NCBI RefSeq assembly: GCF_008831285.2
Contig: NC_045145.1
Span: forward strand, 5,394,802 to 5,458,801
DNA length: 64,000 nt
Reading direction: 5' to 3'
From: Nymphaea colorata
Taxonomy: Eukaryota; Streptophyta; Magnoliopsida; Nymphaeales; Nymphaeaceae
The translations under genes and the position numbers were made by a program. Below are positions 1 to 64,000 of this stretch, in pieces. How positions within the stretch are numbered: the first letter of the stretch is position 1; every line of letters begins with the position of its first letter. The notes below the pieces were generated by a model. That model was not told the DNA's origin. It ran no database searches and saw nothing but the letters and a program-made list of their open reading frames with translations.

Positions 1-2200
1 GCCGACGAGTGCCTCAGAAGCGGAGACAACTCCGATTCCCCGGTCAACATCGCAGGGAGAGAGAAACATTCCTGGTATGAACTTGTGCTCTCTGAATCTG
101 AATGCCTTGACGCCTTCTCCTCATCCCTATATATATAGCTTCAGGATGCATTTGGATGACCATCGAGTAGTTAGGATGATCATCTAGTGGTTAGGATGAT
201 CATCAGCTCGGCATCTTTGGCAAGATGAGTATTCTCGATGAAGCAGCAAATGCGCGTTGGCGGTTGCGGCATGCAACCGCTTTTCCGATGCCGCAACCGC
301 CTTTGCCAATGGAATCTGTTTGGGTCTCGTCCATCATGGGCGGATCCATATTTTAGACACCAACATTTTCTCAGTGGGAAAAATATGCAAATAGCAAAGT
401 TATACTGGAAAGAACTCCAGATATCATATATATGTTTCAAATATATTTACATTAGAGTTGCTTAAGAGATCTGGTTTTGATGTTTTTTATCTTTATATGC
501 AGACTGTTGTCTATTTGAGTCAAGAGAAGTGCACCTTGGCAACTGAACTCTTCACATCCTTCAACTTGAAGATCTTAAGACAAGCAACAGCCAGATTGAC
601 AGAGTTGTTACCAGCTTTGGGTGGGATGTGGAGTTGGACAAAATGTAAATCAATATATTGATTGGCACATGCATGGATTAGGCCATGGCCTGAAAAGGAT
701 AAGCTAACTAACTACAGCCTGAAAAGGATAGGCCAACCAAGTATAGCACGGTTCGATCAAGTGCTTGGAATCATTAGCATATCTTTTTTTCCTTTTTCTT
801 TAAAAGAACATGAATGTGGATCTTATGTTTGCCGCTTAGCTACTTTTCGGTTGGCGTGTGATTCATTTGAGACCGTAGGCAACCTAACAAGTTGTCCGTT
901 GTTATAAGGGCAACGTGACGTCAGGAGTAACAGATGTCTGTTATCTGTTACTCCTGAAACCACTTTACCCTTATCTTTAGAATCACAATAATCACTCATT
1001 TCTCTAATAGCCCAATGGTGTTGGCTTTGCCTTGAACAAGTGACCACGTTCAAATCAACTTATTTGAATCAGCATGATTCGCAGTGTTTTACATACAAAA
1101 TTTAAACCAGGATGGGACTTAAGATCGAAACATCTACGTTATTTACAGATGCAGTATGGGGCTTAACGGTTCCCACTTCCCATGTTCCCCGCAGACCGCA
1201 AGAAACGATCCACCTGAAGTCTTGCGGTTCATGGGTAAGGAAGAAAGATCGTGCACTTTTGTGCCAAGTCTGATGTTTCGTTGGCGATGAACATTTCTAA
1301 TATAAGAATGAGTTTACAAGTCATGATGGGCCATCAACTTTTGAAAAACCTGTGAAAATTAGTCACAGGTTTCCTTCACAATTGAAAGTCCACCAAATGT
1401 ATCATGTAGATCACAACCGTAGAGCTTGGCGCAGGAAAATGATGAAAAATGGCCGGCCTCCACAACAGTCCCAGGCCAATGGTCTTGATCTAAAGACACG
1501 GACGGTATCTCCTACAAGACAGGTTCGCCTGAATTAAAGCTGCCTCTTGCAGAAAAGATTGCCTTGAATGAACTGTTGCTTAATTGTCAAAGGTAGTCCT
1601 GTTCATCAATCAAACCAAGTCTTACTAGGGACAAAAACTCTTTACTTCAAGTACATTTGCACAAAAGTCACAACAGCACCAGTGCAAGGATTTCATTGTC
1701 CCGATCATGCCTATGCATTGAGGACATTGCTCCTCTATGAAAGTCACGTCTTCATCTTTCATCTTCTCCTACTCAGTTAAAGAGGCAAGAGATTTGCAGC
1801 CATCATATAGTTATGCTAGTAACCATCCTTGCCTAAACACTTGGAATTTACAATCCAGTTGTGACCTTTCATTCTTTTGTACTTACACTCATTTTATCTA
1901 CATAATTTACCTATATTCTGATGCCAACATCGCCTACAAATGATTCTTGTCCTTCGAAAACAAATGATAACAATCCTCTAGGACTTCCTTTGAATGTTCC
2001 TCAAAGAGAAAAAATGTAAAATCTTATACGGTCAATCTTTGCTTCATAATTATACTTCTTCACCGACGACAAATACAGTCCCTGTCCTACATTACACCAA
2101 AACTTAAATTTACGGGAGATACCTGTACAATAACCATGTGAAAGAAGTTATTATATACAAAATCTGGAAAAAAAAAGTGCCCAAAAATACAAATTTCCAC
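1..2200. other. intergenic sequence, no gene recognised
   Basis: I see no reading frame here with a recognisable domain or convincing exon structure. The first 130 bases are open in two frames on the plus strand, so an exon of something lying to the left cannot be excluded. A short direct repeat (GTTAGGATGATCATC) occurs twice at about 171-203. The only structured element is the inverted repeat at about 904-974, listed separately. Confidence 0.4.
904..974. repeat. short inverted repeat (MITE-like foldback)
   Basis: A perfect 15-bp stem (TCAGGAGTAACAGAT at 921-935 and its reverse complement at 943-957) encloses a 7-base loop. An imperfect outer stem continues it, with ATAAGGG at 904-910 pairing with CCCTTAT at 968-974. 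Total length is about 70 bp. It could be a tiny foldback MITE or a hairpin. No target-site duplication was identified. Confidence 0.6.
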
Positions 2201-2269
2201 AACTAGAAAAATTAGAGTACAGGACAACTCTGGCAGTCATACAAGAAAATTTTAGCCATTATGAGAAAT

Positions 2270-2604
2270 ACCATCGAGGATTAAATACTTCAGAGCAACA
2301 CCCACAAGTTGATCAGGCAGAAAGAGTTGACAAGGATAAAGCATCACAAAGTGTACCTCTTACATGCATGTTTCAGAAGCATCCTAAGCATCCTCCTAGC
2401 AATGTTGGTTATTCCATATGTCTTTCATATTCCTGAAAGTGAAGACACTATCTAGAGAAGAATACAACCATGCAGTTTGACTGTCCCGGTTCTCCTCAAT
2501 CTGTCTGCATATAACCTGTATCACATAATCACCAAGTTATGTGAGCATATGTGTATGGGCCCCAATCCACATGTATGTACTGTCAAATGTACAAAAACGA
2601 CATG

Positions 2605-2654
<50 letters not shown>

Positions 2655-2785
2655 ACGTATGCACAAAGACTATGGTTTATCTGCACATGAAAACTCAGAC
2701 ACTTAAGTTCTTGTATGTAAAGCAGGCTCAACACAAAAAAGATCTTACCATCTCCCACAAGAACTCTGGCAGACAACGCCACCAT
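2270..2785 (-). other. probable 3' UTR with intron of the CCCH gene
   Basis: Downstream of the stop codon (2786-2788), a good donor (GATG|GTAAG, intron starting 2748) pairs with an acceptor (ATACAG|GT, exon resuming at 2515). The terminal exon would run to somewhere around 2100-2300. The donor is less than 50 nt after the stop, so it would not be expected to trigger nonsense-mediated decay. The polyadenylation site was not located. Confidence 0.4.
2607..2649. repeat. (AT)n microsatellite
   Basis: About 21 uninterrupted AT dinucleotides. It lies inside the probable 3'-UTR intron of the CCCH zinc-finger gene, downstream of its stop codon on the minus strand. Confidence 0.95.
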
Positions 2786-5700
2786 TCATGCTTTCACATA
2801 TTTGTCCACATAACCCTGTAAATTAATCAGAAGTAGCAACATACTAAACCCACTAATAAAAACACACAAACTGAGCAAGCAAGTAAGATAAGTCAGAAGC
2901 ACCTACCATGACCAGTTTTGTCAACTTGCGTTGTGACGACTCAACATACTGATCAATCTTAGTTTTTGATTTTGGAATCTGATGGCTTTTCATTGCTCCA
3001 GACACCTTATCAACAGTCTTTTTTACAATCGTTTTGAATGCTTCTTTGCTCATGTTTCCCTGTCGCCATGATGGCTTCAGCACATCCTTGACAAACTCTG
3101 CAATGGCTATCTTAAAAAGCTTCATTGAACGAGAATCCTTGCTCTTTTTGCTCTTGCCAGGTGTCTGGACTTGATCAATCTCTATCTCACCTGCACCTGT
3201 ATTTGCCATGTCTATTGGGTTACCAGGGCTCCAGTTCTCGTCCCCAAGCCTTGGGCTAGCATTCTCCACAGCACCTACCTCTGCATCCAATGTAGCTTCT
3301 CCAAATTCATCATTCTCAGGTGGCTTGATTATGGTAGCTTCAATACCCTTTTGTTTATTGTTTTCTTCCACATCCAAAAGCTTATGGCTGTTGCTGCCAA
3401 GCCGAGAAACAAAATCTGGTTCCAGAGAAGCTCGAGCAGCAGCAGACATTGTGACAGCATTCACGCTTGCTTGAAGATCTGGAATATTACTGTACTTGCT
3501 TGTGTCTCTTTTAGAAGGTTCAATGCTGTCAAAAAGTGGATCATACTGGTCCCCTGATGCTGATTGCATGCTCAGAGGTCTTGACCCAAGACTACCACCC
3601 ATTTGTCCGCCAATAGATAAATGGCTTAAATCAAACTGAGGTTGGAATTTGCTTGGCTTCTCCTCAAATGTAGATGCAAATGGATTGTAATGAGTTGTTG
3701 GCACCTGTGATGACCCAATACCTGACAGAAGAGACGACCTAGTGCTTGGTCGGAAACTCTCTGAATGTCCTGCAAAAGCCAGAGGTTTCGTACTACTCAT
3801 AGGTGCTGATAATACAGAAGCACCACCAACCTGAAGCAATGAGAAGCTGCTAGCAACTGATGGCTGCTGAAAATTGGACAAATCTCTGAAAGACGAACAA
3901 CCTTCAACACCTTCTCTTGTAAAGGCTCTAGGTGGAATTTCTTCTTTTGGTAAATTGTGCAACTGCAGACCAGAATGACCTCTTGGATGCCATGAATCCC
4001 CTTCTCTAGAATAAGTATCAAAAGGTAAATGTGAATCTCGAGAAACAAATGGATGACGGAAGTTGGCCTGACTGATAGAACCAGGCAAATTGAAACTTTG
4101 CCCTGGCAATTGAGGACCAGCCCTTTGAAACAGGTCATCATGAAAGGGATCTTTGTTTGGATGAAAATGTTGGCGAGGACCAGGTTGCGTCAGGAAGCTT
4201 TCAGAATCCATTGGATGCAGAACTCGATCGTGTTGTATATTTTTTGAGACATTTATTTCGCTCCCAAGTGATTGATCTCTTGCTTTCTCCAAAGGAAATA
4301 TCTGATGCTGCATGTCTTCTGTCTGCAGCAGTGGCCTATGAGGCTCACCAAATGGATGTGGTGCCTGCAGATAGAGATCAAGCTGCTGGAGCTGCATTGG
4401 TTCTTCAGACGGGTATGGCCTCCCTAGTGGCGGCAAAAGAAATTCCTTCCTTGAAAGTCCAGCAGCTTGGTGATAAGGAGGTCGAAAATCAGGGGCCTGG
4501 ACAGTGGCTCTAGGAGGTAACTCGTTCACATATGTTGGTAAGGAAAGGTCACTCTGAGGTGGCCTAGGAAAAGTTGAAGGCAACGGCCTTGCATCACCAG
4601 GATAGATGGGAAGCCTTTGTTGAAGAGATTGTGGCAGAAAAGATGCTGGTGCTTGTGACAGTGGTGGAAACTGGTACTGACTAGCTGGGGCGGGTGGAAG
4701 CTGCAGGCTTAAAGACCCTGTAGCAAAAGCTTGGGATGTCACGGCCACAGAAGTATGAAATTTTGGATCATCTGAACAGGAAGATAAATGAAGATCTCTT
4801 TTAGGGAATAGCTCAGGCCCAAGACTCTCAGTCCCAACTGACTGACTGACAGGAGAATGACCAGGAAATGATTCTGTTGTATTAGCCTCCTTAGCAAAAG
4901 ATGAGCTGGGAGAAACTTGAGCAGGATAAGGTTTTGGCATCAAATCCTGTGTAGATGGAAGGCAAGATACCACAGTTTCAGCATTTGCTGGTTCATAAGA
5001 TTTGTCTTCAACTTTGGGAGAATGCTTTGCTGGACTCTCAGGTGGATTAGGTGGCGCACTCATCTGTGATTCAGCAGGTATGCTTCTCTGCCCAGAAACA
5101 GGCGTAGGCTGTGAAAAAGAAATGCCAACCAAGGAAGCTGACAAGACAGAGCTTCTATCAAAACGTTGAGGGCTTTTTTCTTTCGGTGAAGGGATATTCC
5201 CTTCCACAGACACCTGTGTTCTTTCTGAATCTTCCAACCCCTGAGAAACTGGAGGCTGATCCATACTCCGGGCAGCATCAACATTTGTCAACTGATCATC
5301 TTCATTTGCAGGTAGAGGAACATCCTCTTTTGCTGAGTCAGCACATAAAGTGGGTGTTGCTGATAGTGACATAACAGCACCTGATGGCATGTCTCCACAG
5401 ACACTTCCCTCTTTATCATTATCTTTCTTACTAAATGCTGCATCATATTCAACAGAGGGTATCCTTGTATCAAAATGTTTAGCCTCCTGTATGTCCATTT
5501 TAACCCAAGTATTACCATGTCCAGCAAAATCCCTTGTCTCTTGATGTTTCTCATAATGTTGATACCCTTTGCTATTGTACCGTTTCGAAGAGTCATCAGC
5601 TGCAGAGTCACGATGAAGGAACCTACACGATGCACCACGGAAGCACCTACCACGAATAAAATTGAAACACACAGGTGCTTGACCCCTATCTCTCCACGTC

Positions 5701-8700
5701 TTTTCACCACCAAGGTTTCCCAGACGCCTTGCAGATGGAGACTTACTTCTGTTCCTTTGCTTCTTTGGAGACCAGCTGAAAGTAGAAACTTAAAAAATCA
5801 AAATCTCCTAAGAAAAAACAAAACTCCGGAACCACAGAGGTCCACTGTTACAATGTAACATGTGTAAGAAATGAAAAGAGCAGATGAAAAGCAATGCCAC
5901 AATCATGCACCTGCGTGAACGGCTCCTTTTGTCCCTCCACCTCCTTGGGCTGCGACTTCTCCTCCTCCATCTGCCTTCCTTAGGTGATCGGCTGCGGCTA
6001 TGACTCCTCCTCCTCCTTCCCCGCCTTCCACTATAAGGACCTTCTCCATCAGACTCACTATCGCTCATGCCTTCTCTTATCAGTCTCCCAAACTCATCCA
6101 CATTCACAGTAGTAGGAACATGCTGTGGATCGTTGTCCTGATGGGACCTGTCTCCAGAAGAAGAGTCAAATTCAATTTTAGCATCATCAGCTTGCACAGC
6201 AATGGCATCCTTTGCAACCTCTTCATGAAAGGAAGACAGTTCTTTGCTCTTCAATCCTTTCAGAGGCTCAGAACTGTCAACAGTGGGATGGTCTCCTACT
6301 TTTTCTGCTATCGAGCATTCAAAGCCTTCAGTATCTCTTTGATTGCTATTAAATTTGGAGGGGAAGGCAGAGACACCAGGCTGAGTAGGCTGTATTCCAG
6401 AAGTACAAACAACCTTAGCCTCAGAAACTTCTCCAGAATTGGATTTTGAGGGCGGCTGCAGACAAGAACTATTGGAATTCTGGTGTTCCTTAGGGGTTCC
6501 AATGACTTTTGGGGAAACATTGCCAGGATTCATTCTAGGTTTAATGTCTTCATCGCTGCTGTCATCAGAGGCATATTCTGTCAACAGCCTAAACGAGGTC
6601 ACCTCTTCAATAGATGATTTCGACTCACGGACTCTTGGTAGAGTAGGATGTTCAGAAACTGGCCTGGTAGACTCATGAACACTTCCACTGAGGTTTTCAT
6701 CAGTGGCTCGAGGTGAATCCCCATCAGAGCTAACGTCATCAAAATCTGGTCCAGGAGAAAAAAATTGGTCGCCTGAAGTAAAGGAGGAAGGTGACTCAGA
6801 TTAGAATTCAAAAAGCAGCAGCAAAAATGGTTTTCCTGATGAACCTGCTAGAAAACATAAGAGAATCTTTCATAAAGACAACAAAGAAAGCACCACTAAA
6901 TTACTAAAGCAATTTCTTTCTTCATCAGCCATTATGACAAGCAAATGTATCTGTATAGTGTAAAGTAGTTTCAAGTATCGGAAAGCAAAGCAAAAGACCA
7001 GTCAAAGAATCATACTGAAAATAACAAAGAAAAAGACTAGTCAAAGAATCTTATCCCAATTTTTTTCAAAAAGTGTCTGAAGAAGTTGTCTACAAATGTA
7101 TGTAGACATGCAGCACCCATTGGGAAAACCATTATACATACACCTACAAGGCTACAACATTTTGCCTTCCCGAATAACTTCCAAGGAATTCAGAGCTTCA
7201 GAAAAAAAAGCAAAGGTTGTCTTGTCAATTTTAAGTAAATACTAAAAAGACAAGAACTGCAATCAACTTAAGTAGAAACAAGTGCACCAATGAATATATT
7301 CCATCATAAAACATGTTATGATTGTCAAAAGAATAAAAAAGAGACCAAAGATGTGATCATCGATGACCTTTTTCTTGTTTCAATCTTGATGATGCTCCTA
7401 ATGCTTCCACCTGAAGGGAGGACTTCTGGAATGGCGAGTGTTCTGTTGGACTTTCAGGAGCATACAACTTCTCTTCATATAGGAGATGCTTATTGGAACT
7501 CGGGCCTGACTGCACTTCTATACCTTGTACCAACTGATTATTTGAATAGTGCTTAGTAGGGGAATATACATCATCTGGAAAATTATGTAGAAAAAGGTAG
7601 GAAATATCAGTATATCAATAAGGAAAATATTTCTTGCACTTGGAAAAGCAGCTTCTTGTACTTTCGTACAGTACATGATGAACCCCAAAAAACAAGAATA
7701 TTTCAAAAATAGGTAATTCTAGGTCAATGTTTCAGTAGTCAAATCACTAATTATTGCCAAAATGTGTCTCCACTAAATTCCACTGATCACAAAACATTTA
7801 TGAGATGTGGATTTTGAGTAAAGAAGTTTAGGAAGTTGACCAGAAAATTTAAGTTAGGACCCCACACAGTGTATAGTAGAGTATAGGCTGAGACCTTCTA
7901 AATTCTCGTCCAGTGGAAAAAAGCAGTGATGGTGAAGGATCGTCTAATTAAGCTACAGCCATAGATAAAGTATATTGACACTGTTAAAAGATTTTGTTTC
8001 TCAATCTAGGTACAAAAGACAACAATAGGTGCAAGAAAATTGTTTTCAATCCTTATGCACCTCTTGCTCTACAGCTGAGAAACAGAGTACAGATGACCAC
8101 AAGCATGACTAGGACAACTATGCCAGCACGCTACACGTTTGAATGATAAAGCACATAGCACCTTATAAAAACTACCAATATGCAACTGGAACAGTAATAT
8201 GACAATACTATAGCAATCAGTTAATAGATTTCTAGATATTATGAAAGATTCCCCTAAAAATCTCTCTTAACATAAAATATGAGATATTTCAAAGACATAA
8301 ATACGCATAAATTTGAATTGCTTACATCATATAACAATAAAAGATATGTGAACCTACCTACAGATGCGCAAAGAATAAACTTAGTGACTCACATCAATGT
8401 TAAAATTTACAAAAGATGGCTACTCCAAACCTGCTCTAACAATCTGGGATCAAAACCTGAGTCATCTCAAGCTTGGAATTCATAAAAGAGGTGGATGAAG
8501 TGAGAAGTGAATTGCCTACCATCAGGTCTTGTTGTTCTCAATTTCTATAAAATATCCATTACAGATTCAAAACCGTGGAGGTGAACCACTTTAAAAACAT
8601 CAAAAATTCAGGAGAATCAGAACACCTCGCTAGAGGTGGACTACAAATTGATAGTGCCATAAATCAGCACAACAGGAATCCTGCCAATGTCAAGGAGACC

Positions 8701-10263
8701 AGATGACACACTGAACTCAAACAGGACCTACGAAGTACATGCAAGCCAAGTATCTGACAGTACCTATAAACACCACTGCGAGATAAGCTATCACAGACTC
8801 ACAGTACTTCTTCCACTGCCCTAGTGACATAATAACAAATGGAAAAGTAAAACAACACAGGTAAAGTAGGAGACATACATCTGATGAAACCAAAACAGCT
8901 GGTCCATTTCAAATTTTGAAAATGCAACTTCCACCACTTTGAAAAAAGAAAGTAAAAAAATATAGCAACATTAAGAGTTAGTGAAGAATGAGAAGCAAAT
9001 TTGAGAAGATTGTTTGTTCTAACCTTCCATATCCATGTCTGATACTGCAGGGGACATAGAGTTTTCCTTATCAGTCAAGCCTCTAGATGGTGATGATGCT
9101 TCTGAAGCTTCTACATCTTTCAGTGATTCGTCAGCACATTTCATTTCTTGACCAGCATCCTTTACTGCAGTTTCATGCCCATGCATGTGGCCTTCTTCAT
9201 TTGGCCAACCACTAGAAGGACATGTATCACTTTTTAATTCCAAAGAGGCCGATGGATTATCAAAAGTGATTGTAAGCCTCTCTGCCAAGTCCTCTGTCTG
9301 AACTGGCTTAGCAGCACAATCATTATCCAGTTCACTGTCCAAGGCTTGGTTATTTCCCATGACATGCTTTGAGGTATCAAGCAGTGGTGGCTCAAAAGCG
9401 TCTGGTGGAAGAGCTAGTGGAGATGAAGAAGGAGGTGGAGGTGGAGGAGGCAGTGGAGGTGGTGATGGTGGCAGAGGAGGAGGTGGTGGTGGAGGCAAAG
9501 AAGATGTAGAATGTATATCCAGCACAGGGGTACACGTATAAGACATAAATGTTGTGGGTGTAACTGAAAAGGATGGCGGAGGAGGAAATGGAACAGAAGG
9601 TGATCTATATAGCATAGGCCTATGAGAAGAAGGTTGAGGTGCAGGCACGGTTGGAGAATTTGCGGCTGGAGGAGGAGGTGGTGGACCATGATGAGCTGTG
9701 ATGGATGGAGGATATGGAGGATGATGCTGAGAACCAGGATATGGGGGAGGTATCATGGGTGCCCCATGAGCCATCTGTGGAGATGCATAAGATTGACCCA
9801 TGTTTATCATCACTTGGGGAGCAGGCATGTGAACAGCCGGCGGCATAATATGTTGAACTGAAGGAGGTGAAGGCCCAAGGGGAACAGCTGGACCAGGCAC
9901 AGGAGGGCCATGTTGGATGATAGTAGATGAGGAGACAGCCGTGGGAGCTTGATGAATTGGAGGCGGCAGAGAGGAATGCTGACCATGATGGTAGGATGGG
10001 TGGGTTTGGCCATGTGGCGGTGGTGGAGGGGGGTGATTTCCAGGCAGAGATGGTGGATGGACATGGTGACTAGGTGGTGGTGGTGGTAATGGAGCTTGGT
10101 GACTGGTTGTGGGTGGCAGAGGGGCTTGCTGACCAGGTAGCGGTGGTGGTGGTAGGGCCTGTTGACCAGGTGGGGGTGGCGGAAGTGCATGATGGAATGA
10201 GGTGGGTGGCGGCACAGGAGGGCCAGGCCTGAACTGGTTACTGTAACTCCCTGGTCCGTACAT
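2786..10263 (-). CDS. CCCH zinc-finger protein with polyproline N-terminus and RS segment (C3H55-like)
   Basis: I assembled five coding exons on the minus strand: 10263-9024, 7574-7368, 6772-5911, 5775-2907 and 2815-2786. All have GT/AG borders and the phases fit, giving 5,208 nt or 1,735 residues. Residues 1 to about 290 are proline-rich with runs of 5-8 prolines (roughly 254-283). About 712-787 is an arginine/serine-rich stretch that crosses the exon 3/4 junction. One CCCH finger follows (C806-x7-C814-x5-C820-x3-H824). After a long serine/proline/glutamine-rich low-complexity region comes a helical C-terminus (from about 1650, KLFKIAIAEFVKDVLKPSW) ending in GYVDKYVKA. CCCH fingers usually bind RNA, and RS segments are typical of splicing-associated nuclear proteins, so a nuclear RNA-processing role is inferred. 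From memory the layout resembles plant proteins annotated as zinc finger CCCH protein 55 or 38. The exact family name is uncertain; the exon structure is well supported. Confidence 0.85.
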
Positions 10264-11050
10264 TTCAGATTGTAGGATTTATGAAACTAAAAACATCAAA
10301 CAATCCACAATTTGGCAATCCACACATGCAAGTGCCACATCCTAAATGCAAATCTAAACCCCAGTGGTAATTCCATTCAATATTTCCTTTCCATCTTCCT
10401 GGTAGAAGAAGACACCGAACGAGGGAAAAACGAGTACTCTACAAAATAAACAAAAGAATCACCATATTACTCCTTGTTGGTACAGGTGACTATTAGTTGA
10501 AAGTTACCAAATTCTAACTTGTAACAAAGAGACCACAACCAAGAGATTCCCCCTCTTCGTATTGATCGCAAAACAGTTATTTACACCCCCTAAGCAAAAT
10601 ATGAGTAATTTCTACTAAAATACAGAGTTCCATGACAAATTCTTCGTCGAGAAACTCCAACAGAATTCATGTTCGATCCGTTCTCCCAAAGGAACACGTA
10701 AACCTGAACCCTGAGTCAAATAGACTCAAGGAACAGACGCAAAAAGTACAAGATAAAGCGTCATTCTTTTATGCTTTCCTTGAAAAGAACCACGAGACCA
10801 ATGGGAAAGGAAGACAAGGAGAAAAATCGCGAAAGCAAAGCCAGAACGATAAAAGCAAGCATACCTTTCAGAGAAGGAAGCAATTGATCGAACGCTGAGC
10901 AATTCACCAGGAAGTGGAGAAATTTTCAGGTCGAGATTGTTCGTTTATTTCAGGGTTTGAACCATAAACCCTAGACGGAGAGCGGGAGAGGGAAGACCAT
11001 GGGAATGGAACGCCGGGTTCGTCTGAGAACGATGAGGCGAAGGGAACGAA
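10264..11050 (-). promoter_or_regulatory. 5' UTR with intron and core promoter region of the CCCH gene
   Basis: Reading the minus strand, a leader exon of roughly 11030-10865 ends at a clear donor (CTGAAAG|GTATGC). The acceptor (TTTTTAG) ends at 10287, leaving 23 nt of UTR before the ATG at 10263. The leader carries a telo-box-type motif (AAACCCTAG on the plus strand at 10966-10974), common in promoters and leaders of plant housekeeping genes. The transcription start is inferred from the drop in sequence complexity near 11040 and was not seen directly. Confidence 0.5.
10945..11000 (-). other. two short upstream ORFs in the CCCH gene leader
   Basis: The inferred leader holds two complete minus-strand uORFs. 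One is 9 codons plus stop (ATG at 11000-10998, TAG at 10973-10971; MVFPLPLSV). The other is 6 codons plus stop (ATG at 10965-10963, TAA at 10947-10945; MVQTLK). If transcription starts upstream of 11000 they could reduce initiation at the main ATG. Their presence in the mRNA is an inference. Confidence 0.4.
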
Positions 11051-11069
11051 TATAACTCAAACGCCTTTT

Positions 11070-12390
11070 TTGGGTTTCATTTTCTATCTAACTAAAATGC
11101 GGATCTTGCCCTCGACCTTTATTGAATTGACCTTTTTCTTCTTTCTGCGTTTTGTTTTTTGGGGCTTACCTTGCTTACATATATTTTGTATTATGTTTAA
11201 CTAGAAAACATTCAAGTTTTTGTGGGTCTTGCTCTACTGCAATAAACACTTCTTTCTTAATTTTATTGTTAAAAAGTATTCTATAAAATTTAACTTTTGA
11301 AAATTTTAATGCAAAAGTATTCTATAAAATTTAACTTTTTGACTTTTGACATTCGAATTTTATTGTTAAAAAGTATTCTATAAAATTTAATTTTTGAAAA
11401 TAATAGAAGTAACTCACAATTTGACACACTAGCGATTTGATCATTGATGTCCTTTTTTTCCTATAGATTGATTGAAATTTGTTGTTTCTTAAAGTATATT
11501 ATGCCGCGCATATATGTCTAATTGTTTTTTGTTTTTACTACCGAATCGTTCAAACCAATGTTTTAAAGTGTAGCCACTTAATTAATCTACAAATTTAGTA
11601 CAAAACATTATAAATTGTGGAAAATTAGTAGACCCAGTATCGAAACGAAACTCGATTTTCAAATTTCTTTTGGACTTTTTAGTCGATTACTCGTTACGAA
11701 GAGAAAATGGTTTGAGAAAAAAAATGATACAGATAAAAAATAAGCGAAATAGTAAGAGAAGGAGAACCTTTCTCCAACTGACCTGAGGTAAAGAACTTCT
11801 AAAAATAATTTGCAATTAATAAAATATAGAACTCTCTTTTTAATTTGCTGGTTGAGTTGGTAGCGTGTGATTTGGTGTGTGTATATATATATATATATAT
11901 ATACCTACAAGATTTGCTTTATTTGTACACTAGCACATCATTTTTTTTTAACATAAGAATGCCATTAAAGTTTTTAAAGTCAAACCAAATAGTGTCCTCT
12001 TAGTTAGAATTTTCTAGCTACGCCACTACTTGAGAGTGCATTTTTCTAATATGAGCACCATATTTATATTGAAAGCAAGTGCCTGGAAATGAAATAATAA
12101 AGTACTTAAATTGTTAAGTCAAATTATGTAATTCGGGTTAAAACAAGCTTCGTTGTGTCATTCCTTTTGTTCCCATTCTATTGTCGGTGAGTAGGTTCAT
12201 GTTTGTGTCAATTCATGCACATTTAATAATGTGAATATTAATTTGTTTACTGGATGACTTGTTACGAATAAGATGTGCCTATGTTTGAATGTGGAAGTAA
12301 ATTGACATACAATATATTTTCACTTGATTAAATAAAGTTTGGACACCTTTTTGAAGTTACAATTGTGCATGAAGATCATAAGTTCAATAT
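11070..12390. repeat. AT-rich intergenic DNA with short degenerate repeats
   Basis: No gene is visible. The motif AAAGTATTCTATAAAATTTAA occurs three times between about 11270 and 11395; the larger repeat has a period of about 97 bp (starts at 11261 and 11358). A (TA)n run lies at about 11882-11902. Confidence 0.6.
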
Positions 12391-12402
12391 TGTTATTGAT
12401 AG

Positions 12403-12687
12403 TAGGGCTGCACAATGAGTAGAGCTTGAGTTCGTTCAACGTGTTTAACGAGTTGAGTTTAAGTTGTAAAAACTTGACTCAGCTCGACTATATAAGGAAT
12501 TTTAAAATACAATTAGAGAATAGCTAAGCAAGTAGCAACTAATCGAGTTAAAAGAATGAGACAGACTTAACTAAAACGAGTTAAACAAGTCGAGCTCGAT
12601 GTTGTACTGTTGAGTCAACCTTGAGCCTGTTCTATGGAACTCAACTCGAGTTCGAGCTAAGCTAGCTCGTGTGCAGGTGCAGCCATA
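12403..12687. mobile_element. hAT-type MITE, 285 bp
   Basis: Termini TAGGGCTGCAC and GTGCAGCCATA form an inverted pair (10 of 11 match). The element is flanked by 8-bp direct repeats differing at one base, ATTGATAG (12395-12402) and ACTGATAG (12688-12695). An 8-bp target duplication with TAG-type ends fits the hAT superfamily. The interior is rich in CGAGTT/AACTCG motifs with no coding capacity. A longer, more diverged relative lies at about 60051-60453. Confidence 0.75.
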
Positions 12688-13087
12688 ACTGATAGTATGA
12701 TACATGTGAAATCAGTAAACATCTTGCAAACTTGCATGATATTGGGTGGTAATAGATATTATGAACTTAACTATTGAGACATGTTTATGAATATTGAAAG
12801 AAGGTTCATGCCAGCCTAATTGCTTTGTTGTGTTGATTCAATAAACAATTTTCATGTAATAAATACTTTATAATAGGAGATTTGATACCGATTTTTTTTT
12901 TTATTGAGGTTTTCTTAATTCTCTTGCACCAAAAGCTTGGAGTCACATATAGAAGTTGTTTGTTTTGCTGTCCGCAAAATAATACAAATATTGCATGCAT
13001 TCCCTGCACAACATATTAAATAGCCTGTTTGTACTTCTTGGTGTCCTGGACACAAGAAATCAAACATACTGGAAGAGCAAGTCTAAG

Positions 13088-13488
13088 TTTGGATGTCAAT
13101 AAAACCGATCTAGATCCAATACCCGACCGGAACACATAAAAAATATTACATATGGACAAAAATGTGATATCTGATTAAGACTTCGAATCGGATTCGGACA
13201 CAAGAAATGATGTCCGATCAGAGGACAATAAGCATGTATTGACCGGATTTGGATCAGATATAGTTTTAAATAAATATCTTATACTCATATGGTTTCGATT
13301 TGGTTCAAAACACAAATTCAGATTCACATATTAATCTAAGAATCAGATTCTCAATGGATTCAAATCATGGATTCAGATTTCAAACTTGGATACGATATAG
13401 ATTGTTCTTCATTTGAATTCGGATCCAAATATATAGATATCCAGAATAGAGATATGGTAAAGTATATTTAGATCGGTTGACATCCACA
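13088..13488. mobile_element. hAT-type MITE, 401 bp
   Basis: Terminal inverted repeats TTTGGATGTCAA and TTGACATCCACA are followed internally by CCGATCTA on both sides. The flanks are AGTCTAAG (13080-13087) and AGTCGAAG (13489-13496), an 8-bp target duplication with one difference. The interior is non-coding, with many GGATTCAGAT-like motifs. The 8-bp duplication and the TIR fit hAT-derived MITEs. Confidence 0.75.
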
Positions 13489-13984
13489 AGTCGAAGAAAA
13501 GCATTATCTTTAGGGGCACAGAGCTTTTGATTTTACAATCTTTACACTTTAATAAGAGAAGCAATTATTCCCAATTTCTCTCCATTAACGGAAGGAATGG
13601 ACCCATAAGGAGTGAAAACCGGATCTTTTTACTTTGAATCTCAAAAGCAAATAAAGTTTGACAAGGCATGCTAGAGTACAATCCAATTCAACACTGCTCC
13701 AACATAAATACATCAAACCCAACTCTGTATAGACATTTAAGTCCATGCAAGGCGTGCCAACTTGGGTTTAGATCCATATTGGCCCGTGTCCAGCTTCATG
13801 CAACCTAGCAAGTGCAAATAACCTACTGAGCCCGTTGACCCTGGCCAGGCCTAGTGGATGCAATGGCACAACTGCGGATTTGGACATGACTTTCTAGCCG
13901 ATCCAGATCTGACCTGTTTGCAGCCTTTCTCAACCATCGCCCTTGGACTGATACATTTTTAGGGTTTTGTAAATTAGGTTTTTA

Positions 13985-14200
13985 TGAGCCTCAAGAGGCG
14001 TAGCACAACTGAACAGCAAGGTGGCTCACACTCAAGAGATCCAAGGTTTGAATTTCATGGTTTGTGTCATCCTCTAATGTATTATTTATCTAGGCTACAA
14101 TATAAAAGTCTGTAAGCGCGACATTTGAGTTAAAGGGTGTATCCTATGTTTATCTAGGTCCCAAAGTGAGGTAGAACCTTGAAGGTATAATGTATGGTCA
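13985..14200 (+). mobile_element. possible SINE (tRNA-like head)
   Basis: The segment has an A-box-like motif (GGCGTAGCACAACTG, about 13996-14010) and a B-box-like motif (GGTTTGAATTT, about 14045-14055) at tRNA-like spacing, as in plant SINEs. The 3' end and target duplication were not identified, so this is tentative. Confidence 0.3.
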
Positions 14201-14209
14201 TAAAAATTT

Positions 14210-15554
14210 TATGTGGAATATGGTTTCTCATACATAAAAGTTTAAAAAACTACTTCTCTCAGGGGTTGTTTAGAAGTATGAACAGTTTGTAACTGTTCCA
14301 TGAATATGTTCCAAAATTGGCGCAGGTTCATGAAATACTATAACTTTTTGTTTCATGAACTTGCCTCAATCTTTAGAACAGATTTACGTGACACTCACAA
14401 AATGTTCATGCTGCCAAACTACCTCTAAAAAAATGTTTGATAGTTATAATAATCATAAACTGTTTCATTTGGTGCAAATTCATAGAATACTAGAATTAGA
14501 TGTTTATGAATCTACCCAATCTTTAAAAAAGATGAAATATTTCATATTGGAAACAAGACATATAAATAATGAAAATTGTTTAGGTGCAACGGGCAATTGG
14601 TTTGATAAACGTCCGTCGTTCTCCTTTTTGTCTATTTTCCCTTTCGGGGGTTTAACGCGCACTCGCATATATTCGCTTCAGGTTTACAATTAGAACAAAT
14701 CTAAGAATATTTGGATCCTTCAAATAACTCCATACACATCGGACACATTAAGCACTAATGCATTATATGAAAGGAGCAGGTGCATGTGGGCACTTTATTT
14801 AGATTCCAAAACGACATGAATCTAAATTATATGATTATTTCTGAATGGATAATGGAGCAGTTTCTGAATCCGAACCATTAAGCTCTCGCCTTGTAATTCT
14901 TGTTGATGTTCATGTAAGAGCAAACTCTCTTGGTGCAAGTTTAACTAGCACGAACTTTTGTTTATCGATCAACTCAATGAAAATTATTATGATAACTTCT
15001 TCTTACTGTTGAATTTAGCTGCCATTTTAATTATGATAATCAATGAAAGTTCTTCGTCCAAGACTGTACTTTATCCATTTGCTTGATTTATTTTCCGATC
15101 TATGTGACAACAAGTTATTATCTTGTTAGAAGCAGAAGTAACAGTAAATTAGGCATGATTATCTTATAATCTAATTAAAAGTAGGTTGTCCATAAGATCA
15201 AAGGATGTACATAAGGTTACAGCGAGAGTCTGATTTTCACCTTTTTCTCTTTTCATAAACCCCAAATTACCAAAAAGAAGGTGAAAAAAAAAATTATGTT
15301 GCAACATTTGAAACTTTTTTTATAAAATGAGAAGTGTTGATTCGCCTTCTTGGAAACAAAAGGCACTAGCATTATTTTCTTTTGCTGTGATAGGTTTTTA
15401 AATTTTCAGCGAAGCGACAACGATATCGTAATTAGTAACCGAATGCTGGCCTCTATCCAGAATTTCGGCAAAGACGTAACGGCATTTAGATACCGCCATG
15501 GGCGCCCTCCCTCTCTCTGAAAGACGCAACGGCATTTTGGTACGGTGACTGAGC

Positions 15555-15601
<47 letters not shown>

Positions 15602-16590
15602 TTGGCCTTCGTCTTTAGCCCTCTCTCACTCTCTTTCTCTCTCCTGCGGCCCTGCCCCCGCTTCTTCTATTTCTCATTCATCCTCTTCATCTTCTTTTTT
15701 CTCCCCTGCCGCTTCTGTACTTGGTAACAGCTTGTTGCATCGTTTTGCTAATATACTTTCCATTACATGGGCTCTCTCTCTCTCTCCGTCTCTCTCGGGC
15801 TTGGATTTGGGGCCTTCAGTGCGTTAAGGAGGACGCAACCTCTACTGATCTTTGCTCTTAGGTTCTCTCTCTCCCCGACATTCATGCTACCATTTTTGGG
15901 CGTTAGAACGCAGACTCCGTGCCTCTTGATGAACCATTTGTTGCTGTCATACAGTGTCATCTGTTCCTATCCCTCCGATCCTTCTGAACTCTGTTTTTTT
16001 ATCCCAACTTGGATATCTTAGCGGTCTATGGCTGGTGATTGGTAGGACCCGTTAATTATGGACTCGAATCTTTTGCCTTAACCTCAACATGACGAGCACA
16101 TGCGAGCCTCAGAACCTCATGAGCGATGAAGAATCAACGAGGAAAAATGTCTGAGAACAGCACCGGAGACTTCCTTCGAGGTAATTGTTAAAATGCATAA
16201 CTCTTTTGCAGTGGCAAACTCTAGGTTGCATTTTTCATGGTCGTTTATTTCCTTTTTTTTTCTAACGTAATGCTGACGCCTTAATGGGCTTTTATGCCTG
16301 TTGGGGTTTGTTCTTTCAGATCTGGGGATTTACACGATACTGTTTCCCCCTATTCGAACCTCTGTCTTTCTCGATTGTATATATAGTCATTATTGGTCAA
16401 TTGGTGTATTTTACTGATCAGTGACGGGCAACAAGCGAGGTTGCTTATTTTTAATGATATCGATTTGTGTGGGTAAATGCAATCAATCAGCGTTCAGCAT
16501 TTCATTTACCAGTTTTGTTCCATTTATTGATTGGTTGTTGAATAGCCTTTTTCGCTATTCAAGTGTGGAACCTGAAATTTGTAACTTATA
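14210..16590. other. intergenic DNA; (CT)n tract; no supported gene
   Basis: A 39-bp (CT)n microsatellite (15559-15597) sits in a pyrimidine-rich stretch resembling a plant 5' leader. A related motif (AAAGACG[T/C]AACGGCATTT) occurs twice just upstream (about 15470 and 15520). A good Kozak ATG with 11 open codons and a donor occurs at 16149, but I could not extend it to a second in-frame exon, so no gene is called. Confidence 0.5.
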
Positions 16591-16600
16591 ATTATTAAAT

Positions 16601-16897
16601 AACCTTGTCTTGCATTGAACCATGGAAATTTTCCTACATTCTATTGGTTCAGAACTTGAATCTTGATTCTTAAGTGGCCTTTTTTTGTTATTGAATTGTG
16701 GAATTTTTCTTTCATTTTGGGAGCATTTTCTTTGTTGCTTTAATTATGAAATAACCTTGTCTTGCATTGGACAATGGAAATTTTCATACATTCTATTGGT
16801 TCAGAATTTGAATCTTGATTGATAAATAGCCTTTCTTTTCGTTATTGAATTGTGGAAATTTTCTTTCATTTGGGAGCTTTTTCTTTGTTGCTTTAAA
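16601..16897. repeat. 152-bp tandem duplication
   Basis: AACCTTGTCTTGCATTG begins at 16601 and again at 16753. The two copies stay colinear for about 145 bases with scattered substitutions and small indels. Function unknown. Confidence 0.85.
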
Positions 16898-17632
16898 CTT
16901 GTTCATCTGCCTCAGGAGGATGAAGATGTAAAATGAAAACGGAAAAGAGGATAGACAACTTGGCAAATTATTATTCTGCTCAAATGTATGGAACAGCACA
17001 GTGTTTTTCAACCTTGGAAGGACGCAACAGGTGTGAGAAGGAAGCAGATACCTAGTGGTAACTGTGTAAAATCCCTACCCATTAACAACTGCATATTGTA
17101 GGTGTATTCTCGTTATCTAGGTTAGGGCATTTTAGCTGAGGCCTTAAAGGAATTTATTGGGCATTCATCCTGCTTTAGTTTTTTAGTTTATTAACATGAT
17201 TTTGAAGCCTTAATTTCAGAAATAATTACTGAATCGATTTTTAATTAGTTTTAGTTTGCATTAGAATATATGAGGTTGCTTTTGAAGTTATTAATATGGC
17301 TAGTCTGCCATTTTTAAGTAATGATATTTGGAGTCCCACAGGATTGATATCTCTAAGTTGGCAGCACAAGGGTTAAACATTCTTTAAAACTATGCTTTGA
17401 TGATTAGAAAGGAAAATATTTTAAAGAAAGTGAGGGTATTAATCGTGGGAGCAAAAGGAAAGGAAAAAGAAGGAAAAACTATTATAAAAGTCTATATAGA
17501 TATGAAGGATAGGAAAGAAAAGAAATTGTCAAAAGTCATGTTTGATTAGTTGTATGAAGGAAAAAAAGGAAAGTGATTTAGCTTAGTTCACAATAATGCC
17601 ATAACACCATTGATTTTGATTGAATAGGTCTC

Positions 17633-17636
<4 letters not shown>

Positions 17637-17678
<42 letters not shown>
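17637..17678. repeat. (TG)n microsatellite
   Basis: About 21 uninterrupted TG dinucleotides in AT-rich DNA 460 bp left of the hAT composite. Confidence 0.95.
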
Positions 17679-17680
<2 letters not shown>

Positions 17681-18321
17681 TTCTCTAATAAGTTAGTCGA
17701 TTTTGAATAGTTGGTTGATCAGCCGTAATCTATAAGTTGATTGCACATCTTTCTCTCTGCCCTAAATGGTTTTTTTTGCTAATTATAACAATTTAACATT
17801 GTACATATCTCTCTCTCTATAATAAGTTAATCCATGTGAATTTGATTGTACCTCCATTTCTCCCTTGAACAATTTTCTTTATTAATTATAATAAACAAAG
17901 TTTTACATCATAGTTTAATGTTCTTTAAGTGTCACGCTGTAAAAATCTAATTTTGCATTTTTCATATAACATTATATGTATGATAAAAAACAAGAAAAAA
18001 TATAATTTCATTTATCTAAAAAAGTGAAGTTATGCACTATTAGATAAATGTCAATATAAACAAAACAAAAGGTCTAAAGAAGGTCTAAATATGACAGACT
18101 TACATAAAGAAATAGTAAATGACATTGTAAACTCGTGTGCAGTGGTGGAGCCAGAAATTTTTGGTTGTGGGGCACTAGTACATAGTATGCGAAAATTTTT
18201 TCAAATTAAAATATATGTTATTTTAAAAATAAAGCAAACTTACAATTGGTCCCGACAAACAAATCATATCATAGTTATGAACAAACTTACAATTGGTCCC
18301 GACAAACAAATCATATTATTA

Positions 18322-21239
18322 TTCCAGTTTCCCTCTACCGCGGTGGTGACTGGTGAGAGGTCATACTTGTTCTTTTTCTTTTTCCTTCTGTTCCCGTTGG
18401 ATTCTGTGGAGTTCCGTAGGAGGATGTAGGAATTGTTTTTGTTGTTTGTTTCAGGCTTGTTTCATTAGGTTCTATCTTTTGTTTGGTCGCTAGATTTTTT
18501 TTTTTTGGATGGTGATATATATGGAGGGAATGGTGTGTTGACGACTCGACGGCACAAGGAGATTTGGGGACGACGTCGACGGATTGGAGGTTGGAGCTCT
18601 CTGCAGTTTCGTGGCAGATAATCGTCGATCGAACATACAGAAAAATCAAATAATTTTCTATCGAGCGTATAGATTATTATCGTATCAGTTCTTGTTTTGC
18701 TCCTTTCGAAAATAATGAGTTCTTCTTTTCTAAAAAAATTATAATAGATTTAGCACAATTGTGGCTGTTAGAATTCTTTATTTGCTTTTTGATTGATAAA
18801 TAGCTTTCTTTGAAGTAGGTTCTATCAATTTCTGACTATGCAATTCTCTTGTCTTTAGAATTTTGTTTGAGGTTTTTTTATTGTGTGATTGAGAAGAGTT
18901 GTAAGTCAAGATGCTTGCATTATTATAGTTTTATTTTTCATGAAATTGGGATTGTCTATATATTTTTTTTTCTTTATGATTGGCAATTTGCTCTCTCCAG
19001 TGGCGGAGCTAGAAATTTTTGGCTGTGGGGACTAGTACATAGTATGTAAAAACATTTTCAAATTAAAATATATGTTATTCTAAAAATAAAGCAAATAATC
19101 ATAGTTATGAACAAACTTACAATTGGTCCCAACAAGCAAATCATATCATTATAGTTATGGACAAAATTACAATTGACCAATGGCACCAAAAAAGTCAATT
19201 GAATGATTATAGTTGTGAACAAATTTACAATTAGCATCAAAAAGTAAATCAAATGATTACAGTTATAAACAAATTTATAATTGACCTCAAAAAGCAAGCC
19301 AAAAAACTATGGTCATGAAGAAAATTACATGTGGCCTCGTCTGTTTTTATATTCTGAAAACGATGCATGATTGCTTCATCACTGATACTGTCAAATGTGT
19401 TCCTCTCAATGTAAGTGACTAAAGCATCATTAACTCATTCATCTCCCATCTTGTTACGAAGCCTAGTTTTGATAATGTTCATAGCTGAAAAGGCTCTCTC
19501 AACACTTGCAGTTGCAACTGGTAAAGTTGGTGCCAATTTAATCAACAAATACACTAGAGAAAATATTATGTGTTTCCAAGTTGTTACCATCATTTCAGAT
19601 AGTTCAGTCAAAGATTTCAAATTTGAAAACTCTTCAGTGGTTTTTATGTCTTCAATGTACACATCTAATTGACTTTCAAGTCTATAGAAGTCTGCTCTAT
19701 TGAAGTCTTTAAGATAGAACTCGACAAGACAAATCAACTTATGTTCGTCAACAAAAGCTATTCTTTGGACTTAAACGTGCCATTGAAAGAAGAAGCTCTG
19801 TATTTGCCTCAGTGAAACGACTGTTCAACTCTTGAAGTTGCATATCAATAACAACATAAAATACTTCAACACGATAATGATGCAAAAATATAATCCTTTC
19901 ATGTACAAGTCTGGGTCATCCTTGAGGTGTATAGATCTTCTCTAAATCAGACACGAATATATCAAATTTATTGCAAAATATATAAATTTTACTCATAAAA
20001 GAGTCCCAACCATTATCTCTCAAATCTTGAAGGCATGTTTTTTATACAATAACTAAATTTATAGCAGTTATGATATCTTGATATTTTCGTTGGAGTGCTT
20101 GTGAAAGTGTGTCAGTTATCCCCAAAACTTTATACATCAAATGCAAACCAAATATAAATTCAAAATTTTGCAATGTATGTATCAATTCAAGTGCCTCTCA
20201 TTTTCCTTTACTTATATTTTCTGCAATAAAATCTAATGCCTTAATCACAGAGGGATACATGTTGACTAAATTGACTGAAGCATCATAATGAGAACCCCAA
20301 CGAGTGTCACGAGGTCGTTTGAGACTCATCTGTTGATTTAATCCTTGTCCTGTTTGAAGTTCACTTAACTCAAGTGCTTCAGCAATTCTCATGCATTCTG
20401 CTTCCCGAATAAGCTCAGACATTTTTCAAGAAGTAGAGAAAAAATTTGACAATCTGGATAATATTCCAAAAAAGAACCCAATTACTGGATGATGTTCAGC
20501 AACAACAACTAGTGTCAATTGAAGTTGATGTGCAAAACAATGAGTATAATATGCAGACTCATTCTCATTTAATATAAGACTCTTTAGTTCATTAAATGCT
20601 CTTTTCATATTGATTGCTCCATCATAACTTTGTCCATGCAATCTTGTTGTGCTCAATCTATGCTTGCAAAATGTTTCTTCTATCGCGGCTTTTAATGATA
20701 TGGCACTTGTCTTAAAAACATGTACAAGGGCAATAAATTGCTCAACTACTTGACCTTTTTCATTAACAAATCATAATACAATAGTCATTTGTTTTTTAGT
20801 CGATATATTTCAAGAATCATAAAGCAATAAAGAAAAAAAAGTGCCTCCAAGCTCCTTCATAATAGTATTTGTAGTTTCTATTGCACATGCTCTTGCAATA
20901 TCTTTTTGTATATCGGGAGATGTCAGCTTGTTATTCTCTGGATCATTCTTCAATACAACTTTATCAATTTGACTACTAATCTTTGCAAACGATTTCAATA
21001 TCTCCATAAAATTTTCTCTATTGAAAGAGAGTTCACTTTCATCATGCCCTCGAAATGGTAATCCTTGCCTTAGCAGTATTCTTATTACATTGATAGATGC
21101 CCAAAGACGAGTTTGATATTCATTCTTTTGTTGGTCACTTTGCTTCTGAAGCATTGTATTGATATGCTTTCTTTGCTGCATTAGGATTGTAAACTTCATT
21201 CGTGCTATATTATAAGACTGTTAGGGCCCTCCATATGTA
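18322..21239 (-). repeat. left arm of 2.9-kb hAT inverted repeat
   Basis: This 2,918-bp segment is the reverse complement of 23479-26397 (2,919 bp), and the arms are separated by 2,239 bp. In one 143-bp stretch compared by eye (around 20270-20420 against 24290-24430) I counted five differences, all transitions. The arm holds a 0.66-kb hAT 5' segment followed by a hAT 3' terminus and most of a transposase pseudogene. Confidence 0.85.
19094..19330. repeat. five degenerate subterminal repeats of the hAT element
   Basis: A 50-58-bp motif built around ATAGTTATGAACAAA followed by TTACAATTG recurs about five times (starts near 19099, 19157, 19208, 19257, 19307) between the transposase stop and the inner terminus. 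The mirrored set is at about 25390-25640. Arrays of this kind near hAT ends are often transposase-binding sites; that role is inferred here. Confidence 0.65.
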
Positions 21240-21681
21240 AATCAAATCTCTTCTTCTCTTTCCAATTGTTAAACCCATCAGATACCAATGCCTCTATAAC
21301 GAATCTGTCAGTGTGTTATGGCCTGAAAAGGTAGCAATATTGACAATATGCTCTATGTTTGCTTGGAGTGTACTCCAACCAATTTTTATACTCATCAAAC
21401 CATTTTGGATTAAACTTTCGCTTTTGATGGTTGGGCTGAAAATCACAATTACGAGGCCGACATGGGCCTCGCAGAAGATAAGCTCTGTGAATACTTTTTC
21501 GAACATTTGGATGATAAGTTGACATAGGAGGACAAAGCGCAGGATCTGGAGGCAACTCTGCTTCATCAAATTCTATATCATTTTGCTTGTCACTTGATTC
21601 TCCTTCTTTTCTTGATTTGATTTCTTCTCGTTTTGAAGAATGTTTATCAGATGTAGGCATTTTCACCACAAACTTATCCAT
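19325..21681 (-). pseudogene. hAT-like transposase pseudogene (TTF zinc finger, DUF4371, hAT dimerisation), left copy
   Basis: Reading from 21681: an N-terminal region with a TTF/ZMYM-type finger (YCQYCYLF near the end of the first open segment), then the DUF4371 region (from about 21199, QKQSDQQKNEYQTRLWAS), a central catalytic-like part (HCFAHQLQLTLVVVAEHH), and the hAT C-terminal dimerisation motif (VATASVERAFSAMNIIKT, about 19490). The last stop is at 19325-19327. The frame is broken by frameshifts after the zinc finger and by several in-frame stops. Some stops are shared with the right copy (for example after the TIVL motif), so they predate the duplication. An intact protein would resemble the domesticated zinc-finger MYM-type 1-like proteins of plants. 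It is a dead transposase. Confidence 0.85.
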
Positions 21682-23420
21682 GCCTATTCATTAAAAGTAA
21701 AATAAAAAAATAATTAGTATATAAAGAAATTAATACTTCACAGTTTTATTTCTTTAATTTTCTTATGGCTGTATTATCAAGAACAAACGTCTTTTAACAA
21801 TTGCATCATTGGTTAAAATATCACTGTAAGTGCGGGTATTTGGCTTTTCTCAGTTATCTCATGTCCTAAACAAATATCTTCTACTAAAGCATGTAAAAAG
21901 TAAAAACATATACACCATAATTGCATGTTTTTGGCCTGTCTCAGTTATCTCATGTCCTAAACAAATATCTTCTACTAAAGCATCTTAAAAACATACATAA
22001 TATTTGCAGGGTTTTGGCCTGTCTCAGTTATCTCATGTTCTAAACAAATATTTTCTACTAAATCATTTAAAAAGTAAAAACACATACACCATAATTGCAG
22101 GCTTTTGAGTTATCTCTTGTCCTAACCAATATATTCTATAGTCTACTAAAGCATGTAAAAAACATACATCATCTTCACAACATCAATATACCTCAATATG
22201 CTTAATATCTTGGGAACTTCTCATGAAAATCTTTGACTTTGCTCTCTTTTGTTAATCAATTGTCATGTTCATTACAAAAACAAAACACATAAAAGTTGAT
22301 AAGTATTTTCTAAGTACACCAGTAAAGGCCAACAAAGAAAGTATCAAATAACAAAACAAGTGCCTCAATATGCTTAATATATTGGGGAATTTGTCATGAA
22401 AGTCTTCAACTTTGCTAAAAGAAAACTACCTTCATCAGAAGGGGCCCATTTTCTTCTGCAATAACAAGTATCGTCTTTCTCAATCACCAAATCATTTGAC
22501 GAGTCACACCTAATGACTCAGCAAGGTAATGAATGCAAACTTATGCCGTAACAGATGACAAGTTTCACGAAATGTACAAATATGAAATTTGGTAGATACA
22601 GCGTTGCTTCCATCATTTGAAAGAAAACTCAGTATTTCCTCTATCAGGTGGTCCAAGATACATATTTATCCAAAAAAACAATAGAAATAGAAACACCAGA
22701 TAATTCGTAACTATGAAGAACTTTAATATTTTAAGATTAAAAAAAGGAGCAATTTTCATTGCAAGAAGAGCTAGTTTCATTCTAGTACATGAATCAGAGA
22801 GTGGATAAAATTTGAAGCAGATAAAAAGGAAACATATTGAATAGAAAATGCATGTCGTTAGCAGAAGAAAAAGAAAATCAATCATGAACCTGACTCGTTG
22901 AAGTAGCATGCATTCTTTCTTCAAATCTTTCGGCAATTTTCTTAAGCGCTAACACTCCAAAAGGACCAAAGATTGGTAAGTGTTTTATCAGTGTCTCAAT
23001 TCATCAATTCTGCATAGAAAAACACAACCATGTTATCTATTGTCATACAACAACAGAAGTTAACACCATGAACTAAACCAAAATGCCGCATCATTTCATT
23101 GCAATTTTGCAAAATTCCAGACAACCAACAACTTTAAAAGAGTAATCCAACTATCTGCGGTTCATTAAATGAAAGAGAGACAGACTAAACCTAAAAGATT
23201 ATCAACAATACATTTCTTATATCCATCTCCCAGATCTAGTATCAGCCAACATTTTTTTGAAGTTTCAAGCGAATTGAAAATACGGTTTCCTCGGGCGAAT
23301 GTCGGAGAACCAATTCTACTAGGCTATTCAAAAATCCAACTTTTGATAGTTAGGATGCTAGTATAGGGAGAGCAAATTGCTAATTAGAAAGAAAAAAAAA
23401 AAAAATAAAAAAATAAATAA

Positions 23421-23455
<35 letters not shown>

Positions 23456-23478
23456 TCCAATTTCACGAAAAATATTGG
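21240..23478. other. spacer between the hAT inverted arms
   Basis: The left part (21240-21681) carries the transposase zinc-finger exon that the right copy lacks. The rest is AT-rich, intron-like sequence. It includes four tandem copies of an 82-91-bp unit (CAGTTATCTCATGTCC at 21851, 21942 and 22025, and a shortened one near 22107) and an (AT)n run at about 23426-23451. A segment at about 23366-23470 repeats, in direct orientation, the roughly 100 bases just right of the inner terminus at 25715. Confidence 0.65.
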
Positions 23479-26397
23479 GGGCCCTAACAGTCATCATAAT
23501 ATAGCACGAATGAAGTGTACAAGTTTAATGCAACAAAGAAAGCATATCAATACAATGCTTCAAAAGCAAAGTGACCAACAAAAGAATGAATATCAAACTC
23601 GTCTTTGGGCATCTATCAATGTAATAAGAATACTATTAAGGCAAGGATTACCATTTCAAGGGCATGATGAAAGTGAACCCTCTTTCTGTAGAGGAAATTT
23701 TATGGAGATATTGAAATCGTTTGCAAAGATTAGTAGCCAAATTGATAAAGTTGTATTGAAGAATGATCCAGAGAATAACAAGCTGACATCTCCCGATATA
23801 CAAAAAGATATTGCAAGAGCATGTGCAATAGAAACTACAAATACTATTATGAAGGAGCTTGGAGGTACTTTTTTTTCTTTATTGCTTGATGGTTCTCGAG
23901 ATATATCAACTAAAAAACAAATGACTATTGTATTATGATTTGTTAATGAAAAAGGTCAAGTAGTTGAGCAATTTCTTGCCCTTGTATATGTTTTTATGAC
24001 AAGTGCCATATCATTAAAAGTCGCGGTAGAAGAAACATTTTGCAAGCATGGAGTGAGCACAACAAGTTTGCGTGGACAAAGTTTTGATGGAGCAATCAAT
24101 ATGAAAGGATCATTTAATGGACTAAAGACTCTTATATTAAATGAGAATGAGTCTGCATATTATACTCATTGTTTTGCACATCAACTTCAATTGGCACTAG
24201 TTGTTGTTGCTGAACATCATTCAGTAATTGAGTTCTTTTTTGGAACATTATCCAGATTGTCAAATTTTTTCTCTACTTCTTGGAAAATGTCTGAGCTTAT
24301 TCGGGAAGCAGAATGCATGAGAATTGCTGAAGCACTTGAGTTAAGTGAACTTCAAACAGGACGAAGATTAAATCAACAAATGAGTCTCAAACGACCTCGT
24401 GACACTCGCTGGAGTTCTCATTATGATGCTTCAGTCAATTTAATCAACATTATCCTTCTGTGATTAAGGCATTAGATTTTATTGCAGAAAATATAAGTAA
24501 AGAAAAATAGAAGACACTTGAATTGATACATACATTGCAAAATTTTGAATTTATATTTGGCTTGCATTTGATGCATAAAGTTTTGGGGATAACTGACACA
24601 CTTTCACAAGCACTCCAACGAAAATATCAAGATATCATGACTGTTATGAATTTAGTTATTGTATAAAAAACATGCCTTCAAGATTTGAGAGATAATGGTT
24701 GGGACTCTTTTATGAGTAAAATTTCTATATTTTGCAATAAATTTGATATATTTGTGCCTGATTTAGAGGAGATCTATACACCTCAAGGACGACCCAGACG
24801 TGTACATGAAAGGATTATATTTTTGCATCATTATCTTGTTGAAGTATTTTATGTTGTTATTGATATGCAACTTCAAGAGTTGAACAGTCGTTTCACTGAG
24901 GCAAATACAAAGCTTCTTCTTTCAATGGCACGTTTAAGTCCAAAGAATAGCTTTTGTGCTTTTGACGAACATAAGTTGATTTGTCTTGTCGAGTTCTATC
25001 CTAAAGACTTCAATGGAGCAGACTTCTATAGACTTGAAAGTCAGTTAGATGTATACATTGAAGACATAAAAACCACTGAAGAGTTTTCAAATTTGAAATC
25101 TTTGACTGAACTATCTGAAATGATGGTAACAACTTGGAAACACATAATATTTCCTCTAGTGTATTTGTTGATTAAATTGGCACCAACTTTACCAGTTGCA
25201 ACTGCAAGTGTTGAGAGAGCATTTTCAGCTATGAACATTATCAAAACTAGGCTTCGTAACAAGATGGGAGATGAATGAGTTAATGATGCTTTAGTCACTT
25301 ACATTGAGAAGAACACATTTGATAGTATCAGTGATGAAGCAATCATGCATCGTTTTCAGAATATGAAAAATAGACGAGGCCACATGTAATTTTGTTCATG
25401 ACCATAGTTTTTTGGCTTGCTTTTTGAGGTCAATTATAAATTTGTTTATAACTGTAGTCATTTGATTTACTTTTTGATGCTAATTGTAAATTTGTTCATA
25501 ACTATAGTCATTCAATTGACTTTTTTGGTGTCATTGGCCAATTGTAATTTTGTCCATAACTATAATGATATGATTTGCTTGTTGGGACCAATTGTAAGTT
25601 TGTTCATAACTATGATTATTTGCTTTATTTTTAGAATAACATATATTTTAATTTGAAAATGTTTTTACATATTATGTACTAGTTCCCCACAGCTAAAAAT
25701 TTCTAGCTCCGCCACTGGAGAGAGCAAATTGCTAATCATAAAGAAAAAAAAATATATAGACAATCCCAATTTCATGAAAAATAAAACTATAATAATGGAA
25801 GCATCTTGACTTATAACTCTTCTCAATCACACAATAAAAAAACCTCAAACAAAATTCTAAAGACAAGAGAATTGCATAGTCAGAAATTGATAGAACCTAC
25901 TTCAAAGAAAGCTATTTATCAATCAAAAAACAAATAAAGAATTCTAACAGCCACAATTGTGCTAAATCCATTATAATTTTTTTAGAAAAGAAGAACTCAT
26001 TATTTTCGAAAGGAGCAAAACAAGAACTGATACGATAATAATCTATACGCTCGATAGAAAATTATTTGATTTTTCTGTACGTTCGATCGACGATTATCTG
26101 CCACGAAACTGCAGAGAGCTCCAACCTCCAATCCGTCGACGTCATCCCCAAATCTCCTTGTGCCGTCGAGTCGTCGACACACCATTTCCCTCCATATATA
26201 TCACCATCCAAAAAAAAAAAAAATTCTAGCGACCAAATAAAAGACAGAACCTAATGAAACAAGCCTGAAACAAACAACAAAAACAATTCCTACATCCTCC
26301 TACGGAACTCCACAGAATCCAATGGGAACAGAAGGAAAAAGAAAAAGAACAAGTATGACCTCTCACCAGTCACCACCGCAGTAGAGGGAAACTGGAA
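23479..26397 (+). repeat. right arm of 2.9-kb hAT inverted repeat
   Basis: Reverse complement of 18322-21239. It runs from GGGCCCTAACAGTC (23479) to the ACTGGAA at 26391-26397. Beyond 26397 the right arm continues into the hAT 5' end (promoter-like, GC-richer, 26398-26706), while the left arm instead abuts a second copy of the hAT 3' terminus (18140-18321). Confidence 0.85.
23488..25389 (+). pseudogene. hAT-like transposase pseudogene, right copy, lacking zinc finger
   Basis: This copy starts in the DUF4371 region (about 23510) and lacks the TTF zinc finger seen at 21294-21681. The DUF4371 block, the central block (HCFAHQLQLALVVVAEHH at about 24170) and the hAT dimerisation region (VATASVERAFSAMNIIKT, about 25195-25250) are in order, with the final TAA at 25387-25389. 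A shared TGA follows TIVL at about 23936. There is a private 1-bp deletion near 24455, a TAG near 24508, a shared TAA near 24664 and a TGA near 25276. It is non-functional as protein coding. Confidence 0.85.
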
Positions 26398-26714
26398 AGG
26401 ATGCCATTTTCGTAGCTGCCGCTGGCCCGTTGCTGCCGTAATGGCCCTGGCCCTTCCCCTTTCTGATTTGGTGAATGGTTGGGAACTTGGGCGGGGAAAC
26501 AAAATGTTTCCGACTTTGAGTTTGAGAGATTTAGATGTTTAAGCTTTCGGTTTCGGACTTGAACCGCTGTTCACTGTGGGGCCCGACCCAAGTCTGGCAT
26601 GGGCAACACATGCCATTCGACTTGGGTGGAGCTCCTATCTAATGGGAGCTTTAATGGGCTGGCGTGGGCAGTGGCTCACGCCAGCCCACACGTAGCTCCG
26701 CTACTGCTTGTGTG

Positions 26715-27086
26715 CCTCTAGTGTCATTCAATGTCCCAAGTAAGATCTCTTTATGCATATAAGAGAAACAACCAAAGAATGTGTCGATCCTTTATCTATA
26801 TTTAGTAATAAAAGTATATGCTTTCATCTGCAACTTTTTTTTGAAAATAAGTCATTCATAGAGTACGTTGACAAATGACTCCTCTCAATTATCGCAGTGG
26901 TACTTTCTCTGGCTGGAGACTGGAGTACTACTTTCTCTAATCACTCTGTCAATTGATTTAGTTGCATCTTCAATTATCTTGATAACTATAAAGTTTAAAG
27001 TCATCTTCATTTCTATTTCTCTTCTTCATGTATTTTGATGACGAATTTGGACTGTAATCAATTTCATGCACTTCACAATCATCTTT
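26715..27086 (-). pseudogene. PIF/Harbinger ORF1 (Myb/SANT-like) remnant, exon 2 distal part
   Basis: On the minus strand this continues the reading from 32501, across Copia 1, into sequence encoding a basic tract (MKKRNRNEDDFKL) and, after a frameshift, IEDATKSIDRVIRESS. This is the layout of the C-terminal half of plant Myb/SANT-like (L10-interacting MYB type) proteins carried by PIF/Harbinger elements. The hAT composite is inserted at its far end (26706/26707). The same sequence recurs, inverted, in the 497-bp tandem array. Confidence 0.6.
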
Positions 27087-27091
27087 AAGAT

Positions 27092-27311
27092 TGTTGAACA
27101 AGAAAAGTTTTATGTTTTAGGAGGTTCCTTGTAATATTAAAGAGTTATAAGATCTCTTTAATATTTTCCTTATTTCCCATTGAGTTATTTTGTAAATCCC
27201 TTTTCTACCCTAATCTCTTTTATAAGAGAGATAAGGGTTATCGTAATAAGTTCTTTTGGTTCAATCTCACGGCAGCTTCTCTCTCTCACTCTCTTCTTCT
27301 CCGCTGCAACA
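27092..27311 (+). repeat. Copia 1 5' LTR
   Basis: Begins TGTTGAACAAG and ends CTGCAACA, immediately before the tRNA primer-binding site. A TC-rich stretch near its end resembles an R/U5 region. Confidence 0.95.
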
Positions 27312-27546
27312 TGGTATCAGAGCTACGGACGTGACTGGAGACGTGGATCAAACAGCCGGCGCGCGGACATCGGACGTCCATACATCTGGCGACGTGAAGC
27401 ACACAGCCGGCACGCGGACGTGTGATGCACACCGTCGGTGATCCTCCGTCTCCTTTCAGGCTTGATCTCTTCCACTTCCTCCGTTTCTTTCTCCTTCACC
27501 TCTCGCCTATTCTAGTTGCTGTTTTCCAGCAACGGAACAGTGTGGA

Positions 27547-27586
27547 GGAGTCTATTCACGCTAGGAGAGATGCGTGAATAGACTCC
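27547..27586 (+). promoter_or_regulatory. perfect 15-bp stem-loop in Copia 1 leader
   Basis: GGAGTCTATTCACGC (27547-27561) is perfectly complementary to GCGTGAATAGACTCC (27572-27586), with a 10-base loop. It lies about 235 nt after the primer-binding site and 485 nt before the first gag ATG, where retroelement RNAs carry packaging, dimerisation or translation signals. Function is inferred from position only. Confidence 0.6.
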
Positions 27587-28071
27587 AGCCGTGGATTTTC
27601 AGAAGTGTATATAGTATCGCAGCTGTGTGGGAGTCTGCGCTGATTAATCGCCTATGATTTGATATGTTATATTATCAACGCAGCCAAGTGGAGGACTGCT
27701 ATCTATGACGTCTATGGCAAGTTTATGTTGATGGTTTTATTTGCTGTCGTTATTCATGATCTGTGAAGGATAAACTGTGGTACAACAGTGTTAGATGCAT
27801 AAATAGATAAGTCGTTGGTCAGTGCAAACAATACAAACAGTGGGGATTCGTTTTCAGTTGTGGGCTTGCTGATAGCAGCGTTTTTCTGTCTTCAGATTGC
27901 AGTCTTCTTTGTTGTGGTATTGCTGTCAACAGTTGGACAACAGGTTGATTGTTTCTGCACATCTAACGTTGCCGTGTGGGACGTCTGTTCTTGTTGATTA
28001 ATTTCTTTTTCAATAGAAATATATATATATATTCTCTTGCTATTGGTGGTTGATCTCTTGTGGACAGATTT

Positions 28072-31000
28072 ATGATGGCTGAAAGTAATAAATATGATTT
28101 TTCTCATGAAGTTAAAAGTGGAAGAAATCCATTTTCGTATGGTTCTACTATAAAGTTAGATGGATCTAACTATGAGATTTGGTCTCGTGTGTTTATGATG
28201 TCTGTGATTGGACATCAAAAGGAACATGTTATAGAAGAAAACGAACCTGTTGAAAAGAGTGGAAAATATAGTTCATGGAAGGGAGATAATAATATTGTCA
28301 TGTCATGGATCATGAATAGTGTGCAACCCCAAATTGCATCAACTATTGCATACTACACCTCGGCTAAGCAAATGTGGGATTTCTTGAAACAAACTTACTC
28401 GAATGACAGGAATATTAGCAAAATATTGCAGGTAGAGGAGGAACTACTTAATCTGCAACAGGGTGACCAAAGTCTTGCTCAGTACTTCGCTTCCCTTAAG
28501 TCCATCTCTGAGCGACTTAAAGCATTACGTCCTCCATGTCCAACATGTTATAAGACCCATGGTGAACAGTCTATGGTTGCGAAATTCCTACAGGGTCTCT
28601 CCTCTGAATATGCAGTAGCAAAGGTTCAGATGCTGACTGGAGCAGAAATCCTTGATCTAGCTGAAGCCTACAACAGGCTTAGTCGTCTTGCTGTGACCCT
28701 TTCTTCACCTGCCAGTGATATCCATGCCTCTGCCTTAGCAGCTTCAGGAGGACGTGGACGCGGTTTATTCAGGGGAAGAGGCATGGGCCGTGGGTCAGGA
28801 GGAGGTCGGGGGAGATTTCAGTGCACTTATTGTGGGAAAATAGGTCATTTGGAAGACAAATGTTGGGATAAACATGATCGTCCTACTGCAACGCCATCCT
28901 TAGGCAGAAATGTTACATCAAAGCTGGGGAAGAACTCTTTACAGTCTTCTATTGGAACGACCCAAGCAGCGTCATCAGTAGTAGATGGGTCTTTATCTTC
29001 TTCTCAGCCTGAGACAATGACTGTGAGTATCAATAAGTCAGAGTATGAGGACTTTCTAGCACACAGATCTACTCAGCCATCGGCCTCCACAGTTATGACT
29101 GACAGCGCTATGTCTGTTGACACTATCTCACATGATACAGGTACTACTTGGATTATTGATTCAGGGGCATCGAGGCACTTTTGTAGTAAGCCTTTTATGT
29201 TTACTGTGCTACACTCACTACCTCAGATACGTCATGTGAGACTTGCAGATGGTAGATTGTCGCCCATTATGGGATATGGAGATATCAAGATCTCTCAATC
29301 TACGACTATTCCCAATGTGTTATATGCTCCTAAGTTTCCCACAAATTTGTTATCTGTCGGACAATTGGTTAATGATTTACATTGTCGTGGTTTATGTTCA
29401 TTTCGGGACTTGCCAACTGGGAAGACGATTGGTGGAGGCTATGAGAAAGGGGGCATCTACTTCCTGTCGGATCCCGTGGGTATTGCAGCATCATCGATCA
29501 CATCGTTGTCCTCCTCGTTCCAGTGGCATCTCAGACTTGGTCATCCATCTGTCTTCAAGCTCCGTCATCTCCTTCCACATCTCTCCTTACCAGAGTTGTT
29601 CCAGTGTGAAGCTTGTCAACTTGGCAAACACACTCGTAGTAGTTATTCATCGAGTCTTAGTACGTCCAGTTGTGGACTATTTGATCTTCTTCATGTTGAT
29701 GTGTGGGGTCCTAGCAGAGTTGCTAGTAGGTCAAGATTTCATTATTTTCTTGTCACCGTAGATGATTATTCTCGAGTCACCTGGGTTTTCCTTTTGAAGG
29801 AAAGGTCTGAAGTCGTATGTACTCTCAAAAACCTTATTATTGAAATAAAGACCCAGTTTGGTATTCTTGTTAAAAACATTCGCACTGATAATGCTCTTGA
29901 GTTTAAGGCATCTACCTTAATGAAGTTTTACTCAGATAATGGCATTTCTCCTCAGTTTACATGTCCCCATACTTCCCAGCAAAATGGAATAGTTGAGCGA
30001 AAACATCGTCAACTTTTAAATGTGGCTCGTTCCCTTATGCTTCATACTAATCTCCCTGCATATTTTTGGGGAGATGCTATTCTTACTGCTTGCTAGTTAA
30101 CCAATCGTTTACCCTCATCCTCCATTGATAACCAGATCCCCACTAAACTTGTGCACCCACAAAGATCCTTGTTTCCAGTGGCTCCCAAAGTATTTGGTTG
30201 CACATGCTTTGTTCACATCCTTGGACCCACACGTGACAAATTGGGAGCCCAAGCCATTAAATGCATTTTCATTGGCTACTCCAGAAACCATAAAGGCTAC
30301 AAATGCTTTGATCCCTTGACTCAAAAAGAGTATATCAGTGCGGATGTTACATTCTTTGAGTCTCAACCTTATTATAGCCTCACTCCTATATCTACTGAGA
30401 TGCCACGGTCTCCAGACCCACTACCTATTCCTCCTATTCCTTTGGAGTCGTTCCCTGTTGAATCTCCTTCGTCTGTTGTGTCCAAGTTTCGTGATCCACC
30501 GCTGGTCTACACACATCGACAGGACCCTTCTCATAATCCTTTGCCAACCGTTTCTCAGGAGGTAAGTACATCTGAAGTGCATAGCCCTACTCATTCTGAT
30601 CCTTGTCAAGACTTACCTATTGCTCTTCGCAAAGGCAGACGACAATGTACTTTACATCCTATATCTCATTTTGTGTATACTGATGGGGTTGGTAAAAATA
30701 TGCAACAATTCATTCATGCTTTGGCTGCTCATATAGTTCCTACGTGTCACCAGCAGGCCTTATTAGTCACCCAATGGAGACGGGCTATGCAAGATGAGAT
30801 GGATGCCTTAGTGCAGAGGGGCACTTGGGAACTTGTTGATCCTCCTCCTCGATGTGATATTGTTGGCTCAAAGTGGGTATTCATAGTTAAGTATAATTCT
30901 GATGGTTCTTTGGAACGATACAAAGCTCGATTGGTTGCTAAGGGCTACACGCAGACCTACGGTGTGAATTTCTTTGAGACCTTCTCTCCAGTTCCTCGGT

Positions 31001-32265
31001 TGGGAACCATTCGTCTTATTATTTCTGTGGCTGTCCACCATGACTGGCACATGTATCAACTGGATGTCAAAAACGCCTTTTTGTATGGTGATCTTGATGA
31101 GACTGTCTATATGCAACAACCACCGGGATTTGAACGACAGGGGGAGTGTGGAAAAGTGTGCAAGCTGAAGAAAGCTATTTATGGACTCAAACAGAGTCCT
31201 CGTGCGTGGTTTCACAAGTTTTCCGAGGTAGTCTCACAGTGTGGCTTTGTGAGATCTCCTCTTGATCATTCCTTGTTATCATGAAGGCTTCCAGAGGTAT
31301 AACTGTTTTCGTGGTTTATGTTGATGATATTATCCTGACGGGTGATTCTGATCAAGAAATTTCTGATGCAAAGCTGTTTCTTCAAAAACACTTTGTGACG
31401 AAAGATCTGGGTCCTCTACGATACTTCTTGGGAATAAAAGTTGCTCGCAATAGGGAGGGTGTTGTTCTCTCTCAACGGAAGTATGTTCTTGATTTATTGC
31501 AGGACACAGGGATGCTAGGAGCTAAACCGGCAAATTTACCTATGAATCCACGTATACATCTTCATGATGACCAAACAGAATTAGTGGATTCTAGATCTTA
31601 CAGATCCCTTATTGGAAAACTTCTCTATGTTACCGTGACAAGACTAGACATTAGTTTTGCAGTGGGAAAACTAAGTCAATTTATGGAAAAACCAAGGAAA
31701 GTTCATTGGGATGCTGCTTTGATGGTGGTTAAATATCTGAAATCTTCTCCTGGCAAAGGCCTTTTGTTCACAAAAGGCAAGACTCTGGAAGTGGAAGCCT
31801 ATAGTGATGCTGATTATGCTGGCTCAGTAGAGGACAAAACATCTACCACAGGATTTTGTGTATTTGTGGGAGGCAATCTCATATCGTGGAGAAGCAAAAA
31901 ACAAGGTGTGGTGACATCTAGTGCAGAATCCGAATACAGAGCTATGGCTCAAACAGCAGCAGAAATGACGTGGGCTAGATCCATGCTATCCAGCCTAAGT
32001 GTCAATCACACTTCCCATGAAGATGTATTGTGACAATCAAGCAGCAACACACATTGCAAACAATCCAGTTTTCCATGAAAGAACTAAACATATTGAAGTG
32101 GATTGCCATTAAATTCGGGATCTCGTTCAAGCAGGAACCATTGCCACTGTTCATGTTCCTTCAGAAGATCAAGCTGCAGATATCTTCACCAAAGCTCTTC
32201 CTATTGGTGATTTCTCTAGATGTTGTGACAAGCTAAGCATGTTTAATATGTATGCTTCAGCTTGA
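28072..32265 (+). pseudogene. Copia 1 gag-pol polyprotein, disrupted
   Basis: Domains in order: gag (from ATG 28072), a CCHC zinc knuckle (CTYCGKIGHLEDKC, about 28822-28863), aspartic protease (WIIDSGASRHF, about 29150), GAG-pre-integrase (WHLRLGH), integrase core (HVDVWGP, then DDYSR, then ending QQNGIVERKHR), reverse transcriptase ([15 protein letters not shown], then YVDDIILTG at about 31317) and RNase H (YSDADYAG; TTGFCVFVGG). Copia order (integrase before RT) is clear. Lesions: an in-frame TAG at 30094-30096 after the integrase, a frameshift near 31277 just before the YVDD block, another near 32010, and a TAA near 32110. The frame would end at TGA 32263-32265. It cannot encode an intact polyprotein. 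Confidence 0.9.
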
Positions 32266-32272
32266 GGGGGAG

Positions 32273-32495
32273 TGTTAAACAAGAAAAGTTTTATGTTGTA
32301 GGAGGTTCCTTGTAATATTAAAGAGTTATAAGATCTCTTTAATATTTTCCTTATTTCCCATTGAGTTATTTTGTAAATCCCCTTTCTACCCTAATCTCTT
32401 TTATAAGAGAGATAAGGGTTATCGTAATAAGAAGTTCTTTTGGTTCAATCTCACGGCAGCTTCTCTCTCTCACTCTCTTCTTCTCCGCTGCAACA
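32273..32495 (+). repeat. Copia 1 3' LTR
   Basis: Begins TGTTAAACAAG directly after the polypurine tract and ends CAACA before the target duplication AAGAT. It is nearly identical to the 5' LTR, with a 3-nt insertion (GAA) near its end. Confidence 0.95.
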
Positions 32496-32500
32496 AAGAT

Positions 32501-32725
32501 TAACAAAAGGTTCTAATGTTGCTTGATTCTGATAAATTATATTATCAATAAGTTCGATAGTATCTCCACACATCTCATTCATTAAATTCGTTGAAGACAT
32601 TCAATGAAGTCTTTCTTTTGCTGTTATTGATGCTTTTCCTATGGCTCTGTCTTGACAAAATAAAGTCACTAAGTTCTCATTTCTTGGACAGGTGTAGTCA
32701 TCTTTTTTTCTACATGTGGATGTCT
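32501..32725 (-). pseudogene. PIF/Harbinger ORF1 (Myb/SANT-like) remnant, exon 2 proximal part
   Basis: On the minus strand, an acceptor (TTCTTTTAG, exon from 32725) opens a frame containing NENLVTLFCQDRAIGKASIT, followed after a stop by MCGDTIELIDNIIYQNQ. The F-C-Q-D-R-A-x-G-K block is typical of the segment after the Myb/SANT domain in Harbinger ORF1 proteins. The exon continues beyond Copia 1 at 27086. Confidence 0.6.
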
Positions 32726-32976
32726 CTAAAAGAATAGAAAACACAAAATATAAATAAATTCATATGTAATGTCAAGAATCTTTTTCATAATAAAGATATA
32801 GTTAAATAGTTAAAATGAAATTAATACTGCTGTTAATGACATCCAAACTTTAGGTTGAACTGTCTACGTATTTGTTGTTAGATTAAACTCATTCAAATCA
32901 TTTTTGGAAATATCATAACAGTTATTGAAACTGAAATTTTGTTGTTTTTACGCAATTCTTGATATGAACTCTTGAT

Positions 32977-34560
32977 ACGTGTGGGCTGGCGTGAGCCACT
33001 GCCCACGCCAGCCCATTAAAGCTCCCATTAGATAGGAGCTCCACCCAAGTCGAATGGCATGTGTTGCCCATGCCAGACTTGGGTCGGGCCCCACAGTGCA
33101 TGAAATTGATTACAGTCCAAATTCGTCATCAAAATACATGAAGAAGAGAAATAGAAATGAAGATGACTTTAAACTTTATAGTTATCAAGATAATCGAAGA
33201 TGCAACTAAATCAATTGACAGAGTGATTAGAGAAAGTAGTACTTCAGTCTCCAGCCAGAGAAGTACCACTGCGATAATTGAGAGGAGTCATTTGTCAACA
33301 TACTCTATGAATGACTTATTTTCAAAAAAAAGTTGCAGATGAAAGCATATACTTTTATTACTAAATATAGATAAAGGATCGACACATTCTTTGGTTGTTT
33401 CTCTTATATGCATAAAGAGATCTTACTTGGGACATTGAATGACACTAGAGGCACACAAGCAGTAGCGGAGCTACGTGTGGGCTGGCGTGAGCCACTGCCC
33501 ACGCCAGCCCATTAAAGCTCCCATTAGATAGAAGCTCCACCCAAGTCGAATGGCATGTGTTGCCCATGCCAGACTTGGGTCGGGCCCCACAGTGCATGAA
33601 ATTGATTACAGTCCAAATTCGTCATCAAAATACATGAAGAAGAGAAATAGAAATGAAGATGACTTTAAACTTTATAGTTATCAAGATAATCGAAGATGCA
33701 ACTAAATCAATTGACAGAGTGATTAGAGAAAGTAGTACTCCAGTCTCCAGCCAGAGAAAGTACCACTGCGATAATTGAGAGGAGTCATTTGTCAACATAC
33801 TCTATGAATGACTTATTTTCAAAAAAAAGTTGCAGATGAAAGCATATACTTTTATTACTAAATATAGATAAAGGATCGACACATTCTTTGGTTGTTTCTC
33901 TTATATGCATAAAGAGATCTTACTTGGGACATTGAATGACACTAGAGGCACACAAGCAGTAGCGGAGCTACGTGTGGGCTGGCGTGAGCCACTGCCCACG
34001 CCAGCCCATTAAAGCTCCCATTAGATAGAAGCTCCACCCAAGTCGAATGGCATGTGTTGCCCATGCCAGACTTGGGTCGGGCCCCACAGTGCATGAAATT
34101 GATTACAGTCCAAATTCGTCATCAAAATACATGAAGAAGAGAAATAGAAATGAAGATGACTTTAAACTTTATAGTTATCAAGATAATCGAAGATGCAACT
34201 AAATCAATTGACAGAGTGATTAGAGAAAGTAGTACTCCAGTCTCCAGCCAGAGAAAGTACCACTGCGATAATTGAGAGGAGTCATTTGTCAACATACTCT
34301 ATGAATGACTTATTTTCAAAAAAAAGTTGCAGATGAAAGCATATACTTTTATTACTAAATATAGATAAAGGATCAACACATTCTTTGGTTGTTTCTCTTA
34401 TATGCATAAAGAGATCTTACTTGGGACATTGAATGACACTAGAGGCACACAAGCAGTAGCGGAGCTACGTGTGGGCTGGCGTGAGCCACTGCCCACGCCA
34501 GCCCATTAAAGCTCCCATTAGATAGGAGCTCCACCCAAGTCGAATGGCATGTGTTGCCCA
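32977..34560. repeat. 497-bp tandem array (about 3.2 copies) made of a hAT/host junction
   Basis: Units start at 32981, 33477, 33974 and 34471 (GTGGGCTGGCGTGAGCC), giving periods of 496, 497 and 497 bp; the fourth is cut at 34560. Each full unit is the reverse complement of roughly 26577-27070: about 129 bp of the hAT right end, the hAT terminus CAGTAGCGGAGC, the target-duplication octamer CACACAAG, and about 360 bp of Harbinger ORF1. The first unit lacks the outermost 13 bases of the hAT terminus. The units are almost identical to each other, with only a few differences seen. The array sits between exons 1 and 2 of the ORF1 remnant, inverted relative to it. Confidence 0.9.
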
Positions 34561-34714
34561 TCTCATTCATCTTTGTTACAAAATCATATGCTGTAGTAGT
34601 ACTAAAAATACCATTTACCTTATTACCTATCATTTGTTGGAGTAATATAACATCAATAAGTACATTATCCATAAATGTACTTCATTGTTTATTAGTGGTC
34701 TTTCCACTCTCCAT
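34561..34714 (-). pseudogene. PIF/Harbinger ORF1 (Myb/SANT-like) remnant, exon 1
   Basis: From ATG 34714-34712 on the minus strand, MESGKTTNKQ is followed by one in-frame TGA and then STFMDNVLIDVILLQQMIGN and NGIFSTTTAYDFV. The stop falls where Myb/SANT-like domains carry their first tryptophan. The pattern (D-x-x-L-x-D, G-N-x-V-N-G-I-F, T-A-Y-D) is characteristic of Myb/SANT-like proteins from PIF/Harbinger elements. The frame is cut at 34561 by the 497-bp array. Confidence 0.65.
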
Positions 34715-34774
34715 TTATTTTTATTCCTTTTATCAGGATTGTTTAGATACAAATGTTTGATTCAGATGCTACAC

Positions 34775-35863
34775 TAGGCCTGTGCATTGGGCCGGGCCGG
34801 GCTGGCCCGTTTAAGGCCCGTTGTTTAAGGCCCGATTATTGATATGGTCGGCCCGCTACCCGGCCCGATTAATAACGGGCCGGGCCGGGCCGGGCCGGGT
34901 ACCGGGCTGGGTCAACCATGTTCGAGGCCCGGCCCGGCCTGATGATGCTCTAAAGTTAAAAATATAGAGTAAATTCATAAGCGTGATAAAACAGAATGGA
35001 GAACGGGAAAAAATGGTTTCTAGTGTAAGCATGTGAACTGTAACAGGAAAAGGATACCACTTTTGTTAAAGTGGGAAAAGGATGTGGTTATCTAGGGAAA
35101 ATGATACTGCTTTTGTTAAATTTTTAGACAAAAGATGAGACGATTACTCCATAATAAATTAATAATTAGCATTAGCATGTGAGAGTCTACTCTCTGTTAC
35201 CACAAGAAAAAAAGAGAAAGAGAGTATACTTTCGAGACACTTTCACAAACAATTGGTATGCAACATTAACTACACAGAAATAACAAGCAAACGCCAGCAC
35301 ATACACGCATAGAAAAGGGGATTAGGGGCTGCAAGCCTGCAACCCCTAACTTGCCAGAGAAGGATTCTTTAGCAGCGACACACACTCAGCAATATAGACA
35401 GAGAGAAAGGGAGAGAGATTACGGGCTGCGATCACAGCCCCTAACCTGCCGGAAAAGGGTTCTACGGCAACAACACATGCTCAATTGCTCATAGAGACAG
35501 AGAGAGGGGCAATGCGCTGCAATACCTTCCTTCTCCGACAGCAATAAACAAAGAGAGCGACAGCGGTGACGGCGACGGCGACGGTGGTTGGTGGATAATT
35601 GAGGCACAGCAGCGCAGGCGCAGCCCTTTCCCTTTCAAATGAAAAGGGAAAGATAATTAGGTCGTTCGACCTAAGCACTATCGGGCTGGGGCGGGCCCGG
35701 AACGGGCCCCAACTTAAAACCGGGACCCGGCCCGTTTTAATGTCGGGCCGGGCCGGGCGCAACGGGCGAAAGCCCGACGTTAGTAAGTCACGGCCCGGAC
35801 ACGGGCCCGTTCCGGGCAGGGTATCGGGTACTCGCCGGCGACTCAGCCCGGCGCCCAGGCCTA
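34775..35863. mobile_element. GC-rich hAT-type MITE, 1,089 bp
   Basis: Perfect 8-bp target duplications TGCTACAC (34767-34774 and 35864-35871) flank inverted termini TAGGCCTG and CAGGCCTA. Both ends carry GC-rich arrays of the GGGCC/CCGGGC motif (about 34788-34940 and 35685-35850). The middle is AT-rich and contains a degenerate roughly 95-bp unit repeated two to three times (about 35318-35530). No transposase is encoded. The ends and 8-bp duplication fit a non-autonomous hAT element. Confidence 0.85.
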
Positions 35864-36059
35864 TGCTACACACAATGAACAAAAGTTTAAATAATTAAAT
35901 TCACATATAATCAAGGTGACAAAGTAGTAAAGAAAAGAAAAACTAAAAAATGCTGACATGGCCTAGTTCTATAGCTAATCATTTTTTTAGAATTTTTAAA
36001 TGACAATATTGCTACATAGTCAAAGATAGGGCTTGAGACGTAAATTCTCTAGTTCTATA

Positions 36060-36292
36060 GTCTTCGTCTTCATTAACTTAAAATTAACAATCCTCATTAG
36101 ATTGATTTTAACGTTCTACATCAACATCATCAATAATGCTAACATTTTGATCTACACCCACAATATAATTATGTGGAATACAACAAAATAAAATAATATT
36201 TGTCTATGTAGTACATGAGAAAAATATATCTGCTTAACTTACTATAATTAGAAATCTTTTTTCAAGACACCATAAGATCTTTCAATTATGTT
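36060..36292 (-). pseudogene. PIF/Harbinger transposase remnant, C-terminal part
   Basis: Minus-strand reading gives IIERSYGVLKKRFLII, then, past in-frame stops, IILFCCIPHNYIVGVDQN. This matches the conserved end of PIF/Harbinger DDE transposases (E-R-x-F-G-x-L-K-x-R-F and C-x-x-L-H-N-x-I). It is separated from its N-terminal half (41483-41854) by Copia 2, whose target duplication GCATA marks the break. Confidence 0.75.
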
Positions 36293-36297
36293 GCATA

Positions 36298-36584
36298 TGT
36301 TAGAATACCGTGTAATAGGGAACCGGGTCCGGATATGGACCCGGTACCCATAGGTGCGAGAACCGAGGACGGGCTCGGTTCACTGGGCGGGTCTCACTTC
36401 CTCCCTCTTTTATTCTAATCACTTATTGTAATTGTTGATTAAGTGAATTAAGATTTCTCTGTCCTAGGGTTGCGGTTTTGCCCCTAGGTTAGAGCTTTCC
36501 CGTGGTTTTTCACCTCGTTCCGAGGTTTTCCACGTAAATCCTGTGTTTGTTTTACTTTCTCTTCTTTCGCTGCATGTTTCTACA
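36298..36584 (+). repeat. Copia 2 5' LTR
   Basis: TGTTAGAATAC to TTTCTACA. The U3 half has a GGACCCGG/CCGGGTCC palindromic cluster. The primer-binding site follows directly. Confidence 0.95.
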
Positions 36585-36907
36585 TGGTATCAGAGCCAGG
36601 TTCCGAGTCCCACCGCCGACGCAGCCCGCAATCCCACCGCCGCCCGCCGTTGCTTGGCGTGCGCCGCCGCCGTCCGCCGGTCTGACACCGCCCGACGTCG
36701 CCTGGGTGCGCCGCCGCCGCCGCTCGCTGTTCGACGCCGCCCGCCGTCGCCTGGCCTGTTCCCCGCCTTGTGCCTGCTTGCCGGAGATCCCGCTGCTCTG
36801 CCGCTGCCCGTCCTCCATTGTAGGCAAAGTGCCACTGTCCTCCTCCTGCGTTTTTCTGGTATTCTCTGACTGTTGGATTTTTTTTTGTGGTCGTTATGGC
36901 TTAAGAG
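36585..36907 (+). other. Copia 2 leader, GC-rich
   Basis: Between the primer-binding site and the gag start, about 36600-36800 is dominated by CCGCCG/CCGTCG repeats, far GC-richer than the rest of the element or its flanks. It is open in more than one frame, but this reflects composition rather than a gene. Confidence 0.6.
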
Positions 36908-39900
36908 ATGACCTCCAAGACCGATGTTACCTTTGACACGGGCAGCAATACCAAGAGTGAAAATTTGCCTGTTCAAGTCACCCCAAGTCACCTCTATTCG
37001 GCTGAACAAAGACAATTATCTCTCTTGGTCTGCTGCGCTTGAAATTGGGATCACTAGTCGCGGTCGTCTGCCCTATATCACTGGAGAGAAACCTGCACCT
37101 AGTAAAACTGATACTAGATGGGCGACTTGGGCGTTGGAAGATAGTCAAGTTAAGGTTTGGATTATTAGTTCTGTTTCTGCTGATATTCAACCCCTTATTT
37201 TGCGAAAGTTGACCTCATATGACATGTGGACTGTGCTTGCGAGGATGTATGGCCGTAAAAAGAGAGTCCTGCGTACATACCAGATTAAACGCAGCATCTA
37301 TTCTCTTAAACATGGTGACTTGTCTGTGGCATCTTTCTATGCAGCCCTGAAGACTAAATGGGAGGAACTGGATTATCATGTGAATGATGACTGGAATTGT
37401 GGTTCTGATCATGAACTGTACTGGCAGAAAGAATGGATGGACCGCACTTTTATTTTTCTGGGAGGTCTGCGTGATGAGTTTGAATCCATTAGGAGTCAAA
37501 TTCTCAACTGTGGCGAGACCCCTGGAATTGAGGAGGTGTATGCCCGGGTGGAATCTGAGGAACAACGCCGTCAAGTGATGCATATTGACTCTAGTCATGG
37601 TAGTTCTCCCTCTGCTTTTGTTAGTCGTGCTCCAGGGACTGGGCAGCGTCCTATTCGGCGTTGCAGTCACTGTAACAAGTTGGGACACTCAGTTGATTTT
37701 TGTTGGGATCTTCATCCTGAGAAGAGGCTCACCTGTGGTTGTCCTCCCTCTGGTAGGTGGGGTCCTCCTGTGCCTGATACTAGCTCTCCCAATGTTGAAA
37801 AACCGAAGCTTTCCTCTGACCAAATCAAGAAATTACAAGCTTACATCAGCCGGTTATCTACTACTAAGGAGGAAGCCTCCACGTCTGAGGGAGCTCAGTT
37901 AGCCCAAGCTCTTGTTGCCACAAGTGATCAAGGTAATCCCTTACTTGGTGATTGGGTAGTTGACAGTGGAGCTACTCATCATATGACAGAGAACCCTAAG
38001 ATGTTTCAAGAGTACAAATTGTCTTCAGGGCAGCAGCCCGTATTTATGGCTGATGGGTCCTCGATCTCTGTGGCTGGAAAAGGGAGTTTGTCCTTATTAA
38101 ATAAATATCTTCATAATGCTCTTCATGTTCCTAATATTCCTGTGAATTTGTTATCTGTCAGTAGTATCACCAAAGAACTCAATTGTAATTTAATTTTCTC
38201 TGCTGATCATTGTACCCTGCAGGACTTGGTGACGGGGAAGAAGATTGAGATTGGTTCGGTTATTGATGGCCTCTACAGAGTGCCCGTACAGGTTGCCTCT
38301 GCTCTCATCTCAGCTACTAGCAGACAGTTGACGGGCGTGGAGGACAGGTCTAGCATTATGAGATGGCACGAGCGCCTTGGACATCTCCCATTCCAGTTGA
38401 TTAAGAAGTTGTTTCCTAGGTTGTTTACTTCTTTTCCATGGACTCCTTCACATGTGAAGTGTGTCAGTTTGCTAAGCATGTTAGGGCTTCGTACCCTATT
38501 TCTATCAATAAAACCACTCGTCCTTTTGCTTTGGTTCACTCTGATGTTTGGGGTCCTTCGGGAGTACCCACTTGTCGTGGTTTCCATTACTTTATGACTC
38601 TGATTGATGACTACTCCCGTTGTACGTTCGTGTACTTGTTGAAAGAACGCAGTGAGGTTCCTGTCATTGTCAAAAATTTTGTTGTCTTTGTCGAAAATCA
38701 ATTTCAAACCTCTGTTCAGATTTTCCATACTGATAATGCCAGGGAGTATGTCTCCCAATCCCTGGATGACTTTCTACGGGACAAGGGTATTGTTCATGAG
38801 ACGTCATGTAGTTATACTCTTCCTCAAAATGGCGTGGCCGAACGTAAAAATCGCCATTTATTAGATGTCACCCGAGCTATTATGTTCCACAGGCACGTTC
38901 CTAAGCGCTACTGGGGCGATGCTCTCCTCACTAGTGCCCACCTCATCAACCGTATGCCCACTCGTGTGTTGAATGGCCATACTCCTTACTCTGTGCTCAG
39001 TCCCACTCATAACCCCTGGCCTCTTACTCCTCGGGTGTTCGGGTGTGTTTGCTTTGTTCATAACCATAGTCCCACCAACAAGAAACTTGACCCTCAGTCT
39101 GTCAAAGCTGTCTTCTTGGGGTATTCCTCCACTCAGAAGGGATATAAATGTATTGATCCTACTACCTCCAAAATCTATGTCTCCCGGGATGTTACCTTTC
39201 ATGAACATGAGGCGTATTTTCCTGTGAATCCTCTTCAGGGGGAGTGTATAGGGGACAGTGTGGAAGAGTATTCTCCAAATCAGCTTATTCAGTTTACTGA
39301 CTTCTTGGACTACAAACTTAGTCACCGTGTGGAAGATACAGTCAGAGATGATAAAGACAGTCATGTGGAAGGGGGCCCTGTGGATGATCAGCCCACATCT
39401 CGGAATCATTTGTTTGGGTAGGTTTACACTAGAAAGGAGAAAGATGTGGTTGACACTGTTGATATAACCAATCCCAATCCTGTGAGTTCCCCGAATGAAC
39501 CAAGTCCAATGAATGAAGAGCTTCCCATAGCCCTGCGCGCAAGGGGACCAGGTCATGTACTTCTCACCCTATTCAGAGATTTGTCTCATATTCAAAACTC
39601 AGTAAAGAATACAAATGCTTTATTACCACTCTGTCTATGTCTGTGATTCCCAGGTGTGTGGAAGATGCTAGAGAGGATCCTAAATGGCTACAGGCTATGA
39701 CAGAGGAGATGGATGCCTTGGCAAAGAACAACACTTGGGAAGTGGTCGATATTCCCAAGGAGACTCACTTAGTTGGTTCCAAGTGGGTGTTTAGTGTGAA
39801 GTATAAACCTGATGGCACTGTGGAACGGTATAAAACTCATCTGGTTGCAAAGGGGTTCAGCCAAAAATACAGAATTGACTATCTTGAAACCTTTGCTCCT

Positions 39901-41197
39901 GTTGCAAAACTGAAGACTATGAGGGTCATTTTGGCACTTGCAGTGCAAAAGAAGTGGGGCATGGACCAGCTTGATGTCAAGAACGCCTTCTTGAACGGCC
40001 ATCTAGAGGAGGAGGTCTATATGAGCATGCCTCCTGGATATGCTCAAAGTGGAAAATGCTGTCATCTCAAGAAGGCCCTGTACGGCCTGAAGCAGTCCCC
40101 TAGAGCATGGTTTGAAAGACTGAGGGTGGTAATGAAGACAAATGGGTACAAGGAAATAGTGATCATACCCTGTTCATTAAGCAGAGAAGTGGCCTGGTGA
40201 GCATTCTTCTTGTGTATGTTGGTGATATGATTGTCACAGGTGATGATGAAGAAGAGAAAAGGAAGATGAAGGAGAGGTTAGCTGCTGAATTTGACCTTAA
40301 AGATCTGGGAAAATTAAGGTACTTTCTGGGAATAGAGATTGCGAGATTGCACGATGAGAGACAGGGCTTGTTATGAGCCAAAGGAAGTACACTCTGGACC
40401 TCTTGAAAGAGACAAGTAAACTGGGATGCAGGCCCTTTCTAACTCCAATGGAGTCAAGTACGAAGATAAGTATCAAAACTGGTAACATCCTGGATGAGGA
40501 AGGAAAATGACGGTATCAAAGGCTGGTTGGTAGGCTTATTTATCTTACTCTTACTCGCCCTGATATTACTTATGCAGTAAATGTGTTGAGTCAGTTTATG
40601 CATGTTCCTACTGATTGTCACTGGAAGAGTGCAGAAAGAGTGTTGGGGTACCTGAAAAATAACCCAGGTAAAGCGTTACTGTATACACGGTATGACAAAC
40701 TTAATATTGAAGGATACTCTGACGCCGATTGGGCTGGTTGCTCGGATACCAGAAGGTCTACCACAGGGTACTGTATCTTTTTAGGGGGAAACCTGGTGAT
40801 ATGGAGGAGTAAAAGGCAGGAGGTCTGTTCTAGATCCAGTGCTGAGGCTGAATACAGGGCTGTTGCTATGGGGGTTACAGAGATGTTATGGCTAAAGATT
40901 CTTCTAGCAGATATTGGAATTGAAATTGAAGAGAAGATGAAAATGTATTGTGACAATAAGTCTGCGATTAACCTGGCAAATAATCCCATCCTGCATGACA
41001 GAACCAAACATGTGGAGATAGATCGCCACTTCATACGGGAGCGCATAGATTCAAAGGAGTTGATCCTTCCTTATATGAAGTCTCAAGATCAAATTGCAGA
41101 TGTTCTAATTAAAGTCTTATGTACATCTCAATTTGAAAAGAATGTTAGCAAGCTTGGCATGTTTGACATGTATGCCAAGCTTGAGGGGAAGTGTTAG
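36908..41197 (+). pseudogene. Copia 2 gag-pol polyprotein, disrupted
   Basis: The likely original start is ATG 36908; a frameshift near 36990 moves the reading into the long frame that is open to 38597. Domains: gag (SIRLNKDNYLSW), CCHC knuckle (CSHCNKLGHSVDFC), protease (WVVDSGATHHM), GAG-pre-integrase (WHERLGH), then a frameshift near 38430, integrase (CEVCQFAKH; HSDVWGP; DDYSR; QNGVAERKNRH), a TAG at 39419-39421, RT ([19 protein letters not shown]), a stop at 40198-40200, and RNase H (YSDADWAG; DNKSAINLANNP). At the RT active site the sequence reads YVGD (about 40214-40225) where copia elements have YVDD, so a catalytic aspartate is lost. The last stop is at 41195-41197. Confidence 0.9.
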
Positions 41198-41477
41198 AAT
41201 ACCGTGTAATAGGGAACCGGGTCCGGATATGGACCCGGTACCCATGGGCACGGGAACCGAGGATGGGCTCGGTTCCCTAGGCAGTCTCTCTTCCTCCCTC
41301 TTTTATTCTAATCACTTATTGTAATTGTTGATTAAATGAATTAAGATTTCTCTCTCCTAGGGTTGCGGTTTTGCCCCTAGGTTAGAGCTTCCCCGTGGTT
41401 TTTCACCTCGTTTCGAGGTTTTCCACATAAATCCTGTGTTTGTTTTCCTTTCTCTTCTTCCGCTGCGTGTTTCTACA
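41192..41477 (+). repeat. Copia 2 3' LTR
   Basis: TGTTAGAATAC to TTTCTACA after the polypurine tract, followed by target duplication GCATA. It is diverged from the 5' LTR mostly by transitions. Confidence 0.95.
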
Positions 41478-41482
41478 GCATA

Positions 41483-41854
41483 AAGAAGCATATACATTTG
41501 AAAGGAGTAATAAAGTCACCCTTTATTGAAAAGCTTATATCATGATAATATTTACCTAAAAATTTCAAAATGATTGGCATTGTTAAGTTCATATTAATAA
41601 AAATACTACCATATGTAACTTTTGAAATGACAATCATCTTCAGCAATTTTAAATTTATCTTCTCATAAAAAGCATTTTTATTATTCTTGAATCAAGAACA
41701 ATTCCTTCCCAACCAGCTAATATATATTTAAGTTTTGTTGTTAAAAAATATGTTGTTAACTCATTTTGAGTTGACCTTTTTTTTTCACCACAATGTTTTG
41801 GTAGATTATCTGGAGATACTTTAACACAAACATGTGTTCCATTAACTGCACTAA
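41483..41854 (-). pseudogene. PIF/Harbinger DDE transposase remnant, central part
   Basis: Minus-strand reading gives SAVNGTHVCVKVSP, STQNELTTYF and ILAGWEGIVLDSRII. It then passes through a short gap into a degraded GKYY motif toward the Copia 2 junction. This is the DDE_Tnp_4 core of PIF/Harbinger (usual I-D-G-T-H-I and L-x-G-W-E-G-S-x-x-D-S-R). The first catalytic Asp is replaced by Asn; the second Asp (D-S-R) is present. The N-terminal part is missing: homology stops at 41854, where the 222-bp tandem duplication begins. Confidence 0.75.
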
Positions 41855-42315
41855 CTAATACAATTGTGAGCATTATAAAACATGCAACCATTACTGATGA
41901 CCGAAAAACGTCATTAAAGGTGAGGCAAGCGCCAGTGAAAAATTTCACCGACATTTTCAGTTTAGGTGTCAATATAGATCATGTTCACCGATGAGTGCCG
42001 AATGTCGATGAAGAAATTATTACCAACTTGCTATAGTCGCTAATTAAGTATACGTTGGTAATAATCCTCAATTCCACTAATACAATTGTGAGCATTACAA
42101 AACACGCAACTATTACTGATGACCAAAAAAGCGTCAGTAAAGGTGAGGCAAGCGCCAGCGAAAACTTTCACCGACATTTTCAGCTTAGGTGTCAGTATAC
42201 ATCATGTTCACCAGCGAGTGACGAATGTCGATGAAGAAATTATTACCAACTTTCTATAGTTGCTAATACTATTATGGATGAGTAAGTACACGTTGGTAAT
42301 AATCCTCAGTTCCTC
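41855..42315. repeat. 222-bp tandem duplication with CACTA-like subterminal motifs
   Basis: CTAATACAATTGTGAGCATTA begins at 41855 and again at 42077, and the copies remain colinear to about 42310. Each contains TTTCACCGACATTTTCAG and GTCGATGAAGAAATTATTAC. CACCGAC-type repeats resemble subterminal motifs of CACTA (En/Spm) elements, but no CACTA terminus was found. Confidence 0.75.
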
Positions 42316-42742
42316 ACTGACGTTCGACAACGCTCGCGATGTCCTTCCAAACGTTAGCAAAGATTTTTTTTTTTTTTTTGCAATTGATGATTGTTCAAAT
42401 TTCAAAATTTGGATATACATCAGTAAGTCATTCCTAAACTTTCAGAACAAATATATATAAGACAAAATATTTAAGACAATATTGTTTAACACCAAAACCT
42501 AATAACTAAGGTTTTAAGTTACAATGATGTATTGAATGAAGTTACCAATGATGTATTCAATGAAGTTACCTATATATCTACGTTCCTATAACCTCAAAAT
42601 ATAAAAAAATTGCACCCTTGAGGTGGAAATCCTACAAAGTTAAGAGGTGTTGACATGCCTACAATGAACAATAAGAAAATAAGTTAGAAGATAAGTAATA
42701 TTATGTAACAAATTGAACACATAACTGAAAAATAACCCTTAC

Positions 42743-43036
42743 GTAACTAAAATTGTTTAGTTGTTGTACAATATACTGATTAAACCTTTCTTTGAAAGTC
42801 ATTGAATTGAACTCGAGCTTGAAAAACATATCCTTTAGTACAACATTTTCTTCTTCCAAGGCACGTATCTTGCTTGTAGTGGAGGAGGAACCAAACTGAA
42901 AAGGACTGACACCAATCCCCATCATTCGTACTCGACCATGTCTCTCTTGTCCTATCACCTTAGAGTACACAACATTACTTTCAGATGTATCTTGTGTCCC
43001 TTTAGGCACCGCTTGAAGTTGTTCTTTTAGTTGATC
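42743..43036 (-). pseudogene. CACTA (En/Spm) transposase-associated ORF fragment
   Basis: An exon on the minus strand, acceptor TTTTGTAG before 43036 and donor TTAC|GTAAGG at 42743. It encodes DQLKEQLQAVPKGTQDTSES, then VYSKVIGQERHGRVRMMGIG and an acidic heptad-like tail. The block V-x-G-x-E-R-x-G-R-V-R-x-x-G-x-G is typical of the plant Ptta/En-Spm transposase-associated family (Transposase_24). Only this exon is recognisable. It lies next to the CACTA-like repeats at 41855-42315, so both may be remains of one element. Confidence 0.6.
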
Positions 43037-43061
43037 CTACAAAATAGAGTAATATATATCA

Positions 43062-44650
43062 TGAATTCATTGAGGAAGCCGTCAATAGTTGCAGATGTGC
43101 AGACTGTAGCTGCAGTAAAAATTAGAGGTGTCAGGCGAAGGAGAAAACAATTGGCCAAATTAGAAGTGGTAGAAGAAGTTGAGAAGAAAAAACGGCGATT
43201 GTGTGACATTGATGTTACTATCTATGACATTTATTCAAGTAATTGTAATTAAAGTTTCTATGTTGGATAGTGTCTTTGACACTGGTCTTGTGTTACAGAA
43301 ATGTGGGCACTGCCAATGGCATTCGATTATCGATTGGTATGAAGATCTGTCGAACTTTTGGAAGCAGACATTGGTGAGAATGCAATTCTCAGGCTACTGT
43401 TTTTTCGCACCATAGAACTCTAATGGGGGCCCTTGTATGCCCTGGCATAGAAGTGGGATCTTCTGACAAACACAGATGGATTTGAGATGACAATCACCCT
43501 AGAAGACGTTTGGGTCTGAAAATTCATGAAAAACCTGTGCTAGGGATGTCCAGGTACAACTTGAGAGGGAAGAGCAGTGATCTTCTAGGGTTGACAAATT
43601 TAGAGTTTTATAATGTTGTGGCCTTTCAGGGGAAGTCAATGCCAATAATTGTGGCGGTACAGAATAAATGGTAATAGAAGTGGGATCCTCGAACAAACAC
43701 AAACATATTTGCGTTTGATGAATTTGAGATGACAATCACCCTAGAAGACATTGCTAGGCTGTTAGGTTTGAAAATTCACGAAAAACCTATGCTCGGGACG
43801 TCTAGGTACAACTTGAGAGGGACGAGCAGCGATCTTCTAGGATTGACGGATCTGGAGTTTTAGAATGCTGTGTTCTTTGAAAGGAAGTCAGCATTAATAA
43901 TTGTGGCAGCACTATAGAATAAATGGCAGCATGCAAAGCATGACGCAGCTTGACAAGAAGCAAACCAAGCATTGAGGTCAGTTCTTATTTATTTGTTTGG
44001 CCTGTGTCTTTTTAGTGACAGTTCAAGTTGTAGAATAAGCTGATGATGCGTTCATTTTTTAGAAGATGTGGACTAGATTCACTACTATGCATGGGGGCAA
44101 TTGTGCTTGCGCATTTGTATAGCCAGATGGAGCGATTTAAGAGCAAGGTTGCATTTGTGAGAGGATGCTGGTAGTTCTTGCATGTATAGATAGAAAAAAA
44201 GATTATCTTTCATTTTGTAATATATATACTTTGTCTCTAGTTCTGGATATGAGATCACATACTTCCTATTAGACCCACTGTGGATCGTCCATTTACAGAG
44301 GCATGACCATTACATGCATAGTGAAGAGGTATCAGTCCCAGAGATTACAACGATGCAGAATCATCTAGGTCTATCATATCGAATCTTCAAATGGTGGGGT
44401 ACGTATAGCAAGTAGTGTTTCATATTTTATTCAATAAGGACGCTGGAATGCTTGTGTACTGATGATCATTTAATGTTTATGTGTATGTGCTGTTTAGGCC
44501 ATACAATGTTGCAAATGAGCAAGATTGGAATATCGTGAACACGCTTGAGCTATCGTGCAGGAATGTGTGGTTGTTCTGCATAAACAAAGTAGAAATGTAG
44601 CACGACAGCCGAGTTCTCTTACAGTGAGGTGGATCAATCGATTCTATAGC
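43062..44650 (+). pseudogene. plant mobile domain (PMD, MAIN/MAIL-like) pseudogene
   Basis: The clearest block is DEFEMTITLEDIARLLGLKI (about 43720-43785), preceded by KWDPRTNTNIFAF. This is the hallmark of the aminotransferase-like plant mobile domain, found in host MAIN/MAIL genes and captured in many plant transposons. Upstream, CGHCQWHSIIDWYEDLSNFW (about 43295-43355) fits the preceding PMD helix. Downstream fragments (about 44240-44400; LGLSYRIFKWWG) fit later parts. Frames are broken repeatedly, and one exon is tandemly duplicated (next feature). Probably a transposon-borne PMD gene. Confidence 0.6.
43448..43925 (+). repeat. 227-bp tandem duplication inside the PMD pseudogene
   Basis: TAGAAGTGGGATC begins at 43448 and at 43675. 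Both copies run through the MTITLED-encoding region to AGAATAAATGG. The first copy has two internal deletions relative to the second. Confidence 0.85.
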
Positions 44651-44749
44651 CACTCCAGCCCTACAAGAGATTAAGGAACAAAAATGCTTTCAGGGTTGGA
44701 GTTAACTGTCAATTGTTTTTTAAGAAGGACCTTCATAACTAGTCTTATA

Positions 44750-46795
44750 ATGGTGAAACAGTTGTTGCTTGCGACAGTGAGGGGTTTGCACCAGGGCACC
44801 GCAAGCAATATTGGAATGTATTGCATTGTCGGGTACCCGAATCTGTTTGATCGAGTTGCTCCCTCGTGGATCACCATCTGCAGCAGCATGAAATATCTCA
44901 CTTCCATCAACATCCACAACAACATGAGATATCTCATTCCATCAACATCTGCAACGGCAGGAGATATCCCACATCCTATCGCATCATCATCATCACCTTG
45001 AGCAGAGGAGGCTGCTCAGAGGGAGGTCCACACTAAACGGTATGAGGAGTATATGGGCATTGAGATTGCGCAACAAAAGATGCGAGGATCATGCAAAAAT
45101 TGTAGTCCAACGTCCAAACCTACCTGTGGTCCTGTGGAAAAAAGATTGTGGCAACAATAAACACACTGATTGTTCATGTTGTCGTTTTGACTTGGAAAAT
45201 TGATTATTTGAAACATAATATGCCAGCAACAAACCGACATGAACATGAGGATCGAGAATAATTGTATTTTATTAATAACGATAAATGATAATAAGTTAAT
45301 TTTAGTAATATGGACTGTCATATGGTAGACTAATGTGACATATTGAAAGTCTGGATTTTGAAGTTTCGTTTCGTTTTGTTATCTGAGGCGCGTGTAATGA
45401 ATTGTATTGTCCCATTATCATATTGTCCCATATGCATTTGATTATTTTATATTCTGTTATCTTATGCGTGAGATAATTTGCGTGAGATAATGAATTCGTG
45501 AAATAGTGTTCAAATGTTATTTGATCGACGGACTTTATGCATTGCAGATGGCACAATGTATGATAACAGAGTAGGAAATAATCAAATGCATATGAGATAA
45601 TACAATAACGGGATGATACAATTTATTACACGTGCCTAAGATAACAAAACGAAATGTAACTTTTCATTATCTCACATCATTCATACCATATGACAGTCCT
45701 TATTAATAAAATTAACTTATTATTGATCATTGTTATAAACAAACGAATAATGTATATTAATAAAATACAATTATTCTCCATCATCATGTTCATACCATTT
45801 TGTTTCTGACAGATTATGATTTAAATCATCAATTTTCGAATCAAAATGACACAATGAATAGTCAGTGTGTTTCTTACTGCCACCAGTCTCTCTTCCACGG
45901 GTAGGTTTTGACACTGGGCTGCAATCTCCGCATGGTCATCGCGTCTTTTGCTTTGAATCTTCCTGCCCGTTCTTGGTGCTGTTTACTGTGGATCTCCCTA
46001 TGAGCAGCCTCCTTCCCTCGAGATGATGATGATGATGCAACAGGATGTAGGATATCTCTTGCTGTTACAGCCGATGATGGAGGTGGGTTATCTCCTGCTA
46101 CCGCTGATGTTGATGGAAGTGAGATGTCTCCTGCTGCTGCATATGGTGATCCACGAGGTAGGTTTGGACACTGGGCTGCAGTCTCCGCATGGTCATCGCG
46201 TCTTTTGCTTCGAATCTTCTTGCCCGCTCCTGGTGCCGTTTACTGTGGATCTCCCTCTGAGCAACCTCCTCTACTTGAGGTGATGCTGATGATGCAACAA
46301 GATGTGGGATATCTCTTGCCGTTGTGGTCGATGATGTAGGTGGGTTATCTCATGCTGCTGCGGATGTTGATGGAAGTGAGATATCTCCTACTATTGCGGA
46401 TGGTGATCCATGAGGTAGGTTTGGACACTGGGCTGCAGTCTCCGCATGGTCATCGCTTCTTTTGCTTCAAATGTTCTTGCCCGCTCCTGGTGCCGTTTAT
46501 TGTGGATCTCCCTTTGAGCAACCTTCTCCCTCGAGATGATGATGATGATGATGCAATAGGATGTGGGATATCTCTTGCTGTTGCGGCCAATGATGTAGTT
46601 GGGTTATCTCCTACTACTGCGGATGTTGATGGAAGTGAGATATCTCCTACTGCTGCGGATGGTAATCCACGAGGGGCAACTCGATCAAATAGATTTCAGG
46701 TACTTGACCATGCACTACATCTCAATATTGCTCGCAGTAGCCTGGTGCAAACCCCTCGTCATCGTAAGCAACGACCATTTCACCATAATTGTTAT
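44750..46795. repeat. large imperfect palindrome (foldback-like)
   Basis: About 44750-45490 is the inverted counterpart of about 45540-46795, with the centre near 45500. Matching pairs include GTGCAAACCCCTC (about 46743 and, inverted, about 44788), GATGTTGATGGAAGTGAGAT (46621 and, inverted, 44896-44915) and the inner pair ATCAAATGCATATG (45578) with CATATGCATTTGAT (45429). The right arm is longer because of the 257-bp tandem copies. No target duplication was found. It may be a foldback transposon or part of the neighbouring PMD element. Confidence 0.75.
45890..46680 (+). repeat. 257-bp tandem repeat, three copies plus partial
   Basis: ACACTGGGCTGCA[A/G]TCTCCGC starts at 45911, 46168 and 46425, exactly 257 bp apart. 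A partial fourth unit, running through GATGATGATGATGATGCAA and GATGTTGATGGAAGTGAGAT, ends near 46680. The units are open in one frame for up to 150 codons, but their product resembles no family I know. Confidence 0.9.
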
Positions 46796-46799
46796 TGAA

Positions 46800-49180
46800 T
46801 TATTTGTTTGGACAAGGGAATCTAAAATCTACATTCTGGAAGATTTTTGTACTTGTGTCAGATATCAGGTCAAAATCCGTGTCGTCGTGTCTTAAACCTA
46901 CCAATTGTTAGTAAATCATTAGGAAATCAATATTCTTTCCTGGGGTTGATTTGTATAAGCAGATGTTAGTGTATTATAGCATTAGAAAGACATGGAATTT
47001 ACTATCCCATTGGATATGGCAGTTTTGCCCAAACAACCAATAGTTAACTGATTCAATTTGGCCATAGTCCAGACGTGTCATCCTATTCAATTTTTACTAG
47101 ACTCCTATCTATTTCATTTAAAATAAAAAAATGACGTGAGGTCTACTTCTCAGGGCTTGTAATTTATGTGAAAACATTTGATTCTTTTGCAAACTTCACT
47201 TGCTTTTAAGCCCTTATTTGAATTCTAGTATTCTCTTTCGAATGCCTATGAATGACGTACCAAATTTCTAGTTCTTTTTTTTGTGACAGTATGTCAATTA
47301 TTTTGGTCTTGGCTGAGAAGTTCATTACAGTTATGAAAGAATATAGGGGAAAGGAAGTGCACCAAGCAGAACTGGTCCCAAAAAGAATAGGAATTGAGTT
47401 TTTTCTAAATGCTTATTCACAAGACAATTTTTTTTCATGAATGATAAATATTTCTTGCCAATTTAGTGGAATTTCTTCTAATTGGTCGAAACCTTTCAAG
47501 GTCATGGGCCCATTTCCGTGGTGTTTAGTTGTTCCTCCTCTTCCTATTTCATACTTCTTTTGCGGTTTCGTATTTGTCATGCAACTTTTAGCAAAAGGTC
47601 TTGTTAGTTGACACTCACATGTAGTTTGTGAGAATAACCAAAATAACGGTGATCGGAGATTGAGGCTGAAAGAGATGATGAAACATTGAGATGAATGGTG
47701 GAAGGTCTGTCACACTATCATCATTTGCTGCTCTTTAACCTGATTGACAAATGGTTGCATGATAAGAGTTTGTTGCACATCTTATACCTTACACATCATG
47801 TATAATATTTGATAAACAGTTTAACCTTGGAAGCATCTTACTGAAGAGATCTTGGTTTGAAATGGAAATGGGATCCTTGGTACCACCGTATAATTGGTCA
47901 AGTTTCCAGTAAGAGCTCCGAGCAAGTGGCAGGACAATCGGCTTAAAACTTTCAAGTCGAAGGAGCTTACTGTGTGATGTCTGGTGTGTGTCTCCTATCC
48001 CAGCTAGCGTTTAAAATGCAGTTGCGTGCTTTGTACGTTCCCAATACTGAAGTCTAGTCCAAAATTGCATGCGCAACCCCTTTTCAATGAGGCTGAAAGA
48101 AGATTCAAAAGTGGTAGAGCCCCTTAAGTGAATCTTCAACATTTGCAAGAAGCATGTCCAAGGAAAATGTAACGTACAAAAGTTGGTTGGAGAAAATTTT
48201 TCTGGATTGTAGAAAACCCTGACATTGTAGATAAATGGCCTCTGAATGGAAACAAAGACGCTCTGTCTACAGTATGCTGCACATGTTGCATGGCATGTTT
48301 TTGTGTGTGTGTGTGTGTGGGAGAGAGAGAGAGAGAGAGAGCACCACAGCAATGTTGTTAAAATCAGCATCCGTCTGTCTGATTCAACCGACTTGTAATT
48401 TTGCATTGAATTGGCTCATTTTTATTAGATAAACTATCCTATTCAAATGCAGACATGGCATAATTTTAGCTTTCTATTTAATCTTTTATGTTTTCAAATC
48501 TATCAGTACTGGTTTTGGTATTTGATTTTTTTTTTTTACTTTTTTTTTTTTAAATTTGATCAGTTTGAAAAATGATTGAGGCTTCCTGATTCTGATTTGA
48601 TTTGGCCCATTTCCTGATTCTTTCTCGGTACCAATTTGGTTCAAACATTGATTTTATTAGCATTGCACCGAAGAACATAACTAGCCTTGGAGGCCAGATT
48701 GATGGCGGACCTGCTCTTCTTTGCTCACGAATATTCATCCTTTTACTTGCCTTTGTCGAATCCAGTTACAGTGAATGCCATGTTTGAGAGCTCATTCAGT
48801 GAGACCCCAAACCCAATACTCATCTGAAAGTGAATGACTTACTGACTTTCACCTTTTCCGATTATTGGCAAATTTTCGCTTTACTTCTTGCCTTCTGGGG
48901 CATTTCTATGTAATGATGGCCATTTTTTCCATGTGGCAGTAATGACTATCTCGACATCTAATTTTCTTTTTCAAGCACACACATAAAAGCACATTATGAT
49001 GCTAGAGAAAAAGATGGAAGCGTTTCAGGGAATCTGCCTTGGGCGCAGATCTGCTGTCTAATATGAGAAATTCTGTGAATTTTCACCAAAATTTTGATGA
49101 GATGTAATGAACTCGAAAAAGGAAATAGAAAGGCAGAAAACAGAGAGTATTGGGCTTGCTGATGATCTGCCATCAAAATC
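46800..49180. other. intergenic DNA; compound microsatellite; region upstream of MIR827
   Basis: No coding gene recognised. A compound (GT)n(GA)n microsatellite lies at about 48302-48341. An octamer GAATATTC at 48729-48736 fits the PHR1-binding consensus GNATATNC. CATAAAAG at 48982-48989 could be a TATA element about 220 bp before the microRNA hairpin. Confidence 0.5.
48729..48736. promoter_or_regulatory. candidate P1BS (PHR1-binding) box upstream of MIR827
   Basis: GAATATTC fits the palindromic GNATATNC site of PHR1-type MYB-CC regulators of the phosphate-starvation response. It lies about 480 bp upstream of the hairpin. An 8-bp degenerate site is expected by chance fairly often in AT-rich DNA, so this is only suggestive. 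Confidence 0.35.
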
Positions 49181-49181
49181 T

Positions 49182-49305
49182 GCCCTTCCGCATGCGTTCT
49201 TAATGTGCTTGCTGATGATCATCTAGTTGTCTCATTCATGAAGATGAAATCATATCAGAGACAATTAGATGACCATCAGCAAAGCAAATTTAGAAGGCAG
49301 CTCGC
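49182..49305 (+). ncRNA. MIR827: MIR827-type microRNA precursor hairpin
   Basis: The 3' arm contains TTAGATGACCATCAGCAAA (49265-49283, continuing GC), which as I recall agrees with mature plant miR827 over its first 19 bases and differs from the monocot form only at the 3' end. The 5' arm (49206-49233) pairs with 49258-49286 through about 28 base pairs, with one A/C mismatch, one G-U pair and one bulged A. The loop is 24 bases (49234-49257). A lower stem (about 49187-49204 with 49289-49300) is imperfect. Mature sequence on the 3' arm is as in known MIR827 genes. miR827 is induced by phosphate starvation and targets transcripts of the SPX-domain ubiquitin ligase NLA or SPX-MFS vacuolar phosphate transporters. 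GNATATNC boxes lie upstream (48729) and downstream (49457, 49492). The primary transcript ends are unknown. Confidence 0.85.
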
Positions 49306-50559
49306 CTTCTTTTTTCTTCGGATCTTTGAGGACATGAATAGGATCTTCCACATCGCCTTTGCAGGTGGGAGTTTTCTGATATAACTGGCGAAAGATATCC
49401 TCCCCATCAAGAACGCCTTTATATTATATGCAAGATAGAGAAAGAAGCCTGTCAGAGAATATTCTCCAACAAGTATTCCTCATACAAAAGGGCATATACT
49501 CAAGAATAAACCATAAGTGGGGAACCCCAAACATTTTTAAATGTTAATGAAATAGCAAATGTACATAATTTTTTGCTTAAAACAGATTTGCGATACAGTA
49601 GTCAGTTACCCAGTAAATTAGCATATGGACGCGGTTTTTTCTTTTGGGGAATCTACATAGATCCGCGGCTCTCCTTTGCCCCCATTATCAATCTTAATGC
49701 AATGAACGGGGAAAAAACGAAGAAATATTTATTGAAAGAGAACTACATAACCAATTCCGAAGTCACAGAGAATGTCTGTCAATAATTTTTTGGGCCAAGG
49801 TTTTTGCCGTTGTTTTGTGCGAAAAAAAAGAGCAGAAGCACGAAGACTTATAGAGCCTGGAAAACATTAAAGAGCTGCCAAATAAAAAAAATAATGTGGT
49901 TTCTAGTGTTTTTCGAGGTATTTAAAGTAGAAAAAAACATGTTCAAAACCTAAAAATTACTAAAAAAATTAATATCTTAGAAAGTTCGAATATTTTCGAG
50001 ATGTTTACATTTTAGTCGATATTTGAGGACTACACGATATCTTGCCCGTATGCTTGGATTCGAATGGTGATAAACATCAAATACTGCAAAATGTCAAAGA
50101 TAGTCGCGACCGAGGAATCTCACCTCACCTGAGAAACAGGCAAGTTTGGTTTTGGAGTTCATACCCAATACAGTACTAGCTTGAATTCACAGAGAACCGC
50201 AGGCTGATGCCACCAGTTAGAGGAAGAAGCCAGTACAGTGGAAACCGATAGCCCAGCAGATGCAGCATGTTTCCAGAGAAGAAGACCCAGATGAGAGATT
50301 TTCCAGGTAAACATTGAGATAGATATGGTAATTTAAGACACATGGCAGACCAGTCCTTCCAGGAATTTGCATCAGATAGAAACAACTCGTCGAAGAGAAC
50401 ACATTATCAGGGGTTCTCTAACAACAAACCCAAACACAAGCGCAGTTCAGTGTTGCTTCTATATTACATGATTAAACAGTCTTGAGAATAAAACCAAACT
50501 GGAACGCGTTTTACTGAAAGACAAGCACCTCCAACATGATTATATAACCAAGGCATGCC

Positions 50560-51333
50560 CTAGTTGCCGCTCCCACCAAAAAGGTATCCCAGAGAGGATC
50601 CACCACCGGGAGCCGCGTGAACTTTTGTGGAAGGCCGATCCTGAGTTCATCAAATTGCAAAGAGTTAGCAATGAAAGATCGTGGAAGAAAGAAATAACGT
50701 GAAAGCATGGTAAGGCACTCTAGCATTGATCACAATGGGATCAAGTGAAATTATGCTGAGTCAAAGGTCAGCGAGATGATTCCAATACAAGTGAAGAAAA
50801 TGCAGCTTGCTTCTTCTAGCTCAGCCCACATGAAGCTTATTTGGCCCGTCAGTGGAACTTCAGAAATAAGAAGCTAGCACATAAGCAACGCTATCTTTTC
50901 ATTTAAAGGAACACCCAAGCCAGAGAAGCAGAGTTTTTACCAAATCCAGAATTAACACTTCAATTGTGTACTTGATCTATTGAATAGCATATAAAGGAGA
51001 TCACGAAGCTTTGATACACTTTCTACAGAAAATCGATGAGTCTGAGATTGTTACTTCAGCAATGAAACGTACCGTTATGAAGTTTCCACTGTTTTGGCCA
51101 TCTGCACGGTAATAATTGCTAGAATGATTTGAATGAATCCCAGCAGGAATCTGATTCACGCTGTCCAATTGTGGAACAGAAGCAGTTGGTTTCGGGGTGG
51201 GTCCATTGGCTACAACTGAGTTGGGTTTCTGGACAGGTTGGGCATGGTTTGGGGCAGGCTTGGGTGATTCACCACTTCCAAACAGATAACCGAGAGAACT
51301 CTGTCCACCTCCACTGCTCACTCCACGACCCAT
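50560..51333 (-). CDS. SPIRAL1-like microtubule-associated protein
   Basis: Two coding exons on the minus strand, 51333-51073 and 50640-50560, with GT/AG borders (ATAACG|GTACGT and CTCAG|GATCGG), encode 113 residues. The N-terminus MGRGVSSGGGQSSLGYLFGS and the C-terminus GGGSSLGYLFGGSGN carry the paired G-G-G-x-S-S-L-G-Y-L-F repeats that define SPIRAL1/SPIRAL1-like proteins. The middle has the conserved QIPAGI and NNYYRADGQNSGNFIT-type segment followed by DRPSTKVHAAPGG, split by the intron at NFIT|DRP. Length matches the family (about 100-120). SPIRAL1 proteins bind cortical microtubules and plus ends through the terminal repeats and control directional (anisotropic) cell expansion. The start is fixed by the invariant MGRG. 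Both repeats are intact and nothing suggests a pseudogene. Which SPR1/SP1L paralogue it is cannot be decided here. Confidence 0.95.
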
Positions 51334-53034
51334 CGTTATCTTTCTATTAACACACCCTGAATCTGCAAAGATTCCCCAAATATAAGGCTGGTACTGCAAC
51401 ATTGTCATCCCGTAAACAGAAAAGAAATATTGTCTAGCAGACAACAATACAAGTTTATCTGAACCTTAATTGAAAATCAGAATCCTTAACAAGGTTAAGT
51501 ACAACCACACTAGGAATATATTGGAACATCTCAAGAAGATGGCACCAGCACATCCACCATAAACACTTGTCAAAACATATCTGGAGAAACCAGATGAGAT
51601 TTACCACAAATACAACAATTCCATCAACAAAAAGTACTAAACCATAACCAAAATGCATAATTTTATAGCGACAGTTCTGTGAAGACTTTTATGACAAAGA
51701 AAAGTTGCTGAAAACAATGCCAGAGAGACAATTTGGATAATACATCTATGATCTATCAACTATGAGCAGATCGTGTCAGCTCCTAACCTATAACCAAGCT
51801 CGATATGCTCTGTTAACACTAAAAACGGAATGAACAAGTGGGCCTCCCTGACATAATAATAGTACAACAACTACATATAAAGGATGCAGATGGAAAAGGC
51901 TGGTTTTTCATGGTAGAGAAATGTGTGGAAAGAGGGATTTAGTGACATGGTTGGACGGATGGTTACACTAACACAACCAGTGGATCTCAGGTTCAGTCTG
52001 GGCTACCCTCATCTTGAATATCAGGAACAAGAATCTCCAAAGACGTCTGAAATAGTTTCCAACCAAACTAATATCTGCACAATACCAACTTAATGAAAAA
52101 TAAAACAATGAGGCTCTCACTTGGACTTCTTGAGGGATTAAACCAACCTACTATACAACAGTATCGACTATACCATTGTTTTACTAAACAGAACCTAACA
52201 ATCATTGTCAAACTAGATTTCATGCAGTGGTGCATCACTAAATCATGGCACTATTCTGTCCGCAACTGGCCAAAGTTTCTGTAGCCGTAATGCCTGCGCA
52301 GGCAAAGATTGATAGCGAGAATGTGAATGCTTGCTTCATTCTGTCAATAAATAATAAACTACAAGCAAGCAACAAAAGGCATCCAGTGGTTAGTTCTACC
52401 AAGTAAATAACTGACTCTGTTTGATAAAGCTCCATCAGTAAAAGATGAACAGGATGCAAGACAGAAATTACAATATGAAAAAAGTTAAAAACTGAAAATA
52501 GCTGGAGCTGTCAAGCTGAATACTGACACATTGTTGACTTAAATAACCAATCCTCCAATTGCTCAGGATGTTAGATATTCATGGAAGCAAGCACTATCTG
52601 TTCTTGGGGTTTCTAATGGATTCTTTTCAAATTTTTAAATAAGTTTATGATTGCCCATTTGAAATACAGCTACTACAGCTTCCTCGAGCATACATGGTCC
52701 ATCACCCCCTTAATCATACATCTGGTCCTCCCTGCTATAGCCCAAAATCTACATGTTGGACCTGTGAGATGGGCTTGCAATGGTTCTGATGGAACAAATC
52801 AAGTTCGTCAAAACTCATAAGGTTCAAATTGTTGACTGTCCATTGTACTGTTACTTATGCTGTTAAGTGAACAACCAAGCCTCCATGTCCTGAGTCACCT
52901 GGGCATTTAAGTAAGGTCCCAGTATCTGCATCTGCATACCGGCACAGCAAAAAGGGTACGGGTACACATATGGGTACTTTCTGAATCAGAACCGATCCAA
53001 AGGACTTACTTTTGATTTAAATTGTTTCTAGCTC

Positions 53035-53141
53035 AGCTATTATTATGCTTTTGCAGGTTATTGGTCATTATCATGTATTTTTCTATTTGTATTACTTGTC
53101 TACTTAAATTTCGCTTTAATTTTGAATTCTTTGAGGGATTT

Positions 53142-53207
<66 letters not shown>

Positions 53208-53387
53208 CATACCGTATCTCCATACCCTTTACCTGAACCTGTACCTGCATACATGTGACTTAGCTCCAAGCACTTTCAGGAGCTATTATTATGCTTTTGC
53301 AGGTTATTGGTCATTATCATGTATTTTTCTATTTGTATTACTTGTCTACTTAAATTTCGCTTTAATTTTGAATTCTTTGAGGGATTT

Positions 53388-53427
<40 letters not shown>

Positions 53428-53500
53428 CATACCGTATCTCCATACCCTTTACCTGAACCTGTACCTGCATACATGTGACTTAGCTCCAAGCACTTTCAGG
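53035..53500. repeat. tandem duplication (246 bp) containing (AT)n tracts
   Basis: AGCTATTATTATGCTTTTGC begins at 53035 and at 53281. The copies are nearly identical apart from the length of the internal (AT)n tract (about 53149-53204 in the first, about 53391-53424 in the second). Both end in ACTTTCAGG. It lies in the long leader intron of the SPIRAL1-like gene. Confidence 0.9.
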
Positions 53501-56500
53501 GAGTGGACGAAGGTATGGAGAAGTTCAAAACTTTGGGTAGTCAGATTTGCAGAGGTCAGCACAGGAATGATTTTTCTGCTTTCCATATATCATTTTCATC
53601 ACAACAACAACCCTTATTTAGTTCCATCCAGTCCAACTTTTGATCATTTATTTCAACAAATTCTAATAATTTGTCAAGTTATATGATTAATGCTTCTTCA
53701 AAAGCTCTCGTGCTTCCCAACTTCAAGTCTGATAAAAAGACTTACAAAAAAAGGAACTTTTAAAGCTTATGATCCATTAAACCACATTTTAACTTTGACA
53801 TATATATTGAAAATTGAATAGGAAGCTGCCTCAATCTTTCACTTACACCATAAAGAAGAATCAACATGTCTACAAAACTCACTTTGTTTGCTGCTAACAC
53901 AGAAAGGTAAACCTCAAGAACTCAGTTTTTAAAACTATTTACTGAAGACATCTTCAGGGGTTACAGGAAACTGGAAAAGCAATAACCATGGTTCTCCAAA
54001 TCGGAAACATTTATCCAATTCCATTTTTGGTGCAAACACAAAAGACTATCTCAAAACTCTTTGAGCTCATTTTTTCACCTGAAAAGCCGCTATTAGAGTG
54101 GCTGCCAAGCTGCAGCCATTTCCCAGTACAAGCAGCTAAAAGCACCTTAGAATTTAAGTTTTTCCAAATAAGGAGACAGATAATCTACTAACGCCTGCAA
54201 TTCTTATTCTTCTCAAAATGATGGTGGAACCAACACATGGTCTCTCCTAGATAATACAACTACATCATTCAACCATACACTTCAGTTTCTGATCACAGCC
54301 ACACTGTCAAGGAATAAAAACTGCAGAAGAAGTATTTCTTAAGTTGGGGATTTTTTTTTCACATTGATTTAACAACAAGAAGTTATCTAAGACCCAGAAG
54401 CAGAGACTCATTTCAATTAAAGGATTCATCCTGATCTTAAAATATGCATGAAACACAGTTCGTGCACATGAAAAAACAGGAAACAAATCAATAATGAAAT
54501 CACAAATGTGGCAACAAGTTTCTGAAGCTTATATTCACAAGCAATAATTAAAATTTAAACATGTTGAGTTGAAAGTTGAGCATCGCAAGATTCACAAAGT
54601 TACTGCAACAAGTTAGATAGCCAGATATCAAATACAGATGTAAGTTGGGAAAAATGAACAAGCAGAAGAGGTGGTTGTGATCCCATGTTGCAAGCCAAAA
54701 TGCTTAACTCCATTCTGAGCTTAAATTTTTCACAGATAGTTAGTACTAAGCTATAAACAGTTAATTCTACAGCTACATAGTTAGGAACCCAATTTGCAAT
54801 AAGAAAATAAACGTTTCAAAACCTTAGGAAGCTCAGCTTCATTCAACAAGCCACAAGCATGTAGGAGACAAAAAAGAGCATCATGATAGAAGTGTTAGTC
54901 CCATTGAAAATCAGAAAAGACTTCAAGTACGCATACCAATTAGAGAAAAACAAAAAACAAGGAGTCTGAATAAAGCTTTTCAAGTAGCCATGGCCAATGG
55001 CGACTGCTAACACAAAATGGAGAACTTCCTTTGTCATAAATTTTCTGTTGGGATTAGAACAACCGCAAAAGCACGAAACAAATTTATTTAATAAGTGCCA
55101 AATCAGAAGCTGGGTTCATATTTATGTCATGGATATAGTTGAAGATGCAGGAGTAGGTCCATTTCTGATGAATCCTTTATCACTTCTTGACACTTGACAG
55201 GAATTTTAGCCATTAAGAACAAAAGAGTAAATTCTAAGTAGAAGTTCAATAAGAGTTGGCTGTTGAGAACTTGAAACATGAAAATCAAGTTTTATAATTG
55301 TGAGGCAGGTTATCTAGGTTCTAGGTTGAGGAGGATTACAGAACTAGGAATCTTTAACAGAAATTTGGAGGTGCCCATTCCTGGTAAATCTCTTTCTCCC
55401 TCTCTCTCACTCTGCCCTTTCCAATAACTTTCTCTTCTCCTTTTTCAAGGGCTGTCTGTTCCACTTTTATACAAGGGGATAAGTATAAATGGGTAAATGC
55501 AATATCCATGTTGAATATGCCAACTGATATCATTAAAATTTAAATAATAAAATACAGAAGTGCTAACTACATTTCATCCACTTTTACTTTCTATGCTTGC
55601 TCTGTGCATGCTGGAAGTTGTTTCATTTTTATTCACATGAAACATATATCAACACTAAGGATGCAATTTCTCACCCATAATACTTTAATCCTCCCTTGAG
55701 GGAACTTCTCTTTCCTTTTTTGGAGTCGCTTACTTCACTTTTGTAGAAGGGGATAAATACAGCATGAGGGCAATGCAACATCCATCATATTGTTAACATG
55801 CAAACAGAAAGTCTTGGTTACACACATACACACATTCAAACATATATTATCCTTTTTCTTTCCTTTCTCAAATACCTTCCTTTTCCCCTTTCTGGGGGCT
55901 GCCTGTTCCATTTTTATGGAAGCAAATAGGTATACAATGAGGCAAATGCAGTATTCATGCTACATGCTACATTCTACCTTATGTTGTTAAAATTTAGACA
56001 AAGAAGCTTTGATTACATAGTATGTGCACTTTTACTTTCTAAGCTCTGCGCTAATGGAAGTTGTTTCAATTGGTTTGTGTTGAACATATATAAGCAGCAA
56101 GGCTGCCATTTTGCTACCAAAAATACTATAATCCTCCGATTCATGACTCATAAGTACACCTTAATGTCTTTTTGTTAATCCAAAATGTGTACGAAACTAA
56201 GAATAAGGCGTCACTGTCAAGCACCCAATGCACTTTACAACTAGGACTAAGAACAAAATCAATTTAAATTTTAAACTAGGTAGTGAATATTTTTTTCCAA
56301 AAAAAAGATAAGTAACTTAAAGCTCTTCGATTATGAAATAGCAGGTGTACGTGCACTGAAAAAATTAACTATACCATGTAGTACGAGAGAGAACATGTAG
56401 GGAAATAGCAACAGCAATAGCAGTGGCATTTGTGTAACATTATTTAAGGAAGAAAAATTGCACGTAGCAGCATAGTTCAAAATGGGAACCTAGCATGTGC

Positions 56501-57260
56501 CTGTTACACATTCTAAGAAGGGCTGGTAGACAATTCATTAACAGAATCGTCGGCATCCACGGAGAATTGCTATTATATGAGAAAAAGTCATAGTAACGAT
56601 AAGCATGACGGTGCACCTCGTGCGATAATGAAGAATGGGAATATTTGAAAAAAAAAGCGACACGGCTTAAAAGGCATACAGGAAAGAGGAAAAAGGGTAG
56701 CTCAAGCTTAAGAACACTTTAGATACTAAACACCGAAAAATTGTTCCACATGATCCTCTCTCAGATTGCACAAATGACCTTAATATCTATTCCCAGGCAC
56801 CACAGCTTAAGGAAACCAAAAGTTTGCACTCACATAAGCACGTGGAAACTAATCGTTAAGAAACTACAAGGACTCTAACAACTCAGTAAAGCCTCTACTT
56901 TTTTACCTTGCTAAAGAATACGAACAAATAAACCATTATAACCACAATCCGTGGCCTGATCTATAGAAAACCACGAAATCAATCCACAGCCACCACAAAA
57001 CTCCGACCAATGCACAACAAAAAGTAAAAGCATCCGCCAGCAAACAGCAGATCTAAACCCCAATATGAGCTTCATTAAAGATATCAGTGTCAAAACCTCT
57101 GGAATGCACAGTATACCCCAGTTCAAAGGCAAATTCCACAAATCATTGCACAAAACTTCACAGTATGCTAGGATCGAAAACGAGATCCAAGATACCGCAA
57201 TCGAAGAACCGTTAAGGAAAAAAGAAAAGAAGATCTGTACCTCTGGTTCCCCTAGGGCAG

Positions 57261-57263
<3 letters not shown>

Positions 57264-57298
<35 letters not shown>
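57264..57298. repeat. (GA)n microsatellite in the SPIRAL1-like leader
   Basis: About 17 GA dinucleotides on the plus strand, transcribed as a CT tract in the inferred first exon of the minus-strand gene. CT-rich leaders are common in plant genes. Confidence 0.9.
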
Positions 57299-57305
<7 letters not shown>

Positions 57306-57377
57306 CCTCCGAGGAGGAAGAGGAAGAAGGGAGGGCAGTAGGAAGGAGTGGGGGAGGAGCAGGAAGAGCCAGAGTGG

Positions 57378-57385
57378 TATTTATA
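57378..57385 (-). promoter_or_regulatory. TATA box of the SPIRAL1-like gene
   Basis: TATAAATA on the minus strand (TATTTATA on plus), about 30 bp upstream of the inferred start of a pyrimidine-rich leader exon that ends at a clear donor at 57241. The flanks are GC-richer than the surrounding DNA. Confidence 0.6.
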
Positions 57386-57499
57386 CCGTCCAGGGAGCGG
57401 ACAAGGGAATGACGGGAAAGAAATAAAAAAAGAAACGCAAAGAAAAAGCAGAAGTGGGCAGCGCGGCAATTTACCGATAACCCAAATCCTAGAAGCAAA

Positions 57500-60050
57500 A
57501 TGACAAAAGTAGCTCCATTTGTGTACGGAAATGGTATTTTACCGGTTTTTACAGAGCCGCAAAGGAACCGAACCGAGTTGCCGGTAGATATTCGAATTTA
57601 GGAACAAAGGGAAGCGGCCTTCAATTTTGATTTTATAACTAAAATTTTAGAAAAGAAAAATTTCCCTTCAGATTAGAATTGAAATGAAAATGTCAGTTGT
57701 AGTCTTTTTTCTGAATTTATATTTCAAAATTAAAAATGATGTGTTTGATAGAACATGAATGTCAGTTCTAGTCTTGTCTTGTGAATTTATATTTTAAAAT
57801 TAAAAAGGATGCATTTGATAAAACATGAATTAAATTATAAAAATGATGAATTAAAGCCAATATGGTGTGTATCCTAAAGAAAAATGCAAAAAGTTCTAAA
57901 ATGTTATATTCATAATTCCACTCTCTTAAAATAGAATGGCAATTCTAGACTTTTGAATCAAGAATAAGCTTATAATTTCAAAATCAAAATTCTTTGATTG
58001 ATAACATAATTTTCATTTCATAAAAAAAAGAAAATAATTTTAGGATTTCATAATTTCAACCACATCAAACACCTCGAAGTCAGAATCTAGGTTGGCCTTA
58101 CTCGAACTCAGAGGACCTGGTTAAGCTCTGTCCAAAGTATGACTCATATGGTAAAAGAGTGAAGTTCAAGAAGACCGGCTTTACTCTTTAAGTTTGATTA
58201 TCAAGCTGGTAAAGTTATATATATATATATAAAATAATAAAATTTAAATTTTAAAACAGAAAATAAGTTAGAAATCTCTAAAAAAATAGCTTCCCTCCAT
58301 ATACAAGAGCCAAAGCCTCCGAAACTTAGCCCTCCATCCAATCGCACAAAATGTCGGATGGACGTGATCTAAAACACATAGTGATCGATCACATCAGACA
58401 GTGTGATGTGAGAAGCCGGAAGAACATGGAAGGAAAAATCCAAGGATCTTAAAGATACCATACACATACGGAAAAAATTATCTCAACCTCAATATCAAGA
58501 TGATATATAGTTATATACCCATAGAGTGAGATAAAAAAATTAATACCAACAAATTTTAAGAAAAAAAAATTCCTGCAATGCTCAACTGCTTTTTCATCAT
58601 CTTCTACAGTAGAGGGAATCTATCTTACCAAATGTTTTTTCCTAAGATGAGGCAAGAAGAATATTGTAAGGCTGACGCATTTAATGCTTCTTTGACAAAG
58701 ATATTGAAAAATAATTAATCCTTTGCTTTAACGCTTCAATGCTCATCCCGAGAGAATAATGTCTCCGTCACGCCGTCCACTCAAAGAGATGCTAAATTTG
58801 AGGTCCCAAGCAGTTTATAACTTTTCCACCTTATTTTTATTTTCCCTTTTATAGTTACATATATTTGAAATTTTGAATAATGTCTACAAAATTGGTTGAT
58901 AAAAGTTGGTGATCAAAGCTCACCCTCAATTTAAAAAAAGGAAACAGTTTAAAATTTTTATCATTACCAAAATAATTTTAAGAAATTTCTGTTCAATTTC
59001 TTCAATGAAAAGGATTTTTCCAGACAAAGCCACCCTGTTTTTTAAATCTCCTTGTCTATTTTGTAGACAGCCTGTTGCTGGATGCTGCATAATGATTTTA
59101 AAAAGTTTAAAACTGCCATTAAGAATGTTCGGGTACATGGGCATTAAATATAGTTTACACATAGTTTATAGTTTTTATCAATAGTGTATGATATTATTAA
59201 TATTATATTTTAATTTTTAACCATCTAACAATATCTCTCAAACCACTCTACCCGGTTTTCATTGGGCATATGTTGGGGATTCCCCTTTTATATATATATA
59301 TATATATGCTAAAAACTACTGTGGAAAGTATATTTGTGATGGTCAGATGCTTGATCATGGTTTTAAGCATCAAAATATGCCTTCTATAACATTTTTTAGG
59401 AACATAAAATAAAAAATAATCACCGGGCCGTAGAGGTAGTTGGCTGATTTGAATTCTCATTTTTTTCTTTCTCTTATATATATATATATATATATTAGAA
59501 AATCCAAAAAAGTGAAGCAAAATCTATGTTTTTTATACATGCATTTAGGTAGTTAAATAAATTTTGCCACAAAAAAAAGGAACAGAAAATGTAAAAATTG
59601 TAAAGAATACACATCAACGCACCTATCAAGCTGTTTATGCAATTTAGACGACGGATTGCACCAATACGACTCTCTTCTTTTACGATCAATCATTTTCAGG
59701 TTGAGATTTAAACATCGGTAGGTGACCAACGAATCAAACAGTATGCCACGAAAGATCAATTCATTGTGGTAGCTAGCTTTCTACTTTCCCGCTTCTGGTA
59801 AGGTGAACTTCTGAGCATCACCAAGTTGATGGAACATTTCGAGTTAAAATTTCAACCATCCGATGCTTCAAATCAACAGACAGAAGATCTGCAACTCCAT
59901 GAAAGATGTTTTTCATCTACCTGTATTCACAACTAAGAAAGATAAGGTAATTGGCCATGGTTTGTTAGATATCACCTCAGTTAGATGTGAGTTGAGATGA
60001 AGAAATGATGGAGGAAACAACAATCCGGCGTACAGGCAGGTGTGGGCACG
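57500..60050. other. AT-rich intergenic DNA, no gene recognised
   Basis: No reading frame here has a recognisable domain. Three (TA)n tracts occur (about 58214-58231, 59290-59307 and 59475-59496). Confidence 0.5.
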
Positions 60051-60453
60051 GTGGGCTGCGCAACGAGTCGAGCCAGGTCGACTATGACTTGAACTCATTC
60101 TCCAATGAGCTTGACTCGTTTATAAATGAGTTGAGCTCGAGGATTTCAAATGTATGCTTGAAATGTTAAACGTTGAACCCAACTCTTCTAAACTAAGCTT
60201 GGCTCGAATATATAATGAATCTTGAATTCTAATAAGTGAATAATTAAACTAGTAGCAACTAAATGAGTTTAAAGAGTTAAATGAAATAAGACATGTTTAA
60301 TAGAAATAAGTTAAATGAGTTAAAAGAGCTGAACTCGAGCTCGACATTTACAATTGAGTTGAGCTCAAGCTTGTTCTATCAAGTTCGAGCTTGAGTTTTC
60401 TAAGTCGAGTTGACCTGGGTCACCTTGAGCTCGACTCAGCTCATGTTTTAGCC
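60051..60453. mobile_element. diverged relative of the 12403-12687 MITE
   Basis: It shares GGGCTGC at the left end, the AGTAGCAACTAA motif and many GAGTT/AACTC and TCGAGC motifs with the MITE at 12403-12687, in the same order, but is about 120 bp longer. Clear terminal repeats and target duplication are not preserved. Confidence 0.5.
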
Positions 60454-60734
60454 AAATAGTCATTTATTTCACACGGTGCTCTAGAAATAGTGGAGTTCTC
60501 GTTTCACTACTAAGTAGTAAGACAAACACTCAATGAACTGAAGCACCTTTTTTCTTTTTTCAGAAAACTAGAACAATTTTTTTTTATGTATGGTGACCTC
60601 CATAATACTTGTCTTAGTGAAAGTTTTATTGAGATTTTAAACGGTCTTCCATTTTTAAAAATTTTAAAAAGTTTTAGAAAGCGTTTGATGAGAACAAACA
60701 TCATGTTCTTCAACACAAATTAGTGAAATATATG

Positions 60735-60912
60735 TTTTTGAATAGGCCACAAGGATGGAGCTAAAAAATTCTAGTTAAGGAGCAATAGGCATAAAATTTA
60801 AATGTTTTTAAGGGGCATCAATATATAAATAAAAATTTGATTAGAAATATCAATATAAAAATAAGATTTTTTTTTTGGGGTTAGTGTGGGCAATAGCCCA
60901 CACCTGCCTCCA
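60735..60912. mobile_element. small hAT-end relic
   Basis: GGATGGAGCTAAAAAATTCTAG at the left, and GTGTGGGCAATAGCCCACACCTGCCTCC at the right with its short palindrome, resemble the termini and subterminal palindrome of the 18140-26706 hAT composite. Very degraded; no coding sequence. Confidence 0.4.
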
Positions 60913-63900
60913 CTTTTTATAGATTATCGACACATTTAAGACATAACCTGTCCCCTTCTTAGGTTCTTTACAGGAACATGTTATTTCTGTTTTGTCCCTC
61001 CAACAAACAATTTAAGTTTTAGAAACTGACTAGAAAATCAGATTCCTTCACAAAATGACAATGTCATCTTGACATCTCCAACATTTCATTGTTGAATATG
61101 CAAATAATATTTATACACACATCATGTTTTATAAATCTATAACATAAAGAACAATAATGTTCTTCTTAACAAACACTTTCTTATTCCAACTTTGGGCTGT
61201 TAAATGATAATAAATATGACAAGCCAAGTCTGGAACTCTATTTAAGAAAAAAAAAATTGTGAAGTACTAGATTGTGCAAATGATTATTTGCTGGAAAAAA
61301 TTGCAATGTTTGTTTGAAGGGAACTCGTCAAAACAAGCAAGGGCCCATTTTTTTAGAAAATTAGAATAAGGTTGGTTCCAGATAAGCGTACTCGATACCT
61401 GACTCAGCTTGGGCCCAGACCCGAGCCTGCCTGAGAAACTGATAGACAACTTATTGGACCCACCTGGGTTAGATTGACTAAGTTCGATTAGGCTGGATAA
61501 GACATTTTTAATATTATTTTTGTTTATATATATATATATATATATAATTATATATATTTTATTATGGCTACTTTTATTTTATATTAGAATATATATTTTC
61601 TATTTGTAATCGGGTCACACCGGGCTGAGCCCGAGCTGCGGTCACCTTTATCGAGTCGGCCGGATCGGTGGACCCAAAACGAGCATTCGGTAATTGCCGA
61701 ATAAGTTGAGGGAGGAATTGGGTATTTGGCAGGAAACCTGGCCGGCAGGTCAAAGATCCCGCGGTCGTCGCGCGCACGTACTGGAGCGTGCGACCGAGAG
61801 TAGTCGACCAAGGGTATTTTTGTCATATAAAAAGTATTTATGCAGTCCACGGGAGCAGCTGGAACACAAATGACCGAAATCTCCCTCGCTTACGAGAATG
61901 ACCAAACCGTCCTCGTCGACGAACCGGAATCTCACGCTCAGCTAAGCGCGTAAGGCACATCCACGTAGGGGTAATATCGTCAATCTCATTCAAATAGAAA
62001 TCAGCTTGCGGGACCCACGTAAGGACAGGCGAACCACCGCCACCTCGTTTTGAAGAGTGGGATTGTACAATGGATCGGGTCTAGTGGCAAGATTTGAGTT
62101 TGGATCTGGATCTGTTATACCGGACACACGTTCATGGAATAGCAACCGATCCACTTTGTGGCGGATAAGGGTTTGAACTGGAACCTGGCCCGTCAATGAA
62201 ACAGCATAACTGTTATCAAATCTTATGTACCACATAAATCAAGAACAATAACTAGACCTCTTAACTTCTTATAAAAAATATTTTAAACAACATATTAACA
62301 TTCTAACGTGTTTATAAATACTAATTCAACACATTATATGTTTTAGTTCAAGTTGTTTTTAAGGAAATAATTGATTTTTATATTATTAAAAGTTTGAAGT
62401 TATAAGAGCCATTCATTTTTTGAGTGTTATCGAAACATGTTAAACTCAAACAATTATTTAGTGCATGATTCGTATCAAAACATTACTGAGATCATATTTA
62501 TGCAGTTGAATTATAATAAAAAGTATTTTAGTAATCAATGTGAAGTGGTTTGGGACCACCTATATATATGTGTGTGTGTATGTTACCCTTAAGTGTATAA
62601 TCATCTTGGCCATTGTATTTTTTAGGATGAAAAACTGAGAAAAAAATCAAGAAAAAAAGAGATGATATTTTAACAACTTTTTTTCTTTGATTTTCTTTTA
62701 GCTTTCTATCTCGAAAAGATCAACGTCCAAATTATTTTTTACGGATCATGCAAGAACCCTATCTCTTTTTTTATTAACTTTTTCTCAGCCTTCTATCTAG
62801 GGAAGATCAACAACAGTCAAGATGATTCTTACCTGTCATGTACTTAAAGGTCACATACCTACCAATTTTTCATATATTGAAAGCAACATGCCAACCTCAA
62901 TTGCTCGATGAAGGTGTTTTTTTTTTTTTTTTTTTTGGTGGTGATGGAACAAACTTTCTTCCCAGGTCCGATCCATGTCCCCACAAGTTGGCACACCGTG
63001 CCTAGATAGGTTGCCAGTGAGATGTCGGACCTGCTGGCATTTCATGTATTTAGATATTTCTGATCCGATCTGGTTACGTCTTTTGCTGTAAAACCTCAAA
63101 GGGCATCTCTTCAAAGGACTAGGGGCATTTTGGTCATTTTTATAATAAGTTACTTTTTTGCCCTCCACTTTTGTTCTTATAAGGGACATTTTTAGTTTTC
63201 TCACTATTTCTTGATAGGGGCAATTTGGTCCTTGCAAGCACTAATACACCCACAACAATTGAATCTCAAAACCTTTTATAGGACAACCTAGACTCTTAGG
63301 CTTAGCTTGCCCTATGCATGGGTCTGACAGTGTGCCTCCAACTAGTGTGAGTGGGTCGCTGTCATCTGCTTAGATATCTGCATTCATTTTAGGACCAATA
63401 GTCGCCATATTAAACATTCATAATGTTCTTAAAAGCATGCTCCTATCTTGGGTGAGCGCGTCACATGGTTTTATGCTCTTGAGCAAGCGACAAAGTCTCT
63501 CAACCTAGGTCGTGGTTTCGCATGTAGAATTGATTGCTATTAGTGTACATTTGTGCGAACGCCTCGGCCGCTTGTGTTGAGAATGGTTGGTTGGACAAGA
63601 CCAACTGGGAGTGAGGATGTCAGATCTGTTTCAGAAGATGATTGACTGATTGGCCCTTGCATGGTTTGAAGCTAAGAACATGGCCTTGGTAGGTCAATCA
63701 CAAATGATGTGTGTCTGGTATGGATTTGTTCAGTAGTGTGAATGAACTCAACTACATAGTGGGCAAGTGGTTTCTTCTAATTCAAATAGAATTACCTGAC
63801 AACAATCTGAAAGGTAGTATTTCTCTCTGCCTGACACATTTTAATGGCTGTGACCATTGAAAAGGACCTTTTTTTTGCTTCCATTTGGACTAATATTAAG

Positions 63901-64000
63901 TAGAAACATATAAAATAACATTATCTTCGTTTCTTTAGAGAATTCCATGCTGCTTCTATATATTAAGTTCCCGTTAATTAGTGACAAAGCCAGAAAATTT
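60913..64000. other. AT-rich intergenic DNA, no gene recognised
   Basis: I see no supported gene. A short (TA)n tract lies at about 61524-61546. A poly-T run lies at about 62917-62936. The 61360-62230 segment has GC-richer, GGGCC/CCCGAGC-type motifs reminiscent of hAT-type MITEs, but no ends were found. A 128-codon minus-strand ORF at 62851-63237 has no family features and spans the homopolymer run. Confidence 0.45.

Follow-up and report, generated by a model that had tools for sequence, protein, structure and literature searches.

The MMBIR model, in the part of its description drawn on here, covers inverted pieces, deletions and microhomologies of 2-5 bp, and also rolling copying, which follows if the molecule itself is used as the new template from a point behind the break (PMC2621351). 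In maize, re-replication of Ac gives rise to composite insertions at transposition junctions (PMC4270019, in the sections cited). Single-copy Pack-TIR duplications in animals have been ascribed mostly to transposition-independent gap filling, with microhomology at at least one breakpoint in 67.6% of Pack-TIRs (PMC8277862, as far as the cited sections go). In the case of the maize Mu killer locus, part of the hairpin model is disputed by the Mu killer paper itself (PMC3440606, in the portion cited). An inverted array of TIR plus flank was not described in the titles and opening abstracts of the open-licence literature that was found. In this study, we describe a young and little-mutated case of such an array. 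Its source, copy and closure are legible along with the two array ends and the empty site, which makes it possible to see, at a single locus, how a transposon edge begins to turn into a tandem array.

The locus lies in Nymphaea colorata (GCF_008831285.2, NC_045145.1:5,394,802-5,458,801, forward strand; this whole stretch of 64,000 nt is referred to as the window), and the assembly that was searched comprises 407.8 Mb in 783 contigs. An outer hAT element has inserted into a host gene, and the junction between its right end and the host is the source of the array unit:

18132..18139, forward strand: left copy of the target duplication, CTCGTGTG, 7/8 identical (flank comparison)
18140..26706, forward strand: outer hAT element inserted in the host gene (TIRs, hAT domains, empty site)
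26572..27072, forward strand: source of the unit, single copy, with CACT at each end, 26572-26575 and 27069-27072 (self-BLAST, alignment)
26572..26706, forward strand: hAT right-end part of the source, 135 bp (DNA fold z-score -7.63, helix map)
26707..26714, forward strand: right copy of the target duplication, 8 bp, CTTGTGTG (flank comparison, empty site)
26715..27072, reverse strand: host pseudogene part of the source, 358 bp including up to 27072 (paralogues L009, L010, L011)
27092..32495, forward strand: Copia-like element separating source and array, with target duplication AAGAT (LTR match, frames, empty site)

The source element has the features of a hAT transposon, namely TIRs (the left one, CAGTGGTGGAGCCA, starts at 18140 with CTCGTGTG directly before it), transposase domains (Pfam Dimer_Tnp_hAT, 22.3 bits, and DUF4371, 52.5 bits) and an 8-bp target duplication. 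The duplication claimed in an earlier note on this DNA is real, but it is imperfect in the window, where CTTGTGTG and CTCGTGTG agree at 7/8 bases. The empty hAT site is seen in paralogues L009 and L056, which align through it; the other eight loci align there weakly or not at all. Within the element there is also an inverted repeat of 2.9 kb (18322-21236 and 23472-26397, 96.3%), whose inner ends 18998 and 25717 adjoin the identical flank GAGAGAGC and whose second arm (23472-26397) carries the hAT domains.

TRF finds a single array with a period of 497 bp, composed of 3.2 head-to-tail copies over a total of 1586 bp:

32501..32975, reverse strand: host pseudogene, left of the array (paralogue matches)
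32976..34561, reverse strand: array of 3.2 tandem 497-bp units in inverse orientation to the source (TRF, self-BLAST, unit alignment)
32976..33097, reverse strand: U0, partial unit of 122 bp, hAT part alone (unit cut at the closure junction)
33098..33593, reverse strand: U1, full unit of 496 bp with one 1-bp deletion (unit alignment)
33594..34090, reverse strand: U2, full unit of 497 bp (unit alignment)
34091..34561, reverse strand: U3, partial unit of 471 bp, terminating within the hAT hairpin with host adjoining (unit alignment, helix map)
34562..34708, reverse strand: host pseudogene, right of the array, Myb/SANT-like start with a weak Pfam match (Pfam, paralogues)

The units are 99.2-99.5% alike, and in self-BLAST U1, U2 and U3 match 26572-27072 in inverted orientation at 99.0-99.4%. 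The length and identity of the array rule out a chance match. The 497-bp tandem array that the earlier note had placed at 32977-34560, as the inverse of 26577-27070, is thus borne out, with its limits refined to 32976-34561 and those of its source to 26572-27072, a span of 501 bp that counts CACT twice. The claimed content of the unit stands as well, with 135 bp of the hAT right end, the 8-bp duplication and 358 bp of host. Complete TIR sites are found three times in the array (33460, 33957 and 34454), each preceded by CACACAAG. The target duplication, the absence of which had been named as evidence against this reading, is present in the complete units. The view that the array is younger than the hAT insertion, and that it stems from a junction fragment copied and inverted within the same host gene, is supported. 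U0 lacks the final 12 bp of the TIR, the target duplication and the host part, and the first 96 bases of the array are identical to its last 96 bases, which is the overlap of U0 and U3.

Searched against the assembly, the host query matches 11 places, its own locus counted. The label of Harbinger gene for the host, also used in the earlier note, is weakly supported: Pfam Myb_DNA-bind_3 matches the host stretch at E 0.089 and E 0.1 and the joined host fragment at E 0.015 (16.7 bits vs. a cut-off of 23.6), all below the cut-off, and Pfam had no match for the joined host fragment with X filler or for two other versions of the host stretch. The two paralogues in which frames were checked, L009 and L010, showed no long open frame. 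The idea of an exon loss of about 150 bp at the array, with the flanks read as two spliced exons, started from sequences of the family and was ruled out by the paralogues, which show about 16-20 bp missing.

Source and array are about 0.5 kb apart without the element at 27092-32495, as the earlier note had it for the same host gene, and 5.9 kb apart with it. This element, which is Copia-like by its reading frames, has its empty site in L009 and L010. A second Copia-like element lies at 36298-41477 and has 287-bp terminal repeats (93.7%) with Copia-like frames between them. Elsewhere in the window there are tandem repeats of 257 bp (3.0 copies, 45894-46674, partly inverse to 44750-45129) and of 223 bp (1.9 copies, 41854-42267).

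It could be thought that the unit belongs to a satellite that was already dispersed in the genome and has no connection with this hAT insertion, which the earlier note had named as a finding against its reading. The hAT end alone is indeed dispersed, as the TIR pattern, when at most 3 mismatches are allowed, fits 253 sites, including four at this locus, vs. 1 site for the reversed pattern. However, the closure junction occurs 3 times in the 408-Mb assembly, each time within this array. Moreover, a search of the assembly with a 501-base array piece, which passes over very common words, gave 61 matches from 53 candidates, and among the 40 of 53 candidates that were scored, hAT end and host are joined at this locus only, the rest being hAT ends alone or weak host paralogues. 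The dispersed component is the hAT end and not the joined unit. A satellite origin, to which we give next to no probability, is refuted in this assembly within the reach of these searches.

The array units differ among themselves by 3 substitutions and 1 indel, and have two further differences from the source in common, fixed at columns 98 and 204 of the unit alignment; at these two positions 8/10 paralogous loci aligned, with bases mixed or gapped. Two changes are private to U1 (one of them its deletion) and one to U3, and all five substitutions are transitions. An A at column 436 is common to U1 and U2 and absent from U0, U3 and the source; this one base suggests that one unit may have been duplicated after the array already existed. 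The source differs from U2 at 3 of 497 positions and the LTRs of the Copia-like element at 27092-32495 differ by 3 substitutions in about 222 bp plus a 3-bp gap (Fisher P 0.38 for the two divergences). Tandem arrays are prone to assembly error, and the assembly sequence alone was used here; however, the differences between units, the two common differences from the source and host flanks that are otherwise collinear with the paralogues make an assembly artefact very unlikely.

The array site was compared in ten paralogous loci, all of which except L058 could be aligned. When these nine were aligned together, 18 bases that are absent from the window between 34562 and 32975 were present in 8/9 paralogues, and 16 in L061. 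Pairwise, the missing bases at the junction number 18 in five paralogues, 19 in L057 and 16 in L061; in L056 and L060, 7 bases fall within 12 of the junction with the gap placed otherwise. The array has replaced about 16-20 bp of host, differing edge bases counted, and the comparison with the empty site in the paralogues reveals no target duplication around it. The array ends, TACG..CCAT or in reverse ATGG..CGTA, are not those of Helitrons, which have TC at the 5' end and CTRR at the 3' end.

The unit closes on a 4-bp microhomology, CACT, found in the source at 26572 and at 27069, and the three closures are identical. Microhomology of at least 4 bp arose by chance in 1.5% of 200,000 random breakpoint pairs drawn in these stretches. 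In source coordinates the breakpoints are 26572, 26599, 26694 and 27072. The left array end corresponds to 26694, 12 bp within the TIR terminus at 26706, and the right one to 26599, which falls within a predicted hairpin stem. The outer junctions have 0-2 bp of microhomology by eye and an extra base at the right one, and because of this they could be products of plain end joining. All three breakpoints on the hAT side (26572, 26599 and 26694) are in predicted hairpins, which were placed at 26583-26629, 26630-26650 and 26655-26688, with a TIR hairpin at 26689-26706; a 155-nt stretch of the hAT end folded as DNA reaches -47.9 kcal/mol vs. -25.5 for shuffles (z -7.63). This link between breakpoints and hairpins is partly built in, since any hAT breakpoint must fall within the copied 135 bp. 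The 12-mer CATCTCATTCAT at the right boundary of the array occurs twice in the window (32571 and 34559) and may represent a short additional template jump, where such a recurrence has a chance of 0.12% per position (73/62,899) and the 12-mer is mostly native host or hAT sequence.

Three routes had been proposed in the earlier note, namely aberrant transposition, rolling-circle replication and repair synthesis. Aberrant hAT transposition, of the reversed-ends type with re-replication, has a precedent in maize, where re-replication of Ac leads to composite insertions of transposon ends and flanks with 4-bp microhomology at one internal junction (PMC4270019, in the part cited). It fits poorly here: neither an array end nor a unit boundary coincides with the TIR terminus, every complete terminus retains its native flank, and the new site has lost about 16-20 bp instead of gaining an 8-bp duplication. 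We therefore regard this route as highly improbable.

The array probably originated in the repair of a break, by templated, microhomology-primed inverted copying of the hAT/host junction followed by tandem growth. The host pseudogene would have been broken with a loss of about 16-20 bp, and the gap would have been filled by inverted copying of the junction from a distance of some 0.5 kb, or of 5.9 kb in case the Copia-like element had inserted before. Synthesis would have entered the template at the hAT hairpin stem at 26599 and proceeded across the target duplication and the host to 27072, where a switch back from CACT to the CACT at 26572 would have closed the 497-bp unit. Finally, hAT position 26694 would have been the point from which the new strand was connected to the host. 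The tandem copies may have arisen by continued rolling synthesis on the template, or later by unequal exchange over the 96-bp overlap of U0 and U3. This reading needs a rolling template or such a second step, because separate switches reusing one 4-bp closure are unlikely. The shared 436A would fit later duplication of one unit. Microhomology at the template switch, a nearby template, sequence loss and the lack of a target duplication, all of which are expected of repair synthesis, are present at this locus. The 4-bp closure, the 16-20 bp deletion without target duplication, the hairpin breakpoints and the closures confined to a single locus favour repair, which fits best among the three routes.

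It is possible, though we consider it rather unlikely, that a 497-bp extrachromosomal circle formed from the junction, closed at CACT and was amplified by rolling-circle replication, its concatemer then being joined in inverted orientation into the break. This would agree with the one identical closure of the three junctions, with array ends that bear no relation to where the unit closes, with the 3.2 copies and with the 4-bp direct repeat at the source ends, and eccDNA reviews, in the passages available, mention rolling circles together with microhomology. On the other hand, a free circle would not be expected to integrate at a distance of 0.5-5.9 kb within the gene it came from, the 436A in U1 and U2 suggests stepwise growth, and the circle itself is hypothetical. 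Moreover, a rolled circle is not required, as one back-switch followed by unequal exchange yields an equal array. We retain repair of a break by inverted copying as the preferred reading.

The genome search for other arrays of TIR plus flank found a second one, at L022 on C10 (C10:3384440-3384936, L022:449-945), with a period of 191, 2.6 copies and 91% matches in TRF. Its TIRs lie at offsets -191, 0 and +169, and its unit consists of about 40 bp of hAT terminus and about 150 bp of flank, with the closure in the first hairpin by eye. The flank is host sequence, as its similarity of 88-90% to seven other places on C10 extends to query base 204 and stops there, immediately before the hAT terminus. 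With its empty paralogous sites, L022 shows that the arraying of TIR plus flank has recurred, and with two such arrays in one assembly this recurrence becomes testable. Both arrays are tandem units of a hAT terminus and host flank, but the one at L022 is direct, adjoins its own hAT end in situ, has diverged further and is closed in another hairpin. At L012 (671-930, C13:513170-513429) there is a 131-bp tandem duplication inside a hAT end, without host flank, and one of its breakpoints is, by eye, in the same terminal hairpin as the L022 closure. L029 has a 146-bp repeat of 5.9 copies (1173-2039) that begins 199 bp inside the hAT end and may be unrelated to it.

These loci come from a sample of 55 (the 35 best query matches and 20 from the 100 listed TIR sites), 49 of which have a recognisable TIR. 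Tandem repeats were flagged at L022, L029 and L043 on the TIR-oriented strand and at L012 on the given strand only. The resulting 4/49 hAT ends compares with 1/20 random loci and 3.3% of sliding windows, a comparison in which counting L012 leans to enrichment, since its repeat shows only on the given strand and not on the scanned, TIR-oriented one. Tandem-repeat enrichment at hAT ends, and with it hot-spot status, is not clearly above background. More than one TIR was present at L022 only (1/49 ends), and same-strand TIR sites at most 2 kb apart were seen by eye only in this array and L022 among the 100 of 253 sites listed. In RNA-parameter folds judged by eye, many of 46 other hAT ends again have the large hairpin that comes first after the TIR, and several have lost part of it (e.g., L014, L018, L023 and L029). 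We raise as a speculation, and a doubtful one, that the hairpin-rich hAT end is a recurrent amplification seed (this locus, L022 and L012), at which forks or breaks at the terminal hairpin would copy the end and its flank into arrays, and that read-through RNA of the inverted array described here might pair with the source and, in the manner of Mu killer, serve as a trigger against the dispersed ends of the family.

The locus indicates that a transposon terminus, its target duplication and the host flank can be amplified together without transposition. As in MMBIR-FoSTeS and filler DNA, according to the portion of PMC2621351 drawn on here, there is a local template, an inverted copy, microhomology at the switch, a small deletion at the break and possibly rolling copying, and by this analogy the set of MMBIR features fits the array. 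Filler DNA also follows transposon excision in plants; the fillers reported for rice excisions average 13 bp with a range of 1-123 bp (PMC4423477, in the section cited), whereas the array here has 1586 bp and is made of repeated copies of a transposon/host junction. The gap filling described for Pack-TIRs also takes place at TIR elements and belongs to one class with the event considered here. Small inverted triplications in yeast and cancer genomes are likewise short, local, inverted copies for which replication errors are blamed, but they have a DUP/IN/DUP structure of about 148/160/148 bp (PMC13334657, as far as cited), in contrast to several direct copies here that are all inverted to one source. 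Maize composites of the Ac/fAc RET type share a hAT end duplicated with its flank and the 4-bp microhomology at one internal junction (PMC4270019, in its cited part); the array here differs from them in having no junction at the TIR terminus and a small site deletion in place of an 8-bp duplication. Satellites seeded by DNA transposons and MITEs are also tandem repeats of DNA transposon origin (review, PMC9659126, in the part cited), unlike which the present array is confined to a single locus, has 3.2 copies and consists mostly of host sequence. Finally, the array and its source present a transposon end as an inverted repeat, which is a type of structure tied to transposon-family silencing in maize, and the inverted duplication is directly seen in self-BLAST (26572-27072 vs. 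32976-34561). Mu killer, a natural inverted duplication involving a transposon end (PMC3440606, in the portion cited), may be its nearest functional analogue, the resemblance being one of outline: the element here is a hAT instead of MuDR, a Copia-like element lies between the three copies and the one source to which they are inverted, and the hAT end alone is what the unit carries of the transposon.
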